Below, piece by piece: positions 1 to 64,000 of a DNA stretch of 64,000 nucleotides (positions are counted from its first letter, which is position 1; each line of letters begins with the position of its first letter). This stretch comes from Arcobacter sp. LC1 (GTDB taxonomy: Bacteria > Campylobacterota > Campylobacteria > Campylobacterales > Arcobacteraceae): NCBI GenBank assembly GCA_021378565.1, contig JAACJU010000001.1, positions 227,458 through 291,457 of the forward strand. The letters are read 5' to 3'. The position numbers and the translations under genes were made by a program. The notes under the pieces were generated by a model, which was not told the DNA's origin, made no database searches, and saw nothing but the letters and a program-made list of their open reading frames with translations.

Positions 1-200
1 TTTCTTATGATTTGAGATATTTCACTATTAGTTATATTTTTAGTTTTATATCTAGTGGCTAAATAGTTTTGCAAATCTTCTTTTATTAAAACTTCGTTTT
101 CATCTCTTTGCAAATCTGCACCACAAATATATTTATAACCCTCGTTTTCTAGCAATTCTATAAATACTTTTTCTAGCTTTTCTTCTGTGAATTTAGTCAT
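1..200 (-). CDS. hsdR: Type I restriction enzyme subunit HsdR, N-terminal fragment (cut by window edge)
   Basis: The first 66 codons are visible and the frame stays open to the window edge, so most of the protein lies outside. The N terminus (MTKFTEEKLEKVFIELLENE, then a segment with EVLIKEDLQNYL) resembles the start of type I R subunits, which cleave DNA after ATP-driven translocation. The ATG overlaps the TGA of the upstream ATPase gene by four bases (ATGA), so the two are probably translationally coupled. The hsdM and hsdS of this set lie about 3.7 kb upstream in the same operon. The nuclease and helicase domains cannot be checked here. Identification is by N-terminal resemblance and operon position. 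Confidence 0.8.
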   Translation of the reverse strand, partial: MTKFTEEKLEKVFIELLENEGYKYICGADLQRDENEVLIKEDLQNYLATRYKTKNITNSEISQIIR

Positions 201-2185
201 TTTATGTACATATCTTCATTATAATCATCAATTAAACCGATTGATAATTCATCATTTGGATCTTTGCTAAATTTTTTAATCACAAATCCTTTGTAATTTT
301 CCTCTATAAATGGAGGAACATCATTGTCTACTAGAATTATTTGACAACTTTTGTTTGCTTCCTCCATTCGAATTGATAATTGAATAATATATTCATAAAG
401 AGATCTATATTTTCCTGCACCTTCTATACCCTCCTGAAAGTCTTCATCTTTATCAGTTTCAGATAAATATTTTTGTTTTGTTTTTTGTAAATATTTTCCG
501 ACAGTATCAACCATCAAAAATCCAGGAAGATTTATATCGTCAGTTAAACCATATTCTAAAATATTTAATAAAAATCCAATCGATAAAATAGTTCTAATAC
601 CGCCAGAAGTAATTTCACTATATTGTTTATTTCTCAACATAGGTAAAAATGTTTTGATATCAATATTGATATCTACAAGATTTTTAACGCCAACAAATCT
701 TAAATATGAGCTTAAAATAATTTTTAAATCGTTTAAAACATTTTTTAACCTTGGTTGGTTTAGTTTTAATTTATCAAGTTTATTTTTAAAGTTTTTAATA
801 TCTTCATCTAATTTAAATATTTGTTTAATTAAATTATTTTCTTCATTTCTAATTTTTAAAGATTTCTCAATTTGCTGTTTTCTCTCGTGCAATATCGATT
901 GTTCTTTAATAATTTCATCTCTTTTTGCCAGATATGGTGAAATATGTTTTTGCAATTCATTGTCTATGCTTTCTTTAATCTGTTCTTGTTCTTGTTTTAA
1001 GTTCAAAAGTTCTTCTTCGCTATCTTTCAATAATTTCGTTTCTTTATCAATTAAATCAATTAGATCTTTCATTCGCCTATTTAATATTTTTTTTTCTGAA
1101 TTTAATTTCTTTGTATCATGAATTGAATAAGTTCCTATAAATTTATTTTCATCAATAATATTTTCACATAAAGGACAAATTGTAATAGCTGGGGAAACTT
1201 CACCAATTATTTTTTTTGCAGACAATATTCCTTCTATCTTTGAATTATCATCGTAATAATCATTAAATAATTTATTAAACATTTCAATATTTGTTATACT
1301 TTTTAATTTTTCATTTTGTTGATTTTTAATTTTATAGTTCAAAGTAACAAGATGTTCTTTCAAAGGTTTATATTTTTTTGAATCATTTGTAATTGAATCA
1401 TCAATATTTTTTATTTCTTTTTCTAATTTATTTATATTTGTATTTATATTTTCTAAAAATATTTTTATCCAATCTTCGGATTCAATCTCAATTGTTTCTA
1501 AGAATTCTCTAATATTAGAAATTTTATTATCTAAATGAGATCTAATAGATGATTTTTCAGATATTAATCGGTGTAATTCAGATATTTCTTCATCATTTAA
1601 ATTAAATATATATTTAAAAACTTCTTTTATCTTAGGATATAAAACATAATTTTGATTCCCTAAAAGATTTTTAATTCCCACATCATCCTGACTTAAATAG
1701 CAAAATTTAAATAAATCTCTAAAACTTAATCGTGCTAGTTTTGAATTATCTTTTGTAGGAGAGTTTTTAATTTTAATCTTTGGAAGGCTGAGAGAATCCA
1801 ATAAAAAATCAGAAAAAAAATTACCCTCCGAAGAATTATCGTAATTTGGTTTATATTTTTTAGGAAAAACAGTATTTATATTTTTATAATCAGCTGTAAA
1901 AATTTCGATATCTATTTTTGCATCAAAAATATCTCTTTTTATACAATAAATTTCATTATTTAAATTTAATTCCAATACAGCATATTTTACAGATTCTTCC
2001 AATTCAATATATTTATCTATTTTTTTTGAACCCAATAGATAACTAATCAATTCAAGAATACTTGATTTTCCGCTATCTTCCTCTCCATAAATTATATTTA
2101 CACCAGGATAAAATTTAATTTCATAATTTTTTCTATACCCAACTAGGATTAATTTATTTATTACAAATTTTATTGATGAACTCAT
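197..2185 (-). CDS. SMC/RecF-like ABC ATPase, probable ATPase of an ABC three-component system
   Basis: A 662-residue protein with an N-terminal AAA/ABC fold: a P-loop at about residues 34-42 (GEEDSGKSS), long coiled-coil stretches from roughly 200 to 500, and in the middle a CPLC segment followed by hydrophilic helices, recalling the zinc hook of Rad50-like proteins although only one CxxC is obvious. The C-terminal part has a signature-like TSGGIRTILSIGF segment and a Walker-B-like FLMVDTVGKY. It starts two bases after the preceding small gene and its stop overlaps the hsdR start. With the small protein and hydrolase upstream it fits the ABC-3C layout (ATPase, middle component, effector). 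The family is assigned from architecture and context, not a search. Confidence 0.7.
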   Translation of the reverse strand: MSSSIKFVINKLILVGYRKNYEIKFYPGVNIIYGEEDSGKSSILELISYLLGSKKIDKYIELEESVKYAVLELNLNNEIYCIKRDIFDAKIDIEIFTADYKNINTVFPKKYKPNYDNSSEGNFFSDFLLDSLSLPKIKIKNSPTKDNSKLARLSFRDLFKFCYLSQDDVGIKNLLGNQNYVLYPKIKEVFKYIFNLNDEEISELHRLISEKSSIRSHLDNKISNIREFLETIEIESEDWIKIFLENINTNINKLEKEIKNIDDSITNDSKKYKPLKEHLVTLNYKIKNQQNEKLKSITNIEMFNKLFNDYYDDNSKIEGILSAKKIIGEVSPAITICPLCENIIDENKFIGTYSIHDTKKLNSEKKILNRRMKDLIDLIDKETKLLKDSEEELLNLKQEQEQIKESIDNELQKHISPYLAKRDEIIKEQSILHERKQQIEKSLKIRNEENNLIKQIFKLDEDIKNFKNKLDKLKLNQPRLKNVLNDLKIILSSYLRFVGVKNLVDINIDIKTFLPMLRNKQYSEITSGGIRTILSIGFLLNILEYGLTDDINLPGFLMVDTVGKYLQKTKQKYLSETDKDEDFQEGIEGAGKYRSLYEYIIQLSIRMEEANKSCQIILVDNDVPPFIEENYKGFVIKKFSKDPNDELSIGLIDDYNEDMYIK

Positions 2186-2187
2186 AT

Positions 2188-2697
2188 TTAGAACCTTTCA
2201 CTTAGAATATTTCTTATTGTTAAATTAATTTTAGATACTGGAATAGAATTAATTTGTTCTATTTTTTCAATAAAAATTATTACTCTATTAAGATATTTAT
2301 CTTCAAAATTAATATAGTTTTCTGCCTTATTAGTTGGAATAAAAACAAAACCAATTTTCTCATCATATTTTACTTTAATAAAACTATTAGCAAGAAGTAT
2401 TTGAATATAATACTTTAAAATCTTGTTTCTACACAAAGTTTCACTATCATTTCTATCTGCTTTAAAAGATAATACTTCATAACTTTTTAACAAAAAATTA
2501 TTTTTAGATAACCTAATCAACACCTTATGTAGAATATGAGGATTTTTTACTAGATAAATATAAATATTTAGTCTTTCAATATCAATAATATTTTTACCTC
2601 TTGATGTTGTATGTAGATGATAAATCACTAAAAGTACAAGTAATAAATTTAATTCCCAATCATTCTCAGGGATAACAAATGGTAAATTTTTATACAT
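2188..2697 (-). CDS. Small protein, probable ABC-3C middle component
   Basis: A 169-residue protein with no signal peptide or clear membrane segment. Its N-terminal half is rich in leucine and isoleucine helices (ELNLLLVLLVIYHLH) and a winged-helix-like pattern could be present. I do not recognise a catalytic motif. It lies four bases after the hydrolase gene and two bases before the ATPase gene, where ABC three-component conflict systems place their 'middle component', a small protein thought to couple ATPase and effector. That assignment rests mainly on position and size. Confidence 0.5.
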   Translation of the reverse strand: MYKNLPFVIPENDWELNLLLVLLVIYHLHTTSRGKNIIDIERLNIYIYLVKNPHILHKVLIRLSKNNFLLKSYEVLSFKADRNDSETLCRNKILKYYIQILLANSFIKVKYDEKIGFVFIPTNKAENYINFEDKYLNRVIIFIEKIEQINSIPVSKINLTIRNILSERF

Positions 2698-2701
2698 GAA
2701 C

Positions 2702-3901
2702 CTAACCTTTATATTTATTTAACTCATCTTTTGAATATTTTTTTTCATTCCAGAAAATATCTTTTTCTAAATCATTTGCCAATAAATGAATCATACCTTT
2801 TTTATGAAGACCATTAATTCTAGATAACTTCGTAGTTAAAAACTTTTCGTCTTCCTCAATAATTTTTTTATGAACTTCATTTACTAATTCATCTGATGTT
2901 AAAATTTTTTTATTTATTAAATCACCATATAAATTTTTATATAAACTTTCAATTTTTGCATATAACTCTTTCAATATTGTTACATCTTTTGAAGACGTAA
3001 AAATTTTTCTTGCTTCTTCTGAATAATAAAAATGTTTTTTTGAGTCGGTAATAAAATTAACACGCACATCTGCAATCATAAGTTTCAAAACGAAATACTC
3101 ATCGTCATATTCTTCCGCTAAAATTTTATCGTAATCAATATCACTCACCTTCCTATTTTTCAAAAAATCTTTTAAAAATTTTATAGTACTGATTATTACT
3201 ATGCTCTTTTCATCTTTTGGTTGAGCAATGCTTCTGTGATTTTCATCAATATATATTTTATCACTCTTAGCTGTTCCTGGGGGGAATGCACTATTAACGG
3301 AAACTGTCCCTTCATATGAAGCAATGAAATACTTAGTGATGGGTAAATTTGAAGCACCAAGCCAGTTATCTATTAATTTCATTGCTTCTATGCTAAATGG
3401 CTTTAAGTCTTTTATTTGAATGTTAGGACTAATAAAGCTTCCATATATTGCCAAATCAGAACCTAAATGAGGAACCGCTAAAGACAAAAATAATCCCACT
3501 TTAGAACTGCCAATATACTCATAATCAAGAATAACTTTTTTCCCTATAAGCCCTCCCATGCTATGAGCAATAATGACAATATTTTCATAATCTATTAATA
3601 CATTATCAATTCTTGTTTTTAATAAATTAGCAATTTCTTTAATCGATAAATTTTTTTCAGTTGATTTAGATTTTTTAAACAATGAGAATAATGCTGAAAA
3701 ATTTTGTTTCAAATTTAAAAAATTACTATAATATTCAAAATAAGCAATGTCATAATTATCTTTTATTGTTTTATCTTTTAAAAGTAAATCTGGAAACGTA
3801 TTTTTTGTACTTTCATTTTTCCATGTCTCATTGCTTCCCATTAAACCATGAATAAATAATATCAAATTTTTATTATTATTTTTTTGTACAAAGTCAATCA
3901 T
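2702..3901 (-). CDS. Alpha/beta hydrolase (lipase-like), probable ABC-3C effector
   Basis: A 399-residue protein. Residues about 10-20 contain the oxyanion-hole-like FIHGLMG, and near residue 113 is the nucleophile elbow AHSMGG (GxSxG type). Near 222 is ENHRSIAQP, a position typical of the catalytic histidine in PGAP1/lipase-like serine esterases. No signal peptide is visible, so it should act in the cytosol. The last 130 residues are charged helices unrelated to the hydrolase fold and could be the docking domain that ABC-3C effectors use. It begins two bases after hsdS. A phospholipase-type membrane attack is a reasonable inference; the substrate is unknown. Confidence 0.68.
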   Translation of the reverse strand: MIDFVQKNNNKNLILFIHGLMGSNETWKNESTKNTFPDLLLKDKTIKDNYDIAYFEYYSNFLNLKQNFSALFSLFKKSKSTEKNLSIKEIANLLKTRIDNVLIDYENIVIIAHSMGGLIGKKVILDYEYIGSSKVGLFLSLAVPHLGSDLAIYGSFISPNIQIKDLKPFSIEAMKLIDNWLGASNLPITKYFIASYEGTVSVNSAFPPGTAKSDKIYIDENHRSIAQPKDEKSIVIISTIKFLKDFLKNRKVSDIDYDKILAEEYDDEYFVLKLMIADVRVNFITDSKKHFYYSEEARKIFTSSKDVTILKELYAKIESLYKNLYGDLINKKILTSDELVNEVHKKIIEEDEKFLTTKLSRINGLHKKGMIHLLANDLEKDIFWNEKKYSKDELNKYKG

Positions 3902-3903
3902 TT

Positions 3904-5031
3904 CTAATCCTTTATTATCACCATTTTTGAAAGTAATGTTTCTTTCAAAACTCCAAGATTTTTATTTTCTTTTGCCTTTATATCTATCATCTCAAATATG
4001 GGTTTTGCTATCTTATCAAACCCATCCATTCTGCCCATATTTACCGATATTTTATAATCTTTCAAATAATCGCTGTGAACTCTTTGCCTCCCAGAAGAGC
4101 CAATCATACTATTTATAGCATAAATTCGAAATGATGCTTCTCTTGCTAAGCAGTATACCCAATAAGGGCTAATTTCTTTTTTAGCTCTCATAATAATAAA
4201 TTCAGTTGAACCAAAAGCAATTTCTTCATTTTCAAGTCCACTAGCAAAAGCTGTTTTACCATTTTCCAAACAAGGTGTAATTCTTGCCAATAGAATATCA
4301 TTATTTTTAAATTTTGATCCACTAGTATATGGTTTTTTTGATGTATTTCTTAAACTCATATCGTGCTCTTTTATATCAGCCATTTCAACATAGCTTGTTA
4401 GTTGTTCTTTTTTTATTGTATGTCTTGGGTTGAATTCAACATATTCATCTAATTTATTTATTCCAATAGATTCAAAATCTACAAACCACTCTTTATAAAT
4501 ACTTTGTGCTGTGTATTCTAGTTTTTTATTTAACTCTTCATTTAGTTTTATTCTATCTGTGATAGTTTTGTATTCTTTGACTATTTCTTTTTGTTTTTCT
4601 AGTGATGGAATAGGAAGTTCAACTTCGCACATTTCTTCCCAAGCAAAAGCTTCCCTTGTACTGCCATGAGATTTATATCTAGCATATCTATCAAATTCAG
4701 TTCTTCTAAACCACATCATCAAATATTCAGGCAACAATTCATCTTCATCAAGAATTTTAAAAACAGTGTACGAAGTTGAAACAATAACTTCTTTTTCTTC
4801 TAAAAGTGCTATTGATATTTTATCCCCATTTCTTGAAGTGATAGAACCATAAGTAAATTGATTTTTCTTTACTATTTTATACTTAGACATATCAGTTCCA
4901 ATAATATTTGCAATGGAAGGAATAAATTTTTTATAAATACTCACACCTAAAAGTTTTTTAACTTGCAAATCAATATTTTTAATACTTACTTGCTGTATGT
5001 ATGAACCAAGTTTTTTATAATTTGATTTCAT
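3904..5031 (-). CDS. hsdS: Type I restriction-modification specificity subunit HsdS
   Basis: About 375 residues with two target-recognition half-domains separated by a helical spacer (IPSLEKQKEIVKEYKTI, then LNEELNKKLEYTAQSIYKEW near the middle), the usual HsdS layout that positions HsdM on a bipartite target. An in-frame ATG exists at 5088, but I chose the ATG at 5031: its product begins MKSNYKKLGSYI, as HsdS proteins normally do, and it leaves a 17-base overlap with hsdM instead of 74. The second recognition domain ends with a conserved helix. The hydrolase gene follows after two bases. The target sequence cannot be inferred. Confidence 0.87.
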   Translation of the reverse strand: MKSNYKKLGSYIQQVSIKNIDLQVKKLLGVSIYKKFIPSIANIIGTDMSKYKIVKKNQFTYGSITSRNGDKISIALLEEKEVIVSTSYTVFKILDEDELLPEYLMMWFRRTEFDRYARYKSHGSTREAFAWEEMCEVELPIPSLEKQKEIVKEYKTITDRIKLNEELNKKLEYTAQSIYKEWFVDFESIGINKLDEYVEFNPRHTIKKEQLTSYVEMADIKEHDMSLRNTSKKPYTSGSKFKNNDILLARITPCLENGKTAFASGLENEEIAFGSTEFIIMRAKKEISPYWVYCLAREASFRIYAINSMIGSSGRQRVHSDYLKDYKISVNMGRMDGFDKIAKPIFEMIDIKAKENKNLGVLKETLLSKMVIIKD

Positions 5032-6577
5032 AGCCCAATTCTTTAAATACAGATAATAATTCTTTTTTGGATTTTTCTTCATCTTCAAGCAAGATTTTAA
5101 ATTCTTCTTGCAAAGTCTTCATCTTTGTATCAAAATCAATATTTTCATCTTTATTTATAAATTCTATATATTTACTAGGAACTAGGGAATAATCTTTTGA
5201 TACTACTTCATCTTTTAAAGCGCTGTAGCAGTATTCAGGAATATCTTTATATTCTTCTTTTTTACTTTGCCAAGTGTGATATATAGATGAAATTTCATAA
5301 ATTCTTTCATCATCAAATTGAGTATATTTTTTATCAAATGGCACGCCTTTTTGCCTTAAATCCATAAACAAAATCTCTTCTTTTCTTTCTCTGTGATTTT
5401 TCATTACTTCATTTTGCTCAAAAGTTCTTTGCCCTTTGTTTGCATTTAGTATCCATAGCGTCACGCTAATATCAGTAGTATAAAATAAATTTCTAGGAAG
5501 TATCAAAATAGCCTCAACTAAATCATTTTTTATAAGTTGCTTTCGTATCTTATATTCTTCCCCTCCTCCACTTAATGCACCATTTGCAAGGATAAATCCA
5601 GCTACGCCATTTTGAGATAATTTTGACACCATATTTAGTATCCATCCATAGTTTGCATTTGATTTAGGAGGCACTTCGTACCCTGCCCATCTTGGATCAT
5701 CAACTAGCTCATTTATTTCTCGCCAATCTTTTTGGTTAAATGGAGGGTTTGCCATGATAAAATCAGCTTTTAAGTCCTTGTGTTGGTCTTTTCCAAAAGT
5801 ATCAGCAGGAACTTCGCCAAGATTAGCAGATATTCCTCTAATAGCTAGATTCATTTTGGCTAACTTATAAGTAGTCGCTGTGTATTCTTGTCCGTAGATT
5901 GATACATCTTTTTTGTTTCCTTTATGTGCATCTATAAACTTCATAGATTGTACAAACATTCCGCCACTTCCACAAGCTGGATCATAAATCTTGCCTTTGT
6001 ATGGCTCAATCATATTTGCTATTAGATTTACTATTGATTTAGGAGTATAAAATTCGCCTTTTCCTTTGCCCTCCGCTATTGCAAATTTGCCTAAAAAATA
6101 CTCATAAACTCGCCCTACTATATCGTGGCTTTTATCAGCTATTGTATCTATGTTGTTTATAGTATCTATCAAAGAAGAAAGTTTGCTTGAGTCAAGTCTA
6201 AATCTTGAAAAATAGTTATCAGGTAAAGCGCCTTTTAAAGATGGATTATTTTTTTCAACAGTTGATAGTGCCGTATCAACTTTAAGTGCAATATCATCTT
6301 GCTTTGAGTGATTTTTTATATATGACCATCTTGATATCTCAGGCAAATAAAAAACATTATTCATAGTATAAAACTCTGTCATTTCAAGGAATTGTTCTTT
6401 TCCTTGTGCTATAAGTTCTGCTCTCCGCTCTTCATAAGTATCGCTAACAAATTTTAAAAATATAAGACTTAAAACAATATGCTTATATTCAGATGATTCA
6501 ACAGTTCCTCTTAGTTTATTTGCACTTTCCCAAAGAGTCTCTTCCATTGATTTTTGTTTTTTGTTCGTTTTTGCCAT
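5015..6577 (-). CDS. hsdM: Type I restriction-modification DNA methyltransferase HsdM
   Basis: A 520-residue N6-adenine methyltransferase. The N-terminal helical domain (MEETLWESANKLRGTVESSE and a region with KFVSDTYEERR) is followed by GEFYTPKSIVNLI, the AdoMet-binding motif DPACGSGGMF near residue 200 and the catalytic NPPF near 277. It methylates the host DNA recognised through HsdS. It is the first gene of the operon hsdM-hsdS-hydrolase-middle protein-ATPase-hsdR, so its upstream region (6578-6760) should carry the operon promoter. The protein looks complete, with no missing motif. Confidence 0.93.
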   Translation of the reverse strand: MAKTNKKQKSMEETLWESANKLRGTVESSEYKHIVLSLIFLKFVSDTYEERRAELIAQGKEQFLEMTEFYTMNNVFYLPEISRWSYIKNHSKQDDIALKVDTALSTVEKNNPSLKGALPDNYFSRFRLDSSKLSSLIDTINNIDTIADKSHDIVGRVYEYFLGKFAIAEGKGKGEFYTPKSIVNLIANMIEPYKGKIYDPACGSGGMFVQSMKFIDAHKGNKKDVSIYGQEYTATTYKLAKMNLAIRGISANLGEVPADTFGKDQHKDLKADFIMANPPFNQKDWREINELVDDPRWAGYEVPPKSNANYGWILNMVSKLSQNGVAGFILANGALSGGGEEYKIRKQLIKNDLVEAILILPRNLFYTTDISVTLWILNANKGQRTFEQNEVMKNHRERKEEILFMDLRQKGVPFDKKYTQFDDERIYEISSIYHTWQSKKEEYKDIPEYCYSALKDEVVSKDYSLVPSKYIEFINKDENIDFDTKMKTLQEEFKILLEDEEKSKKELLSVFKELGYEIKL

Positions 6578-6765
6578 TTATTAGCCATCCTAAATAAGTA
6601 TTTAATTATTTTATCTAAATAGAGTTTAATATTTTTAACTTGAGAAAAAATAATTAGGTTTTATTTAGTTTTGAAGATAAGAATACGTAGCTCTCAATAC
6701 TGTCTATCTGCTTAGCAACAATTCATTTTTACATCCATAGGCAAATCAAAAGGTAAGAATAGTCA

Positions 6766-6783
6766 AAAAGGAATACACCTTTT
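6766..6783 (-). terminator. Probable intrinsic terminator after dctM
   Basis: Read on the minus strand, AAAAGG and CCTTTT form a six-pair stem around a six-base loop, followed by a T-run. It starts 15 bases after the dctM stop. The stem is short and AT-rich. It also lies upstream of hsdM, so it would separate the TRAP operon from the RM operon, which runs the same way. Confidence 0.45.
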
Positions 6784-6797
6784 AATATGCCAACAAA

Positions 6798-8102
6798 CTA
6801 CACGTGAATACTTGTCAACAAATGAGGCAAGAAAAGTGTTAACTGTGGAAATATGATAAATAAAATCAAGCACACGACTAGCACCAATATGATAGGCCAT
6901 ACCGCTTTGTACATAGCTTCTGGTTTTATATCTGTTACGCCTGAGAGCACAAAAAGGTTGAGTCCAACTGGTGGTGAAATCAAGGCAATTTCAATATTAA
7001 GTACCAAAATAATACCATAATGTACTGGATCGATTCCTAAATGCATTGCAATTGGTGCTAAAATAGGAGTTGTTAGAACATTTAACGCAACGCCCTCCAT
7101 AAACATTCCAAGAAGATACATTATTACACTAATTATGATTAAAAATTCAAATTGAGACAATGACGCTTGATTGACTACACTTAAAATAGTATTAGTAAAA
7201 CCTGTAAGTACCAAAATATGTTGAAATAAAATTGCACCAGCAATAATAATAAAGATTGAAACCGTAACTTTAGTTGCACGATCAATGATACGAAAAATAT
7301 TTTTCATATTAATTGTTCTATAAATAAATAAACCAATAAAAGCTGAGTAAAATGCGCTAATTGTTCCTATTTCCGTAGCAGTAAATTTTCCAGTATAAAA
7401 ACCAAATAAAACAATAATAGGAAAAAATAAAAGTGGAATTGAATTTCTAAGTAAAATAAAAATATTATGCCAACTTATTTCATCATGTTTAACTCCGTAA
7501 TGATTTTTATGAGCGATAATAATCGTATAACTAATAAGTGCAATTCCTATGATAATTCCTGGTATAATACCGCCATAAAACAGCTGTCCGATTGAGGTAT
7601 TAGACAATGTGCCATAAATAATCATTGCAATGCTTGGAGGTATCATTATGGCTAGACCGCCAGATGCTGCAATCAAAGATGCTGCAAAACCTCTATCATA
7701 ACCCTCTTTTGCCATGCCATCAGTACCAATCTTACCAAGAGCTGCCGCGGTGGCTGCGCTAGAACCTTGGATTGAAGAAAGCATCATGCTTACAAAAATC
7801 GTAACAACCCCAACGCCTCCAGGGATTCGCTTAAGAGCAACTGAAGCTAAAGAAAACAATAAATCTATCACTTTTCCTCCAGATAAAAGCTCAGCTGATA
7901 AGATAAAAAATGGGATTGCTAGAAAAGTAAAATGATTAAGTGAAAAATAAAGAGTAGTTGGAATTTCTTGAAAAAATCCATAATTTCTAGTCACAAGCAA
8001 TTCTAAAATACTTGAAAGGATAAGTGAGAAACCTACAGGAATACTCAATGCCATAAAAAATATTAGAAAAACAAACGGTAATAATGTCATCATGATTTCC
8101 AT
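6798..8102 (-). CDS. dctM: TRAP transporter large permease subunit DctM
   Basis: A 434-residue polytopic membrane protein with about 12 hydrophobic segments and family hallmarks: SSIQGSSAATAAALGKIGT near residue 120, GGLAIMIPPSIAMIIYG near 148 and LVLNIEIALISPPVGLNLFVLSG near 375. It is the Na+-coupled transport subunit of a tripartite ATP-independent periplasmic transporter for organic anions. The start lies four bases after dctQ, and dctP is upstream. The substrate is not evident; the neighbouring Tct-like two-component system suggests a carboxylate. Confidence 0.92.
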   Translation of the reverse strand: MEIMMTLLPFVFLIFFMALSIPVGFSLILSSILELLVTRNYGFFQEIPTTLYFSLNHFTFLAIPFFILSAELLSGGKVIDLLFSLASVALKRIPGGVGVVTIFVSMMLSSIQGSSAATAAALGKIGTDGMAKEGYDRGFAASLIAASGGLAIMIPPSIAMIIYGTLSNTSIGQLFYGGIIPGIIIGIALISYTIIIAHKNHYGVKHDEISWHNIFILLRNSIPLLFFPIIVLFGFYTGKFTATEIGTISAFYSAFIGLFIYRTINMKNIFRIIDRATKVTVSIFIIIAGAILFQHILVLTGFTNTILSVVNQASLSQFEFLIIISVIMYLLGMFMEGVALNVLTTPILAPIAMHLGIDPVHYGIILVLNIEIALISPPVGLNLFVLSGVTDIKPEAMYKAVWPIILVLVVCLILFIIFPQLTLFLPHLLTSIHV

Positions 8103-8106
8103 AATA

Positions 8107-8640
8107 CTAAACTCCTTGCTTGTGCGAAGAAAAATAAATATCGATAGTATCTATCAAAAGATGAACACACCATATAAACATACTTATTGGTAAAATTAAG
8201 AATACAATATATAAGGGTGTATTAAACATCTCATAGAGTTTATCACCTGTTTTAACAAATAATTCTGTAGCGATAATGCTATAGTGTATGATAAATATAA
8301 ACATAAAAAGCAATATAATATTAACTAAGATTAAAATTCCTTTTTGAAATCGTTGTGGAAACATTTTCGAAAAGAAATCAGTATTTATATGACTCTTAGA
8401 AGCAAAATTTGCACCAACTCCTATAAATATAGCCCAGCTTACAAGTGCAATAGACAAATCCACTGCCCAATCAGCAGTACTATATCCAGAATTTCGGACA
8501 ATTATAGTATATAAAGATATGCAAGAAGCAATCACTATCATAAAACTAGAAATTCTTAGCTCCACGCTCGCTATCGCGTGATTTAGTCTCAACATTTTGC
8601 TTAAAGTAGAATTTTTAACATCTTTTTGGCTTGCATTCAT
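8107..8640 (-). CDS. dctQ: TRAP transporter small permease subunit DctQ
   Basis: A 177-residue inner-membrane protein with four hydrophobic segments, at roughly 33-55, 70-90, 107-127 and 145-165. It is the small membrane subunit that pairs with DctM in TRAP transporters. The conserved ASKSHINTDFFSKMFP around residue 82 fits the family (usually xHIxVDxL). It sits between dctP (73-base gap) and dctM (4-base gap) on one transcript. Confidence 0.87.
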   Translation of the reverse strand: MNASQKDVKNSTLSKMLRLNHAIASVELRISSFMIVIASCISLYTIIVRNSGYSTADWAVDLSIALVSWAIFIGVGANFASKSHINTDFFSKMFPQRFQKGILILVNIILLFMFIFIIHYSIIATELFVKTGDKLYEMFNTPLYIVFLILPISMFIWCVHLLIDTIDIYFSSHKQGV

Positions 8641-8713
8641 AATTATAATTCCTATTATAGTTTTGTAAAGTTATCTTGGCTAAAAATGATTTTCAGCCAA
8701 GTTAACGTAAATA

Positions 8714-9694
8714 TTATTTTCCAGAAATAATACTATTTATAGTTTTTTTACCAAATTTTTTCTTCAAATTATTATAAAGTGGCATTATTTTTGAGTGTAT
8801 TGTTTTTAACTCATTTTTTGTAAGTTCGTGATAATGAACACCTTTTTTAGTAAGTTCTGCAACAGCTTTATCTTTATTGTGCCAAGCATGATAGTTATAC
8901 TCTAGAGCTGATTGTTTTGCTGCTGTAGTGATTATGTGTCTATCTAAGGTATCCAAAGACTTCCATAATTTTTCAGAAGTTACCCAAACATATGCACCAC
9001 GACCTGGCCAAAGTGTAACATAAGGCATAACCTCATATAAATGTTGTGCTTTATATGCGCTTAAAGTTGTATACACTGCATTGATAACATTTTGTTGCGC
9101 AGCAGAATAAACTTCGCTAAGTGACATCTTTGTAGTTGAAGCGCCTAATAATCTTAGTGAAGCTTCTACCAATTTATGCCCAGAGGTACGAACTACTAAT
9201 CCTTTAAAATCAGCTGGAGTTGCAAGAAGTCTGCTTTTAGTTGCTATAATCATTGGACCTTCATCTGAGAAAGTGATGCCATGCATATTGCTTTTTTTGA
9301 GCCTTTTTAGCATTTTCTTACCCACTTTTCCATAAAGAAAATTGTAGTATTTTTGGCTATTGTTAAAAACAAATGGAATTTCTACAAGATTAAATATTTT
9401 ATCATAAGCCAAATATGCACCACTTGGAGCTTCCATCATCTGAACAGAACCCTGTGTCAATGCTCTTAATCCTGATGAAGTATTATATAATTGATTTCCA
9501 GGATAGAGAGAAACTTTAATTCTCCCATTTGAAAATTTACTGACTTGATCAACATAACTTTTCAGCATCAAAGTTCTCGCATTCGTTGGTGCTATTTTGA
9601 GTGGAAATGTAATCTTGGTTTTAGAGGCATAACTTGCACTCATTAAACAACATATTGATATTGCAACTATTGCAACTGACTTAAAAAGTTTCAT
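8714..9694 (-). CDS. dctP: TRAP transporter periplasmic solute-binding protein DctP
   Basis: A 326-residue secreted protein with a signal peptide of about 23 residues ending ASYA. The mature protein has the TRAP receptor fold pattern, including RIKVSLYPGNQL near residue 58 and ADFKGLVVRTSG near 161, whose arginine is the expected carboxylate ligand. It delivers substrate to DctQM. The conserved arginine supports an organic acid substrate, but I cannot tell which. It is the first gene of the operon, with a 255-base divergent promoter region shared with the two-component regulator. Confidence 0.9.
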   Translation of the reverse strand: MKLFKSVAIVAISICCLMSASYASKTKITFPLKIAPTNARTLMLKSYVDQVSKFSNGRIKVSLYPGNQLYNTSSGLRALTQGSVQMMEAPSGAYLAYDKIFNLVEIPFVFNNSQKYYNFLYGKVGKKMLKRLKKSNMHGITFSDEGPMIIATKSRLLATPADFKGLVVRTSGHKLVEASLRLLGASTTKMSLSEVYSAAQQNVINAVYTTLSAYKAQHLYEVMPYVTLWPGRGAYVWVTSEKLWKSLDTLDRHIITTAAKQSALEYNYHAWHNKDKAVAELTKKGVHYHELTKNELKTIHSKIMPLYNNLKKKFGKKTINSIISGK

Positions 9695-9923
9695 CTCAAT
9701 TCTCCTTTGAATTTTGCTTAAGAAACACTGTTTTGCATATTTGAATTTTAATTTTGATTAATCCTTTTAGAATTAATAACTTAAATTATTAATCTCAAAT
9801 ACAAAGCTATTTGTTATCTTGAAATATCGTAGCATTGAAATCTTTCATTAAACTTGCATTTTTTGTCTCACTTCCAAAATCTCAAATATGCAGTAAAATA
9901 GTAACATACAGCAAAATATATCT

Positions 9924-9943
9924 TATAATTATTGTGATATAAT
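9924..9943 (+). promoter_or_regulatory. Promoter elements before the response regulator gene
   Basis: Two perfect TATAAT boxes lie at 9924-9929 and 9938-9943, just ahead of the ATG at 9950. The first would give a short leader. The rest of the 9695-9949 divergent region is AT-rich and should also hold the dctP promoter and any binding site of the regulator; I could not pick out an operator by eye. Confidence 0.45.
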
Positions 9944-9949
9944 TTAGGC

Positions 9950-10606
9950 ATGAAAATATTGCTAATTGAAGATAATAAGATACTCGCAGAGGGCATTTAT
10001 AAAAATCTAAAAGAGATAGGTTATTTAGTAGACCTCTTTAACGATGGAGAACTAGGGCTTTATGCTTTAGAAACAACAACTTATGATTTGCTAATATTGG
10101 ATTTAGGACTACCGATTATCGATGGTATTGAAATAATCAAAAAACTTCGAAAATCAAAGCATGCTTTGCCAATTTTGGTGATTTCAGCCCGTGATAAACT
10201 AGATCAAAAAATCCTAGGCTTGGAAACAGGAGCAGATGATTATCTCTGTAAACCTTTTGATATGGAAGAAGTGATTGCAAGAGTTCAAGCACTCCTAAGA
10301 CGAAGCAAAAATAATCTAACTCATATAATTACTTATAATGATCTCACGTATAATACCAAAACCTTTATACTTACAAAAGGCAACACTGTTATTGAGCTAA
10401 GCAAAAGAGAGTTAAAAATATTTGAGTGCCTATTGCAAAATCAAAATGCCATAGTGAGCAAAGAAAATATAGTAGAGCATATCACTACCATGGATGATGA
10501 TTTTAATCCTACAGCTGTTGAAACGTATATTTCTAGATTAAGAAAAAAACTTGGTTTGTCTATTAATATAAAAACAGTTCGAGGATTAGGCTATATAATG
10601 AACTAA
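9950..10606 (+). CDS. OmpR-family response regulator, TctD-like
   Basis: A 218-residue regulator. Receiver domain residues about 1-115: acidic pocket E7/D8, phospho-acceptor D51 in LILDLGLP, and K99 in LCKPFD. The winged-helix DNA-binding domain occupies about 125-218 (ELSKRELKIFECLL ... VETYISRLRKKL ... VRGLGYIM). It is divergent from the TRAP operon and immediately followed by its kinase, so it most likely controls dctPQM in response to the transported acid. Resemblance is closest to TctD-type regulators of tricarboxylate transporters; that link is inference. Confidence 0.9.
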   Translation: MKILLIEDNKILAEGIYKNLKEIGYLVDLFNDGELGLYALETTTYDLLILDLGLPIIDGIEIIKKLRKSKHALPILVISARDKLDQKILGLETGADDYLCKPFDMEEVIARVQALLRRSKNNLTHIITYNDLTYNTKTFILTKGNTVIELSKRELKIFECLLQNQNAIVSKENIVEHITTMDDDFNPTAVETYISRLRKKLGLSINIKTVRGLGYIMN

Positions 10607-10607
10607 T

Positions 10608-11987
10608 ATGAACAAAACGCAATCCATAAAATATCGCTTTATCTTTTGGCTTATCATACCACTAATCCTTTTTTCTTATTTTCTCCTTATTTATATTGAT
10701 AGCTTTCTAAGAATCCGAGTCAATACTTTTTTTGATGATAGACTCTTTGTCGCTGCTCAAAGTATTGAAGATTATATTGGTGTTAAAAAAGGAAAACTTA
10801 TTATCGACTTTAAGAATTTCTCAAAATATTATCTCTTACCAAATAAAAATGGCTTGATGTATTATTCAGTTGTCAATGACAAAGCTGATTTACTAATTGG
10901 GTGGCAATTTTTGTTCAAGAAAAATCTTTTAGGCAAACAAAATAAAAAAATTTATAATGAAATATACCATGGTGAAAAGCTTAGAGTTATTTCATACAAA
11001 ACTACAATCAATAGTTCGGGAAAAGCATATATTGCCTACATTTCTATCGCAAAAAGCTATCATGAACGAACAAAAAATATTAATAAGCTATTTAATATAG
11101 CATTACTTATCATGAGCCTTGTCTCACTTTTTACAATTATCATCGCATTAATTGCAGTCAATGTCGGCTTAAGACCGTTAATGTCCCTTAAAAAGAGTAT
11201 TCAAGAGAAGAAATACAAACGAGACTTTACCCCTTTAGACTTTAAAGCACCCGAAGAGATTAAAGATGCCGTAAATAGTATTAATATCTTGTTGGAGCAA
11301 AATAGAAATAATATTAAATATATTGAACAATTTAATTCTGATGTTTCTCACCAACTCAGAACTCCTTTAGCGGAGATGAAAATGAATATTGAACAATTTT
11401 TTGATAAAAAAGACCAAAGATTTACTATATTAAATTCGCGGATAAATTATATGTCTCATATTATTGAACAGCTTTTACTTTATGCAAAAACAAACCCAAG
11501 TACGATAAATTTAACAAGATTAAAAAAAGCAAATTTAAATCAAATTTGCAAAGATTATTGTATCAAAACAGCACCTAGAATCTATGATAAAGGATTTGAA
11601 TTCGCATTTGAAGACTTAGATGAAATAGTATTTATCAAAACCGATCCAATTATTTTAGCAAGTATGCTAGATAATATCATCAATAATGCTTTGCATTATG
11701 CCGTCGATCAAAATGGAAGCCCGATGGGGAAAATCACACTTTCAATACAAAGAAAAGAAGATACAATTTGGCTTAACGTAAAAGATGAAGGCAATGGTGT
11801 TCAAGAAATATTGTTAAAAAATATTTTTCAAAGATATTATAGAGTAGATTTAAATAAAAATAATGCAGGCTCAGGCTTGGGACTCAGCATCGTGAAACAA
11901 ATTGCCACGCTACATAATGCTAAAGTCTTAGCATCAAATGATTGCGGACTAAAAATATCCATAATTTTTCAATATCCAAAATATTAA
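10608..11987 (+). CDS. Sensor histidine kinase, TctE-like
   Basis: A 459-residue membrane kinase. The first membrane segment spans about 11-30 and the second about 164-188, framing a periplasmic sensor domain of about 130 residues. The H-box FNSDVSHQLRTPLAEMK has the phosphorylated His248. The N-box (DNIINNALHYA) and G-boxes (DEGNGV, GSGLGLSIV) follow, so the catalytic domain is intact. The gene starts one base after the regulator stop. The FNxDVSHQLRTPL signature is typical of TctE-like kinases. The signal is probably the TRAP substrate. Confidence 0.9.
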   Translation: MNKTQSIKYRFIFWLIIPLILFSYFLLIYIDSFLRIRVNTFFDDRLFVAAQSIEDYIGVKKGKLIIDFKNFSKYYLLPNKNGLMYYSVVNDKADLLIGWQFLFKKNLLGKQNKKIYNEIYHGEKLRVISYKTTINSSGKAYIAYISIAKSYHERTKNINKLFNIALLIMSLVSLFTIIIALIAVNVGLRPLMSLKKSIQEKKYKRDFTPLDFKAPEEIKDAVNSINILLEQNRNNIKYIEQFNSDVSHQLRTPLAEMKMNIEQFFDKKDQRFTILNSRINYMSHIIEQLLLYAKTNPSTINLTRLKKANLNQICKDYCIKTAPRIYDKGFEFAFEDLDEIVFIKTDPIILASMLDNIINNALHYAVDQNGSPMGKITLSIQRKEDTIWLNVKDEGNGVQEILLKNIFQRYYRVDLNKNNAGSGLGLSIVKQIATLHNAKVLASNDCGLKISIIFQYPKY

Positions 11988-12416
11988 TTTTATCTGCTCA
12001 GTCTTTATTTGATTAGTATATCCTTCTCTTATAATTGCAATATTACTATACAATTACAATATTTATAACATTTTACCATGACCTATTATTTATTTGTAAG
12101 AAAGTTTTATTGCAAAGCTTTAGATTTCTATAATACACTATAAGTATATTTTGTCTGCTTATCTCAAATATTGGGTGTATAATTATCTATTTTACTAACT
12201 AGACTTATACAAAAAATAAAATTTTAAATAAATTTTTAAAGTCAGCTTTTAAGAGGATAAGGATAAAATTTATTGTTTAAATAAAATAACTTTATTTCAT
12301 AACAAGTAAATTTTTATTTTACTTAGAACTTTTTAGCAAAATAAGTGAAAATAATTCACAAAAAAATAAAAAACTTAATAAATATTTTGTTGCAGTTTAT
12401 AATATTAGGAGGGCTT
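11988..12416. other. Intergenic region upstream of the Nramp gene, no gene seen
   Basis: AT-rich, with no convincing coding frame. It contains near-repeats (attgcaatatt and attacaatatt around 12040-12062) and, at about 12304-12324, a seven-pair hairpin AAGTAAA/TTTACTT just before the Nramp coding region. These could be promoter or metal-regulator sites, but no clear Fur/MntR box or manganese riboswitch is recognisable. Confidence 0.4.
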
Positions 12417-13679
12417 ATGACACTATCAAGATTTCATTTTATAAATAAATATCATTTAGCAGAAACATTTAAAAATAGAAAATCTATATGGTTGCTAATG
12501 GGGCCAGCTTTTGCAGCAGCAATAGGCTATATTGATCCAGGGAACTATGCAACCAATATCCAAGCAGGTGCAAAATACGGCTACGCCCTTTTATGGGTTG
12601 TAGTTGTATCAAATATTATGGCTGCTTTTATTCAATATTTTTCATCTAAATTGGGGCTTGCTACCAATCAAAGCTTAGCAACTCACATAAAAAATAGGGT
12701 TCCAAAAAGTGTCGCATATTTTTATTGGATTCAAACCGAAGTGATAGCTATCGCTACAGACCTTGCAGAGGTTATAGGCGCGTCTCTTGGATTTAAACTA
12801 GTTTTTGGAGTTACTCTTTTGCAAGGTGCAGTTTTTACTGCAGTGTTTAGTTGGTTAATACTTATGTTGCAAAAACAAGGGCTTAAAAAAATTGAATTTA
12901 TAGTTGCGATAATGCTTTTAGTTGTATGTGGATTATATATTATAGAACTTTTTTTCGCACTTCCAGATCCTGATGAAGTGGCTTTTGGGATGATAAATAT
13001 TCAAATCCCAGATAATGCTGCTATTTATCTATCTGCGGGTATCTTAGGAGCTACTATTATGCCACATGTTATATACCTTCACTCATCTATGAGTAAAAAA
13101 GATGCTCAAAATCTTTCAGTAAAGCAAAGAAAGTTTGCTGTTAAAGTTAGTCGTTGGGATGTTGGTTTGGCCATGCTGATAGCTAGTTTTGTGAATTTAG
13201 CAATGCTTGCAATGGCAGCTGCATCTTTGCACAATGCTCCAGGAATTTCGCCAGATAATATAGATCTTACTAAAGCATACGAAACACTTGCTCCAATTTT
13301 AGGCAATCATGCGAGTTTAATATTTGGAATTTCACTTATAGTTGCAGGTATTGCCTCAACTGTCATAGGAACTCTAGCAGGACAAGAACTAATGAGTGAT
13401 TTTGTTTCATTTAAAATCCCTTTAACTGTTAGAAGAATTCTTACAATGTTTCCATCTTTTATAATAATATATCTTGGAATAAATGCCACTAAAATTTTAA
13501 TATTTTCTCAAGTAATACTTAGTTTTGGAATTGCTTTTGCGGTTGTGCCTTTAATACATTTTTGCTCTAAAGAGTCAATTATGGGGCAATTCACGCTAAG
13601 CAAGAAATTGCAATTTATAGGGTGGGTTATAGTCGCAGTAGTAATATCGTTAAATGCTTTTTTATTAATGTCGATTTAA
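12417..13679 (+). CDS. mntH: Nramp-family divalent metal (Mn2+/Fe2+) transporter
   Basis: A 420-residue proton-coupled metal importer with about 11 hydrophobic segments. The signature AAIGYIDPGNYATN near residue 37 supplies the metal-binding Asp and Asn of helix 1, and MPHVIYLHSSM near residue 210 matches the helix-6 metal-binding segment. An in-frame ATG lies at 12345, but I chose 12417: a strong AGGAGG sits just upstream and the product then has normal family length without an extra charged leader. Convergent with tnaA; the shared hairpin downstream probably ends both transcripts. Confidence 0.93.
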   Translation: MTLSRFHFINKYHLAETFKNRKSIWLLMGPAFAAAIGYIDPGNYATNIQAGAKYGYALLWVVVVSNIMAAFIQYFSSKLGLATNQSLATHIKNRVPKSVAYFYWIQTEVIAIATDLAEVIGASLGFKLVFGVTLLQGAVFTAVFSWLILMLQKQGLKKIEFIVAIMLLVVCGLYIIELFFALPDPDEVAFGMINIQIPDNAAIYLSAGILGATIMPHVIYLHSSMSKKDAQNLSVKQRKFAVKVSRWDVGLAMLIASFVNLAMLAMAAASLHNAPGISPDNIDLTKAYETLAPILGNHASLIFGISLIVAGIASTVIGTLAGQELMSDFVSFKIPLTVRRILTMFPSFIIIYLGINATKILIFSQVILSFGIAFAVVPLIHFCSKESIMGQFTLSKKLQFIGWVIVAVVISLNAFLLMSI

Positions 13680-13803
13680 TAATTTAGTTAATAAAATCTT
13701 TGCTTGTATTTTTATGATGTATGAGTTTTTTATAAATGTATGTAATAGCGTCTTTCTAGTTTGGGAGAACTAAATATAAACAATAATACCTAATCCTCCA
13801 ATT

Positions 13804-13834
13804 AAGGAAGGTTATGATTTTTCATAGCCTTCTT
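13804..13834. terminator. Bidirectional terminator hairpin between mntH and tnaA
   Basis: A long imperfect stem (AAGGAAGGTTATGA pairing with TCATAGCCTTCTT around a TTTT loop) lies between two convergent genes, 18 bases beyond the tnaA stop and about 125 bases beyond mntH. There is no strong U-tract on either side. Confidence 0.6.
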
Positions 13835-13851
13835 ATCAATATTTATTTAAT

Positions 13852-15267
13852 TTAAACTTCTTTTAAACGTGCTGTAAAATGACGAAGCACAGGAGCCTCA
13901 TATGTAAAAGTAAGACCTTTTATATTTTTTGCATTCTCTTTTACTTTAACAAAAGCTTCAATAACAAAGTCCATATGTGTTTGGGTGTAAGTAGCACGAG
14001 GAATTGTTAAACGAAGTAATTCAGCAGGACAATCATACTGCTCTCCTGTAGCTGGATCACGTCCTAATAATAATGAACCAATCTCAACAGCACGAATACC
14101 TGCTACTTTATAAAGTTCACAAGCTAATGCATGAGCGGGAAACTGATATGAAGGAATATGCGGTAATAATTTTCCTGCATCAACAAATGCAGCATGCCCA
14201 CCTGCTTGTTGACAAACAATGCCTTCTTTTTCTAATCCATTAACAAGGTATTGAATTTGAGCAATTCTATATGCTAACCAATCTTGTTGCATACCATCAT
14301 ATAAACCAACAGCAAGACGCTCCATAGCGCCACCTTCAAGACCACCATAAGTAGGAAATCCTTCTTGAATCACACATAAGCCACGACATTCAGTATAAAC
14401 ATTTAACATTAAATCATCTTTAAAGCTCAATATTCCACCCATTGGTACCATTGCATCTTTTTTTGCTGACATAGCAAAACCATCTGCATATTTATAAGTT
14501 TCAAATGTTATTTCTTTAATAGACCAATCTTTATAAGCTTCTTCTCTTTGTTGAATGAAGTATGCATTTTCTGCAAATCTTGCTGAATCAATAATAACAG
14601 GTATATCATATTTTTGGGCAATTTTATAAACTGCTTTTAGATTTGCGATTGAAACTGGCTGTCCACCTGCAGAATTGCATGTAATAGTAGCTACAATATA
14701 TGGAACATTTTTTGCACCTGTATCTAAAATAATTTTTTCTAATTCAACTAAATCAAAATTTCCCTTGAAATCTGCATTAACTGATGTATCAAAGGCTTCT
14801 TTTGTGTATGCATTTTTTGCTACACATGCATTAAGTTGTGTATGGCCTTGCGTTGTATCAAAAAAATAGTTTGAGATAGCAACCATTTTTGTTCTATCTA
14901 ATCCCTTTTTTTGCTCACGCATCTTGATTAATACGGGAATATAGATTTGTTCTGCGCCACGTCCTTGATGAGTTGGCATAGTAAAGTTGTATCCAAAAAT
15001 ATCTTTTACTGCTTTAGTTAATGCATAATAACTCCTGCTACCGCTGTATGCTTCATCACCTCGAAACATTGCAGCTTGCATATTTTGAGTCATTGCGCCC
15101 GTTCCTGAATCTGACAATAAATCGATAAATACATCTTCACTATCTAATAAAAATGGATTCATACCTGCTTTTAAAATAGCCTCTTTTCTGTATTTCTCTG
15201 ATGTACGTTTTATTGGCTCAATAACTCGTATTCGAAATGGTTCTGGCAAATGTTTAAAATTTTCCAT
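13852..15267 (-). CDS. tnaA: Tryptophanase (L-tryptophan indole-lyase)
   Basis: 471 residues, the same length as E. coli TnaA and nearly collinear with it from the first residues ([18 protein letters not shown]) to the last (LRHFTAKLKEV-like end). PLP-dependent enzyme splitting tryptophan to indole, pyruvate and ammonia. The Schiff-base lysine is in [12 protein letters not shown] (about residue 270), and TQGHTQLN and THQGRGAEQ are conserved. Upstream on the minus strand are an aaggat ribosome site and a possible TATACT -10. I see neither a TnaC-type leader peptide nor a tnaB permease. The closeness to enterobacterial TnaA in an epsilonproteobacterial background suggests transfer. Confidence 0.96.
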
Positions 15268-15595
15268 AATTAATATCCTTTTTTATTTAGTATAGTATTC
15301 TAAAAGTTATAGTTAAATAAATTGAATAAAGATTTTTCTTGTTTGCTAATTGCTTATTTTATACCTTTATAAATTTAAAATATTAGAATATAATTTATTT
15401 ATTTTGATATTTCATATTTTTTTCTTGTGGGGAACAAGGATTCAAAATATTGCCATATTTATTCTCCTAATAAATTTTAATATTAGAAATATTTTTATAC
15501 CTATCATCTCTTGTGCAAATATTATAGTTATCAAAATAATGACTTTTAAAATTTGGTATTCTTTTGCTGTCTATTTAAAATTGAACTGCAATAAT
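15268..15595. other. tnaA upstream region to attL, no gene seen
   Basis: Holds the tnaA promoter on the minus strand and then AT-rich sequence up to the element boundary. A plus-strand open frame starting at 15350 runs into the att repeat, has no ribosome site, and encodes a composition typical of random AT-rich DNA, so I do not call it a gene. Confidence 0.5.
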
Positions 15596-15656
15596 TACCT
15601 ATATGGGGATATGAATATTTATATCATTTTCTCTTGCCCGATTCTATATAGGACAA
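15596..15656. repeat. attL: left copy of the element boundary repeat
   Basis: Ungapped match to 39343-39403 (offset 23747) with about eight mismatches, including the 15-bp identical core at 15638-15652. Read on the minus strand it still encodes LYRIGQEK followed by M-I-stop, the displaced original 3' end of the target gene; the attR copy encodes LYRIGQEK-I-L-stop. Confidence 0.85.
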
Positions 15657-15700
15657 TAAGACCCTAAGAAAGAGCTTTAATGAGTAATATATTTTTATAG

Positions 15701-15720
15701 GTACACTTTAAGTACACTTT
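15701..15720. repeat. Two direct GTACACTTT repeats near attL
   Basis: GTACACTTT at 15701-15709 and 15712-15720, spaced 11 bases start to start. The same nonamer occurs three times near attR. Position on both sides of the recombination core suggests integrase arm-type or excisionase binding sites. Confidence 0.6.
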
Positions 15721-15851
15721 TTAATAAAAGTCTTATATTGGTTAATTCTGATTCATTTATATAGCACCGCATTATAACAAAAATTAGTTCTTAATCAATA
15801 GTTAAATATAATTTGCACTAAGATAAAATTATTATTGCAAGGATACCAAAT

Positions 15852-17333
15852 ATGGGAGCAAGAAGAAATGGAGTAGAGCAAACACATGTTAATGACATTA
15901 ATTATATTTTAAAGTATACAATAGATAGTAGTGCATTCCATATATTCAAGTTAAATAATTGGATTGATGAATATAATTCTCGTCAAAAGAATAACATAAG
16001 TACATTAGACATTTTAAACAAACTCTATAAGAAGAATTGTGCAATTTGGTTTAATGCTCATGGTGATTTGTGCTATAGATTATCTCTTGATGGCGATACT
16101 ATTGTGAGCTCTTGGAAAAAAATAGGATATGTTTTTCACAATTTATTTGGATTAGATATAGAAGTAAAAAAGTATGGCTATGGCAAGCCAGTAGCAAAAC
16201 CTATAGATCATAAAAAGTTGGATAAACTAAAATATACTATTTATATAAATGAGTTGATAATGGTAGAAAAAGAGATTTTTTATCCAAAAATAAAACGAGA
16301 GTTTTGCAAGAAAGACAGGCTATTTCATAAAAATATATTTAAACCAACAAGGTTCATGACTCAAAATGAAGTGTGTCATTATGAGTCAAAATATTCTATT
16401 ATATTACAGTACATTTACCATTTATCTAATTACAATAGAGAGCGATTTAATTATATCATTAATTGGTTAGCAAATATGTTTAATAACCTAACTAAATCAT
16501 GTGTAGCTTTAATACTAATTGGCAAAAAAGAGTCAGGTAGAGATATTTTATTTAATGACATTATAAAACCTTTGTTTGGATTTCAATACTGTATTGAAAT
16601 TGATGATAATGATTTAGAAGTTAAGCATTTTGATAAATTATTTAAAGATAAAATTTTTTATAATTTTAATGAAATTTCCCATGAAGCTATAGATAAAAAA
16701 ACAAAAAATATTTGCAAAGAAGTCATAGAAAGCAACGTTGTATTTATTGAGAAAAACTACAAAGAATCATATCAGGAAACAAAAATATTTGCTCAAACAC
16801 TCATTACAACTAGTAAGCCATATACACCAATTATTGATACTAGTAGATTAAATTACACTATTTTTAATATAAAACAAAATTTAGAAGAAATGCCAATACA
16901 AGATGGAATTAAAGTCAAGAGATTGCATCAATACATAAAAGATGATCTGAATAATTTTGTACTATTTTTAAAATCTTTTAAAGTTGATATTAGTTTAGCT
17001 AATCAACCATTTGATAAAGATGATAAAAATATTATGCTTGATTGCAACAAAGATATATATGAGATTTTTATTGAAGCTATTAAGACTGAAGATAAAGAGT
17101 ATTTCAAAAAGGTAAAAGATGATACTGCATTGTACAAAGGATTACTTTATGATTTTGATAGAGATAGAGTTAATCAAGCGAATCTTGCTAAATATTTTTC
17201 TATAATTTATCCAGAAGAACCAATTATGCACACAAAAACCTTACTCAAGAAATTAAGAGAACTAGATGACAAATTTTTTAATCATAATAATATTAAATCA
17301 AGCAATGGTAAACAGTTTTTTATAATTTTATAA
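15852..17333 (+). CDS. D5/NrS-1-like SF3 helicase-type replication protein with degenerate Walker A
   Basis: A 493-residue protein first after attL. The order of a helical region (residues 185-220), LIGKKESGRDILFNDIIKPLFG near 222-243 and KDKIFYNFNEIS near 277 matches the helicase domain of phage/plasmid primase-helicases, where the first segment is usually LIGxxGTGKST. Here the P-loop reads G224-KKES-G-R-D, so the invariant lysine and Ser/Thr are replaced, which should impair ATP binding. The C-terminal 90 residues look like a winged-helix region. No primase catalytic motif is visible. The role is presumably element replication; the assignment is by pattern only. Confidence 0.6.
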   Translation: MGARRNGVEQTHVNDINYILKYTIDSSAFHIFKLNNWIDEYNSRQKNNISTLDILNKLYKKNCAIWFNAHGDLCYRLSLDGDTIVSSWKKIGYVFHNLFGLDIEVKKYGYGKPVAKPIDHKKLDKLKYTIYINELIMVEKEIFYPKIKREFCKKDRLFHKNIFKPTRFMTQNEVCHYESKYSIILQYIYHLSNYNRERFNYIINWLANMFNNLTKSCVALILIGKKESGRDILFNDIIKPLFGFQYCIEIDDNDLEVKHFDKLFKDKIFYNFNEISHEAIDKKTKNICKEVIESNVVFIEKNYKESYQETKIFAQTLITTSKPYTPIIDTSRLNYTIFNIKQNLEEMPIQDGIKVKRLHQYIKDDLNNFVLFLKSFKVDISLANQPFDKDDKNIMLDCNKDIYEIFIEAIKTEDKEYFKKVKDDTALYKGLLYDFDRDRVNQANLAKYFSIIYPEEPIMHTKTLLKKLRELDDKFFNHNNIKSSNGKQFFIIL

Positions 17334-18019
17334 AGGTATTTAATAGTTAATAAATAATTTTATACACTTTATTATAAAAATTTACTTATTTAAATAGGTT
17401 TTAAATATTATTAGATACCTTATAAATATTTTAAAATACTCTTATAATATCTATTTTGTCGATATTTATTGGATTAAAGGGTTTTAAATTAATATTTTAC
17501 ATTTTATTTTTATCGTAATTATTTACTAGTATTTTTAAGTTTTTATTTGAATATATTGCTTAAGATACTATTTATAGCTACATTGAATTATTCATATTAT
17601 ATTTTTTTATATAAAATATCTTTTAAATTTTAGAAAAAGCATAGCAACATTGATATAAAATATGAATAACTTCTTAAGATTTTTTTACAATCAAAATGCT
17701 TTATAATATAATTTAAAACAATAGGTATAAATAATTCTAAAATGCAATATATAACCACATATATCTCGTTACGAGTAAAATGAGTCATCTTGTTAAAAAG
17801 ATTATCTCGAATTTAAATAAAATAAAAATTTTAACGAAAGCATTGTTTTGATGGGAATAGACCAAATCAATAATTCTTATATAATTACTACCTAATAACT
17901 ACTCTAATAATATTTTATTAATACATGGATATATAAATAATATTATTAAATATGCTAGTACTGCTATTACTTACTATTGATTTATTCCTAACAAATAAAC
18001 AAACAAGAGGAGAGTTAGT
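17334..18019. other. Long AT-rich non-coding region, possible replication origin
   Basis: Nearly 690 bases with no supportable gene, between the helicase-like and Rep-like genes. It is extremely AT-rich and contains a separated inverted pair, ATTCATATT at about 17590 and AATATGAAT at about 17660. A strong ribosome site (AGAGGAGAG) for the Rep-like gene lies at its end. Origins often sit beside rep genes, but no clear iteron array is visible. Confidence 0.35.
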
Positions 18020-18952
18020 ATGTTAGATATTAATTACAATACAGAAATAGACACTGTAGCACTACAATTAGACTTTGATAGTGCAGAAGAACAAAAAAAT
18101 GAATTTGATCAATTAGGAGACTGGATAATCGCTAAACGGTTAGGATTATTAAAATTTGATACAAATAAAACAAGTAAAATAAGAGTCCACGAACTCTATA
18201 GTGGTAAAAGTATAATAGCAACATTTAGCACAGGTGCTACAACAAAAAAAGATGATTACAATAGAGGTATTATAAAATATTATATTCGCATTAGAATAGC
18301 TGGATTAAAGAGCTACAACATAGTAGCTGATAGTGCTTCATCTAGTACGTTGGTAACAATATGTGCATATTTAAATGCAGCAGGAAAGAGTTATAGATTT
18401 GTTGAGCTTGATGTATGTCTTGATATATTTTGTTCATTTAAAAACATATTAGCAGTATGTACACAACGTACAGCAAGAACATCATACAACGATATTGGCA
18501 ATTTGTATAAAAATAGTACGAGTTATATAGAATACTTTCAAGATGCTTACACAAGGAAACAAGCTACCAAACGAGCTTACCTCTATGATAAACAAACCAA
18601 AGAAGGTTTGGCTTTTAATGTAACAAGATTTGAAATAAAATTACAAAATGGTTGGTTCTTAAACAATGAATTAAATGTAGAATCAATTATTAATACGATA
18701 AATCGTTATCATGTGATGTATTATAAAAATATAAGAAATAAAAAGTCAAAAATAAATCATTATAATAGCTATGCAAATGTAACAGCTAGGGAAATACGGC
18801 AACTAGAGTTTGAGAAATATAGGCTTTATCCCAATCAAAACATTATTAAAGAATTCATAAGACAAATACAATCAGTTTACATAGATCATTATGAAAATAT
18901 TGTTATTCCAACTTTATATCCAAAAAATAACTTTATAAAAGATTTTACCTAA
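18020..18952 (+). CDS. Putative replication initiation (Rep-like) protein
   Basis: A 310-residue protein preceded by a good ribosome site (AGAGGAGAG). RFVELDVCLDIFC near 130-145 and VTRFEIKLQNGWF near 200 resemble the acidic and basic motifs of plasmid/filamentous-phage replication initiators (gene II/RstA-like), and KRAYLYDKQTKEG precedes the latter. No HUH motif is obvious, so catalytic nicking activity is uncertain. It lies beside a large non-coding AT-rich region, consistent with an initiator binding its own origin. Confidence in the family is moderate to low. Confidence 0.5.
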   Translation: MLDINYNTEIDTVALQLDFDSAEEQKNEFDQLGDWIIAKRLGLLKFDTNKTSKIRVHELYSGKSIIATFSTGATTKKDDYNRGIIKYYIRIRIAGLKSYNIVADSASSSTLVTICAYLNAAGKSYRFVELDVCLDIFCSFKNILAVCTQRTARTSYNDIGNLYKNSTSYIEYFQDAYTRKQATKRAYLYDKQTKEGLAFNVTRFEIKLQNGWFLNNELNVESIINTINRYHVMYYKNIRNKKSKINHYNSYANVTAREIRQLEFEKYRLYPNQNIIKEFIRQIQSVYIDHYENIVIPTLYPKNNFIKDFT

Positions 18953-19094
18953 TATATATAATGATAAAAGAATAAAATTAAAAACTACTTATTACTATGC
19001 GAAGAAACAACTATAGTTTCAGAAAAATCCATAAAGTTTTTCTTATTACAAAATTATATTGCTTTTAGCATAAAATATTTAATAGGACATTAAA

Positions 19095-19304
19095 ATGAAA
19101 ACGAATTTTGCAGAATTAATACCAAATGCCATATTGCTATCTATTAAAGATATAAATGACTTAAGAATTATTAAAAGTGATATGCTTAAGAAACTTATTT
19201 ATAATCGAGAAATAGAAGTTGTGAAATTAGGTAAAAAGAATTTTATCACAAAAATTGCATTAATTGCCTACTTAGAAAAAAATACAATTCCAGCTACAAA
19301 CTAA
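19095..19304 (+). CDS. Small helix-turn-helix/excisionase-like protein
   Basis: 69 residues. The pattern LSIKDINDLRIIKSDMLKKLIYNREIEVVKLGKKNFITKIALIAYLEKN fits a MerR/Xis-type DNA-binding fold: helix, recognition helix, then a short wing with a 'VKLGKKNFI' strand. Such proteins direct excision or regulate small elements. The start follows an aggacatt stretch at a suitable distance. It could be the excisionase partner of the integrase at 38-39 kb; that is inference. Confidence 0.6.
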   Translation: MKTNFAELIPNAILLSIKDINDLRIIKSDMLKKLIYNREIEVVKLGKKNFITKIALIAYLEKNTIPATN

Positions 19305-19387
19305 ACAACAAGATTACTAAATAAAATTTCCTCAACTATTTAAATATAAAATATATGACCCTACACTTTTTTAAAAAATAAAAAGTA

Positions 19388-19418
19388 CTACAAGCATAGC
19401 TAGTAGCTATGCTTGTAG
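19388..19418. terminator. Perfect 13-bp hairpin between convergent genes
   Basis: CTACAAGCATAGC pairs perfectly with GCTATGCTTGTAG around a five-base loop (tagta). It lies between the plus-strand excisionase-like gene and the minus-strand DUF2958 gene, 21 bases beyond the latter's stop, so it probably terminates transcription from both sides. Confidence 0.7.
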
Positions 19419-19439
19419 AGTGTTGTACAGCTTCAATAC

Positions 19440-19751
19440 TTAACTGAATTTCAAATCCTTTACGCCAGATAGCAACATAGGCTTAAATGATAAATCTCTC
19501 TCAACTTCTAAGCCTAAGTCCCCTCTAACAGATTCTAATTCTTTTAAACTAAAGTAACCTAACTCGCTTTCTAGCCCTTTGACATAGCCATAACAAGTAT
19601 TCTTATCATCTTTTGAGATTTCAATAACATACCAAGTCCAATTACTATCAGGAGTAAATAACTTAACATGACAGATTGGATCTTCTATTTCTTCTGTTTC
19701 ATATAAGTTTGGGATATTTGATAATATTGCTTTTGGGATAAACTTACTCAT
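19440..19751 (-). CDS. DUF2958-family protein
   Basis: 103 residues closely matching the DUF2958 consensus as I know it: DPICHVKLFTPDSNWTWYVIE, then GYVKGLESELGYFSLKELES and VRGDLGLEVERDLSFKP. Members are common on plasmids, integrative elements and phages; the function is unknown. Last gene of a minus-strand operon with the Rad52-like, Gp157-like and DUF932 genes (one-base gap from the Rad52-like gene), which suggests a role with recombination or establishment of incoming DNA. Confidence 0.85.
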   Translation of the reverse strand: MSKFIPKAILSNIPNLYETEEIEDPICHVKLFTPDSNWTWYVIEISKDDKNTCYGYVKGLESELGYFSLKELESVRGDLGLEVERDLSFKPMLLSGVKDLKFS

Positions 19752-19752
19752 T

Positions 19753-20415
19753 TTAGGCTACTTGCTTTTGGATTCTTTTATACCAAAGCTTAGAAGAGCC
19801 ATCCCACTTAAATCCCTCGGCTTTAATGGTAGTTTTCTTAGAAAAGATATTATCTCCCATTACTATAAGATTATCTCCTTGCTCTACAACTTGTAAGCCT
19901 AAATTATAAAGTGAACTATAATTTTGGGGTACAGCATTTTGCACTTGCTTAGCCTGTGTATTAGCGTCTTCTTGCTTGTTTGGATAATTACGACTCTTGT
20001 CATATAGCGAATTACCGAACTGATTGCCAAAGCTCCTAAGGCTTCTTTTAATTGCGTCAGTTACTGCTTCTTTTGCACCACTCTCATGAGCGTCAGCTAA
20101 CGCTTTTGCAATACCAGTACCAAATCCTACATCTTCTCTTTTTATTTGATTTAAGTGCTGTGAGTCGTATACAATAACTGATATGATTGCCTTATAACAA
20201 ATAACGATATTTTGGTTTTGATTATTCTCTTGTGATACTTGTTCTAAATTTGATATTGAGTAACTCCAAGCACCATAACCAAATACTTTATTAGCTGTTT
20301 CAATGATGTCAAATCCTTCTAAATAAGAAAGATTGATATTACCTTTTTGGCGACTTTTTATTCTTTTACTATCTAGTTGATTGTCTAAAATTTTTATTTG
20401 TTTATCGTTAAACAT
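19753..20415 (-). CDS. Rad52/Rad22-like single-strand annealing protein
   Basis: 220 residues. Residues 20-140 follow the Rad52 fold: SYLEGFDIIETANKVFGYGAWSY, then REDVGFGTGIAKALADAHESGAKEAVTDAIKRSLRSFGNQFGNSLYDK, almost the family consensus. The protein should bind single-stranded DNA and anneal complementary strands. The C-terminal tail is a linker plus a short KAEGFKWDGSSKLWYKR module seen in other mobile-element proteins. On mobile elements this family promotes recombination during replication or repair. Its operon partners are Gp157-like and DUF932 proteins. Confidence 0.88.
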   Translation of the reverse strand: MFNDKQIKILDNQLDSKRIKSRQKGNINLSYLEGFDIIETANKVFGYGAWSYSISNLEQVSQENNQNQNIVICYKAIISVIVYDSQHLNQIKREDVGFGTGIAKALADAHESGAKEAVTDAIKRSLRSFGNQFGNSLYDKSRNYPNKQEDANTQAKQVQNAVPQNYSSLYNLGLQVVEQGDNLIVMGDNIFSKKTTIKAEGFKWDGSSKLWYKRIQKQVA

Positions 20416-20426
20416 AATGTTCCCCT

Positions 20427-21017
20427 TTATGCCACGTCTTCAATAATATTTTCTAATTCATCTATTTGATTATCTGATATTATTGAGTGTTTTATATTTA
20501 CTTTTACCTTTGCAGGCACTGTGATTGTAGTTAAAACAGTAGATACAAGTTTATCTAATTCTTTTAACCCCTCTTTAGTCTCTAAAGCTTTCTCAATAGC
20601 CTCAATGTCAGGCTCAAACTTTACATACCCTAGTCTCATAACCTCGTTAGAATCTAAAATATCTAAGATTCTTTTGGTTTTTCTAGCTTCTTTTGTAAGA
20701 GTAATTGAGCTAACAATATTTCCATCTATTCGCTCAATCCCGTTATCTAAAAACACTGTTGCTATAATCTCTTTTGCAATGTCCAGTGATGTTGATAACT
20801 TCTTTTTATATTCTTGAAACTGCTTAATACTTTGGGATAAAGTATCTATTTTTGCTTTTAATTCATTCATCGATAAACCGACATAATCAGCCTTTTGATA
20901 ATAAGCTTTCGAAGTATCCTCAAGTATTCCTTGAAGATACTCTTTAAAAAACTTTGTTGGTTTATCTTTTGTTAAATACTCTATTTGGTTTTCTAATTTA
21001 TAGTTTATAAGTTTCAT
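20427..21017 (-). CDS. Gp157-like (siphovirus) protein
   Basis: 196 residues. The helical N-terminal half (about 40-100) contains LSMNELKAKIDTLSQSIKQFQEYKKKLSTSL, followed by a beta segment with NGIERIDGNIVSSITLTKEARK near 95-115. This pattern matches the siphovirus Gp157 family of phages and mobile elements, often found beside single-strand annealing or nuclease genes. The biochemical role is not settled. It sits 11 bases upstream of the Rad52-like gene in the same operon. Confidence 0.72.
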   Translation of the reverse strand: MKLINYKLENQIEYLTKDKPTKFFKEYLQGILEDTSKAYYQKADYVGLSMNELKAKIDTLSQSIKQFQEYKKKLSTSLDIAKEIIATVFLDNGIERIDGNIVSSITLTKEARKTKRILDILDSNEVMRLGYVKFEPDIEAIEKALETKEGLKELDKLVSTVLTTITVPAKVKVNIKHSIISDNQIDELENIIEDVA

Positions 21018-21028
21018 TACCCTACTCC

Positions 21029-21838
21029 TTATGCAACTAATGCTAATTCAGGCTCTTTAATAGAAGCAATTTTCTCAGCAATCTCCCAAAGACCTTTGTT
21101 TACAGTTACATCTTTTGAAATTGAAGTAATCTCTTTGCTAGTAAAATTTCTACCAGTATCTTGATTTATTCCAGATACATTTCCCTTAAGGAGATTTTCC
21201 TGGATAACGTTAAGAGTCGTATAAAGATCATCTTTGCAATCTTCACTTCTATGTGATATAAGTAAATCTTCATAGTTTACCTGCAAGTGTTTACCAAATC
21301 TAAGTAAAATACTGCTCTTAGCAAATGATTCTTTTTCAAATTTAGATAGCTTTATAGCTTCTAGTTTTTTAATCTTATCAATTAGCTTAGGTTTAATCTC
21401 TGTAATGTTTTCTATTGCCGTAGCTACGTCATTATCCCTAACTCCAAGATGTTTAATCTTATACGCTTCAAAAACATTATCTGAAACGATCAAACCATTT
21501 GCACATACAAATCTATAAATACCTGCTGATATTGAAAAGCTTTTAGTTCTATCATGACTGTTAAACAAAAGCAGTTCTACTGCATTATCTTTTGGATTTA
21601 TTAAATCTTCAAAATTTCTAAATCTTACTAGGTGCTGTTGATAGCCTTCTCTTTGTATATCTCTTACGCTTGATTCTGCGACATTTACTGGATACCAATT
21701 GTGTGATTTTATTTCATTGATAACATTAATAGTTGGGATAAAGTGATATTTATCACTTACTTCATAGTATGGCTCTTGCGTAAAAAGTGCTGGAGCTTGT
21801 TCTCTTAACTGTTCATTTGTTAATGGTTTTACTAACAT
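21029..21838 (-). CDS. DUF932-family protein
   Basis: 269 residues with YHFIPTINVINEIKSHNWYPV near 30-50 and a region reading ELLLFNSHDRTKSFSISAGIYRFVCANGLIV near 90-120, the typical DUF932 pattern from plasmids and phages (LxNSHDGxxAxxxxxGxxRxVCxNG). The function is unknown; it is usually encoded with recombination or anti-restriction genes. First sizeable gene of the minus-strand recombination operon, preceded by two small membrane-peptide genes. Confidence 0.83.
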   Translation of the reverse strand: MLVKPLTNEQLREQAPALFTQEPYYEVSDKYHFIPTINVINEIKSHNWYPVNVAESSVRDIQREGYQQHLVRFRNFEDLINPKDNAVELLLFNSHDRTKSFSISAGIYRFVCANGLIVSDNVFEAYKIKHLGVRDNDVATAIENITEIKPKLIDKIKKLEAIKLSKFEKESFAKSSILLRFGKHLQVNYEDLLISHRSEDCKDDLYTTLNVIQENLLKGNVSGINQDTGRNFTSKEITSISKDVTVNKGLWEIAEKIASIKEPELALVA

Positions 21839-21882
21839 TATTTTTCCTTTTATTTTATTTTGTTAAAAGTCTTAGACTAAAA

Positions 21883-21966
21883 CTATTCTTCATCTTTATT
21901 TAGCGTATCTTTTATAATAGTTGCTGTTGCAATAATTATTGCTAGAAATACTGAAGTTGGTGACAT
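21883..21966 (-). CDS. 27-residue small membrane peptide
   Basis: A strong ribosome site (AAGGAGGATAA) directly precedes the ATG. The peptide starts MSPTSVFLAIIIATATIIKD and ends in a charged tail (DTLNKDEE), giving one short membrane-spanning helix. It lies 44 bases before the DUF932 gene, in the same direction. Such short peptides are often missed. The Shine-Dalgarno quality makes translation likely; the function is unknown. Confidence 0.6.
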   Translation of the reverse strand: MSPTSVFLAIIIATATIIKDTLNKDEE

Positions 21967-22114
21967 TTATCCTCCTTGTTGTGGTTAATAAGAAGTGCAA
22001 TGATTGGCTTTGAAATGGTGTTTTAAGATTAAAAATATATATAAACTTTTCTATCTTTAATCTCAGTTGTCAGTTGTTAAAAATAAAACTATTGCTTCTT
22101 GGCACTTTTTATAA

Positions 22115-22246
22115 TCAAAATTTTCTAAGATTATTCCTTTTTTTATTCTGTATACAAATAGCTGTATATACACATCCACATAAAAATCCTATAGTTAATA
22201 ATGGTACAATTGCGTAACATTTTGGCTCATTTTTATCTATTATCAT
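22115..22246 (-). CDS. 43-residue small membrane peptide
   Basis: The ATG follows a perfect AAGGAGG with four-base spacing. The peptide starts with charged residues (MIIDKNEPK), then a cysteine-rich hydrophobic stretch (AIVPLLTIGFLCGCVYTAI) and a basic tail (KKRNNLRK). One membrane segment is expected. It is upstream of the 27-residue peptide and DUF932 genes and probably the first gene of that operon. I recognise no family. Confidence 0.58.
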   Translation of the reverse strand: MIIDKNEPKCYAIVPLLTIGFLCGCVYTAICIQNKKRNNLRKF

Positions 22247-22639
22247 TTAGCCTCCTTGTATTGATTTTAGATAGTTCCTAGCCATAGAGCAATTCAATTA
22301 AGAATTACTCTATGTAGTTTTATAATATATAATTATAAAAATTTGGGAATTGTTTTTTAACAGTTAACTTTAAAAAAAATCATAATCTAAATTAATAAAA
22401 TTAGAAAAAATGAACATATAAGCTAAAAATTCTTCAAATATTTAAAAATAATAGAAAAAGAAAGGTAAATGGGGTAAAATAGTAATTTAGAGTTTTGGAC
22501 TACAGAGAAGAGCATAAGCACAAAAAGGACAGAATAAAGTATTTATAATAAAGAACTATACTTTAAAAGATATTTAGCATCAGGCCTAAAAAAGAATTAG
22601 ATTTAATTTTGATAAATAAGTGGTAGGAAAATAAAAGTT
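22247..22639. other. Divergent promoter region before SIR2 and the recombination operon
   Basis: About 390 AT-rich bases between a minus-strand operon and the plus-strand SIR2-HerA-HNH operon. I see no gene. It must hold promoters in both directions; no palindromic operator stands out. Confidence 0.4.
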
Positions 22640-23638
22640 ATGGAAGATGAATTAAATAAAATTACATTACAGGCACAAAAATATATTGAAGATATACCTG
22701 TAATTGTCTTAGGTAGTGGAGCATCGGTCGCATATGCCTTACCAACCATGTCGAGCCTATCGGAATATTTAAAGAAGAATATTAAGATAAAATCAAATGA
22801 AGGGTGGAATAAATTTGTTAGCTTATTAAATAAAGGCACTGATTTGGAAACTGCCCTACAAAATGAAGCATTGGATGAGAAAATTATAAAAAAGATTATA
22901 ATAAAAACATGGGAGTTAATAAATAAAAAAGATATTGAAGTTTTTTTTGAAAGCTTATCTATTGCTGATTATTTTTCATTATCTAAATTGATAAATAAAT
23001 TATTTTCAAGTACATGTAAAGAGTTAAATGTTATAACTACCAATTATGATAGACTAGCAGAATATGCTTGTGAAAAAAATAATTCATACCACTATACGGG
23101 ATTTACTTCGGGATTTTGTAGAACAAAAATTTCAAAAGATTTAATTAAAGTTGGTAGAAAAGTAAATATATGGAAAGTGCATGGTTCACTTGGCTGGTTT
23201 AGGGATTCAAAAGGTACTCTAATCGGCCTACCTAATATTAAAACTATCCCCAAAGGATTATTTCCAGAAATTGTAACACCAGGAATAGAAAAATATAAAA
23301 AAACACATCTTGAACCATATCGCACAATAATTCAAGAAGCAGATAAAGCATTGGAAGATAATAATAGTTATATTTGCATTGGCTACGGATTCAATGATGA
23401 ACATATTCAAGAAAAATTAGTAAATAAGTGTATTCAAAATAATTCGAAACTTATAATTATAACGAGAACATTAACAAAAGCTACAAAAAAATTTATTGGA
23501 AAAAAAGGATGTAAAGACTATTTAGCATTTGAGTGTCATGATGGTACAAAAACAAAAGTTTACTCATCTAACTTTGATAAGCCAATTATTTTGAATGGCA
23601 ACTATTGGTCATTAGATGGTTTTTTAAAATTAATATAA
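22640..23638 (+). CDS. SIR2-family defence protein
   Basis: 332 residues with the SIR2 NAD-binding motifs: GSGAS at residues 25-29, TTNYDR near 132-137, the presumed catalytic histidine in WKVHGSLGW near 181, and CIGYGFNDEHI near 250, typical of defence-type SIR2 proteins that hydrolyse NAD+. There is no zinc finger, unlike deacetylase sirtuins. The HerA gene starts ten bases later, so this is the SIR2 half of a SIR2-HerA (Nezha-type) anti-phage system, in which the two proteins form a complex that depletes NAD+ during infection. Confidence 0.86.
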   Translation: MEDELNKITLQAQKYIEDIPVIVLGSGASVAYALPTMSSLSEYLKKNIKIKSNEGWNKFVSLLNKGTDLETALQNEALDEKIIKKIIIKTWELINKKDIEVFFESLSIADYFSLSKLINKLFSSTCKELNVITTNYDRLAEYACEKNNSYHYTGFTSGFCRTKISKDLIKVGRKVNIWKVHGSLGWFRDSKGTLIGLPNIKTIPKGLFPEIVTPGIEKYKKTHLEPYRTIIQEADKALEDNNSYICIGYGFNDEHIQEKLVNKCIQNNSKLIIITRTLTKATKKFIGKKGCKDYLAFECHDGTKTKVYSSNFDKPIILNGNYWSLDGFLKLI

Positions 23639-23648
23639 AGGATTTAAT

Positions 23649-25373
23649 ATGAATATTTTTGATTATAACGACGATGAAACATTAGGTAAAGTAATATCAG
23701 TTGATACAGCTGTAGTTATAATAGAAGTTGAAAATGCAAATAAGCTTAAAAGTTTGCAAGTTAACAGATTAGTAGTTTTACAAAGTTCAAGGCCAGAGCA
23801 GTATTTGATTGGGCTTATAAAAAAATTGGTTAGAAAAAAGATATTTGATGAAAATCTAGAAAAAGGTGAGCCCACAGAAGAAAACTTATGTAAAATTACT
23901 TTAATTGGGACATTTAAAAGTAAAGATGGTACAAAAGAAAATGTGTTTACAAGAACATTAGAAACCGTTCCTGAAATTGATGCAAATTGTTTTACTCTTG
24001 AAAAAGAAAAACTAACAAATTTTATGAAAGTAATTTCACAATTAAGTAATGAAAAAAATTCATTGTCGATTGGTCATTATACTTTGGACGATAATGCAAA
24101 AGCATATTTAAATGGTAACAAATTATTTCAAAGACATGCTTTTATAGGTGGGAGCACAGGAGCAGGAAAGTCTTGGACTACAGCTAAGATTATTGAGCAA
24201 ATGGCAGAATTAAGCAATGTTGACTCTATTATTTTTGATTTACATGGAGAGTATAAACCTTTAGGAGAAAATAAAAATATAGAATATTACAAAATTGCTG
24301 GTCCAACGGACATAAAAAATAAGGAAGGGCTTGCTGATAATATTCTCCATATACCGTATTGGCTATTAAGCTATGAAGCGTTGGTATCTATGTTTGTCGA
24401 CAGAAGTGATCAAAATGCACCTAACCAATCCATGATAATGGCAAGAGAAATTAAAAATGTAAAAGAAGAGTATCTAAAAGAAAGAAAAAGTGATATTCTA
24501 TCAAATTTTACAATAGATAGCCCTATCCCTTTTTCATTGAAAATGTTATTAAAAAAATTACATGATATAAATTCTGAAATGGTGCCTGGAGCTAGAAGTG
24601 AAAAACAAGGTGAGTTTTATGGAAAACTAAGCCGTATGATTTCAAGACTTGAGAACAAAATTTATGATAGGAGAATGGCATTTTTGTTTGAAGCAGGAAA
24701 AGATATTATGGAATTTGAGTGGCTAAATAAATTAGTGTCAACTTTAATAGGTGTCGCCAGCGAAAATGGAAAAGCAGGTATTAAAATAATTGATTTTTCA
24801 GAAGTACCATCTGATATTTTGCCTTTAATTGTTAGTTTGATTGCACGACTTTCATTTTCCGTGCAACAATGGACAAAATTAGAAGACAGGCATCCAATCG
24901 CACTTTTATGCGATGAAGCACATCTATATATGCCCAATAAGAGTAATGCAAGTGCAAGTGATGAAATATCTTTAAGTATTTTTGAAAGGATTGCAAAAGA
25001 AGGAAGAAAATATGGATTAAGTTTAGTAGTAATTAGTCAACGACCATCAGAAGTCAACAGAACAGTTTTGAGTCAATGTAGCAATTTTATAGCAATGAGA
25101 CTTACAAATACAGATGATCAAATGGTTATAAAAAAATTACTTCCTGATAATTTAGGTGGATTTGGAGACATATTGCCTATACTTGACATAGGTGAGGCTT
25201 TGATTGTTGGTGATGCAAGCTTATTGCCAAGTAGAGTTAGAATTGATAAACCCAATATAACTCCAAATAGTGGCACAGTTGAATTTTGGGATGAATGGCA
25301 AAAAAGTGTTAATGAAGATAGAATTAATAATGCAGTTAACAACTGGCGAAAACAAAATATAAGTGATAGATAG
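23649..25373 (+). CDS. HerA-like ATPase (DUF87/FtsK-type), partner of SIR2
   Basis: A 574-residue hexameric-ATPase-type protein. The N-terminal beta domain (about 1-140) resembles the HAS-barrel; Walker A is GGSTGAGKSW near 167-176, Walker B is ALLCDEAHLYMP near 417-428, and SQRPSEVNRTVLSQCSNFIAMRLTN near 463 carries the HerA/VirB4 arginine-finger region. It overlaps the next gene by one base. HerA proteins translocate DNA with NurA in archaea; here no NurA is present and the SIR2 neighbour defines it as the ATPase of a defence complex. Confidence 0.88.
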   Translation: MNIFDYNDDETLGKVISVDTAVVIIEVENANKLKSLQVNRLVVLQSSRPEQYLIGLIKKLVRKKIFDENLEKGEPTEENLCKITLIGTFKSKDGTKENVFTRTLETVPEIDANCFTLEKEKLTNFMKVISQLSNEKNSLSIGHYTLDDNAKAYLNGNKLFQRHAFIGGSTGAGKSWTTAKIIEQMAELSNVDSIIFDLHGEYKPLGENKNIEYYKIAGPTDIKNKEGLADNILHIPYWLLSYEALVSMFVDRSDQNAPNQSMIMAREIKNVKEEYLKERKSDILSNFTIDSPIPFSLKMLLKKLHDINSEMVPGARSEKQGEFYGKLSRMISRLENKIYDRRMAFLFEAGKDIMEFEWLNKLVSTLIGVASENGKAGIKIIDFSEVPSDILPLIVSLIARLSFSVQQWTKLEDRHPIALLCDEAHLYMPNKSNASASDEISLSIFERIAKEGRKYGLSLVVISQRPSEVNRTVLSQCSNFIAMRLTNTDDQMVIKKLLPDNLGGFGDILPILDIGEALIVGDASLLPSRVRIDKPNITPNSGTVEFWDEWQKSVNEDRINNAVNNWRKQNISDR

Positions 25374-26410
25374 TGGGGATAAATACAAAAACACATAAAA
25401 TGTTGTGGGGAAGATCTGGAAACAGATGTGCTATGCCCGAATGTAGGAAAGAATTAGTTATGGATATATCCGAAACAGACGATGAGTCTTTAATTGGAGA
25501 AGAGTGTCATATTGTGGCTAAAAAGCCAAATGGTCCAAGAGGTGATAAGAATTTTGATATTAAAAAATTAGATGTATATGATAATTTAGTTCTTATGTGT
25601 AGGAATCATCATAAAACTATAGATGATATTCCAAATGTTTACACTATCAAAAAATTAAATATAATTAAACAAGATCATGAATCATGGGTTAAAAATCAAT
25701 TAACAAGTTCTGACAAAAGAAAACAAAAAGATGATAAATCATATGCAGTATTTGTTGATAAGTGGGTAAAATTATCAAATTTAGATAACTGGGAAGAATG
25801 GACATCTTTTGTTCTAGGAGACAATTGTCCAAAACTAACTGCTGACATGTATGAAAATCTTCAAAAATTAAAAGAATGGTTATTTGCTATAATTTGGCTA
25901 AATAAATATATGGAACTTGAAAATGCCTTTGAAAATTTTAGACTAATTTTAGAAGATTTTATAAATGAATTTGGGAAATACTCAAAAAAACAAGGAGAGT
26001 TGTATTATACAGAAAAATTCTATAAGTTGGAATGGCATGATGATAAGGGTAAATATGATAGATTAGCAAAACAGTATGATTTTCATGTTTCTCTTGTAGA
26101 AGATTTAATAATCGAACTAACTAGAGCTTCGAATTATATCTGTGATTTAATTAGAAAATATATTGATTCATCGTTTAGGCTAAATAAGGGATTTTTAATT
26201 ATTTCAATTGGTCCAGTACTTAAAAATGGTCCGCCCCCGCAACTAATTTACCAACAGCTTAAGGCTGAATACACCAAAGATGATCTAACTAGAGATGTTT
26301 TATATGGAAATCTTGAAACATTCAAAGAAATTAGAACTAAAAGAGATTATTGCAGGGGTGTAGGAATTGATGAAAATGATGAAAAATTTTTAGAATATTT
26401 ACACCAATAA
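25373..26410 (+). CDS. HNH endonuclease-domain protein, third gene of the SIR2-HerA operon
   Basis: 345 residues starting at a GTG that shares its G with the HerA stop (TAGTG). Residues about 10-85 form a zinc-type HNH nuclease: CAMPEC near 18-23, EECHIVAK with the HNH histidine near 46, and NLVLMCRNHHKTID near 71-84. The remaining 250 residues are helical and aromatic-rich, with WVKLSNLDNWEEWTSF near 125; I recognise no family there. Tight coupling to HerA suggests it acts with the SIR2-HerA complex, perhaps adding DNA cleavage, or is a separate nuclease defence gene. Confidence 0.78.
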   Translation: MGINTKTHKMLWGRSGNRCAMPECRKELVMDISETDDESLIGEECHIVAKKPNGPRGDKNFDIKKLDVYDNLVLMCRNHHKTIDDIPNVYTIKKLNIIKQDHESWVKNQLTSSDKRKQKDDKSYAVFVDKWVKLSNLDNWEEWTSFVLGDNCPKLTADMYENLQKLKEWLFAIIWLNKYMELENAFENFRLILEDFINEFGKYSKKQGELYYTEKFYKLEWHDDKGKYDRLAKQYDFHVSLVEDLIIELTRASNYICDLIRKYIDSSFRLNKGFLIISIGPVLKNGPPPQLIYQQLKAEYTKDDLTRDVLYGNLETFKEIRTKRDYCRGVGIDENDEKFLEYLHQ

Positions 26411-26494
26411 CCAATTTGTAACAAGATTTTGGATACACTGCACTTTATATTAAAAGACCAAAAAATAGCTTTAATCAATATGATTAAAGCTATT

Positions 26495-29400
26495 TTAAAT
26501 TAACTCAATGGTTTCTTTATCTAAATCCTCAATCAACTCAATAGCACTCAAAACACCATCTTGCTCATTTTCATTTAAATTACCAAAATAACCTGATATT
26601 GGATGCAAATCACTAGTTAAGAAGCCTCTCACATTAGTAATTGATTTATGAACATTCATAAACTGTTTTCCTTGTATTGTCTTTTTTATTTCAATCATCA
26701 CTTCAATTTGTTTTTGTGTATAAGTGCTTTTTGCGATAAAATTATCTAAAATATTATTTGCAACTTTTTTGTTAGAAGAGTTAATTATGCTTTTAATAAA
26801 ATTTCTAAAATCCTCATTGTCATTTAATTTATCATCAATTATTTTATCCATATTATGAAAATGATATTCGATGTTATCTATATCTGTACTTGTTATTAAT
26901 TCTGTTTTTTCAAGCTTTTTAATGAAATGTAATTTTTTTATATATTCTTCTAATACTTTTTGTATTTCTGTTTTTATGGATGCCTTATCAATATAGCTAT
27001 CACTTCTTAAATTTTCTATTTTTAAAATTTTATCGCTAAAGTTCGTTTTTACAGTTGTATTATTTTTTTCTTTTGATATGTCTGCAAGATTTTCGATTCC
27101 TAATCTAACTGTTTCTAAATCATCAATACTATTTTTCAAATCAAATTTATTATTTATTACATCATTTATAATATTTTCTTTTTCTTTAATAGCATTAATA
27201 CTTGAAACCTTTGATTTCAATACAAAACAACGCTTATTTATATCGTCCACGTAAGCTCTATTACTTTTTTTATTTAAAATAGATTCTTCTGCATTTAGTA
27301 CTTCCATCTGAAAACTTTGTATTTGATATTCGGAATTATCTTCTATGTATTGAGCTATTGTTTGAATCTTTTTATATAATTCATCTGTTATATATTCAAG
27401 TTTATTAGATTGCAATTCCTCGATTTCAGCTCTATTCTTTTTTACAAAGTATTCATCAATATTGATATTTGATATTTGTCCTCTAACTGTATTTAATAAC
27501 GTATCTTTAAAAGTACCATTTTTAACAGTCCTTAAAATATTAACTCGTTTTAAAAATAGACTCTCTTTCAAAGATACTGTTTTTCGACTTTCTTTTCCAT
27601 TGGGATTGCTTCCAAAGTATGTAAAGTTATTACAAAAATCAAATATATTAAAGTATGCTTTATCTTCATTATCTCCAAATAAATTAGGGCAAAGTCTAGT
27701 TCCTCTTCCTATCATCTGCCAAAACTTTATTTTAGATTTTACTTGCTTAAAAAATACAAGATTTACTATCTCTGGCACGTCAATACCAGTATCAAGCATA
27801 TCAACACTTATAGCAATTTGAGGATTTTTAGATGCATTTTTAAAGTTATCTATTAGACTATCTACATGTGAGATTTCGCTGTGTATTACTTGTGCTTCAT
27901 CATAACTTTTAGGATACAATATATCAAATCTTTCTTTTATAAACTGGGCATGTTTAATATTTTTAGCAAAAATTATCGTTTTCCCAATCCTGTTGCCCTC
28001 TTCTATTTTCAAGCCGTATTCTTTCAAATGCTTAAGTACTTTATCATTTGTGTCTTGGTTAAATATTCTTTTGTTTATTTCTTGCGATGATATGTCATCT
28101 TCATTATCAAACTTATCCTCCCATTCTTCTTTTTCATCGACACTTAAATCAGCGTACACCAAACCTTTTTGCACAATTCCTAAATCAATCTCATAAGACC
28201 TAAAATTAACTAACCAATTATCAGCTATTGCTCTATCAAGAGGATAATTATCTGTTGGTTCTTCAAAAGATGTATCAAAAAAATCATAAGTATTCCTATG
28301 CACTTCACCAGTCGGAGTTGCAGTAAGTCCCAAAATTAAGCTATTAAAATATTCAAAAATTGCTTTATACTTTTTATATATTGTTCTGTGTGCTTCATCT
28401 ATAATAATCAAATCAAAATATGCACTATTGTATTTTTCATTTTTTATAAGATTATGGACTGTCTCGTAAGTGCCAAAATGCATACGATTATCTAAATCTT
28501 TTTCTAGGCCTAAATTAACGCTTGTCTCCTTAAGATATAAATCAAAATTAGTCTTTGCTTGTTTTACTAATTCTATTCTATCTGCTAAAAATAAAATCTT
28601 ATTTATCCATTTAGCTCGTATCAAAATATCCACTATGCTAATGCCTACTCTTGTTTTGCCTGTACCTGTCGCCATAACCAGTAATGCTCGTTTTTTAAGT
28701 GCTTCAAAATTTTTAAGAACACTTTTAATAACTCTATATTGGTATTCTCTATCAGTTATATTGGAATTTACTATTTTATCCGTTGGTTTAATATTTTTAA
28801 TAAATTGTATTTTATTTAAAGCTCGAATTAGTTCATATTTAGGAAATATACTGTGTATCTCTTTAAGAGGATATACTCCATTGGTATATTGTATAACTCT
28901 ACCATTTGTTAAAAATATTAGGATATTATCTTGATTAAATTCTTTTTTAAGTGCTTGAGCATATAGGGAGGCTTGATGTTTTCCAATACTTACATCTTTA
29001 GAAAATCTTTTTGCTTCAATTACTGCTAAAGGTTTATCCTCATCATCCCAAAGTACATAGTCAGCATATCCTATTTTTCCATCCTCAAGTTTTAGTTTAT
29101 ACTCAATATCTTTACCTTTTTTGAAATTATCTACTTTATAACCAGCCTCTTTTAACTCTACATCAATTAGTAATTTTCTTGTATCAGCTTCATTTATATC
29201 TTCAACTTGAATAATCTTAGTTCTTTTAGTTTTCTTCTTATTAGCAGATTGTGAAGAAAATGATTTTTTTAGTTTTGTGAGTTCATCTTGTAGTTGTTTA
29301 TTTTCTTCCCCAAGAACATTTTGTTTAGTAGTCTGCAAAATTACTTCTTGTTTATTTAGGGTATCAGAAGATATTTTTGTGTCTTTTGCTAAGACTAAAG

Positions 29401-29806
29401 TATTATAAGAGCTATCAACCTCAACACTGCCATAAACCTCTACTATCCACCTTTGAAACTTATATAAACATTGGTTAGCATATAGGCTATCTTTGCTAGT
29501 AATGACCTTAGAAGAGTGGGCAGCTTGATTTCCAATTTTTCTAATAAGATTTAATTCAGATATATATTCTTTGGGTAATAAATTTTGAAAATCTTTATTA
29601 TTAATCAATCCAAATATATCAAGTTCTTTTATAAGTGAAACATCTAAATCTTCATCAATTCTATATACAAATTTTACAGAGTTTTCCAATGCTTTTCTTG
29701 AATATATTGCAGAAACTTCAGGATCATCAATAATATTAACTTCAGATTTTATAGATTCATTTTGTAAGATTTTAAATTCATTTTTTAAAAATAAGAAATT
29801 ACTCAT
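26495..29806 (-). CDS. hsdR: Type I restriction enzyme subunit HsdR
   Basis: 1103 residues. A DUF4145-like N-terminal domain (about 20-110) and coiled coil (150-195) precede the nuclease domain, with GYADYVLWDDEDKPLAVIEAKR near 247-268 giving the D...ExK motif. The SF2 motor follows: MATGTGKTRVG near 380, IIDEAHRTI near 471, LGLTATPT near 493, and QMIGRGTRLCPN near 697. The long helical C-terminal region probably binds the methylase complex. An EcoEI-like layout. It follows the MNT-HsdS fusion by 11 bases and looks intact. Confidence 0.93.
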   Translation of the reverse strand: MSNFLFLKNEFKILQNESIKSEVNIIDDPEVSAIYSRKALENSVKFVYRIDEDLDVSLIKELDIFGLINNKDFQNLLPKEYISELNLIRKIGNQAAHSSKVITSKDSLYANQCLYKFQRWIVEVYGSVEVDSSYNTLVLAKDTKISSDTLNKQEVILQTTKQNVLGEENKQLQDELTKLKKSFSSQSANKKKTKRTKIIQVEDINEADTRKLLIDVELKEAGYKVDNFKKGKDIEYKLKLEDGKIGYADYVLWDDEDKPLAVIEAKRFSKDVSIGKHQASLYAQALKKEFNQDNILIFLTNGRVIQYTNGVYPLKEIHSIFPKYELIRALNKIQFIKNIKPTDKIVNSNITDREYQYRVIKSVLKNFEALKKRALLVMATGTGKTRVGISIVDILIRAKWINKILFLADRIELVKQAKTNFDLYLKETSVNLGLEKDLDNRMHFGTYETVHNLIKNEKYNSAYFDLIIIDEAHRTIYKKYKAIFEYFNSLILGLTATPTGEVHRNTYDFFDTSFEEPTDNYPLDRAIADNWLVNFRSYEIDLGIVQKGLVYADLSVDEKEEWEDKFDNEDDISSQEINKRIFNQDTNDKVLKHLKEYGLKIEEGNRIGKTIIFAKNIKHAQFIKERFDILYPKSYDEAQVIHSEISHVDSLIDNFKNASKNPQIAISVDMLDTGIDVPEIVNLVFFKQVKSKIKFWQMIGRGTRLCPNLFGDNEDKAYFNIFDFCNNFTYFGSNPNGKESRKTVSLKESLFLKRVNILRTVKNGTFKDTLLNTVRGQISNINIDEYFVKKNRAEIEELQSNKLEYITDELYKKIQTIAQYIEDNSEYQIQSFQMEVLNAEESILNKKSNRAYVDDINKRCFVLKSKVSSINAIKEKENIINDVINNKFDLKNSIDDLETVRLGIENLADISKEKNNTTVKTNFSDKILKIENLRSDSYIDKASIKTEIQKVLEEYIKKLHFIKKLEKTELITSTDIDNIEYHFHNMDKIIDDKLNDNEDFRNFIKSIINSSNKKVANNILDNFIAKSTYTQKQIEVMIEIKKTIQGKQFMNVHKSITNVRGFLTSDLHPISGYFGNLNENEQDGVLSAIELIEDLDKETIELI

Positions 29807-29817
29807 ATATTATCCCT

Positions 29818-31206
29818 TTAGCCTTGAAAACTTTTTTGAAGCAAGGCATCAAAATTGTATTGTAATTTATTAAGTTCTTGAATATATAGCTCTTTTTGCT
29901 CTTCTATTTTTTCTATTATTTTGGCGAATTTGTTTTGTAATACTGCTGGTGGATTTATTATATTAATATCTTTTAATTTTTGCGATGTAATACCTTGTAT
30001 TGTTGCACCTCGCTTAAAATTATTTAATACAACACTATAAAATTTAATAAAATAATAAATAAAAATTTGATTAAAATTATCTTCTATTTCTGTTAAAGAT
30101 ACAATATCTTGATTTGTACATAATTCATTTTTATTAATTGAAACTTTTCCAATACCCACTCTTGTACCAATAACAATTGAATTTCTAGGTATTATTTTAG
30201 TAGCACTCTTTAAAATTGCTTCGGTCGTTATAAAATCAACTGTATTAGTTTTATCTATATATAAACTTCCTAAAGAAACTGTTGTAATCCAAGGGATATT
30301 TCCTTTAAAAAAATCGTCATTTTCCCTTGAAGGAGTTCCACCTCCTTTCCAATTTCCAATAGTGCCAATTCTTAACATATTCCACTCCATAGGATTGACA
30401 ATAGGATCGCCAAACATATCAATAAAAATAGATTTTGAAAATTCATCAAGTTTAATAATAGATTCTTTTCTTAAATCAATAAGTTCTTGTGATTTATCTA
30501 GCAAAGTAGTTATTTGTTTTTGTTTTTTTAAAGAGGGTAATGGTATATCTATATTTTCAATATATTTTTTTGATATATTTTTTAATCCTGCACCCTTAAA
30601 ACCTTCTTCCAAAATATTTATATTTCCTGATAGATAGTGATAAATATATTTAATATCCATTGCATACTGCTGATTATTTTGAATTACATAACAATGGTCA
30701 GATGTAGAAAACTTACCATTATAATAATTAATATTTGCACTTCCACCATCACCTATAATTAAACTTTTACCCTCAAATATTGAAGAATTACTAAACTTTA
30801 ACTTGCCATTTCCTGATTTAAAAAATCTATATTTTCCATTTTTTAAACCTAAAGAAGCTTTCATTTTAGACTTTTTTAAAAATTCAAAACTGTCTTTCAA
30901 TTTAACTTTCTTGACAAAAAATAGCTTTTCATCTCTTAAGATATTATCTTTCAATTTATCATTAACTTTTTCAAAATGCACTATATCTATATTAAAAAGT
31001 ATAGGTAATTGATCAATTTCATATTTTAGCTTATTAAACTCTTTTTCACTCATTTGCACAGAGTAAACACAAATATCAATATCGCTTTTAGGGTTGCAAT
31101 CATGCCTAGCTCTTGAGCCAAATATCACCACTCTATCAATAAAATTAAACTGATTAAAAAATTCCTTTAGTTTTAAAGCCACTTGTTTTTCTATTTGATA
31201 TATCAT
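29818..31206 (-). CDS. MNT nucleotidyltransferase-HsdS fusion protein
   Basis: 462 residues. Residues 1-100 form a complete minimal nucleotidyltransferase: G30-S31-(10 residues)-D42-x-D44 and the third metal ligand D74 in NIDIVHFEK. The rest is a type I specificity subunit: recognition domain 1 about 107-225, spacer helices (IPLPSLKKQKQITTLLDKSQ) about 225-265, recognition domain 2 about 280-425 and a final helix. It overlaps the upstream HEPN gene by ATGA and precedes hsdR by 11 bases. MntA-type enzymes AMPylate a HEPN toxin tyrosine, so this links antitoxin chemistry to the DNA-recognition subunit. The single open frame shows no stop between the parts. Confidence 0.88.
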   Translation of the reverse strand: MIYQIEKQVALKLKEFFNQFNFIDRVVIFGSRARHDCNPKSDIDICVYSVQMSEKEFNKLKYEIDQLPILFNIDIVHFEKVNDKLKDNILRDEKLFFVKKVKLKDSFEFLKKSKMKASLGLKNGKYRFFKSGNGKLKFSNSSIFEGKSLIIGDGGSANINYYNGKFSTSDHCYVIQNNQQYAMDIKYIYHYLSGNINILEEGFKGAGLKNISKKYIENIDIPLPSLKKQKQITTLLDKSQELIDLRKESIIKLDEFSKSIFIDMFGDPIVNPMEWNMLRIGTIGNWKGGGTPSRENDDFFKGNIPWITTVSLGSLYIDKTNTVDFITTEAILKSATKIIPRNSIVIGTRVGIGKVSINKNELCTNQDIVSLTEIEDNFNQIFIYYFIKFYSVVLNNFKRGATIQGITSQKLKDINIINPPAVLQNKFAKIIEKIEEQKELYIQELNKLQYNFDALLQKSFQG

Positions 31207-31619
31207 TGTTCTTGGTAATCTTTTACAATACTATTATAAAAATTTTCAATAACAATTACATATGTTTCAATGATTCGCTCACCTAGTTTTTTTGCAAAAT
31301 CTTCATCGTATTCATGTGTTGTTTTATTTCTTTCTTCGTTCATATTAAACCAAGTATCATTATCTATAAAACCATATTCATGTGCTTTTTTAAAAAGCTT
31401 ATTTGCTGGCAAATCTGATATTTCACCTAAATATTCTAAATAAACTTTCATAAGTTTTTTAGATGTTTCATCACTACTTTCAAACCTTTTTATAATAAGC
31501 TCAAGATAATCTTCTTCATCATTTGTATCTAGTCTAGAATGATATTTTGCAATAGCAGATTTTAAACTTTTAATTCTTTTTTCTAGATTATTAATAGCTT
31601 CTTCTATTTTTACGCTCAT
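31203..31619 (-). CDS. HEPN-domain protein (HepT/HI0074-like), probable RNase toxin
   Basis: 138 helical residues with the HEPN motif R97-NKTT-H102-E-Y104 (Rx4HxY), in the context WFNMNEERNKTTHEYDE typical of the HI0074/nucleotidyltransferase-substrate-binding branch. Proteins with this motif are tRNA-cleaving toxins neutralised when MntA adds AMP to the motif tyrosine. The stop overlaps the MNT-HsdS start (ATGA) and its ATG overlaps the hsdM stop (ATGA), so it is translated between methylase and specificity subunit. All expected catalytic residues are present. The alternative is a non-toxic substrate-binding partner of the MNT domain. Confidence 0.85.
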   Translation of the reverse strand: MSVKIEEAINNLEKRIKSLKSAIAKYHSRLDTNDEEDYLELIIKRFESSDETSKKLMKVYLEYLGEISDLPANKLFKKAHEYGFIDNDTWFNMNEERNKTTHEYDEDFAKKLGERIIETYVIVIENFYNSIVKDYQEQ

Positions 31620-33070
31620 ATCATATCTCCTAGTTCATCTAGACCTTTTGATATTTTCATATTAATATCCTTTATGTTTTTTAAAATATTTTTAGGACTA
31701 TCATATTTAATAGTTTCATAGATTATATCTTTATACCTGTTTATGCTAAGGTCAAAATCATTTTTTTCTATCTCTTCTATTGCTACAAAAAAACTTTGCT
31801 CTGTTCTGTTTCTATTCTCTTCATTTTCAAGATTTTTAAACCTTTTTAAAATATCAGGTATATTTGAACCCTCACAAGCTGTTCTGTTGTCATTTAAGGT
31901 GTATCCATCATTATCCATATCGTAAAACCAAACTTTATCATTTTTATGTCCATTCGTTTTAGTAAATATCATAATAGCTGTACTTACACCAGCGTAAGGC
32001 TTAAATACTCCGCTTGGCATAGATATTATTGCATCTAACTGCTGGTTTGATACTAACTCTTTTCTTACCTCTTTATGTGCCTTTGTTGCACCAAAAAGTA
32101 CACCATCAGGGATAATAACGGCAGCTCTTCCTCCAATTTTTAAAGATTTTATAATCAATGATACAAATAATAGCTCAGTTTTCTTAGTCTTTGCAAGATC
32201 CAAAATAGACTTTGCAACTTCGTCAAAATCAAGTGAGCCTTTAAAGGGTGGATTTGCTAAGATAAGATTATATTTTTCTTCTTCATTTGAATTAAATCTT
32301 GCTAGGGCATCTTCGTTTAAAATACTTGCTTCGCTTATGCTATGAAGCATCATATTCATAGATGAAATCCTTGCCATAGAGACATCGAAATCATTTCCAT
32401 AAAACAAATTTTCAAAACCCTTAACTCCTAGGCTATTTAACACTTCAATTCTATTTGCTTTTATATATTCAATCGAATTAATTAAGAATCCAGCAGTACC
32501 ACAAGCGGGGTCATATATTTTAAAATCTTTATTTATTTCAATATCATTTAGTACCAGCTCAACCATCATTTTGATTATATGTCTTGGTGTTCTAAACTGT
32601 CCATTAGTTCCAGCAGATGAAAGCTTACTAAGCAAATATTCGTATAAATCCCCTTTAATATCTTTATCTTCAAGATTTAGTTCACTTACCATATCAACAA
32701 CTTTTTGAAGTAATTTAGCTGTTGGTATTAAAAAGCTTGCATCTTTCATATAGTGTGAAAAAGGGCTTTGTTTATCTGATAAATTCTTAATAAATTCAAA
32801 TACTTCATTTTGAAAAATACTATACATATCACTAGCACTATTTAGAGATAAAGTTTCCCATCGTAAATGTTGCTTGTCAGATGGAAATATATCCTGTAAA
32901 TCTTTATTGTTTCTTTTTTCTCTATCAATTTTAATTTGTGCAGTATCTAGACTTTTAATAAATATCAAATATGTGAACTGTTCGATCACAGTAAGTGGAT
33001 TTGATATACCGCCTGTCCAGAATGTTTCCCATATTTTATCTACTTTATTTTTTAATTCATTTGTTACCAT
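31616..33070 (-). CDS. hsdM: Type I restriction-modification DNA methyltransferase HsdM
   Basis: 484 residues. The N-terminal helical bundle is followed by GQFRTPRHIIKMMVELV, the AdoMet motif DPACGTAGF near 188 and the catalytic NPPF near 274. It is a different HsdM lineage from the one at 5.0-6.6 kb, judged by the divergent N terminus and flanks. First gene of hsdM-HEPN-(MNT-HsdS)-hsdR, with every junction overlapping or closely spaced. The upstream 273-base region separates it from a divergent membrane-protein gene and should hold both promoters. Confidence 0.92.
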   Translation of the reverse strand: MVTNELKNKVDKIWETFWTGGISNPLTVIEQFTYLIFIKSLDTAQIKIDREKRNNKDLQDIFPSDKQHLRWETLSLNSASDMYSIFQNEVFEFIKNLSDKQSPFSHYMKDASFLIPTAKLLQKVVDMVSELNLEDKDIKGDLYEYLLSKLSSAGTNGQFRTPRHIIKMMVELVLNDIEINKDFKIYDPACGTAGFLINSIEYIKANRIEVLNSLGVKGFENLFYGNDFDVSMARISSMNMMLHSISEASILNEDALARFNSNEEEKYNLILANPPFKGSLDFDEVAKSILDLAKTKKTELLFVSLIIKSLKIGGRAAVIIPDGVLFGATKAHKEVRKELVSNQQLDAIISMPSGVFKPYAGVSTAIMIFTKTNGHKNDKVWFYDMDNDGYTLNDNRTACEGSNIPDILKRFKNLENEENRNRTEQSFFVAIEEIEKNDFDLSINRYKDIIYETIKYDSPKNILKNIKDINMKISKGLDELGDMI

Positions 33071-33343
33071 TTAATATTTTCCATCTTTAGATTATTGTTA
33101 ACCATATTACTATATTATTTATTATTAATGTGTTAAGTAGAATATAACTTTATATATAAAATTCAATACAAAATTAATATTGATTATACTTGATTAAGTT
33201 TTATATAAAAAAGAACTAGACAAAAAATTTGTTCAATATCGATTTTTTATAGCATACTAATAATTAAGCTATTATGTAATAAGATAATTATATTAATTTA
33301 GATAAGTGATGATAATTTTTAATATACCTTTAAAGGATGAATT

Positions 33344-34558
33344 ATGTTTTTTGATAAAAAGCCCACAAAAAAAGAAATAGAAGAATATCTTTTCTCTATT
33401 AAAAATGTTTATAATGAAATAGGTGGATATTATGCTTTAGATGAAAAAGAAATAAATATAAAGGATAAAAGACAAAAACTTGGAACAATGATTCAAGATT
33501 TTTTAGATAGTAATCAAACTAAAATAGATAATAAAATTACTAAACTAGACAATTCTCATGCTGAGTCATTAAAATTTATAAAAAAAATAGAAACGATGGA
33601 TAGTATTTTATCAGAGCAATTTGATAATAAAACTAAGTATGAATTTCTCGCAGAATATTTAAATAATGAGGAATTAGAGGATATAAAAAATAAAGCACAA
33701 AATATGAAGGATGCTTGGAATAGTATATTTGGCGATAATAAAGATTTACATAAGGAATATGAAGATGCATGTAGCGATATTATAGATAGTTACAATAATT
33801 TATTTTCTGAAAAAAATGGCGAATCAAAAATAAATAAAATTGATAAAATCTTTAATGATTTACAAAATAAATATGAAATACTTTCTAAAGGAAAGGAAGA
33901 TGAGTCTGGCAAGATAACTAAATCATATTTTGACGAAATTAAAGAAAAAAGACAATTGTTTAATTCTCATACTGAAAAATTAAATATTTTTTATTCCAAA
34001 ATATTTGGGGCTAAAGACCAAAAAAGTTTAAATGGTGAGCTTGAAGATAGAATGGCAAAATTGGGAACTATAGAAGAAGAGGCAAAAAAAATTATAGGAC
34101 TATCTAGTATTGCAGGCTTAGCTGGAGGTTTTGTTGAAAGAGGGAAAAAAGCCAAAATAAATAAATTAGTTAGTGCATCTATCTTTATCGCTGTTCTAAT
34201 TTCACTTTTCTGTTTTAATATTTGGATATTACCAATTAAATTAGAAAATATTAGTTTAGATTATATTGCTATTAGAGTAATTGTAAATTCACCTTTTGTT
34301 TGGATAGCTATCGTTTCTAATATTAATTTAAATAAATATTCAAGATTAGAAGAAGAATATTCCCATAAAGAAGCATTAGCAAAATCATTCAATCAATATA
34401 AAAAAGAAATATCAGAGAATACAGTAGAAGACAGCGAAGAAATGCTAAAGGAATTATTACAAATTAATATAGAAGCTTTTAAGCTAAATCCAGCTGAAAC
34501 CATGAAACATGGAAAAAGCGATCTTCCAAATATTTTTTCTAAAAATAAAAAGTCATAG
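33344..34558 (+). CDS. Coiled-coil membrane protein of unknown function
   Basis: 404 residues. About 270 residues of charged, coiled-coil-like helices are followed by two hydrophobic segments at about 275-298 and 308-327, then a cytoplasmic helix RLEEEYSHKEALAKSFNQYKKEI. I recall similar tails in uncharacterised proteins of defence islands but cannot name the family. It is divergently placed from the RM operon with a good ribosome site (AAAGGATG), so it may be an accessory defence gene with its own promoter. No enzyme motif is visible. Confidence 0.6.
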   Translation: MFFDKKPTKKEIEEYLFSIKNVYNEIGGYYALDEKEINIKDKRQKLGTMIQDFLDSNQTKIDNKITKLDNSHAESLKFIKKIETMDSILSEQFDNKTKYEFLAEYLNNEELEDIKNKAQNMKDAWNSIFGDNKDLHKEYEDACSDIIDSYNNLFSEKNGESKINKIDKIFNDLQNKYEILSKGKEDESGKITKSYFDEIKEKRQLFNSHTEKLNIFYSKIFGAKDQKSLNGELEDRMAKLGTIEEEAKKIIGLSSIAGLAGGFVERGKKAKINKLVSASIFIAVLISLFCFNIWILPIKLENISLDYIAIRVIVNSPFVWIAIVSNINLNKYSRLEEEYSHKEALAKSFNQYKKEISENTVEDSEEMLKELLQINIEAFKLNPAETMKHGKSDLPNIFSKNKKS

Positions 34559-34644
34559 CTATAGCTTTAGCCTATTTTAGTTTAATTATTAGTTAGTTTT
34601 TTGGGAAAGCACAATAAATAGATAGCTATATTGTATTTTTTAGA

Positions 34645-34890
34645 AAGTGAAATCTAACTTTGTAAACCTAAAACCTAAATTTATTGGATAAAATATCTAG
34701 TAAAATTTAATAATTTTCATTATCCAATATTTTTTTTAAAAGAATCATAACTATAATTAACAAGCCAATTAAAAGACGGAACTTTTGCAGGCTTAAGATA
34801 TGAAGAAAATAAATCCAAAACAATACCGAAAGAGGTATTATAAAAAACTGTATTAAAACTATTTTGCAATGTTTAACAAAACTTGAGACC
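34645..34890. mobile_element. Terminal fragment of an older IS256-like copy
   Basis: Bases 34656-34710 resemble 34899-34955 (shared gtaaacct, acctaaatttatt and atatctagtaaa), a direct repeat of about 50 bp carrying the IS left end. The following bases (ggaacttttgcaggcttaagat) resemble the transposase start region after 35025 of the next copy. This looks like the truncated left end of a second insertion. Confidence 0.5.
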
Positions 34891-36273
34891 GTAAAACTAA
34901 AGTGTAAACCTTAAGACCTAAATTTATTAGATAGAATATCTAGTAAATTAATTTAAAGGATTTGCATTATGGCAATATTAAATTTAGAAGAATTAGGCAA
35001 ATTCAACAACCCAAATATAAAAAGGTACTTTTACAGGTTTAGAGTCACTTGAGAATGAGTTTAAAACAATGCTAAAAGAAGTGCTACAAGTTACTTCACA
35101 AGTTGAATTAACTTCACACTTAGGCTATGAAAAGAACAAAATCTCAGACAATGTAAACTTAAAAAATGGATACAACAAAAAGAAACTGGGCTCTAAACAT
35201 GATCAAGTAGATCTAGAAATACCAAAAGAAGCAGATTCTGGCTTTGAACCGCTCTTTTAATAAATCCAATCAAAAAAGAGAAACCATATTAGAAGAAAAC
35301 GAAGAACTTGTAGTTTTAATATAAGCCAAGGTGCGAGTGAGCAGATTTCAATTATATCTTATGAATTATCAATTGAAACTATTTCAAATATGACAAATAA
35401 AGTATTAGAATTAGCTAAAGATTGGCAAAATAGAGCCTTAGAGCAAATGTACCCTATAATCTTTATGGACGCTAAATTCTTAAAATAAGAATAGACAGAG
35501 TTGTTAAAAATATAGCTGCATATATTATGTTAGGCATCACAGCAGAGGGAAACAAAGAGATTATAGGCATTCAGGACTGGCAAAATAATGAAACCTATAA
35601 ATATTGGCTATCTTTGCTTAATGAAATTAAGAATAGAGGTGTTGAAGATATTCTTATATTTGCGATTTGCAAGTGTGAACTCCGTTACACTCCATGATGG
35701 CTTAAATGGTTTCAATGAAGCAATTCAAGCTAAATATCTTAAAGCGGAGATTCAAAGATGCATATTCATCATGCACGCAGTAAATTCGTATACGCGAAAT
35801 AAGAAGTTCTTTAAAGTTTGTATCTTGGAAAGACAGAAAAGCAATAGCTAAAGATTTAAGAGCAGTTTATTGTGCCAACGGGGATGTACAAGCTCTAGAA
35901 AATCTAAATGAATTTCATAATATTTGGGGAAATAAATGTCCTAATATTAAACAAGCTTGGCTAAATCATTGGAGTGGATTATCATGCTTTTTAAATATCT
36001 TGAAGCTATTAAAAAGCATGATTTCACCACAAATCCTATGAAATCTTAAATTCCATAATCAAAAGAAAGACTAAAACTAAGGGCTCATTTCCTACTATAG
36101 AATCTGTTTTAAAATAATATATCTAGCCACACAGGACTTCAAAATAAATGGAAAAGCTCAAGTCAATAAATTGGTCTGAGATTTATCCATAGCTATATAT
36201 ACTTTTCAGCGATTTATGGAAAAATATACAATTAGCTAGAGGATATTGGTGGGTTTACACAGCTTAGTTTTAT
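34891..36273 (+). mobile_element. Decayed IS256-family insertion sequence
   Basis: The left end GTAAAACTAAAGTGTAAACC at 34891-34910 is matched by the inverted right end at 36252-36273 (reverse complement ATAAAACTAAGCTGTGTAAACC). Between them a broken mutator-type transposase is readable in pieces. About 1.4 kb, the usual IS256 size. Frameshifts and stops make it immobile. Confidence 0.75.
34969..36200 (+). pseudogene. IS256-family transposase, multiply frameshifted
   Basis: The frame starts at an ATG (MAILNLEELGKFNN), shifts near 35030, then reads SLENEFKTMLKEVLQ, LTSHLGYEKNK and NGYNKKKLG as in mutator transposases. A third piece reads KDWQNRALEQMYPIIFMDAKF and AAYIMLGITAEGNKEIIGI, including the first catalytic Asp (FMDA), then WLSLLNEIKNRGVEDILIF. 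Later parts are scattered over frames with many stops. It cannot make an active enzyme. Confidence 0.8.
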
Positions 36274-36276
36274 AGC

Positions 36277-36293
36277 CTCCTAAAAAATAGGAG
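36277..36293. terminator. Short hairpin after the IS remnant
   Basis: CTCCTA and TAGGAG form a perfect six-pair stem around five A residues, just outside the IS right end and about 60 bases beyond the stop of the minus-strand antitoxin-like gene. A weak terminator or part of the IS flank. Confidence 0.35.
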
Positions 36294-36353
36294 TTATAAG
36301 ATAAAAGTTTAACATATCAAAACATTCAACTGAATTGATACACTTATAGCAAA

Positions 36354-36656
36354 CTAAATTTCTATTTGTTTACTGGCTATTTGATGAATAAGTGAAGCTA
36401 TAAAAGTTTGGTATGGCAATCCTTTTTCAAGTGCCATACTTTTTATTTTTTCAACATCATTTTCAATTAGCTTCATAGTATAAGTTTTCTTTTTTGTTAG
36501 TTTATTAATAGTGTTAGTCGCTACTATCTTAGAATTAGCCATCTGTTTTTTAAATTCTTTGTTTTTGGTATCTTTTAAAGACACATAATTGTTGTTTTCA
36601 ATATCATTTAAAATTTGTAATTCTTCTTTGTCTAATTCATAGTTTAAATTATTCAT
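36354..36656 (-). CDS. Antitoxin-like protein (CopG/BrnA-type)
   Basis: 100 residues. The C terminus has MKLIENDVEKIKSMALEKGLPYQTFIASLIHQIASKQ, the signature of ribbon-helix-helix-type antitoxins in which a 'KGLPYQTLISSxLHKY' helix follows the strand. The N-terminal half is acidic and probably binds the toxin. It directly follows a small toxin-like gene (nine-base gap). Antitoxins of this class repress their own operon. Confidence 0.75.
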   Translation of the reverse strand: MNNLNYELDKEELQILNDIENNNYVSLKDTKNKEFKKQMANSKIVATNTINKLTKKKTYTMKLIENDVEKIKSMALEKGLPYQTFIASLIHQIASKQIEI

Positions 36657-36665
36657 ATTATATCC

Positions 36666-36857
36666 TTAATTGTTAAAATATATTTTTTGGTGTTTTCTGC
36701 TTGGAAATGCTGTTTTTAAAAAAATACATTCTTTGTTTTCTATATAGGGAACAACCCACATATAATTGTTTATTTCTATGATAAAGCATTTCTGCTTATC
36801 AAAGTTAGAACTTGGATTAACTATAATATCTACAACTTTATCATTTTGTACTTGCAT
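36666..36857 (-). CDS. Toxin-like partner, apparently shortened at the N terminus
   Basis: 63 residues. IEINNYMWVVPYIENKECIFLKTAFPSRKHQKIY matches the C-terminal half of small toxins encoded with CopG/BrnA-like antitoxins. Family members I know carry about 35 more residues in front; here an in-frame TGA lies four codons upstream of the ATG and no ribosome site is evident, so the protein is probably truncated and may be inactive. Confidence 0.6.
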   Translation of the reverse strand: MQVQNDKVVDIIVNPSSNFDKQKCFIIEINNYMWVVPYIENKECIFLKTAFPSRKHQKIYFNN

Positions 36858-36870
36858 TTGAATAATTCAT

Positions 36871-37443
36871 TTAGCTTTCACCGCTTATATCAAATCCACT
36901 ATCAGCCCAAGAATATAGTTTTAAAATTTCAGAATAATCCAAACAATCTTCTAAATTTTCGATATTTTCCAAAGCATCTTGATAAGTAGCATATATATCA
37001 AAATCCTTAATAATACTTTCTAGTAGCTGTTGATAGTTTTTATAGTGATTTATCAATTTTTTAGAAACATGATAGTAATTTTGATTTATCAAATAAGTTA
37101 ATAATTGGCTATTAGCTCCATCTTCATCAGATTTGTAAAATTCTGAATCTACCATTGTTTTAAATATGTTTACATCTATATCTAATTCTTGCAATATAAA
37201 TAAATAATCTCCAACACTAAGCTCTATATCATGTTCGAAGTCTTCTGATACTGAATAAGCTACCTCTCGCATCTCTTGTAAACAAAAAATATTAAGCATG
37301 TAAAGGCAAATCTTATAATTAGTAGTCCGAGTATCATCAGTAATAGCTGTATAGGATATTTGCTGGTTAGTGTGTAACCAATCTATATCGTAATGCAAAT
37401 CAGTTTTTTTAAATATTTCTTCCATTTCTATTAATTGTTTCAT
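36871..37443 (-). CDS. Protein of unknown function
   Basis: 190 residues, acidic and helical, with many tyrosines and a C-terminal WADSGFDISGES tail. No signal peptide, membrane segment or motif is recognised. It lies 13 bases upstream of the toxin-like gene and runs the same way, so it may be co-transcribed with the toxin-antitoxin pair; whether it belongs to that module is unclear. Confidence 0.55.
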   Translation of the reverse strand: MKQLIEMEEIFKKTDLHYDIDWLHTNQQISYTAITDDTRTTNYKICLYMLNIFCLQEMREVAYSVSEDFEHDIELSVGDYLFILQELDIDVNIFKTMVDSEFYKSDEDGANSQLLTYLINQNYYHVSKKLINHYKNYQQLLESIIKDFDIYATYQDALENIENLEDCLDYSEILKLYSWADSGFDISGES

Positions 37444-37528
37444 TTTAACTTATTTCCCTTAACTTTTGATCTATCATATTCATAGCACCAGTATTTTTAA
37501 AAGAATTTTTATATCTTTAATTCACACT

Positions 37529-37927
37529 TCATAAGTCATCATTTAAAATATTATAACAGAAACTATTTAATTCTGATAGTCTAAGTCCTTTATCATCTAT
37601 ATCAGTACTTGATAATATGTTTTTACCTATTTATAAACCCTGCATTTCAAGTGCAGATGTACTTTAAACAAGAGATGCCATAAAGATAGCTTTTTCTTTA
37701 GCTCTTTTCTTTTTAAGTTCTATTAAAGATATGGTTTTGTTCCCTGCAAAATCAAGACCAAGTAGATTGGTTATTTTTTCTACGGTGCTTAGTTTGACAT
37801 CGTTGCCTGCAAAAAATCTGTTTAGTGTTCTTATCCCTATTCCAGATATTTTTGCTAAATTTTCTATGGTAATATTTAGTTCTTTTTTTCTTTTTTGCAC
37901 TCTATCTATTAGCTCTTTTCTAGTCAC
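37529..37927 (-). pseudogene. XRE-family HTH regulator interrupted by in-frame stops
   Basis: The first 87 residues form an XRE helix-turn-helix (ENLAKISGIGIRTLNRFFAGNDVKLSTVEKI) ending at a TAA (37664-37666). The same frame continues for 45 more codons (STSALEMQGL, a second TAA, then IGKNILSSTDIDDKGLRLSELN ...) to a TGA at 37529. The continuation resembles the natural tail of such regulators, so the gene probably lost its C terminus. The 87-residue product with an intact DNA-binding domain could still be made. Confidence 0.55.
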
Positions 37928-38013
37928 AAAACATCCTTTTAATAATTATGGCATAAGTGGCATATATAGAATTAATATAGGTAAATATTTACCTATATTA
38001 ATTCTTCGTTTTA

Positions 38014-39222
38014 TCATGGATGGTTTTCATCATTTTGTTTATCTGTCATTAAAGCATTCAAAGCATTAGTTGCTCTTGTAGCTTGCTCTTTTGTTTTATT
38101 AGCATATCTCTCTTCTGTAATTGCAATACTGCTATGGCCTAGCATTACGCTTATATCTGCTATTGGTACGCCATTTTGGACTAGAGTTGAGCCTAACATG
38201 TGCCTTATATCATGGAGTCTTAATTTTTGAATGCCTAAAGCCTTTAATAGTGATTGAAAGTGTATTCTTGGGGTTTCTTTTGTATATGAAAATATTCTTC
38301 TATTTAATGTCATATTAGTTACTCTAGTTGCAGATGCTTGTCTATTAATTGCTTCCAATAAATAGTGATCTAAATTATAAATCAAATCTTTTTTCCCTTT
38401 TGCTCTGCTTGATGGTATTTTAAATACATTTGTTTCAAAATTTATATCCGAATACTTAAGTCCTAGTACTTCACCAATTCTGCGACCAGTAAGTAAGAAT
38501 GCGAAAATATTTCTTACTTCAGGATATTGATACACTGCTTCACCATTAATTGGTAACTTCGAGTATTCTCTCATTGCATTAATTATTCTTTTTGTATCCT
38601 CAAGACTCAAAGTATATTCCACTTTATTATCAAACTCAGGCAATTCTAATCCATCCAAATTTAATCCAACTTTTTTAGCAAATGTTTTTAGCGTAATACC
38701 TAGTAAAGAAACCGTAGCTGGTGCATTTATTTTCATTTGTTTATTTATAATATCTTGAACATTTTCAATTGCAATGTCTTTTATGGCCAAATCATGGAGT
38801 GGTTTACAGTGGCTAAATAATGCAGTTTTATAATTTTTAATAGTCGATGGTCTTGCTGAAACTGACTTTGTTTCAATATATCTATCTGCTAGTTCTAAAA
38901 ATGTTTCTATTTTTTTAGATTCTACAGTAACTATTTTCTTTGGTCTTAATGTACCCTCTTTTATTAAAGTATCTTTTATAGTTTTTCTTTGATTTACTAC
39001 TTCTTCTAATGCATATAGGAATGTAGTCTTTTTCTTATTGAATTCAAAAGTCTTTTTACCTGTTTTGTTCCCTACTTTTGCTCTTAATTGCAATTTGAAA
39101 GGATTTGTGAGTAACCTTGTAGCTTCTTTAGAATTTGTAATACAGCTAATATTTGCATTGGTAAATAAATATATACCCTTGCAGTCTTTATTTGGTATTT
39201 TTATATTAATATATTTTCCCAT
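38014..39222 (-). CDS. int: Tyrosine recombinase (site-specific integrase)
   Basis: About 402 residues: an N-terminal arm-binding region, SAM-like core-binding domain (about 100-190) and catalytic domain with TGRRIGEVLGLKYSD near 244, the HxxR box LHDIRHMLGS near 338, LGHSS, and the nucleophile tyrosine in ITEERYAN near 372. All catalytic residues are present. I chose the ATG at 39222 because AAGGATAAAT precedes it; the upstream GTG at 39258 falls inside the GTACACTTT repeats. It ends about 90 bases before the XRE-like gene and starts about 160 bases from the attR core, the expected position for an element integrase. Confidence 0.92.
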   Translation of the reverse strand: MGKYINIKIPNKDCKGIYLFTNANISCITNSKEATRLLTNPFKLQLRAKVGNKTGKKTFEFNKKKTTFLYALEEVVNQRKTIKDTLIKEGTLRPKKIVTVESKKIETFLELADRYIETKSVSARPSTIKNYKTALFSHCKPLHDLAIKDIAIENVQDIINKQMKINAPATVSLLGITLKTFAKKVGLNLDGLELPEFDNKVEYTLSLEDTKRIINAMREYSKLPINGEAVYQYPEVRNIFAFLLTGRRIGEVLGLKYSDINFETNVFKIPSSRAKGKKDLIYNLDHYLLEAINRQASATRVTNMTLNRRIFSYTKETPRIHFQSLLKALGIQKLRLHDIRHMLGSTLVQNGVPIADISVMLGHSSIAITEERYANKTKEQATRATNALNALMTDKQNDENHP

Positions 39223-39240
39223 ATTTATCCTTATATCGAG

Positions 39241-39272
39241 GTACACTTTTAGGTACACTTTAAGTACACTTT
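39241..39272. repeat. Three direct GTACACTTT repeats near attR
   Basis: GTACACTTT at 39241-39249, 39253-39261 and 39264-39272, in the same orientation as the two near attL. They lie between the integrase start and the attR core, suited to integrase arm-type binding and to autoregulation of the integrase promoter. Confidence 0.6.
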
Positions 39273-39342
39273 TTTATAGTAATTTATACAAAAGTATAGC
39301 TATTTATAGTTTAATAATATCTTAGAAGGATGTGTTTAAGGC

Positions 39343-39403
39343 TGCTTATATGGGGATATGAGTACTTATAGTATCTTCTCTTGGCCGATTCTATATAGGG
39401 CAA
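39343..39403. repeat. attR: right copy of the element boundary repeat
   Basis: Matches attL without gaps. It includes the last codons of the TIGR02757-family gene (LYRIGQEKIL-stop on the minus strand) and about 25 bases beyond the stop. The 15-bp core is 39385-39399. The element restores the target gene, substituting its own last two codons. Confidence 0.85.
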
Positions 39404-40127
39404 AATCATATTTTATAGGATCATTTTTATCAAATTCTCTTAGGGCTTTTGTAAGCAAGTGAACGGCTTTTAAGTTGTAAGTTTTATAGTCTAATAGTCC
39501 GAGTTTTTGTGAAACCTTAAAGGTATGAGTATCAAGTGGCATAAGTAAATCTTTTGTCTGCACTCTAGTCCAAAGTCCTAAATCAAGCTCATCTTTTCGA
39601 ACCATCCACCTTAAAAACATATTCCATCTTTTATAAGGGCAATTTGAACCTTTTATAATTCCTTGCAAATCTTTTTTTGGAATATTTCCTAGCAAAAAGG
39701 TAAAACCACGTGAAGTATATAAACTTTGCTTATAAATATTTTCCAAAACTCCACTTATGCCCTCAAGCACATCAAGGTTTGTTTTATAATGCTCAAAAAA
39801 AATATCTTCTAAACTAAACTTCTCTTTCATTTTCTTAAGACTCAAAAAAACTTGTATAATATCATCTGAGTTTTGAAATCTATAATAATGATTTTTCAAG
39901 CTTTTTTTGATTTTATCTTCGCTTGCATCTAGTAAAGAAAAATCCAAAGTTTGTAAAAATTTTACGATTTGCTTGGCATTTCCATAAGCAAAAAGAGCAC
40001 ATAATAAAATAGCGTATTCGTCTTTTAAATCTCTTGCCACAAACAAAGGATCTGGCTTTTCCAAGGTTAATTCAGAGCTTTTATTTCTGCGTTTTGATTC
40101 ATTTTCTAAAACTTCTTTAATATTCAT
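39366..40127 (-). CDS. TIGR02757-family protein, integration target gene
   Basis: 253 residues with the family pattern: an LCALFAYGNAKQIVKFL segment near 40, KRWNMFLRWMVRKDELDLGLW near 167-187, LMPLDTHTFKVSQKLGLL near 196 and KYDFALYRIG at the C terminus. This widespread family is uncharacterised and looks like a helix-hairpin-helix-type domain. The element is inserted at its 3' end, and the final residues (IL) are encoded by the element; the displaced host version (MI) remains at attL. It starts at the end of the oppC-like gene. Confidence 0.85.
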   Translation of the reverse strand: MNIKEVLENESKRRNKSSELTLEKPDPLFVARDLKDEYAILLCALFAYGNAKQIVKFLQTLDFSLLDASEDKIKKSLKNHYYRFQNSDDIIQVFLSLKKMKEKFSLEDIFFEHYKTNLDVLEGISGVLENIYKQSLYTSRGFTFLLGNIPKKDLQGIIKGSNCPYKRWNMFLRWMVRKDELDLGLWTRVQTKDLLMPLDTHTFKVSQKLGLLDYKTYNLKAVHLLTKALREFDKNDPIKYDFALYRIGQEKIL

Positions 40128-40928
40128 TTAGATACCTTGTAAATCTTTTTTATTTAGTAAAACTTGAAAATTATCTGTTATGTAAATTAAGCAAAAAGAT
40201 AATAAAAATATAATAGCTCCTGGAAAAAAACTAAGCCACCAAGCTATATCCATAATATTTCTACCCTCATTTATTAAACTTCCAAGGCTTATCATTGGCG
40301 AAGAAATTCCAAGTCCTAAAAAGCTAAGCCCTGATTCAGCTAAAATCGCTCCAGCTACATTTAGACTAAAACTTACCAAAAATATAGGTGCTAAAAGTGG
40401 GGTAAAATATTTAAAAAAAATCTTAAACTTTGAGACCTTTGCAATAGCTAAGATCTTAATAAAAGACTTAGAACTTATTTCATAACTTTGATTTTTTATA
40501 AGTCTAGCTGTAAACATCCAAGAAGTTAAAGATATAACGATAATTAGCATAAAAATATTTACACCCAAATAACTTACAAGGCTTAAAAGCAAAAAAAATG
40601 TAGGAATTGTCAAGAATAAATCAAGAATTAAAATAAGAATTTTAGACATTTTATTTTGTAAAAAAGCTATACTTATTCCAAATACCAAACCAAGCAAAGA
40701 AGATATAAAAGCTGAGCAAAAGCCTATAAGTAAAGATATTCTAGCTCCTTGGCAAATCCTAGCCAATTCATCGCGACCTAGCCTATCTGTCCCAAAAATA
40801 TGTGTAAAACTAGGAGGCAATAAAATATCATTTGCATTTATTGCAAAGCCACTAAAATGATAAAAAAAAGGAAATATTATTGCAAAGCAGATAATAAACC
40901 CAAGGATAAAAAAAGAAATTTTAGTCAT
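40128..40928 (-). CDS. Peptide/nickel ABC transporter permease (OppC/DppC type)
   Basis: 266 residues with about six hydrophobic helices and the OppC signature: HIFGTDRLGRDELARICQGARISLLIG near 45-71 and the EAA-like loop with AGAILAESGLSFLGLGISSP near 190-210. It would be half of an inner-membrane importer channel for peptides or nickel. No companion OppB, ATPase or binding protein is adjacent, though it overlaps rsmD by eight bases, so partners must be elsewhere. Confidence 0.85.
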   Translation of the reverse strand: MTKISFFILGFIICFAIIFPFFYHFSGFAINANDILLPPSFTHIFGTDRLGRDELARICQGARISLLIGFCSAFISSLLGLVFGISIAFLQNKMSKILILILDLFLTIPTFFLLLSLVSYLGVNIFMLIIVISLTSWMFTARLIKNQSYEISSKSFIKILAIAKVSKFKIFFKYFTPLLAPIFLVSFSLNVAGAILAESGLSFLGLGISSPMISLGSLINEGRNIMDIAWWLSFFPGAIIFLLSFCLIYITDNFQVLLNKKDLQGI

Positions 40929-41460
40929 TCTCTAAACCATAGTAGGTTAATGTACTTTTACCAAATTTTTTGGATTTTAAGATTTCAAAATTTTGTATTT
41001 TTTCAGGCATATTAAAGTTGGAAAAATGTTCAAAACATAAAATTTCTATATTTTTATTCTCTTTTAGATTCTCAAAAATATCAAAACATTTTTGATAAAT
41101 TCCCTGCATATTCTCTCTAAAATCAAAAGGTGGATCAAGATAAATAATAAGCTTAGCGTCTTCACTAAGTCTAAGTTCTTTTAAAATCTTAGGTAAAATC
41201 TCAAAAGTATCACCTAGGAAAATCTTGGAATTTTTCTCATCAATATTTTTAATATTTTCACTCAAAACTTTAAAGGCATTCTTGTCTTTTTCTATAAAAT
41301 ACGATTTTTTAGCTCCTCTTGATAAGGCTTCTAAGCCCATACTTCCACTTCCACCAAAGGCTTCTATAAAAATATTATTTTGTATAATAAAATTTATACT
41401 AGAAAAAAATGACTCTTTTAACCTTGATTTTGAAGCTCTGGTAGTATCTATATTAGGCAA
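40921..41460 (-). CDS. rsmD: 16S rRNA (guanine-966-N2) methyltransferase RsmD
   Basis: 179 residues. FGGSGSMGLEALSRGAKKSYFIEKD near 34-58 is the AdoMet-binding start and YLDPPF near 119 the catalytic motif of RsmD methylases, which modify G966 of 16S rRNA in the assembled 30S subunit. The N-terminal PNIDTTRASKSRLKESFFSS matches the family RP.xDRVRExLFN motif. Overlaps the permease gene. Family length fits. Confidence 0.9.
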   Translation of the reverse strand: MPNIDTTRASKSRLKESFFSSINFIIQNNIFIEAFGGSGSMGLEALSRGAKKSYFIEKDKNAFKVLSENIKNIDEKNSKIFLGDTFEILPKILKELRLSEDAKLIIYLDPPFDFRENMQGIYQKCFDIFENLKENKNIEILCFEHFSNFNMPEKIQNFEILKSKKFGKSTLTYYGLEND

Positions 41461-41623
41461 AGTGATTTTTTTACCCTTGTAAATTCCTGATATTATATGT
41501 GTTTTTATATTTTTGCCTTTGTATTTTCTTCTTACTCTATTCTTCTTTATTTATATTATAATAAAATTTTATTAAATTTTGTAAAAAATATTATATAATT
41601 TTACAATTTCTTTAAGGATTAAA

Positions 41624-42070
41624 ATGAAAAAACAATTTTTAAAAACTCTAAATACAGCTATTATAGGATTTTGTTTTATTTTACTTCTTTGTTCTATCAT
41701 TGGACTTTTTTTTGGATTTAAGATTTTTTATTTACATATTATTCTAGGTATTTGTCTAGTTTTCTTAATCTTTCTACATTTACTTTGTCACTTAGAAAAA
41801 AGCAAAAAATACTTATCAAAAAACATACTTAAACTTTTCAAACAAGATGAAGTCCAAAAAAAATATGCTAAAAAATATTTTATCCAATCTTGTCTAGATG
41901 CGCCACTAGAATTAAGTTTTAAAATTTTAAAAATAGATTACGAAGAAGCCAAAAAAAAATTATTGGATTTAAATATTAAAATCGAAGATTATAAAAATCT
42001 TAAATCTCTAGCAAAAAATAGCTCCTTATCTTATGATGAAGTTTTAGCCTTATTTATAAACATGCATTAA
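41624..42070 (+). CDS. DUF4405-like membrane protein, first of two paralogues
   Basis: 148 residues. Two hydrophobic helices (about 13-32 and 37-56) contain HIILGICLVFLIFLHLLCHLEK, with spaced histidines as in DUF4405/cytochrome b-like domains. The C-terminal half (SCLDAPLELSFKILKIDYEEAKKKL, then LKSLAKNSSLSYDEVLALF) is shared with the next gene, so the two arose by duplication. The second domain may bind a partner. Haem binding is possible but not shown. Confidence 0.65.
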   Translation: MKKQFLKTLNTAIIGFCFILLLCSIIGLFFGFKIFYLHIILGICLVFLIFLHLLCHLEKSKKYLSKNILKLFKQDEVQKKYAKKYFIQSCLDAPLELSFKILKIDYEEAKKKLLDLNIKIEDYKNLKSLAKNSSLSYDEVLALFINMH

Positions 42071-42206
42071 AAGTTTTACAATGCAAATATAAATCTAGAT
42101 ATTTCCTCCACTTTTAGCCTAGTATTTTTCTAAAATTCGTTAACCAAACATTAAAATTTTATTAATTTAAGTGTTCTATACTTTCATAATCATTAAAAGG
42201 ATTTAT

Positions 42207-42752
42207 ATGAATAATATTACATTAATTTTACAAAAAAATAAAATACATATTTTTATTATGTCTGGGCTTATTGTTTCAACTATAATTATGAGCATAAGTG
42301 GTATATTTTTAACTTTCCACCTTTTTAAAAGTGAATTAGAAGACTTGCACATTATTTTAGGTCTAGCATTTATGGTTTTTGGTTTCTTACATTGCTTAAA
42401 GTATTTCAAAGCTATTAAAAAATACTCACTGAAAAAAACTTTTTCAGTTTTATCAAAACTAAGCATTCTAAGTTCTGTCTTTTTGATGGTTTTTGGATTT
42501 TATTTTAGCGGAATGGATAGTCATGATTTTAGTAGAAAACTTTATACAAATATTGCAAATGCCCCTTTGAAAACAAGTCTTAAGATTATGAATGTAGATT
42601 ACTCAACACTTAGAACAAAATTAAATGAGCAAAATATAGATATAAGTCTAGTGTCTTCTCTAAAATCTCTAGCTAAAATTGAAAATGTAGAAACTAAAGA
42701 TTTAATGATTGAAATAGCAAATTCTCAAATGCAAAAAACAAGTAAAATATAA
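42207..42752 (+). CDS. DUF4405-like membrane protein, second of two paralogues
   Basis: 181 residues starting at the ATG preceded by AAAAGGATTTAT; an upstream in-frame ATG at 42171 has no ribosome site. Helices at about 15-35, 45-65 and 83-101, with HIILGLAFMVFGFLHCLKYFK, carry the paired histidines. The tail ANAPLKTSLKIMNVDYSTLRTKL ... VSSLKSLAKIEN matches the tail of the preceding gene. Compared with its neighbour it has an extra membrane segment. Function unknown. Confidence 0.65.
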   Translation: MNNITLILQKNKIHIFIMSGLIVSTIIMSISGIFLTFHLFKSELEDLHIILGLAFMVFGFLHCLKYFKAIKKYSLKKTFSVLSKLSILSSVFLMVFGFYFSGMDSHDFSRKLYTNIANAPLKTSLKIMNVDYSTLRTKLNEQNIDISLVSSLKSLAKIENVETKDLMIEIANSQMQKTSKI

Positions 42753-42758
42753 CAAAAC

Positions 42759-44309
42759 TTATCTTGCATATGAAGTAGCTCTAAGCTCTCTTATTACATT
42801 CACTTTTATTTCTCCTGGATATTGAACTTTTTGCTCAATATCTTCAGCGATTTTAGTTGATAGTAAAATAGCTTCATCGTCATTTACAAGCTCAGCTCTT
42901 ACAATTACTCTTACTTCTCTTCCTGCATTTATTGCGTAAGCATTTATAACTCCGTGTTTACTCGTAGCTATATTTTCTACATCAGTCACTCTTCGCAAAA
43001 AGCTCTCAAGCACTTCTCGTCTAGCTCCTGGTCTAGCAGCAGATAATACATCAGCTGCACAAACTGCTGCACTTTCTATACAATTTGGCTCTTCATGTCC
43101 GTGATGAGCATAAATAGCATTTATTACAGCGTCAGGCTCATTATATCTTTTACAAACTTCTGCACCTAAATCTACATGACTTCCTGGCATTTCATAAGTA
43201 AGTGCTTTTCCAATATCATGCATAAGCCCTGCTCTTCTAGCAAGCAAGCAATCTCCACCCATTTGAGCAGCAAGTAAGCCTGAAAGATGAGCAACTTCAA
43301 GTGAATGTGCTAGTGCATTTTGCCCATAAGAAGCACGATACCTCAAAGCCCCAACAAGTCTAACAAGCTCAGGATGCATAGATTTTATACCTAAATCAAG
43401 AACAATATCTTCGCCCTCTTTTATAATATTTTTGTCAAATTCACTTTTAACCTTAGAATAAATCTCCTCAATTCTAGCAGGTTGTATTCTTCCATCTTCA
43501 AGCAAAAGCTCAATTGTTTTAGTAGCTATTGCTCTTCTATTAAGATTAAAAGAAGATATAGTTATCGCATTTGGTGTATCGCCTATTATAATGTCAACGC
43601 CTAAAAGCATTTCAAGGGTTTTTATATTTCGCCCTTCCTTTCCTATGATTTTTCCTTTTGTTTCTTCATCTTTTAAAGGAACATGGTTTATAAGTCTCTC
43701 AGCTGCAAATTCTCCTGCATATCTAGTAACTGCTTGAGAAAGTATATTATTTGCTTCTTTTTTATGTTTTGATTCTGCTATTTTAAATTCTTTTCTAAAA
43801 ATTGAAGCAATTTTTGCACGAGATTGTTCTTTGACTTGATTTAACATTTCTTCTTTTGCTTCATTTTGAGTAAGTCCTGAAACATTTTCTAAAACTTTTA
43901 ATGTTTTTAAAATCTTATCTTCATAATCTGCTTTTTGAATACCAAGCCCATTTTTTAAAGCATTTACAGCTTGTGAGTTTTCTTCTAAAGATATTTTCTC
44001 TTTTTTAATGCTTTCTAGCTCTAGTTTTAAATGCTCGTTTAGTTCTTTTTCTTTTTTTTCTAATTTACAAAACATTTCGTCATAGTCTCTTTTAACTAAT
44101 TTAAATTCACTTTCATAGTCTTGTTTTGCTCTTAATTTAGCATTTTGCAAGGCCATATTTGCCTCTTGCTCTATTACTTTTGCCTTAGCTTTTGCCTGGT
44201 CTACATAAATCTTAGACTTTGCTAACATAAGATTTTTTACTATTAGCAAAGTAGCTAAAGAGCTAAGTATTATTGCGATTATTATTGAAATTATAAATGT
44301 CATTTCCAT
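42759..44309 (-). CDS. rny: Ribonuclease Y
   Basis: 516 residues: an N-terminal membrane helix (about 5-26), a long coiled coil to about 190, the KH RNA-binding domain with GKIIGKEGRNIKTLEMLLGVD near 213-233, and the HD phosphohydrolase domain with HSLEVAHLSGL and LMHDIGKAL near 365. Membrane-bound endoribonuclease starting mRNA decay. Length is the family standard. It is followed 13 bases upstream by the 5-FCL gene on the same strand, an arrangement known in Campylobacter. Confidence 0.96.
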   Translation of the reverse strand: MEMTFIISIIIAIILSSLATLLIVKNLMLAKSKIYVDQAKAKAKVIEQEANMALQNAKLRAKQDYESEFKLVKRDYDEMFCKLEKKEKELNEHLKLELESIKKEKISLEENSQAVNALKNGLGIQKADYEDKILKTLKVLENVSGLTQNEAKEEMLNQVKEQSRAKIASIFRKEFKIAESKHKKEANNILSQAVTRYAGEFAAERLINHVPLKDEETKGKIIGKEGRNIKTLEMLLGVDIIIGDTPNAITISSFNLNRRAIATKTIELLLEDGRIQPARIEEIYSKVKSEFDKNIIKEGEDIVLDLGIKSMHPELVRLVGALRYRASYGQNALAHSLEVAHLSGLLAAQMGGDCLLARRAGLMHDIGKALTYEMPGSHVDLGAEVCKRYNEPDAVINAIYAHHGHEEPNCIESAAVCAADVLSAARPGARREVLESFLRRVTDVENIATSKHGVINAYAINAGREVRVIVRAELVNDDEAILLSTKIAEDIEQKVQYPGEIKVNVIRELRATSYAR

Positions 44310-44322
44310 TTCTCTGCCTTTA

Positions 44323-44859
44323 TTAAATTGTTATTACGTAATCAGGCTCGATATCATGCCAAGAAGATAAACTATCACAAGATTTGCAAAGTTCTCTTTG
44401 CGTAAAAATAATTTTTGGCCTATATGAAAGCCTAGCAAAAAATCTATCATACATACCAGCTCCATAACCAATACGCTTATAATCCTTATCAACCCCAATT
44501 ATTGGCACAATAGCCAAATCAAGTTTGGGATTTAAAAAAGAATTATTTGGCTGTCTTAGCCCAAATTTGTATTTTTTCAAAGGTAACCTAAATCTAACTA
44601 CCTTAAAACTATCGCCCTCTAAATAAGGAACATAAACTTTAATTCCTTCTTTTCTTAAATTAAAAAGTAAAGACATAATATTTACTTCTAATTTCAAAGG
44701 AATATAAGCTAATACACTTTTGACTTTTTGCTTTTTTATTATTTCAAATATATTTTTTTCTATAATCTTGTCATTTTTAAAATTTGCCCTATTTTGGATA
44801 AATTTTAGTCTTTTAATACATAATAATCGAAAATCACTTTTTTTGTGATTTATCTGCAT
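44323..44859 (-). CDS. 5-formyltetrahydrofolate cyclo-ligase
   Basis: 178 residues. RIGYGAGMYDRFFARL near 129-144 is the signature for folate and ATP binding, preceded by LDLAIVPIIGVDKDYKR. The enzyme converts 5-formyl-THF to 5,10-methenyl-THF. It is the gene before rny on the same strand. The N-terminal basic region (KRLKFIQ ...) is normal for the family. Confidence 0.9.
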   Translation of the reverse strand: MQINHKKSDFRLLCIKRLKFIQNRANFKNDKIIEKNIFEIIKKQKVKSVLAYIPLKLEVNIMSLLFNLRKEGIKVYVPYLEGDSFKVVRFRLPLKKYKFGLRQPNNSFLNPKLDLAIVPIIGVDKDYKRIGYGAGMYDRFFARLSYRPKIIFTQRELCKSCDSLSSWHDIEPDYVITI

Positions 44860-44920
44860 TTTTAAGCCTTGCTTAGTTATAATTCAAACCTGAATATTAT
44901 TTTATCTAAAGGAATTAAAA

Positions 44921-45508
44921 ATGAAGATTAAAACAGCTATATTTTTTACATTTTTTATCTTACTTAGCTTTAATGCTTGTGGAAAAAAAGAAAAAATAAC
45001 GCAAAATGACCTTACAAGCTCAGTACAAAACACTCAGAATAAAAATTACAATTTCAAGCTTCAAGACTTAGAAAAAAAACAAATTAACTTAGCAATTAAA
45101 CCAAATAAATGGATTTTAAAACAATATCAAGGAAAAGTAGTTTTACTTGATTTCTTTGCAACTTGGTGTCCACCTTGTAAAGCCGAGATACCACATTTTA
45201 ATAAATTAAGAGAAAAGTATAAAGGAAAATTAGAAATTATTGGTTTTGATATTGGTACCCAAGATGGCAAACTAGACAATCCTAGCCATATAAAAAAATT
45301 TATAAAAAAATTTAAAATAAAATATCCTATAATAAACAGTGAAACAACATTTAAATTATTTACCCTTGCTAATAATTTAAACCCAAATGGCGCTATTCCT
45401 TTTACCTTAGTTTTTGGAAAAGATGGAACTTATATAGACCATTTTGTAGGCGCAGTACCTATTGAAATGATTGAAAGTGATGTAAAAAAAGCTTTAGAAG
45501 AAAAATAA
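44921..45508 (+). CDS. TlpA/thioredoxin-family lipoprotein
   Basis: 195 residues. A signal peptide with a lipobox (LSFNAC, lipidated Cys20) and a thioredoxin fold carrying the redox pair FFATWCPPCKAEIPHF near 84-98. The cis-proline region GAIPFTLVF is near 164. It should act as a periplasmic thiol reductase anchored in the membrane, perhaps in cytochrome maturation or oxidative protection. Its stop overlaps the ftsY start (TAATG), so the two are co-transcribed. Confidence 0.9.
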   Translation: MKIKTAIFFTFFILLSFNACGKKEKITQNDLTSSVQNTQNKNYNFKLQDLEKKQINLAIKPNKWILKQYQGKVVLLDFFATWCPPCKAEIPHFNKLREKYKGKLEIIGFDIGTQDGKLDNPSHIKKFIKKFKIKYPIINSETTFKLFTLANNLNPNGAIPFTLVFGKDGTYIDHFVGAVPIEMIESDVKKALEEK

Positions 45509-46455
45509 TGTTAGGAATTTTTAAGAAAAAAGAGCAAGAATCAAAACAAAAGAGCCAAAATCTTGAAAATTCTAAAAAGACTGATTCTAAAATTTTAACA
45601 AAAGCTTTAGAAAAAACACTTGTAAACATCAAGTCTTTAGCACCACAAAAAAAAGAAAAAATACCTTTTGAGGAAATTGAAAATATTTTACTCGAATCTG
45701 ATATGGAATATGAGCTTATCCAAAAAGCTATGGATGGACTTGATTCTATGATTGCAAGAGACAAACTAAGACATAGACTAATTATGCTTTTTGAACATGC
45801 ACCTAAAATTTTAGATATACAAAATAACTCTCCTTTTGTTGAGCTAATTATTGGAGTAAATGGAGCAGGCAAAACGACAAGTATCGCAAAACTTGCGAAT
45901 ATGTATAAATCGCAAGGAAAAAGTGTGTTATTGGGTGCTGGGGATACTTTTAGAGCAGCCGCAATAGAACAGCTTGATTCTTGGGCTAAAAAACTTGACA
46001 TTAATATCATAAAAACAAAACAAGGGCATGACGCTAGTGCTGTAGCATTTGATACGATTAGTTCAGCTAAGGCAAAAAATATCACAAATGTTTTAATAGA
46101 CACAGCAGGACGCTTACAAACCCAAGATAATCTTTCAAATGAACTTAAAAAAATAGTTAAAATTTGTACAAAGGCAAATCCAAGTGCACCACATAGAAAA
46201 CTTCTTATCTTAGATGGAACCCAAGGAAATTCAGCCTTGTCTCAAGCTGAAGCATTTCATGATATGGTTAAAATAGATGGAATTATGGTGACAAAATTAG
46301 ATGGAAGCGCAAAAGGTGGAGCTTTATTTTCTATTTCAAATCGCCTAGAACTACCTATCTTATATCTAGGAGTTGGAGAAAGTGAAAAAGATATTATAAG
46401 CTTTTGTCCAGATAATTATGTAGATAAACTCTTAGATGGAATTTATTTAAACTAA
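45508..46455 (+). CDS. ftsY: Signal recognition particle receptor FtsY
   Basis: 315 residues. NG domain GTPase: GVNGAGKTTSIAKLANMY near 111-128, GDTFRAAAIEQL near 145, DTAGRLQTQDNL near 199 and TKLDGSAKGGALFSI near 260. The short acidic/basic N-terminal region is typical of Campylobacterota FtsY. It docks ribosome-SRP complexes at the inner membrane. The antisense open frame over it has no support. Confidence 0.96.
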   Translation: MLGIFKKKEQESKQKSQNLENSKKTDSKILTKALEKTLVNIKSLAPQKKEKIPFEEIENILLESDMEYELIQKAMDGLDSMIARDKLRHRLIMLFEHAPKILDIQNNSPFVELIIGVNGAGKTTSIAKLANMYKSQGKSVLLGAGDTFRAAAIEQLDSWAKKLDINIIKTKQGHDASAVAFDTISSAKAKNITNVLIDTAGRLQTQDNLSNELKKIVKICTKANPSAPHRKLLILDGTQGNSALSQAEAFHDMVKIDGIMVTKLDGSAKGGALFSISNRLELPILYLGVGESEKDIISFCPDNYVDKLLDGIYLN

Positions 46456-46483
46456 AACTTAAAATCTTCACTTTTAGATATTA

Positions 46484-46840
46484 TTATAAAATCTTAGACT
46501 TCATAGTTTTTATTGGGTCTATCTTATCGTGTTTTATTTTTTCGTAACAAAATAATTTTACTTTGCTAGCCTCAGAACTTTGAGATGAAAAATCATAAAT
46601 AAATGAAAATTTATAGGCACCAAACTTTTTAAGTCTTTCTGCTTTTAAGATATTTTTTTCATTATCTAGCATAAAACATTCACGAAGCAATGGGAAAGCT
46701 CCGAAAGATTTTTTCTTTTTTACATAAACTTTTTTCTTTTTTGGTAAAACAACTGGTGGCTTTTTAGTACAAGAAGCGAACAATAAACAAGCAAATAAAA
46801 GCACAACAAACACTCTAAACATTTTCAACATTTCAAACAA
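46484..46840 (-). CDS. Small lipoprotein
   Basis: 118 residues. The signal peptide ends in a lipobox LLFASC with the acceptor cysteine near residue 24, followed by a lysine/proline-rich linker (PKKKKVYVKKKKSFG). The remaining domain has no motif I recognise. The start could also be one of two internal ATGs (codons 4 or 7). Probably anchored to the inner or outer membrane; function unknown. Confidence 0.65.
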   Translation of the reverse strand: MFEMLKMFRVFVVLLFACLLFASCTKKPPVVLPKKKKVYVKKKKSFGAFPLLRECFMLDNEKNILKAERLKKFGAYKFSFIYDFSSQSSEASKVKLFCYEKIKHDKIDPIKTMKSKIL

Positions 46841-47039
46841 TCATAATCCTTACTCTTAAAAACTTAAATTTAGGCGAAAATACTTTTAACTATTTATGTT
46901 TTCTCTAAAGTTTATCTTATAATATTCAAAACTTGCTAAAAAAGAAATTAAGAACATTTGATGAAAATTATATTTCAGAATTTAGAGCAAAATTATCAAT
47001 ATTATGTTACTCTTTGCTTATTACTTTAGGATTTGCTAT

Positions 47040-47687
47040 ATGCTATTAGGACATACTGATTTTTTTAAATTATTCATTGGATTATTTGCTGTTACTAACC
47101 CACTTGGCGCTATACCTATTTTTATAGCCTTAACTGCGCACACTAGTGATTTTGAGCGAAAAAGCACCGCAAAAACTACTGCCCTTGGTGTTTTTCTTAT
47201 TCTTTTTATATCCTTAATCTTAGGTCAAGTTATTTTGAAGTTATTTGGCATATCAATTAGCTCTTTTAGAGTTGGTGGTGGCTTTTTGATTTTTTTAATG
47301 GCAATTTCTATGCTCCATGCAAAAAGCTCTTCTGTAAAACATACAGCAAAAGAGCGTGATGAGGCTGAGGGAATGGACTCAATCGCTATTGTTCCTCTTG
47401 CTATGCCTTTAATAGCAGGCCCTGGTGGAATTTCATCGATAATACTTGCAGCAAACAAAGCAACAGTTTGGCAAGATTACGCAGCCATAACGCTAGCAAT
47501 TTTCCTACTTAGCTTATTAATTTGGATAATTTTAAGACTCTCTCCTATAATTGCAAAACATATAAGCAGAACTGGACTTAATATTATCACTAGGATTATG
47601 GGACTGATACTAGCTGCTATTGCAGTCGAATTCATCGCAGCTGGTTTAAAAGGATTGTTTCCAATATTACAACACCTTGGACAATAA
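47040..47687 (+). CDS. MarC-family integral membrane protein
   Basis: About 215 residues starting at the ATG before LLGHTDFFKLFIGLFAVTNPLGAIPIF, the standard MarC N terminus; an in-frame ATG at 47004 would add 12 residues unlike the family. Six hydrophobic helices, with the repeated AVTNPLG and PLIAGPGG motifs (near 17 and 125). The physiological role is not established; it was named from a multiple-antibiotic-resistance locus but does not appear to confer resistance itself. Confidence 0.85.
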   Translation: MLLGHTDFFKLFIGLFAVTNPLGAIPIFIALTAHTSDFERKSTAKTTALGVFLILFISLILGQVILKLFGISISSFRVGGGFLIFLMAISMLHAKSSSVKHTAKERDEAEGMDSIAIVPLAMPLIAGPGGISSIILAANKATVWQDYAAITLAIFLLSLLIWIILRLSPIIAKHISRTGLNIITRIMGLILAAIAVEFIAAGLKGLFPILQHLGQ

Positions 47688-47724
47688 ATAAAATGATATA
47701 TATTAAAATGCTGGTCGGACTAAA

Positions 47725-49068
47725 ATGAAAAAATCTTCACTTTTTGAATGCCAACATTGCGGATATCAAGCTAGTAAATGGCTTGGAAAATGCCCTTCTT
47801 GCTATTCTTGGGAAAGTTTTATTGAGCTTAGTTCTGAGCAAAAAGAAGTCTTGAAAGAAACTTCAAAAATAAAGTCAAGTTCCAAAAAAGCTAAATCAAT
47901 CACAAAAATAAAACAAGATAATATAAGTAAATTTAGCTCAGGAGATGCTGAACTTGATTTAGTCTTAGGCGGTGGAATAGTTCCAGGAAGCCTAAGCCTA
48001 ATCGGTGGAAGTCCTGGGATTGGAAAATCTACGCTTTTACTAAAAATTGCTGGAAATATTGCAAAAACAGGAAAAAAAGTATTATATGTTTCAGGAGAAG
48101 AAAGCTTAGGGCAGATTAAACTAAGAGCTGATCGCCTTGACGCAAATGAAGATAAGCTATTTTTATTAGCACAAATTGAGCTTGAAGATATCTTAAATGA
48201 GCTATTAAAGGATGATTTTGAACTTGTGATTATTGACTCTATCCAAACTTTGTATTCAAATAAACTAAATTCAGCACCAGGAAGTGTATCCCAAGTAAGA
48301 GAAATAACTTTTGAACTTATGCGAAAAGCAAAAGATAAAAATATTTCTATTTTTATAATAGGTCATATTACAAAAGATGGTACAATCGCAGGCCCTAGAG
48401 TGCTAGAGCATATGGTTGATACAGTGTTGTATTTTGAGGGAGAAGCTAGCAAGGATATTAGGCTCTTAAGAGGCTTTAAAAATCGTTTTGGAAACACAAA
48501 CGAAATAGGTATTTTTGAGATGACTCCAAAAGGATTAATTTCAGCTAAAGATATAAATTCAAGATTTTTTGACAAAGATAAAAATACAGCAGGTTCAGCG
48601 CTTGGTGTTACTATGGAGGGAAGTCGCGCTTTAATAATAGAAGTTCAAGCCCTAGTAAGTGATAGCAACTATCCAAATCCAAAAAGAAGCTCTACAGGCT
48701 TTGATTTGAGCAGATTAAATATGCTTTTAGCACTTTTAGAAAAAAAACTTGACTTGCCACTTAATCATTATGATGTATTTATAAATATAAGTGGTGGGAT
48801 AAAAATAAAAGAAAGTTCAGCAGATTTAAGTGTAATTGCTGCAATTATTAGCTCTTTTAGAGAAAGGCCACTAAGCAAAGAGTCTGTTTTTATAGGAGAA
48901 GTTAGCTTAACAGGTGAAGTAAAAGATGTTTATTCACTTGATTTGCGTTTAAAAGAAGCTAGCATTCAAGGAATAAAAAAAGCAATTCTTGCAAAAAAAG
49001 GTAAAATAAAAACAGATTTAAAATGTTTTGAAGTTAATGAAGTCTCAAAAATGCTAGAGTTATTTTAA
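47725..49068 (+). CDS. radA: DNA repair protein RadA (Sms)
   Basis: 447 residues. Zinc finger C9-x2-C12 ... C26-x2-C29 (CQHCGY, CPSCYSW), RecA-like core with Walker A GGSPGIGKSTLL near 92-103, the RadA-specific KNRFG motif near 253, and a C-terminal Lon-like domain (VFINISGGIKIKESSADLSVIAAIISS). It promotes branch migration in recombination. Followed eight bases later by ybeY. Confidence 0.95.
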   Translation: MKKSSLFECQHCGYQASKWLGKCPSCYSWESFIELSSEQKEVLKETSKIKSSSKKAKSITKIKQDNISKFSSGDAELDLVLGGGIVPGSLSLIGGSPGIGKSTLLLKIAGNIAKTGKKVLYVSGEESLGQIKLRADRLDANEDKLFLLAQIELEDILNELLKDDFELVIIDSIQTLYSNKLNSAPGSVSQVREITFELMRKAKDKNISIFIIGHITKDGTIAGPRVLEHMVDTVLYFEGEASKDIRLLRGFKNRFGNTNEIGIFEMTPKGLISAKDINSRFFDKDKNTAGSALGVTMEGSRALIIEVQALVSDSNYPNPKRSSTGFDLSRLNMLLALLEKKLDLPLNHYDVFINISGGIKIKESSADLSVIAAIISSFRERPLSKESVFIGEVSLTGEVKDVYSLDLRLKEASIQGIKKAILAKKGKIKTDLKCFEVNEVSKMLELF

Positions 49069-49076
49069 GGTTTTTT

Positions 49077-49502
49077 GTGATTGATTTTGTAAATGAAACA
49101 GATTTTAAACTAAGCTTAGAGACTTTGGAACTTCTAGAAAAAATCAAAGCAAGCCAAAGTAAAAAAAACTTAGAGCTAATTTTAACGAATAATAAAAAAA
49201 TCCAAGAATTAAATGAGCGTTTTAGAGGGATTTCAAAGCCAACAGATGTTTTATCTTTTCCCTTGGAAAATATGGATTTTGCACCTCTTGGGAGCATAGT
49301 AATATCATATGATTTTGTAAAAAAAGGCGCTAAAACTTACAAACATAGCCTAGATAACGAAATAGCGCTATTATTTATTCATGGTTTTTTGCACTTGCTA
49401 GGATTTAATCATGAAACAGACAAAGGTGAGCATAGAAAAAAAGAAGAAGAGCTAATAAAAATCTTCAAATTACCAAATAGTTTAATAGTAAGGAATAGTT
49501 AG
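49077..49502 (+). CDS. ybeY: Endoribonuclease YbeY (16S rRNA maturation)
   Basis: 141 residues starting at GTG. FIHGFLHLLGFNHETDKGEH near 99-118 is the H-x3-H-x5-H zinc motif of YbeY, and the FRGISKPTDVLSFP segment near 50 matches the family. Involved in 16S 3'-end processing and ribosome quality control. A GTG start is chosen because the next in-frame methionine lies far inside the domain. Confidence 0.92.
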   Translation: MIDFVNETDFKLSLETLELLEKIKASQSKKNLELILTNNKKIQELNERFRGISKPTDVLSFPLENMDFAPLGSIVISYDFVKKGAKTYKHSLDNEIALLFIHGFLHLLGFNHETDKGEHRKKEEELIKIFKLPNSLIVRNS

Positions 49503-49506
49503 AAAA

Positions 49507-50427
49507 ATGGATTTTATAATATTTATAGTCTCAATGGTAGCTTTGATTTATGGAGCTGATTTAGTAGTAGTTCAAAGTGAAAAAATAGCCCTGCATTACA
49601 AAATTTCAAGTTATGTGATAGGAGCTAGTTTAGTAGCGGTTGGGACATCTTTGCCTGAAATGGCGGCTAGTATCAGTGCGTCTACTAAAGGAGATGGAGA
49701 TATTGCTGTTGCAAATGTGATAGGCAGTGGGATTTTCAATATTTCGCTTATTTTAGGACTAGTTTTTTTATTAGCAAAGGGGCTAAAACCAAAAAGAGAT
49801 ATTTTTGCTCAAGATGGGGCTTGGAGTATTTTTCCAATTATGTTTTTTATTTTAATGTCACTAGATGGAAGTCTTTCAAGAATAGATGGGATTTTATTAC
49901 TTTTATTAATGGCTGGTTATTTAATAGCCTTACGAAGTCAAAAACAAGATAAAAAAGAAGAAAATGAACCCAAAAAAGCAAAATTTAACTGGTATAAAAG
50001 TACATTTTTTCTTCTCCTTGGATTTTTTATTTTAGTTATTGGAGCAAATTTTGCCATAGACTCTGCTGTTAATATTGCTACTAGTTTAGGTGTTTCAAAA
50101 TGGGCTATTGGATTTTTCCTTGTAGGCTTTGGCACTAGCTTGCCTGAGCTGATAGTCTCGCTAAGAGCGGCACTAAAGAAAAATATTGACTTAGCAATAG
50201 GAAATGTAATAGGAAGCAATGTAGCAAATTTTTCCATAGTTTTAGGCTCAGCTGCTTTAGTTCATCCGATAAATGTAAACCTAAGGGCTGATTATTTTGA
50301 TATTAGTGCTTGCGTGGTAGCTACTATTATGTTAGTTTTCATTTGTGCAAACAAACTTTATAATAAAAGTGCAGGAGTTGCCTTGCTTATCATATTGGCC
50401 CTTGCTATACAAAATGGCTTTGCTTGA
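49507..50427 (+). CDS. CaCA-family sodium/calcium exchanger-like transporter
   Basis: 306 residues with about ten hydrophobic helices and the two duplicated alpha repeats: SLVAVGTSLPEMAASISAS (near 42-60) and FLVGFGTSLPELIVSLRAA (near 207-225), each with the ion-binding Glu, and GNVIGSN/ANVIGSG sequences after them. YrbG-type exchanger, probably exporting Ca2+ against Na+ or H+. The ion is not proven. Confidence 0.88.
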   Translation: MDFIIFIVSMVALIYGADLVVVQSEKIALHYKISSYVIGASLVAVGTSLPEMAASISASTKGDGDIAVANVIGSGIFNISLILGLVFLLAKGLKPKRDIFAQDGAWSIFPIMFFILMSLDGSLSRIDGILLLLLMAGYLIALRSQKQDKKEENEPKKAKFNWYKSTFFLLLGFFILVIGANFAIDSAVNIATSLGVSKWAIGFFLVGFGTSLPELIVSLRAALKKNIDLAIGNVIGSNVANFSIVLGSAALVHPINVNLRADYFDISACVVATIMLVFICANKLYNKSAGVALLIILALAIQNGFA

Positions 50428-50582
50428 TAGAGGAAGAATAAAAAAGCTATAAAAATTAGAAAAATCAAAATAAAACTAAAAAAGATTTGAAATCCTAGAC
50501 TTATAAAAAATAATTTTTCATTTAGTTAAAAACTATGAAAGACTATTTTTTAAAAATTGATTTAAAAATTATTCTTAAAAGC

Positions 50583-50993
50583 TTAATTAGCTTCTAGGCA
50601 TTTCTTACAAGTTCCTAAAAACACTAAATTTGTTTCAGATATTTCATAGCCATTTTTCTCTTCGACTTCATCAACAAATTTATTTATATCAATACTTATA
50701 TCCATAACTTCATTACATTTTTTGCATACTAAATGCGAATGATATTCTTTTGTCAGTTCATAAACTGATTTTCGATTAGGAATTTTAACTTCTCGAACAA
50801 ACAACTTTTCAAGCATTGAATTTATATTTTTATATATTGTAGCCAAAGATATTGATGGATATTTTAGCAATAACATCTCATAAATATTATCTATGCTCAT
50901 ATGTCCATTCACATCTAGCTGAGTAACCATCTCAAGTCTTTGGGGAGTAACTTTTAATCCATGCCTTTTAAGCAAATCTGAATATTTATCCAT
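50583..50993 (-). CDS. Fur-family regulator, PerR-like
   Basis: 136 residues from the ATG at 50993, which has GGAGAATATTT before it; the in-frame ATG at 51026 lacks a ribosome site. The winged helix (TPQRLEMVTQL ... SLATIYKNINSMLEK) is followed by a metal domain with HSHLVCKKCNEVMD and CKKCLEAN, the two CxxC pairs of a structural zinc site. The sequence is nearer to PerR (peroxide stress) than Fur in my judgement. Divergent from a nuclease gene. Confidence 0.85.
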   Translation of the reverse strand: MDKYSDLLKRHGLKVTPQRLEMVTQLDVNGHMSIDNIYEMLLLKYPSISLATIYKNINSMLEKLFVREVKIPNRKSVYELTKEYHSHLVCKKCNEVMDISIDINKFVDEVEEKNGYEISETNLVFLGTCKKCLEAN

Positions 50994-51129
50994 AAATATT
51001 CTCCTATAATATTTTTTATTTTGCAATAACTAAGATATATTATATGCAATTTCTTCTTAAACTCCTTGAAATATTTTAAATTACATAAAAAACTTTTATC
51101 TTTTATCTATTTTTTACTAAAATAAAAGA

Positions 51130-52839
51130 ATGAAATATCTCAGAATAATTTTAACCTTACTTTTTCTTTCCCAAAGCGTTTGTGCTAAAAATTTTAGTGT
51201 GGGGACTTACAATGTAGAAAATCTTTTTGACCTAGTAACAAACAACACCGAATATCCTGAGTTTAGGAGAATAAATCATTCTTCATGGAACAAAAAAACA
51301 CAAAATATCAAAGTAAAAAATATTTCTAAAGTTATAAGGCTTATGAATGTAGATATTCTAGCTCTTGAAGAAATTGAGAATAAAAATGTCTTAACGCAAC
51401 TTTTTAAGCGAGTAAAAATCTATAAATACGAATATTTTTTGAAAAACCCAAATTCAGCTATCGGGCTTGGGCTTTTTAGCAAATACAAAATTACTAAAGC
51501 AAAAGCCATAAAAGTTCTTAGCTTAAGTTCATATTCGAGACCTATTTTACAAGCAAATATTTTAATAAATAAAAAACCCTTAATACTTTTTATATCACAT
51601 TGGCGTTCAAAAAGAGCTGGGGAAAATTATCGCATAGAATATGCCCTTAGCATCAAAAAAACTATTCAAAAACTTCCCCCAAATAGCTATTTTGTAGTCT
51701 TAGGAGATTTTAATTCCAACTATAATGAAGATAAAACTCTAAGATATGATAAGAAGCTAAACACTTCTCACGGTATCACGGGCATAAATCAAGTCTTAAA
51801 TACAAGCTACAAAAATCACCTATTAAGCAAAAAGGACATTAAGGCTCTAGCAAAGCAAGGCAAAAAAAATATACTTTATAATCTTTGGCTAGACTTGCCA
51901 CCCAAAAATAGATTTTCTTATTTTTACAGAGGAGAAAAACAAACTATTGATAATATTTTAATACCTCCAATATTACTTAAAAATGGAACTTTTTCTTATA
52001 TAAATAATTCTTTTAGGGTTTTTAAACCTGGTTTTTTATTTAGGAAGAATAAAAAATATAACAAGATCTATTCTTGGCAAAAAAAGCATGGACATTTTAC
52101 AGGAAAAGGATATTCAGACCATTTAGCAATTTATGCTTTTTTTAATGAAAATGATAAAGCGAAAAATAAAAATAAAAATTTTTTAGAAAAAACATTTAAT
52201 AAGCTCAAAAGTCTAACAAGATTTGATTATGACCTTCCAAAAAGTAAAAATTCTTTTTTAAAAAATCATATTTCAAATATAGCCTCTTTATATAAAATAA
52301 AATCCCTAGAAAAACCCATAATTTTAAAAAATATTTTCATAATTTATAAAAGTAAAAATACTTATGTAATAAAAAGGAAAAATGATAGGGCAATCAGTCT
52401 TTATATATCAAAATTCAAAAGAAAGTCTAATTTAAAATTGAGCCCAAAATTAAAACTAATTCTAGGTTCAAGCTTTGACATACAAGCCTTATATTTAGAT
52501 GATTTTTTTGGTACAAAAGAGTTAAAAGGTATAAAGATTTTAAAACGCCACGAAAGTATAGATTATAAAAAATATTTTCTTGATGCAAGCAATATAAATC
52601 TATTCTCAAAGTGTTATCAAAACGAGATTATCAAAAACCTAAGGGCAACTTATTATAAAGCATATTTATACTATAATTACAAGAAAAATAGTAAAAAAAT
52701 CAGACTATATGCAAAAAATAAAAAAATATTACCAAAAAATAATGCAAAAATATTAGTCTTAAGGGCAAAATTGACCAAACATAGAAATAAAATACAATTA
52801 TTCATACAAAGCAAAGATGACTATAAAGTGCTAAAATAA
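51130..52839 (+). CDS. Secreted endonuclease/exonuclease/phosphatase-family protein
   Basis: 569 residues with a signal peptide (about 1-19, ending VCA). The first 320 residues have the EEP fold: SVGTYNVENLFD near 23, LALEEIENKN near 78, VLGDFNSN near 194 and GYSDHLAIYAF near 328 (catalytic Asn, Glu, Asp and His). The remaining 240 residues are lysine-rich and have no domain I recognise. It may hydrolyse DNA or phospholipid head groups outside the cytoplasm. It ends on the murJ ATG. Confidence 0.83.
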   Translation: MKYLRIILTLLFLSQSVCAKNFSVGTYNVENLFDLVTNNTEYPEFRRINHSSWNKKTQNIKVKNISKVIRLMNVDILALEEIENKNVLTQLFKRVKIYKYEYFLKNPNSAIGLGLFSKYKITKAKAIKVLSLSSYSRPILQANILINKKPLILFISHWRSKRAGENYRIEYALSIKKTIQKLPPNSYFVVLGDFNSNYNEDKTLRYDKKLNTSHGITGINQVLNTSYKNHLLSKKDIKALAKQGKKNILYNLWLDLPPKNRFSYFYRGEKQTIDNILIPPILLKNGTFSYINNSFRVFKPGFLFRKNKKYNKIYSWQKKHGHFTGKGYSDHLAIYAFFNENDKAKNKNKNFLEKTFNKLKSLTRFDYDLPKSKNSFLKNHISNIASLYKIKSLEKPIILKNIFIIYKSKNTYVIKRKNDRAISLYISKFKRKSNLKLSPKLKLILGSSFDIQALYLDDFFGTKELKGIKILKRHESIDYKKYFLDASNINLFSKCYQNEIIKNLRATYYKAYLYYNYKKNSKKIRLYAKNKKILPKNNAKILVLRAKLTKHRNKIQLFIQSKDDYKVLK

Positions 52840-54164
52840 TGCTGCTTAAGGCTATTTTTACAAATTCTTCAGGCATATTATTTTCAAGAGTTCTAGGATT
52901 TGTAAGAGATTTATTAACAGCAAGTATTCTTGGAGCAAATATTTATAGCGATATTTTCTTTGTAGCCTTTAAATTACCAAACCTTTTTAGAAGAATTTTT
53001 GGTGAAGGTGCTTTTACTCAAGCTTTTATACCTGCTTTTGCAAAAAGTACAAAAAAAGTGCGTTTTAGCTCTGTAGTTTTATTGCAAATCTTTGGTTTTA
53101 TACTCCTTCTTAGTATTCTTGTTAGCTTATTTTCTCATCTTGTAATAAAAATAATAGCCGTGGGATTTGATGCAAAACTCTTAGATTTAGGAGCACCCTT
53201 AGTTGCGATTACATTTTATTACCTTCCTTTAATTTTCCTAGTTTCATTTTTTTCTGCACTCTTGCAATACAAAAATCATTTTGCCACTACAGCTTATTCA
53301 ACTGCTTTATTAAATCTAGCCTTAATAGGCGCACTTTTACTAGCTAGACACAAAGATTCTTACACCATAGCCACTTATCTAAGTTATGGGGTTGTCATAG
53401 GTGGATTTTTGCAAGTTCTTGCACATTTATATTCTATCAGGCGATTTGGGCTTTTAAAGCTTTTTTCCTTAAAGGATTTATCTGCAAAATATACAAAAAA
53501 GTTTTATCATACTTTTTTACAAGCTAGCATAGGTAGCTCCACAGCACATATTTCATCTTTTATAGATACTTGGCTAGCTTCATTTTTAATAAGTGGAAGT
53601 ATTTCTCACTTATATTATGGAAATAGGATTTTTCAACTACCTCTAGCACTTTTTGCCATTGCAACTTCAGTAGCACTTTTTCCCATGGTCGCAAAAGCCA
53701 TAAAAAAGAACAAAACAGAAGAAGCTTTAAGGCTTATGCGAAAAGCCTTTTGGATTTTATTTTTTGTTTTAGGATTTGCTACACTAATAGGCATAGTTTT
53801 TTCACATCAAATTATTTTTTTATTATTTCAAAGAGGCTCTTTTACAGAGAGTGACACCTTGCATACTCAAACAATTTTAAGCATGTATTTAGTGGGGCTT
53901 TTGCCTTTTGGCTTATCAAAAATATTTCTACTTTGGCTATATTCCCTGCAAGAGCAAAAAAAAGCAGCAAAAATCTCAATAATAGCCCTAACATGGAATA
54001 TAATATTTTCTCTAGCTCTAATAATTCCTTATAAAGCTGCTGGCTTAGCTCTTGCTTCAAGCCTTAGTGGATTTATTTTGTTTTTCTTGACTGTTAAAGA
54101 ATTTGGCTTCAAATCTTTTTGGAAACTTCTAAAGTTTAGCTATAATAAAAATTCGCGAGGATAA
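52839..54164 (+). CDS. murJ: Lipid II flippase MurJ
   Basis: 441 residues with about 12 hydrophobic helices. The N-terminal SRVLGFVRDLLTASILGA near 14-31 and RIFGEGAFTQAFIPAF near 53-68 are classic MurJ (MviN) sequences containing the essential arginines. It transports peptidoglycan precursor lipid II to the periplasm. It is shorter than the common 500-residue form, apparently lacking the last helices. Co-transcribed with the exporter that follows. Confidence 0.93.
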   Translation: MLLKAIFTNSSGILFSRVLGFVRDLLTASILGANIYSDIFFVAFKLPNLFRRIFGEGAFTQAFIPAFAKSTKKVRFSSVVLLQIFGFILLLSILVSLFSHLVIKIIAVGFDAKLLDLGAPLVAITFYYLPLIFLVSFFSALLQYKNHFATTAYSTALLNLALIGALLLARHKDSYTIATYLSYGVVIGGFLQVLAHLYSIRRFGLLKLFSLKDLSAKYTKKFYHTFLQASIGSSTAHISSFIDTWLASFLISGSISHLYYGNRIFQLPLALFAIATSVALFPMVAKAIKKNKTEEALRLMRKAFWILFFVLGFATLIGIVFSHQIIFLLFQRGSFTESDTLHTQTILSMYLVGLLPFGLSKIFLLWLYSLQEQKKAAKISIIALTWNIIFSLALIIPYKAAGLALASSLSGFILFFLTVKEFGFKSFWKLLKFSYNKNSRG

Positions 54165-54166
54165 AT

Positions 54167-55876
54167 ATGAAAGATTTTTTTAAACAATATGTCCCCTATT
54201 ACAAACATTATAAATTAAAATTTTTTTATACCATAATTGGTATGATTTTAGTAGCCCTTGGTTCAAGTGGAAGTGCTTATATTATAAGACCTTTACTAAA
54301 TCAAATATTTATAAATAAAAGCCAAACCATGCTAGCAGTCTTGCCTTTTTTTGTAATAATTTTATATTTTGCAAAAAGTTTTGGTGGTTTTATCGAAAGC
54401 TATTTTATATCTTTTATCGGTCAAGATATTATAAGACAAGTTAGAAATAAATTATTAGCACATATCCTTACTCTTGATTTAGACTTTTTTTATAAAAAAG
54501 CAAGTGGGGAGCTAATTAGCCGAATAACAAATGATATAAATCGTATACAAAATGCTATCTCAAACCAAATAGCAGAATTTTTAAGAGATTTTTTGACGAT
54601 AGTTGGATTAGTTGCTGTTGTAATATATCAAAGCCCCGCCCTTGCATTTTTTGGATTGATTGTCATGCCTTTGGCTATTTATCCCCTTAGCAGACTTGCT
54701 CGAAAAATGAAAAAGCTATCATTTAAGTCTCAAGAAAGCATTTCAGATATTACGTCTCATCTAAGTGAGACTTTTTCAAATATTGAGCTTATAAAAGCTC
54801 ATTCTGGACAAAAATTAGAAAGTGATAAATTTGCAAAAAATAATAAAAACTTCTTTTTGATAAATATAAAATCTGTAAAAATAAATGAATTAGTATCGCC
54901 GATTATGGAAATGCTTGGAGCTGTGGCTGTGGCTGTGGTTATATATTTTGGTGGACACAAGGTAATTCACGGAGATTTATCTGTAGGTGCGTTTTTTTCT
55001 TTTATAACAGCTTTATTTATGCTTTATACTCCTATTAAAAGAACCTCAAGCTTGTACAATAAAATGCAAGACGCGCTAGCTGCAAATGCTAGAATAAATG
55101 ATTTATTAAAAGAGCAAGCACACATAAAAGATGGAGAAATAGATTTTAAAGAAGATATAAATCAAATTGAGTTTAAAAATGTTTGTCTTGATTATGGACA
55201 AGAAAATGCCCTAAAAAATATAAATCTAAAAGCAAATTTAGGTGAAAAAATAGCCCTAGTCGGAGATAGTGGTGGTGGAAAAAGCTCTTTAGTTAATCTT
55301 CTTATGAGATTTTATGACGTCAAAAGTGGGGAAATTTTACTAAATTCTACAAAATTAAATGATATTAAAATATATGATTTAAGAAAACAAATATCAATAG
55401 TTACACAAAGAGTTTATATTTTCAATGATAGTGTTTTAGCAAATGTTGTTTATGGAGAAACCTTAGATAAAGAAAAAGCAATAAAAGCTCTAAAACAAGC
55501 CCATGCTTTGGAATTTGTGGATAAATTGCCTAAAGGAATTGATACCATTTTAGATGAGGCTGGGGCAAATTTAAGTGGTGGACAAAGACAAAGAATAGCA
55601 ATAGCAAGAGCACTTTATAAAAATCCAAAAATTCTAATCTTGGATGAAGCAACTTCAGCTTTAGATAATGAAAGTGAGTCTATTATTTCGCAATTAATTG
55701 ATGAAGTTAGCAAAGAAAAAATTATTTTTGTTATAGCACATAGATTAAGCACAGTTAAAAATGCTGACAGAATTGCTGTTTTTAAAGCTGGGCAGATTGT
55801 AGGGCTTGGTAATGAGCAAAGTTTGCTTAAAACCTGCGAAGAATTCAAAAGATTGCACAGCTTAGCAAATATTTAA
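54167..55876 (+). CDS. msbA: ABC exporter, MsbA-like (lipid A/glycolipid flippase)
   Basis: 569 residues: six transmembrane helices in the first 310 residues, then one nucleotide-binding domain with Walker A GDSGGGKSS near 365, signature LSGGQRQRIAIARAL near 468 and Walker B ILILDEATSALD near 488. The half-transporter should dimerise. The position beside murJ and its length suggest an MsbA role, but a peptide or drug exporter cannot be excluded from sequence alone. Confidence 0.85.
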   Translation: MKDFFKQYVPYYKHYKLKFFYTIIGMILVALGSSGSAYIIRPLLNQIFINKSQTMLAVLPFFVIILYFAKSFGGFIESYFISFIGQDIIRQVRNKLLAHILTLDLDFFYKKASGELISRITNDINRIQNAISNQIAEFLRDFLTIVGLVAVVIYQSPALAFFGLIVMPLAIYPLSRLARKMKKLSFKSQESISDITSHLSETFSNIELIKAHSGQKLESDKFAKNNKNFFLINIKSVKINELVSPIMEMLGAVAVAVVIYFGGHKVIHGDLSVGAFFSFITALFMLYTPIKRTSSLYNKMQDALAANARINDLLKEQAHIKDGEIDFKEDINQIEFKNVCLDYGQENALKNINLKANLGEKIALVGDSGGGKSSLVNLLMRFYDVKSGEILLNSTKLNDIKIYDLRKQISIVTQRVYIFNDSVLANVVYGETLDKEKAIKALKQAHALEFVDKLPKGIDTILDEAGANLSGGQRQRIAIARALYKNPKILILDEATSALDNESESIISQLIDEVSKEKIIFVIAHRLSTVKNADRIAVFKAGQIVGLGNEQSLLKTCEEFKRLHSLANI

Positions 55877-55917
55877 TTTTTTTTAAGTAAAATACCAAAC
55901 AATAAAGGAAAAACATT

Positions 55918-56976
55918 TTGTTTACTTACGATAGTTTGAAAAGAATTTTATTTTTACTTGATCCTGAAACTGCTCATACTCTTGTAGAATTTTGCCTAAG
56001 ATTTATTCAAAAATTTGCTTTTATGCTAGGAATTTTAAAAAAACTATTTTTAGTACAAAACAACAAGCTAAGTCAAGATATTTTAGGAATAAAATTTGCA
56101 AATCCTTTGGGACTTGCTGCTGGTTTTGATAAAAATGCTACCATGCTTGACGCAACTTTACCCTTAGGTTTTAGCTATACTGAAATAGGAACATTTACTC
56201 CAAAAGCTCAAGAAGGAAATGCAAAGCCTAGACTTTTTAGGCATATAAAAGAACAAAGTTTACAAAATGCTATGGGTTTTAATAATCTAGGCAAAGATTG
56301 TGTAAAAAGAAATATTTTAAAAAGAAAAGATTTAGCTTTGGTGCTTGGGGTAAATATTGGCAAAAATAAAGCAACCTCACAAGAAAATGCTTTGGAAGAT
56401 TATTTAAGCTTGATTAAAGAATTTACAGAGCTTTGTGATTATCTTTGCATAAATATTTCAAGCCCAAACACAAAAGGACTAAGAGACTTGCAAAATATAG
56501 ATTTCATTAAAGAGCTTTTCATAAGTGCAAGAAAAATAACCAAAAAACCAATATTTTTAAAAATTTCGCCTGATATGTCAAGCAAAAAAGCACTTGAACT
56601 TTGCAAATGTGCTATAAAATACGGAGCAAGTGGGATAGTTGCCACAAATACTACCGTTGATTATAGCTTGGTAGAAAATGCAAAAGAAAATGGTGGCTTA
56701 AGTGGAGAAGTTCTTAGAGAAAAATCTTATATTTTTTTTAAAGAATTGGCTTATGAATTATATGGTAAAACTATACTTATAAGTGTAGGTGGCATAAATT
56801 CTTATGAAGAAGCTTATAGAAGACTTAAAGCTGGAGCTAGTCTTTTACAAATTTTTACAGGATTTATCTACAAAGGTCCTAATTTACAAAAAAATATCAA
56901 TCAAGGTATTTTAAAGCTTATGAGCCAAGATGGCTTTAAAAATATTAAAGAAGCAATTGGGAGCGACTTAAAATGA
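55918..56976 (+). CDS. pyrD: Dihydroorotate dehydrogenase (quinone), class 2
   Basis: 352 residues starting at TTG, preceded by AAAGGAAAAA. N-terminal membrane-association helices (SLKRILFLLDPETAHTLVEF), then the flavin barrel: NPLGLAAGFDKNA near 61-73, NISSPNTKGL near 178-187 with the catalytic serine region, and GVGGI-like ISVGGINSYEEAYRRLKAGASLLQ. It oxidises dihydroorotate to orotate with quinone. The class 2 N terminus is clear. Confidence 0.95.
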   Translation: MFTYDSLKRILFLLDPETAHTLVEFCLRFIQKFAFMLGILKKLFLVQNNKLSQDILGIKFANPLGLAAGFDKNATMLDATLPLGFSYTEIGTFTPKAQEGNAKPRLFRHIKEQSLQNAMGFNNLGKDCVKRNILKRKDLALVLGVNIGKNKATSQENALEDYLSLIKEFTELCDYLCINISSPNTKGLRDLQNIDFIKELFISARKITKKPIFLKISPDMSSKKALELCKCAIKYGASGIVATNTTVDYSLVENAKENGGLSGEVLREKSYIFFKELAYELYGKTILISVGGINSYEEAYRRLKAGASLLQIFTGFIYKGPNLQKNINQGILKLMSQDGFKNIKEAIGSDLK

Positions 56977-57068
56977 TTTTAACAAAAATTTCAAAATTTC
57001 AAAATTTTAGAATAAAAAATTTACTTAAATACTTTATTTTTATTTCAATAATTTTTACGGAGAGTTTA

Positions 57069-58322
57069 ATGGCACATAGCACCTTACCAAAATATTATAC
57101 CAAAACCTTAGAAAATGGCTTGCAAATTGTTGCCATTCCTTTGCACAATTCAAGCAATGTTATAACTACTGATATTTTTTATAAAGTCGGCAGTAGAAAC
57201 GAAGTTATGGGAAAAAGTGGTATAGCGCATATGCTAGAACATATGAATTTTAAATCAAGTAAAAACTTAAAAGCTGGAGAATTTGACCAGATAGTAAAAG
57301 ACTTTGGAGGAGTTGATAATGCTTCAACGGGCTTTGATTATACAAACTATTTTATAAAATCAAGCTCAAAAAATCTTGAAAAAAGCTTAGAATTATTTGC
57401 TGAGCTTATGAAGAATTTAACTTTAAAAAACAAGGAATTTCAACCTGAACGAAATGTAGTTGAAGAAGAGCGAAGATGGAGAACTGATAATAGTCCTGTT
57501 GGATACTTACAGTTTAGGCTATTTAATAATGCCTATATTTATCATTCTTACCATTGGACGCCAATCGGCTTCATGAGTGATATAAAATCTTGGGATATTA
57601 AAGACATTAAAGACTTTCATAATATTTATTATCAACCTAAGAATGCTGTTATAGTTGTAGCTGGTGATATAAGTGAAGCTCAAGTTTTTAAATTTGCTAA
57701 CAAACATTTTAAAAAGATAAAAAACAAAGAAGATATTCCAAAAGTTCATGTAAAAGAGCCAAAACAAGATGGAGCTAAGCTTGTAAATATTAAAAAAGAT
57801 AGCCAAGTCCAAATAATCTCCATAGCTTATCATATTCCAAATTTTGAAAGTAAAGACCAAGTTGCACTTTCAGCTTTGAGTGAACTTTTAAGTGATGGTA
57901 AATCTTCGATTTTATATAAAATTTTAGTTGATTCTAAAAAATATGTAAATTCTGTTTATGCTTATAATATGGAGTTAAAAGACCCTGGTTTATTTGTTTT
58001 TTTAGCAGTTTGTAATCCAAATATTGAAGCAAAAGATGTTGGATATGAATTCTTAAAAATAATTGAACGCATAAAAGAAAAAGGTGTTACTCAAGAAGAA
58101 CTTGATAAAATAAAGATAAATACAAAAGCTAGTTTTATTTTTTCACTTGAAGATTCAAGTTCTGTTGCTTCTTTGTTTGGATCTTATTTTGCAAGAGGAG
58201 ATATTAAACCTTTGCTTACATATGAAGATGATATTGATAAACTAACAAGTAAAGATATAGTCGAGGTTATAAATAAATACTTAATACCTTCAAATTCAAC
58301 AACAGTTATTTTAAAAAAATAG
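57069..58322 (+). CDS. M16-family zinc metalloprotease
   Basis: 417 residues from the ATG at 57069, which has a strong GGAGAG site. A longer frame starting at 56973 would add a hydrophobic leader resembling a signal anchor, so the start is uncertain. The inverted zinc motif HMLEH is near residue 57 and the second glutamate is in VVEEERRWR near 133. PqqL/pitrilysin-like single-chain peptidase, probably periplasmic if the long start is used. It sits between pyrD and dapA, as in Campylobacter. Confidence 0.88.
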   Translation: MAHSTLPKYYTKTLENGLQIVAIPLHNSSNVITTDIFYKVGSRNEVMGKSGIAHMLEHMNFKSSKNLKAGEFDQIVKDFGGVDNASTGFDYTNYFIKSSSKNLEKSLELFAELMKNLTLKNKEFQPERNVVEEERRWRTDNSPVGYLQFRLFNNAYIYHSYHWTPIGFMSDIKSWDIKDIKDFHNIYYQPKNAVIVVAGDISEAQVFKFANKHFKKIKNKEDIPKVHVKEPKQDGAKLVNIKKDSQVQIISIAYHIPNFESKDQVALSALSELLSDGKSSILYKILVDSKKYVNSVYAYNMELKDPGLFVFLAVCNPNIEAKDVGYEFLKIIERIKEKGVTQEELDKIKINTKASFIFSLEDSSSVASLFGSYFARGDIKPLLTYEDDIDKLTSKDIVEVINKYLIPSNSTTVILKK

Positions 58323-58346
58323 CTAAGAGATATAAAAAATAAAGGA

Positions 58347-59240
58347 ATGAAAGTGCAAAGTATTCAAGGTGCAATGACAGCATTAATTACCCCATTTAAA
58401 AATAATATTGTTGACAGTGCTTGTTATGAAAAGCTTATAAAAAGACAAATTGCTCAAGGAATTGATGCGATTATTCCAGTTGGAACTACAGGTGAGAGTG
58501 CAACACTTAGCCATAAAGAACATAAACAATGTATCGAAATTGCCGTTGCAACTTGCAAAGGAACTAATACAAAAGTAATAGCTGGAGCTGGAAGTAACGC
58601 TACAAGTGAGGCAGTTGACCTTGCTAAACATGCCCAAAGTGTGGGTGCTGATGCAATTTTATCTGTTACACCATATTATAACAAACCCACTCAAGATGGA
58701 CTTTATGAACATTATAAAGCAGTTGCTAAAAGTGTTGATATGCCTATTGTTTTATATAATGTTCCATCACGAACAGGAGCTGACTTAGAAGCTGATACTG
58801 CTATAAGATTATTTGATGATTTTGCTAATATTTATGCTATAAAAGAAGCAACTGGAGACTTGCATAGATGTGTAGAATTACTTGCAAAAAGACCTGAGTT
58901 TAGAGTATTTAGCGGAGATGATATGATTGATTATCCAATGCTAAGCAATGGCGCAAGTGGAATAATATCGGTAACTTCAAATTTATTGCCAAATTTAAAA
59001 AGTGAATTAACTCACAAAGCTCTTGAAAATGATTTTTTAGGTTCAAGAGAAATTAACAATCTTTTATACCCATTAAATGTTATACTTTTTGCTGAAAGCA
59101 ACCCAATACCAGTAAAAGCTGCCATGTATTTAAGTGGCCTAATTGATTCTTATGAATGTAGGTTACCTTTAGTAACGCCTAGCAAGAATCTTTTGAAAAA
59201 TCTTGAGAAAATTTTAGAAAAATATGAGGTAAAAAAATAA
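58347..59240 (+). CDS. dapA: 4-hydroxy-tetrahydrodipicolinate synthase
   Basis: 297 residues in a TIM-barrel: [16 protein letters not shown] near 42-57, [12 protein letters not shown] near 134-145 with the catalytic tyrosine, and the Schiff-base lysine in AIKEATGDL near 163. Condenses pyruvate and aspartate semialdehyde in lysine/diaminopimelate synthesis. Its stop overlaps the next gene's ATG (TAATG). Confidence 0.96.
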
Positions 59241-60010
59241 TGAAAGACAAGACTTTAGTAATAAGTGGAGCCACAAAAGGTATAGGAAGAGCGACTGCTT
59301 ATCGCTTTGCAAAAGAAGGGGTAAATATCGCTTTTACTTATAATTCAAATAAAGAAATAGCAGAAGAAATGGTAAAAGATTTAGAAGAAAATTATAAAGT
59401 AAAAGCAAGAGCTTATGAATTTAATATTCTAGAACCACAAACTTACAAAGAATTATTTTTAGAAATTGATAAAGATTTTTCTAGTGTTGATTTTTTTATC
59501 TCAAATGCTATGATTTACGGAAGAGCTGTTGTTGGTGGATATGGTAAATTTATGAAATTAAAGCCACGAGGCTTAAACAATATCTACACAGCAACTGTAA
59601 ATGCCTTCGTTTGTGGAGCTCAAGAAGCTGCAAAAAGAATGAAAACACAAAAAGATGGTGGATCAATAGTAAGTCTTAGCTCAACTGGAAATTTAGTTTA
59701 TATACAAAACTATGCAGGACATGGGACAAATAAAGCGGCTGTTGAAGCCATGGTAAGATACGCAGCGACTGAACTTGGAGAATTTGGAATTAGAGTAAAT
59801 GCAGTAAGTGGAGGACCTATTGATACTGACGCGCTAAAAGCCTTTACAAATTATGAAGAAGTAAGAGATAAAACAGCAGAATTATCACCTCTAAATCGTG
59901 TAGGACATCCCACAGATTTAGCAAATGCATGTTATTATTTATGCACTAAAGATGCTTCTTGGGTTACAGGACATACTTTGATAGTTGATGGTGGAACCAC
60001 TTTTAGATAA
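59240..60010 (+). CDS. Short-chain dehydrogenase, FabL-like enoyl-ACP reductase
   Basis: 256 residues. Nucleotide-binding GATKGIGRATA near 10-20 and the active site NYAGHGTNKAAVEAM, where Tyr and Lys are separated by six residues (Y-x6-K), as in enoyl-ACP reductases and not the Y-x3-K of ordinary SDRs. The following RVNAVSGGPIDTDALKAF matches FabL of Bacillus closely. This supports a fatty-acid-synthesis role (enoyl-ACP reductase III) or a related reductase. Overlaps dapA and pgsA. Confidence 0.78.
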   Translation: MKDKTLVISGATKGIGRATAYRFAKEGVNIAFTYNSNKEIAEEMVKDLEENYKVKARAYEFNILEPQTYKELFLEIDKDFSSVDFFISNAMIYGRAVVGGYGKFMKLKPRGLNNIYTATVNAFVCGAQEAAKRMKTQKDGGSIVSLSSTGNLVYIQNYAGHGTNKAAVEAMVRYAATELGEFGIRVNAVSGGPIDTDALKAFTNYEEVRDKTAELSPLNRVGHPTDLANACYYLCTKDASWVTGHTLIVDGGTTFR

Positions 60011-60570
60011 TGAAAAAGCTAAATAAATCCTTTAAAAAATTAAACTTGCCAAATAGGTTAGCTCTACTTAGAATATTGCTAGCTCCTTTGATGCTATTTT
60101 TTATAATAGGTAGAGACTTGCCTTTTTTAAGATTGCTTGATGGCTCTTGGTTAGATTATTTTGCTGGATTGATTTTTGTAATTGCAGCTATTACTGATTT
60201 TTTCGATGGATATATCGCAAGACAATGGGATCAAATCACAAAACTTGGTGCAATCTTAGATCCACTTGCTGATAAAATGCTTATGCTTGCAGGATTTTTA
60301 GGATTGATGGTAATAGATAGAGCAAATATTTGGGCAGTTTTTTTAATACTAAGTAGAGAGTTTTTTATAACAGGCTTAAGAGTCGTTGTGGCAAGTGAAA
60401 AAAGAAACCTAGCAGCATCCATGGCAGGAAAAATAAAAACTGTCGTGCAAATGTTTGCTATTGGATTTTTAATCATGTCTTGGCCGTATGCTAGCTTGCT
60501 TCTTTGGGCAGCTGTGATTTTAACTCTTTATTCAGGATATGAATATACCAAAGAATATTTTGTAGATTAA
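60010..60570 (+). CDS. pgsA: CDP-diacylglycerol-glycerol-3-phosphate 3-phosphatidyltransferase
   Basis: 186 residues with five hydrophobic helices and the CDP-alcohol phosphotransferase signature DFFDGYIARQWDQITKLGAILDPLADK near 61-87 (D-G-x2-A-R ... G-x3-D-x3-D). It makes phosphatidylglycerophosphate for membrane phospholipids. The ATG shares a base with the preceding stop (TAATG). Confidence 0.94.
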   Translation: MKKLNKSFKKLNLPNRLALLRILLAPLMLFFIIGRDLPFLRLLDGSWLDYFAGLIFVIAAITDFFDGYIARQWDQITKLGAILDPLADKMLMLAGFLGLMVIDRANIWAVFLILSREFFITGLRVVVASEKRNLAASMAGKIKTVVQMFAIGFLIMSWPYASLLLWAAVILTLYSGYEYTKEYFVD

Positions 60571-60580
60571 GTGATTTAGT

Positions 60581-61630
60581 TTGGGAATAATAATTTTTTT
60601 AATAGTTTTATCGTTTTTAGTTTTTTTCCATGAATTAGGTCATTTTAGTGCGGCAAAAATTTTCAAAGTCAAAGTTTTAACCTTTTCTATTGGTTTTGGA
60701 AAAAAAATATATTCTTTTAATTGGCTAGATACGGATTGGCAAATAAGTCTAATACCGCTTGGTGGATATGTCAAAATGAAAGGTCAAGATGATACCAAAC
60801 CAAACCTAGTAGATAATTCAGATGATAGCTATAATACAAGAGAGCCTTGGCAAAGAATAATCATTTTATTGGCTGGACCTTTTTTTAACTTTTTACTAGC
60901 GGCAATCTTATATTTTATTATTGCGCTTATTGGAGCAAATGCCCTGTCTCCAACTATTGGAAAAATAGTGCCGAATTCAGTGGCTTTTAAAAGTAATTTA
61001 CAAAAAAATGATAAAATAGTTCAAATAAATAATACAAAAATCAAAACTTGGACTAAGCTAGCAGAACTTATCACTACAAGCAAAGGAGCTTTGAATGTTT
61101 ATATTCAAAGAGATGGAAAAGTTTATAAAAAAATTATTTCTCCTAAAATTGAAAAATCAAAAAATATCTTTGGTGAAGATATGCAAAAAAGACTTCTTGG
61201 AATTAGCCCAGAATTTAAAATAATCAAAGTTCATTATACTTTTTTTCCAGCTATAAAATATGGCTATAAACAAACAGTAAAAGCCTCAAAACTAATCTTT
61301 CAAGGTGTAATTAAACTAATAGAAGGGGTAATTCCTAGCCGCCAAATAGGGGGAGTTATTAGCATTGCTAAAATAATCTCAAGTGCAAGTCAAAACGGAA
61401 TAGTAGCGCTCTTTACGGTTATTGCCTTAGTGTCTGTAAATCTTGGCGTACTTAATCTCTTGCCAATTCCAGCTCTTGATGGTGGACATATCATTTTTAA
61501 TATTTATGAAATAATTGCTAGACGAAAAGCAAGTGAAAAAGTTTTTATGTTCTTGACAATTTGCGGATGGATTGTTTTAGCATTTTTGATGCTACTCGGT
61601 TTTTACAATGACATAACAAGGTTTTTTTAA
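60581..61630 (+). CDS. rseP: Membrane-embedded site-2 zinc protease (RseP family)
   Basis: 349 residues. The zinc motif HELGH is at residues 18-22 in the first helix, and the third helix carries LNLLPIPALDGGHIIF near 293-308, with the metal-binding aspartate. A PDZ-like region lies between (about 120-200). Regulated intramembrane proteolysis of anti-sigma factors is known for the family. I take the TTG at 60581 as start: it gives the usual short N terminus before the first helix, although its ribosome site is weak. Confidence 0.92.
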   Translation: MGIIIFLIVLSFLVFFHELGHFSAAKIFKVKVLTFSIGFGKKIYSFNWLDTDWQISLIPLGGYVKMKGQDDTKPNLVDNSDDSYNTREPWQRIIILLAGPFFNFLLAAILYFIIALIGANALSPTIGKIVPNSVAFKSNLQKNDKIVQINNTKIKTWTKLAELITTSKGALNVYIQRDGKVYKKIISPKIEKSKNIFGEDMQKRLLGISPEFKIIKVHYTFFPAIKYGYKQTVKASKLIFQGVIKLIEGVIPSRQIGGVISIAKIISSASQNGIVALFTVIALVSVNLGVLNLLPIPALDGGHIIFNIYEIIARRKASEKVFMFLTICGWIVLAFLMLLGFYNDITRFF

Positions 61631-62338
61631 ATGAATAAAATGTCTAAAAATAAAGCAGAAGAAAATCTAGATACCGTAATAAGCCAAATTGAGCAAGCAA
61701 GGCTTAAAGTCTCAGCACATCACATAGTAAGTTTAGTTGCGATTAGTAAATATAATACATCTGAAGACATAAAAAATCTCTATTTTGCAGGGCAAAGAGC
61801 TTTTGGGGAAAACAAAGTACAAGATTTAAAAACAAAAATGCAAGAGCTAGAATCCCTGCCTATTGCTTGGCACTTTGTGGGACACCTTCAAAAGAATAAA
61901 ATCTCAGCTTTGATTGAGCTAGAGCCATATTTATTTCATGGACTTGATTCTTTAGAATTAGCATTCGAACTTAACAAAAAATTAGAGAATAAGAATAAAA
62001 ATATGGCTTGCTTGTTGCAAGTAAATTCTTCATACGAAAAAAGTAAAAGTGGATTTTCTCCCAAGCATTGCTTAGATGCTTATAGAAATATAGAAAAAAA
62101 TTGTCCAAGAATACAACTCCAAGGACTAATGTGCATAGGTGCAAATTCAAAAAATAAAGATGAAATCAAAAAAAGTTTTCTCTTAACAAAAAAATTTTAC
62201 GAAGAAACTAAAAAAGAATTTAATGCAAAAATTTGCTCAATGGGCATGAGTAATGATTTTCAAGAAGCCATAGAGTGTGGTTCAAATATGATAAGAATTG
62301 GAAGTGCTCTATTTAAAGAGTTTAAAGAATTTAAATAA
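61631..62338 (+). CDS. PLP homeostasis protein (YggS/YlmE family)
   Basis: 235 residues. The PLP lysine is in LVAISKYNTSEDIK near 41, followed by FGENKVQDLKTKM and WHFVGHLQKNK near 78, and IRIGSALF at the end. A single-domain alanine-racemase-like fold without racemase activity that buffers pyridoxal phosphate. Starts immediately after rseP; codon 4 (MSKN) is an alternative start. Confidence 0.93.
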   Translation: MNKMSKNKAEENLDTVISQIEQARLKVSAHHIVSLVAISKYNTSEDIKNLYFAGQRAFGENKVQDLKTKMQELESLPIAWHFVGHLQKNKISALIELEPYLFHGLDSLELAFELNKKLENKNKNMACLLQVNSSYEKSKSGFSPKHCLDAYRNIEKNCPRIQLQGLMCIGANSKNKDEIKKSFLLTKKFYEETKKEFNAKICSMGMSNDFQEAIECGSNMIRIGSALFKEFKEFK

Positions 62339-62390
62339 ATAAAAATCTTCAAAAATCTTAAATTCTAAATAGCTTTAAAAATTAAATATC

Positions 62391-63182
62391 TCAATACTTC
62401 AAAGCATTTTTAAAATTTTTAATTTCATCTTTCATATTATCTTGACGCATAAAATGCTCTCCTATTAAAAAAGCATCTATACCTTGTGAATGTAATTTTT
62501 TTAAAATTTTAGGGCTATCTAATCCACTTTCCGCAACTAAAACTTTACCCTTTGGTATTTTTGGAATTAATACTTCACAAAGTTTAAAATCAAGTTCAAA
62601 GGTTTGCAAATTTCTATGGTTTATTCCTAAAATATTTGCTCCACACTTTAGTGCTTTTTGTAAATCTTGCTCATCATGTATTTCAAACAAAACTTCTAAT
62701 CCAATATCTCTTGCAAAGTTAAATAGCTTTTTCAAATCTTTAAAATCTAGAGCTTTTGCAATCAGTAAAATAAAATCAGCTCCATAAATTAGTGCTTCTA
62801 AAATTTGGTATTTATCAATTATAAAATCTTTTCTAAGTAAGGGCAAGGAAATATTTGCCTCTTTTAAAATCTCTAAATTTTTCAAAGAACCTTTAAAAAA
62901 GTGTGGTTCAGTTAAAACAGATATTGCACTAACTCCAGCTTTTTCATAAACTCTAGCAAGTTTAAGAACATCAAAATCAGGACGAATCAATCCCTTGCTT
63001 GGACTTGCCTTTTTAAGCTCAGCTAAAATATTAATTTGATTTTTCTCACTAAGTGCTTTTAGGACATCTTTTATGATGATTTTTTTTGAAGATAATTTTT
63101 CCTCTAAAAGCTCAAAAGAAATTTTTTGTTTTTTAATCTCTAAATCATGACTTGTTTTTTTTAGAATCTCGTCTAAAATCAT
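62391..63182 (-). CDS. trpC: Indole-3-glycerol phosphate synthase
   Basis: 263 residues in a TIM-barrel: ILAELKKASPSKG near 51-63, a conserved LTEPHFFKGSL near 91-101, LLRKDFIIDKYQ near 114, and VAESGLDSP near 215. It forms the indole ring precursor of tryptophan. The other trp genes are not adjacent here, as is usual in Campylobacter. It overlaps the upstream TPR-protein gene by four bases. Confidence 0.95.
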   Translation of the reverse strand: MILDEILKKTSHDLEIKKQKISFELLEEKLSSKKIIIKDVLKALSEKNQINILAELKKASPSKGLIRPDFDVLKLARVYEKAGVSAISVLTEPHFFKGSLKNLEILKEANISLPLLRKDFIIDKYQILEALIYGADFILLIAKALDFKDLKKLFNFARDIGLEVLFEIHDEQDLQKALKCGANILGINHRNLQTFELDFKLCEVLIPKIPKGKVLVAESGLDSPKILKKLHSQGIDAFLIGEHFMRQDNMKDEIKNFKNALKY

Positions 63183-64000
63183 TTTTTAACTTTACTCTTG
63201 CTGATTTTGGTATGTTTTATATACTTTTGTTTTTTAATATCTGTACTTAACTTTTGCTTTTTATCATGATATTTTTTAGCAATTTTTATTTTATGATGTT
63301 TAGTTCTTTTTACTTTCTTGCTTATTTTTTTAATTTTACATTTTTGTATAGTATCCCAATGAAATTTAATATCTTTATCAATAAGCCCAACCTGCCCAAC
63401 AACTTTTTTCATAAGAATTTTTGCACTTTTGCATTGTCTTAATTTATATTCGCCCCAAGCTATAGAATCCATATAAGCTAAATTATTAGGTTCAGCTTTT
63501 AGAGCCTTTTTGGTTAAAGCCAAACCTTCTTTTATGTCAAGATTATATTTTATTAATAAATAACCTAGAAAATTTTGGTAAATTGGCATATTTGAAACGC
63601 TCAAAATATAACGCATTTTTTTAATAACAGATTTCAAAACACTTCTTTTATTTTCTGCACTTTGAAACTCTAAAACTGCTAATTTTGCATACATATTTAT
63701 ATCATTTGTCTTTTTATAAATCTTTTCTGATAATTTATATGCTTTCTCATAATCAAGATTTTTTTCGTATAAAGATAGTAGTTTAGCATTATCAAGATGT
63801 TTTACTTTTAAAAATTTTATAGCATCTTTTATATCTTTAATTTCTAAATAACTAACTAATAACTCTCCTACTTTTTTTTGCAATAATTTTTGCTTTTCAT
63901 TTCCATTCAAAGAATTATAAGTTCGTTTAAGAATCGAAATAACACCATCAAGATTATTATTTTCTCTATAAAAAGAAAAAAGTTTCATTCCTAAATCAAG
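63179..64000 (-). CDS. TPR-repeat protein (start beyond window)
   Basis: The visible 273 or so residues contain tetratricopeptide-like helices (AYKLSEKIYKKTNDINMYAKLAVLEFQ ... GLALTKKALKAEPNNLAYMDSIAW) and a lysine-rich C-terminal tail. The frame stays open to the right edge upstream of an internal ATG, so the true N terminus, probably with a lipoprotein signal as in the Campylobacter relative upstream of trpC, is not seen. A scaffold or assembly role is likely but unproven. Confidence 0.72.
   Translation of the reverse strand, partial: LDLGMKLFSFYRENNNLDGVISILKRTYNSLNGNEKQKLLQKKVGELLVSYLEIKDIKDAIKFLKVKHLDNAKLLSLYEKNLDYEKAYKLSEKIYKKTNDINMYAKLAVLEFQSAENKRSVLKSVIKKMRYILSVSNMPIYQNFLGYLLIKYNLDIKEGLALTKKALKAEPNNLAYMDSIAWGEYKLRQCKSAKILMKKVVGQVGLIDKDIKFHWDTIQKCKIKKISKKVKRTKHHKIKIAKKYHDKKQKLSTDIKKQKYIKHTKISKSKVKK

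Follow-up and report, generated by a model that had tools for sequence, protein, structure and literature searches.

Three genes that lie end to end on one strand of an Arcobacter genome raise the question of whether they encode a single defence system or two that share an operon. The window analyzed here, a stretch of 64,000 nucleotides to which all coordinates refer unless another locus is named, comes from a 1.86-Mb genome of the Campylobacterota, with Aliarcobacter faecis (Arcobacteraceae) as a relative in the same family. According to its open reading frames, genes for a SIR2-family NADase, a HerA-like ATPase and an HNH nuclease follow each other in this order on the + strand. The preliminary description of the locus had taken the tight coupling of these genes as a sign of a three-component variant of the SIR2-HerA (Nezha-type) system, in which NAD+ depletion is combined with DNA cleavage. 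We arrived at another reading, to which we assign a probability of roughly 70%: two independent defence modules on one transcript, namely the SIR2-HerA pair and an autonomous HNH nuclease docked behind HerA.

Gene layout and expression

The SIR2 gene (22640–23638, +, 332 aa) is separated from the HerA gene (23649–25373, +, 574 aa) by a gap of 10 bases, and the TAG stop codon of HerA ends at position 25373, the same base at which the GTG codon of the HNH gene begins. Both junctions, including the TAGTG overlap, are thus as the preliminary description had given them. Translation of HNH very probably starts at the GTG at 25373, because in the sequence alignment this codon coincides with the ATG of relatives whose proteins start with MGIS.KT.KMLWG. 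No terminator-like site was found between HerA and HNH, and co-transcription of this stretch is therefore likely. The only hairpin lies 3' of HNH, an A+U-rich 16-pair structure at 26462–26496, where the HNH and HsdR genes converge (−17 kcal/mol, z −6.1); it is a possible terminator and has a U-tail on the − strand only. Co-expression of HNH with SIR2-HerA is very likely; what the overlap by one base suggests is co-transcription with translational coupling, not a common mechanism. The GC content of HNH (0.286, versus 0.275 and 0.308 for SIR2 and HerA) does not set it apart, and therefore neither favors nor disfavors a recent insertion. An Rfam scan of the window at gathering thresholds returned no matches.

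The SIR2-HerA pair

The assignment of the first two genes to the SIR2-HerA (Nezha-type) system held up, as both proteins matched the corresponding PADLOC models over nearly their full length (SIR2, PDLC04087, 419 bits over residues 5–332; HerA, PDLC04105, 801 bits over residues 1–570). These scores are far beyond chance. In Pfam, the two proteins matched SIR2_2 (9.7e-11) and DUF87 (2.9e-32), respectively. The SIR2 motifs named earlier were all located, with GSGAS at residue 25, TNYD at 134 and VHGS at 180, and N135 (in TTNYD) and H181 (in VHGS) were invariant in an alignment of nine SIR2 proteins. In HerA, the Walker A motif GGSTGAGKS spans residues 167–175 and the Walker B motif LLCDEAHLY residues 419–427; here K174/S175 and D422/E423 were invariant among eight aligned HerA proteins. 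N135 and H181 can be equated with N168 and H227, the NADase residues of the Vibrio cholerae A103 SIR2 protein (PMC11559045), by motif and via SIR2 alignments from the PDB rather than by direct alignment. In this V. cholerae member, the active-site Asn and His of SIR2 as well as HerA are all required for phage immunity (PMC11559045). As in relatives, sir2 lies directly upstream of the herA-like gene on the same strand. Judged by its sequence, the pair is an ordinary member of a two-component system that is already known.

Genes downstream of HerA at other SIR2-HerA loci

Plasmids, viral contigs and genomes of Campylobacterota were the sources of SIR2-HerA loci, of which 25 other than the window were left after duplicates and loci lacking usable downstream sequence had been dropped. 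The HNH-family and C-terminal profiles matched none of the 25 (330 kb, E up to 10). The HNH gene was missing even at the two closest Campylobacterota loci, with HerA identities of 81% and 79%. At most of the other loci no co-directional gene follows HerA, and many plasmids and viral contigs carry the pair lacking a downstream co-directional partner. Where the position is occupied, its content varies. The A. faecis plasmid (81% HerA identity) has a DUF6602 gene 8 bp after HerA (7347–8126, −, in locus L017), whose product contains an ELDILLYD...GIIEVKA pattern that, by eye, could be a PD-(D/E)XK site. A 1754-aa helicase follows HerA in genome G327 (79% HerA identity), and a DUF3644 gene follows after 98 bp in genome G394 (57% HerA identity; 7446–8432, −, in locus L019). 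In Neotabrizicola, HerA is followed by an ATPase and another HNH gene in a Septu-like arrangement, and larger restriction-like operons follow it in a planctomycete and in Klebsiella. Viral contigs scanned with the single HNH protein, the single HerA protein or the alignment of the HNH C-terminal part yielded no relatives; unlike these queries, the HerA alignment did.

Domains of the HNH protein

The HNH nuclease domain occupies residues 1–111 of the third protein (25373–25705, +) and was recognized with Pfam, PADLOC and PDB searches. Residues C19, C24, E43, H46, N71, C76, H79, H80 and D84 of the motif are common to the relatives. The Pfam HNH_2 score of 20.2 bits fell just under the cut-off of 21, and the PADLOC models, those for Cap5/HNH-SAVED and PDC-M68A, matched at residues 3–117 only, the best being PDC-M68A with 113 bits over residues 4–112. 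In the PDB, residues 1–112 matched 9om4_A (6e-27) and the HNH domain of Cap5 (7rwk_A, 7e-10).

The remainder of the protein (residues 112–345; 25706–26410 including the stop codon, +) comprises about 234 residues rather than the 250 first reported. Its unfamiliarity was confirmed by the lack of any Pfam or NCBIfam match. Across the loci scanned, a profile of this domain matched only the seven members of the HNH family, which share 23–59% identity in this part. Among 394 Campylobacterota genomes it was found in the window's genome only, in a pattern-based scan of contigs that misses divergent relatives. AlphaFold models from four sequences had a mean pLDDT of 56.6 for the whole HNH protein and 61.3 for the C-terminal part alone. 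Foldseek searches with the HNH protein models found nothing at E below 0.001, and a second structure aligner returned generic four-helix bundles only (best Z 8.9, against a designed bundle). The models suggest that the domain is probably mostly helical, a bundle that ends in a beta hairpin; as they are of low confidence and the structural matches are generic, no fold is claimed. The C-terminal domain is rare and undescribed, and the most plausible reading of the protein is as an autonomous nuclease in which this domain is joined to a Cap5-like HNH domain, with DNA cleavage and an antiphage function as its predicted roles. In CBASS Cap5, the C-terminal receptor that controls the HNH nuclease is a SAVED domain (PMC8568899), and by analogy we infer that the C-terminal domain of the window protein senses infection.

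HNH relatives elsewhere

Full-length HNH relatives were found at six other loci, giving a family of seven with the window, and at none of the six did SIR2-HerA lie beside the HNH gene. The relative in Pseudoalteromonas NC201 (46% identity, 6971–8031 in locus L012) is the only open reading frame between attC ends with the core sites GTTAAGT and ACTTAAC...GTTAGGT, and an integron integrase is encoded nearby (TIGR02249, 290.6 bits, cut-off 265). Likewise, the relative in Vibrio aestuarianus (42% identity, about 3912–5020 in locus L022) sits alone between repeats of a cassette array with 15 attC-like repeats, of which those at 3776 and 4917 flank the gene; no integron integrase was seen on this 10-kb contig. 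By their attC-like ends and single open reading frames, these two homologues, as distinct from the window copy, qualify as integron cassettes at the level of sequence. In Rhizobium BG6 (3275–7993 in locus L013), a relative with 40% identity lies behind a Gabija pair (GajA, 855 bits; GajB, 673 bits), starting 97 bp past the end of gajB. The other relatives are located on an IncC plasmid of Shewanella, near an LlaJI-type restriction gene in Alkalihalobacillus, and in a different context in a Bacteroidales bin. In total, two of the seven loci have the HNH gene behind a two-gene defence operon, and at three it adjoins defence or restriction genes.

The facing type I restriction operon

On the opposite strand, a type I restriction-modification operon faces SIR2-HerA-HNH. 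It consists of HsdM (31616–33070, −), a HepT-like protein with an RNKTTH motif (31203–31619, −), an in-frame fusion of an MNT domain (motif GSRARHDCNPKSDID) with the N-terminus of HsdS (29818–31206, −), and HsdR (26495–29806, −), which is convergent with the HNH gene. A HEPN/MNT-type pair is thus embedded in the operon. The same order of HsdM, HepT and MNT::HsdS, with the in-frame fusion, was present in two genomes (G176 and G119) from other Campylobacterota families of the order; by eye, HsdM and HsdS of G119 appear to differ in sequence, seemingly representing another restriction-modification lineage. Recurrent MNT::HsdS loci are L105 (4061–5862) and L106 (3976–5813). The fusion might possibly act as a guard, in that loss of HsdS would also remove the antitoxin. 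Literature searches, by title and abstract, found no account of a type I operon with an embedded HEPN/MNT pair. Around the defence genes, the window further contains replication-like, recombination-like and DUF932 genes as well as an integrase-like open reading frame (15852–21838 and 38014–39258), assigned mostly by eye, which suggests that an integrated mobile element carries the defence genes.

Two modules or three components

The distribution of the HNH gene is what argues for two modules. Since its other relatives travel without SIR2-HerA, two of them as lone cassettes, the trio probably represents two neighboring defences, and its persistence alone in integron cassettes indicates that the HNH gene does not need SIR2-HerA. 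The adjacency in the window is best explained as docking of the gene behind an expressed defence operon. HerA would assemble and activate the SIR2 NADase upon infection so that NAD+ is depleted, as known from characterized members. The HNH nuclease would probably be kept inactive by its C-terminal domain until that domain responds to an infection cue, and the HNH domain would then cut DNA. Inserted directly 3' of HerA, the gene would be expressed by read-through and stop-start coupling. Two observations weigh on the other side: a co-regulated complex, too, would be compatible with the overlap by one base, and the occurrence behind two-gene defence operons at two of seven loci could be more than chance. 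With a family of seven, there may also be a lineage-specific partnership between SIR2-HerA and HNH in this one bacterium.

In the three-component arrangement proposed at the outset, the HNH protein would bind the SIR2-HerA assembly and add DNA cleavage to NAD+ depletion. Such coupling would fit the TAGTG overlap, the lack of a terminator-like site from HerA to HNH and the position of the only hairpin after HNH; the E. coli SIR2-HerA system reportedly has both NADase and nuclease activity (PMC11559045), and a two-component anti-phage complex of a HerA-based ATPase and a nuclease is described (PMC11291478). However, the recurrence downstream of SIR2-HerA that was to be checked did not appear, the six full-length relatives sit elsewhere, and single-gene cassettes sustain the gene. 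Lacking recurrence from either the HerA side (0/25) or the HNH side (0/6), we rejected this arrangement as very unlikely; a literature search, by title and abstract, found no description of such a trio. Somewhat less improbable, though still unlikely, is that the position 3' of HerA is a slot in which facultative nucleases or RNases, none of them obligatory, are exchanged and act downstream of SIR2-HerA. The succession of HNH in the window, DUF6602 in A. faecis (with its possible nuclease site, assigned by eye) and DUF3644 in G394, at gaps of 8 and 98 bp for the latter two, points in this direction, but the slot is empty of co-directional genes at most loci and, where filled, often holds unrelated large defence operons, as expected in defence islands. 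A selfish or housekeeping role for the HNH protein, as a nuclease unrelated to defence that resides in a defence island by chance, is highly improbable: the protein does occur alone in integrons and on an IncC backbone with no recognized defence partner, yet its HNH domain is closest to the anti-phage effectors Cap5, HNH-SAVED and PDC-M68A, and at three of seven loci the family has defence or restriction genes as neighbors.

Under the two-module reading, the locus illustrates that operon adjacency can mislead, as a gene that overlaps a stop codon by one base travels alone elsewhere. It also draws attention to a small, single-gene nuclease family, mobile in integrons, that may carry its own sensor. 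We tentatively propose, at somewhat less than even odds, that the HNH gene founds an undescribed family of single-gene anti-phage nucleases, in which a Cap5-type HNH domain is combined with a new sensor domain in place of the cyclic-nucleotide receptor, and which is spread by integrons and repeatedly docked behind systems such as SIR2-HerA and Gabija.

Comparison with known systems

The window HNH protein shares with CBASS Cap5 (HNH-SAVED; PDB 7rwk, 7rwm) the cysteine/histidine pattern of the N-terminal HNH domain, with about 100 residues aligned. Unlike Cap5, it has no recognized SAVED domain, as the Cap5/SAVED models end at residues 117–138; this is a sequence test, and a remote relation in fold is possible. 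No CD-NTase gene was recognized beside it, where the neighbors are SIR2, HerA and type I restriction-modification genes, and the only nucleotidyltransferase found nearby is the MNT domain fused to HsdS. A role as CBASS effector was considered and rejected: the HNH half fits, but the SAVED half and the cyclase are absent. Similarly, only the HNH half aligns with the phage-defence candidate PDC-M68A of PADLOC (profile positions 6–114 of 253). Residues 1–112 align end to end with PDB 9om4 chain A, an HNH endonuclease of 435 aa, whose remaining 320 residues, in contrast, have no sequence match to the window protein. The Rhizobium homologue resembles the window copy in being the next gene after gajB, as the latter is after herA; the window differs in lacking Gabija, which is a separate system. 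Compared with the SIR2-HerA (Nezha-type) system itself, sir2 and herA adjoin in the window in the same order and with similar spacing to relatives, and what distinguishes the locus from the 25 others is the added third gene, HNH, overlapping the herA stop codon.
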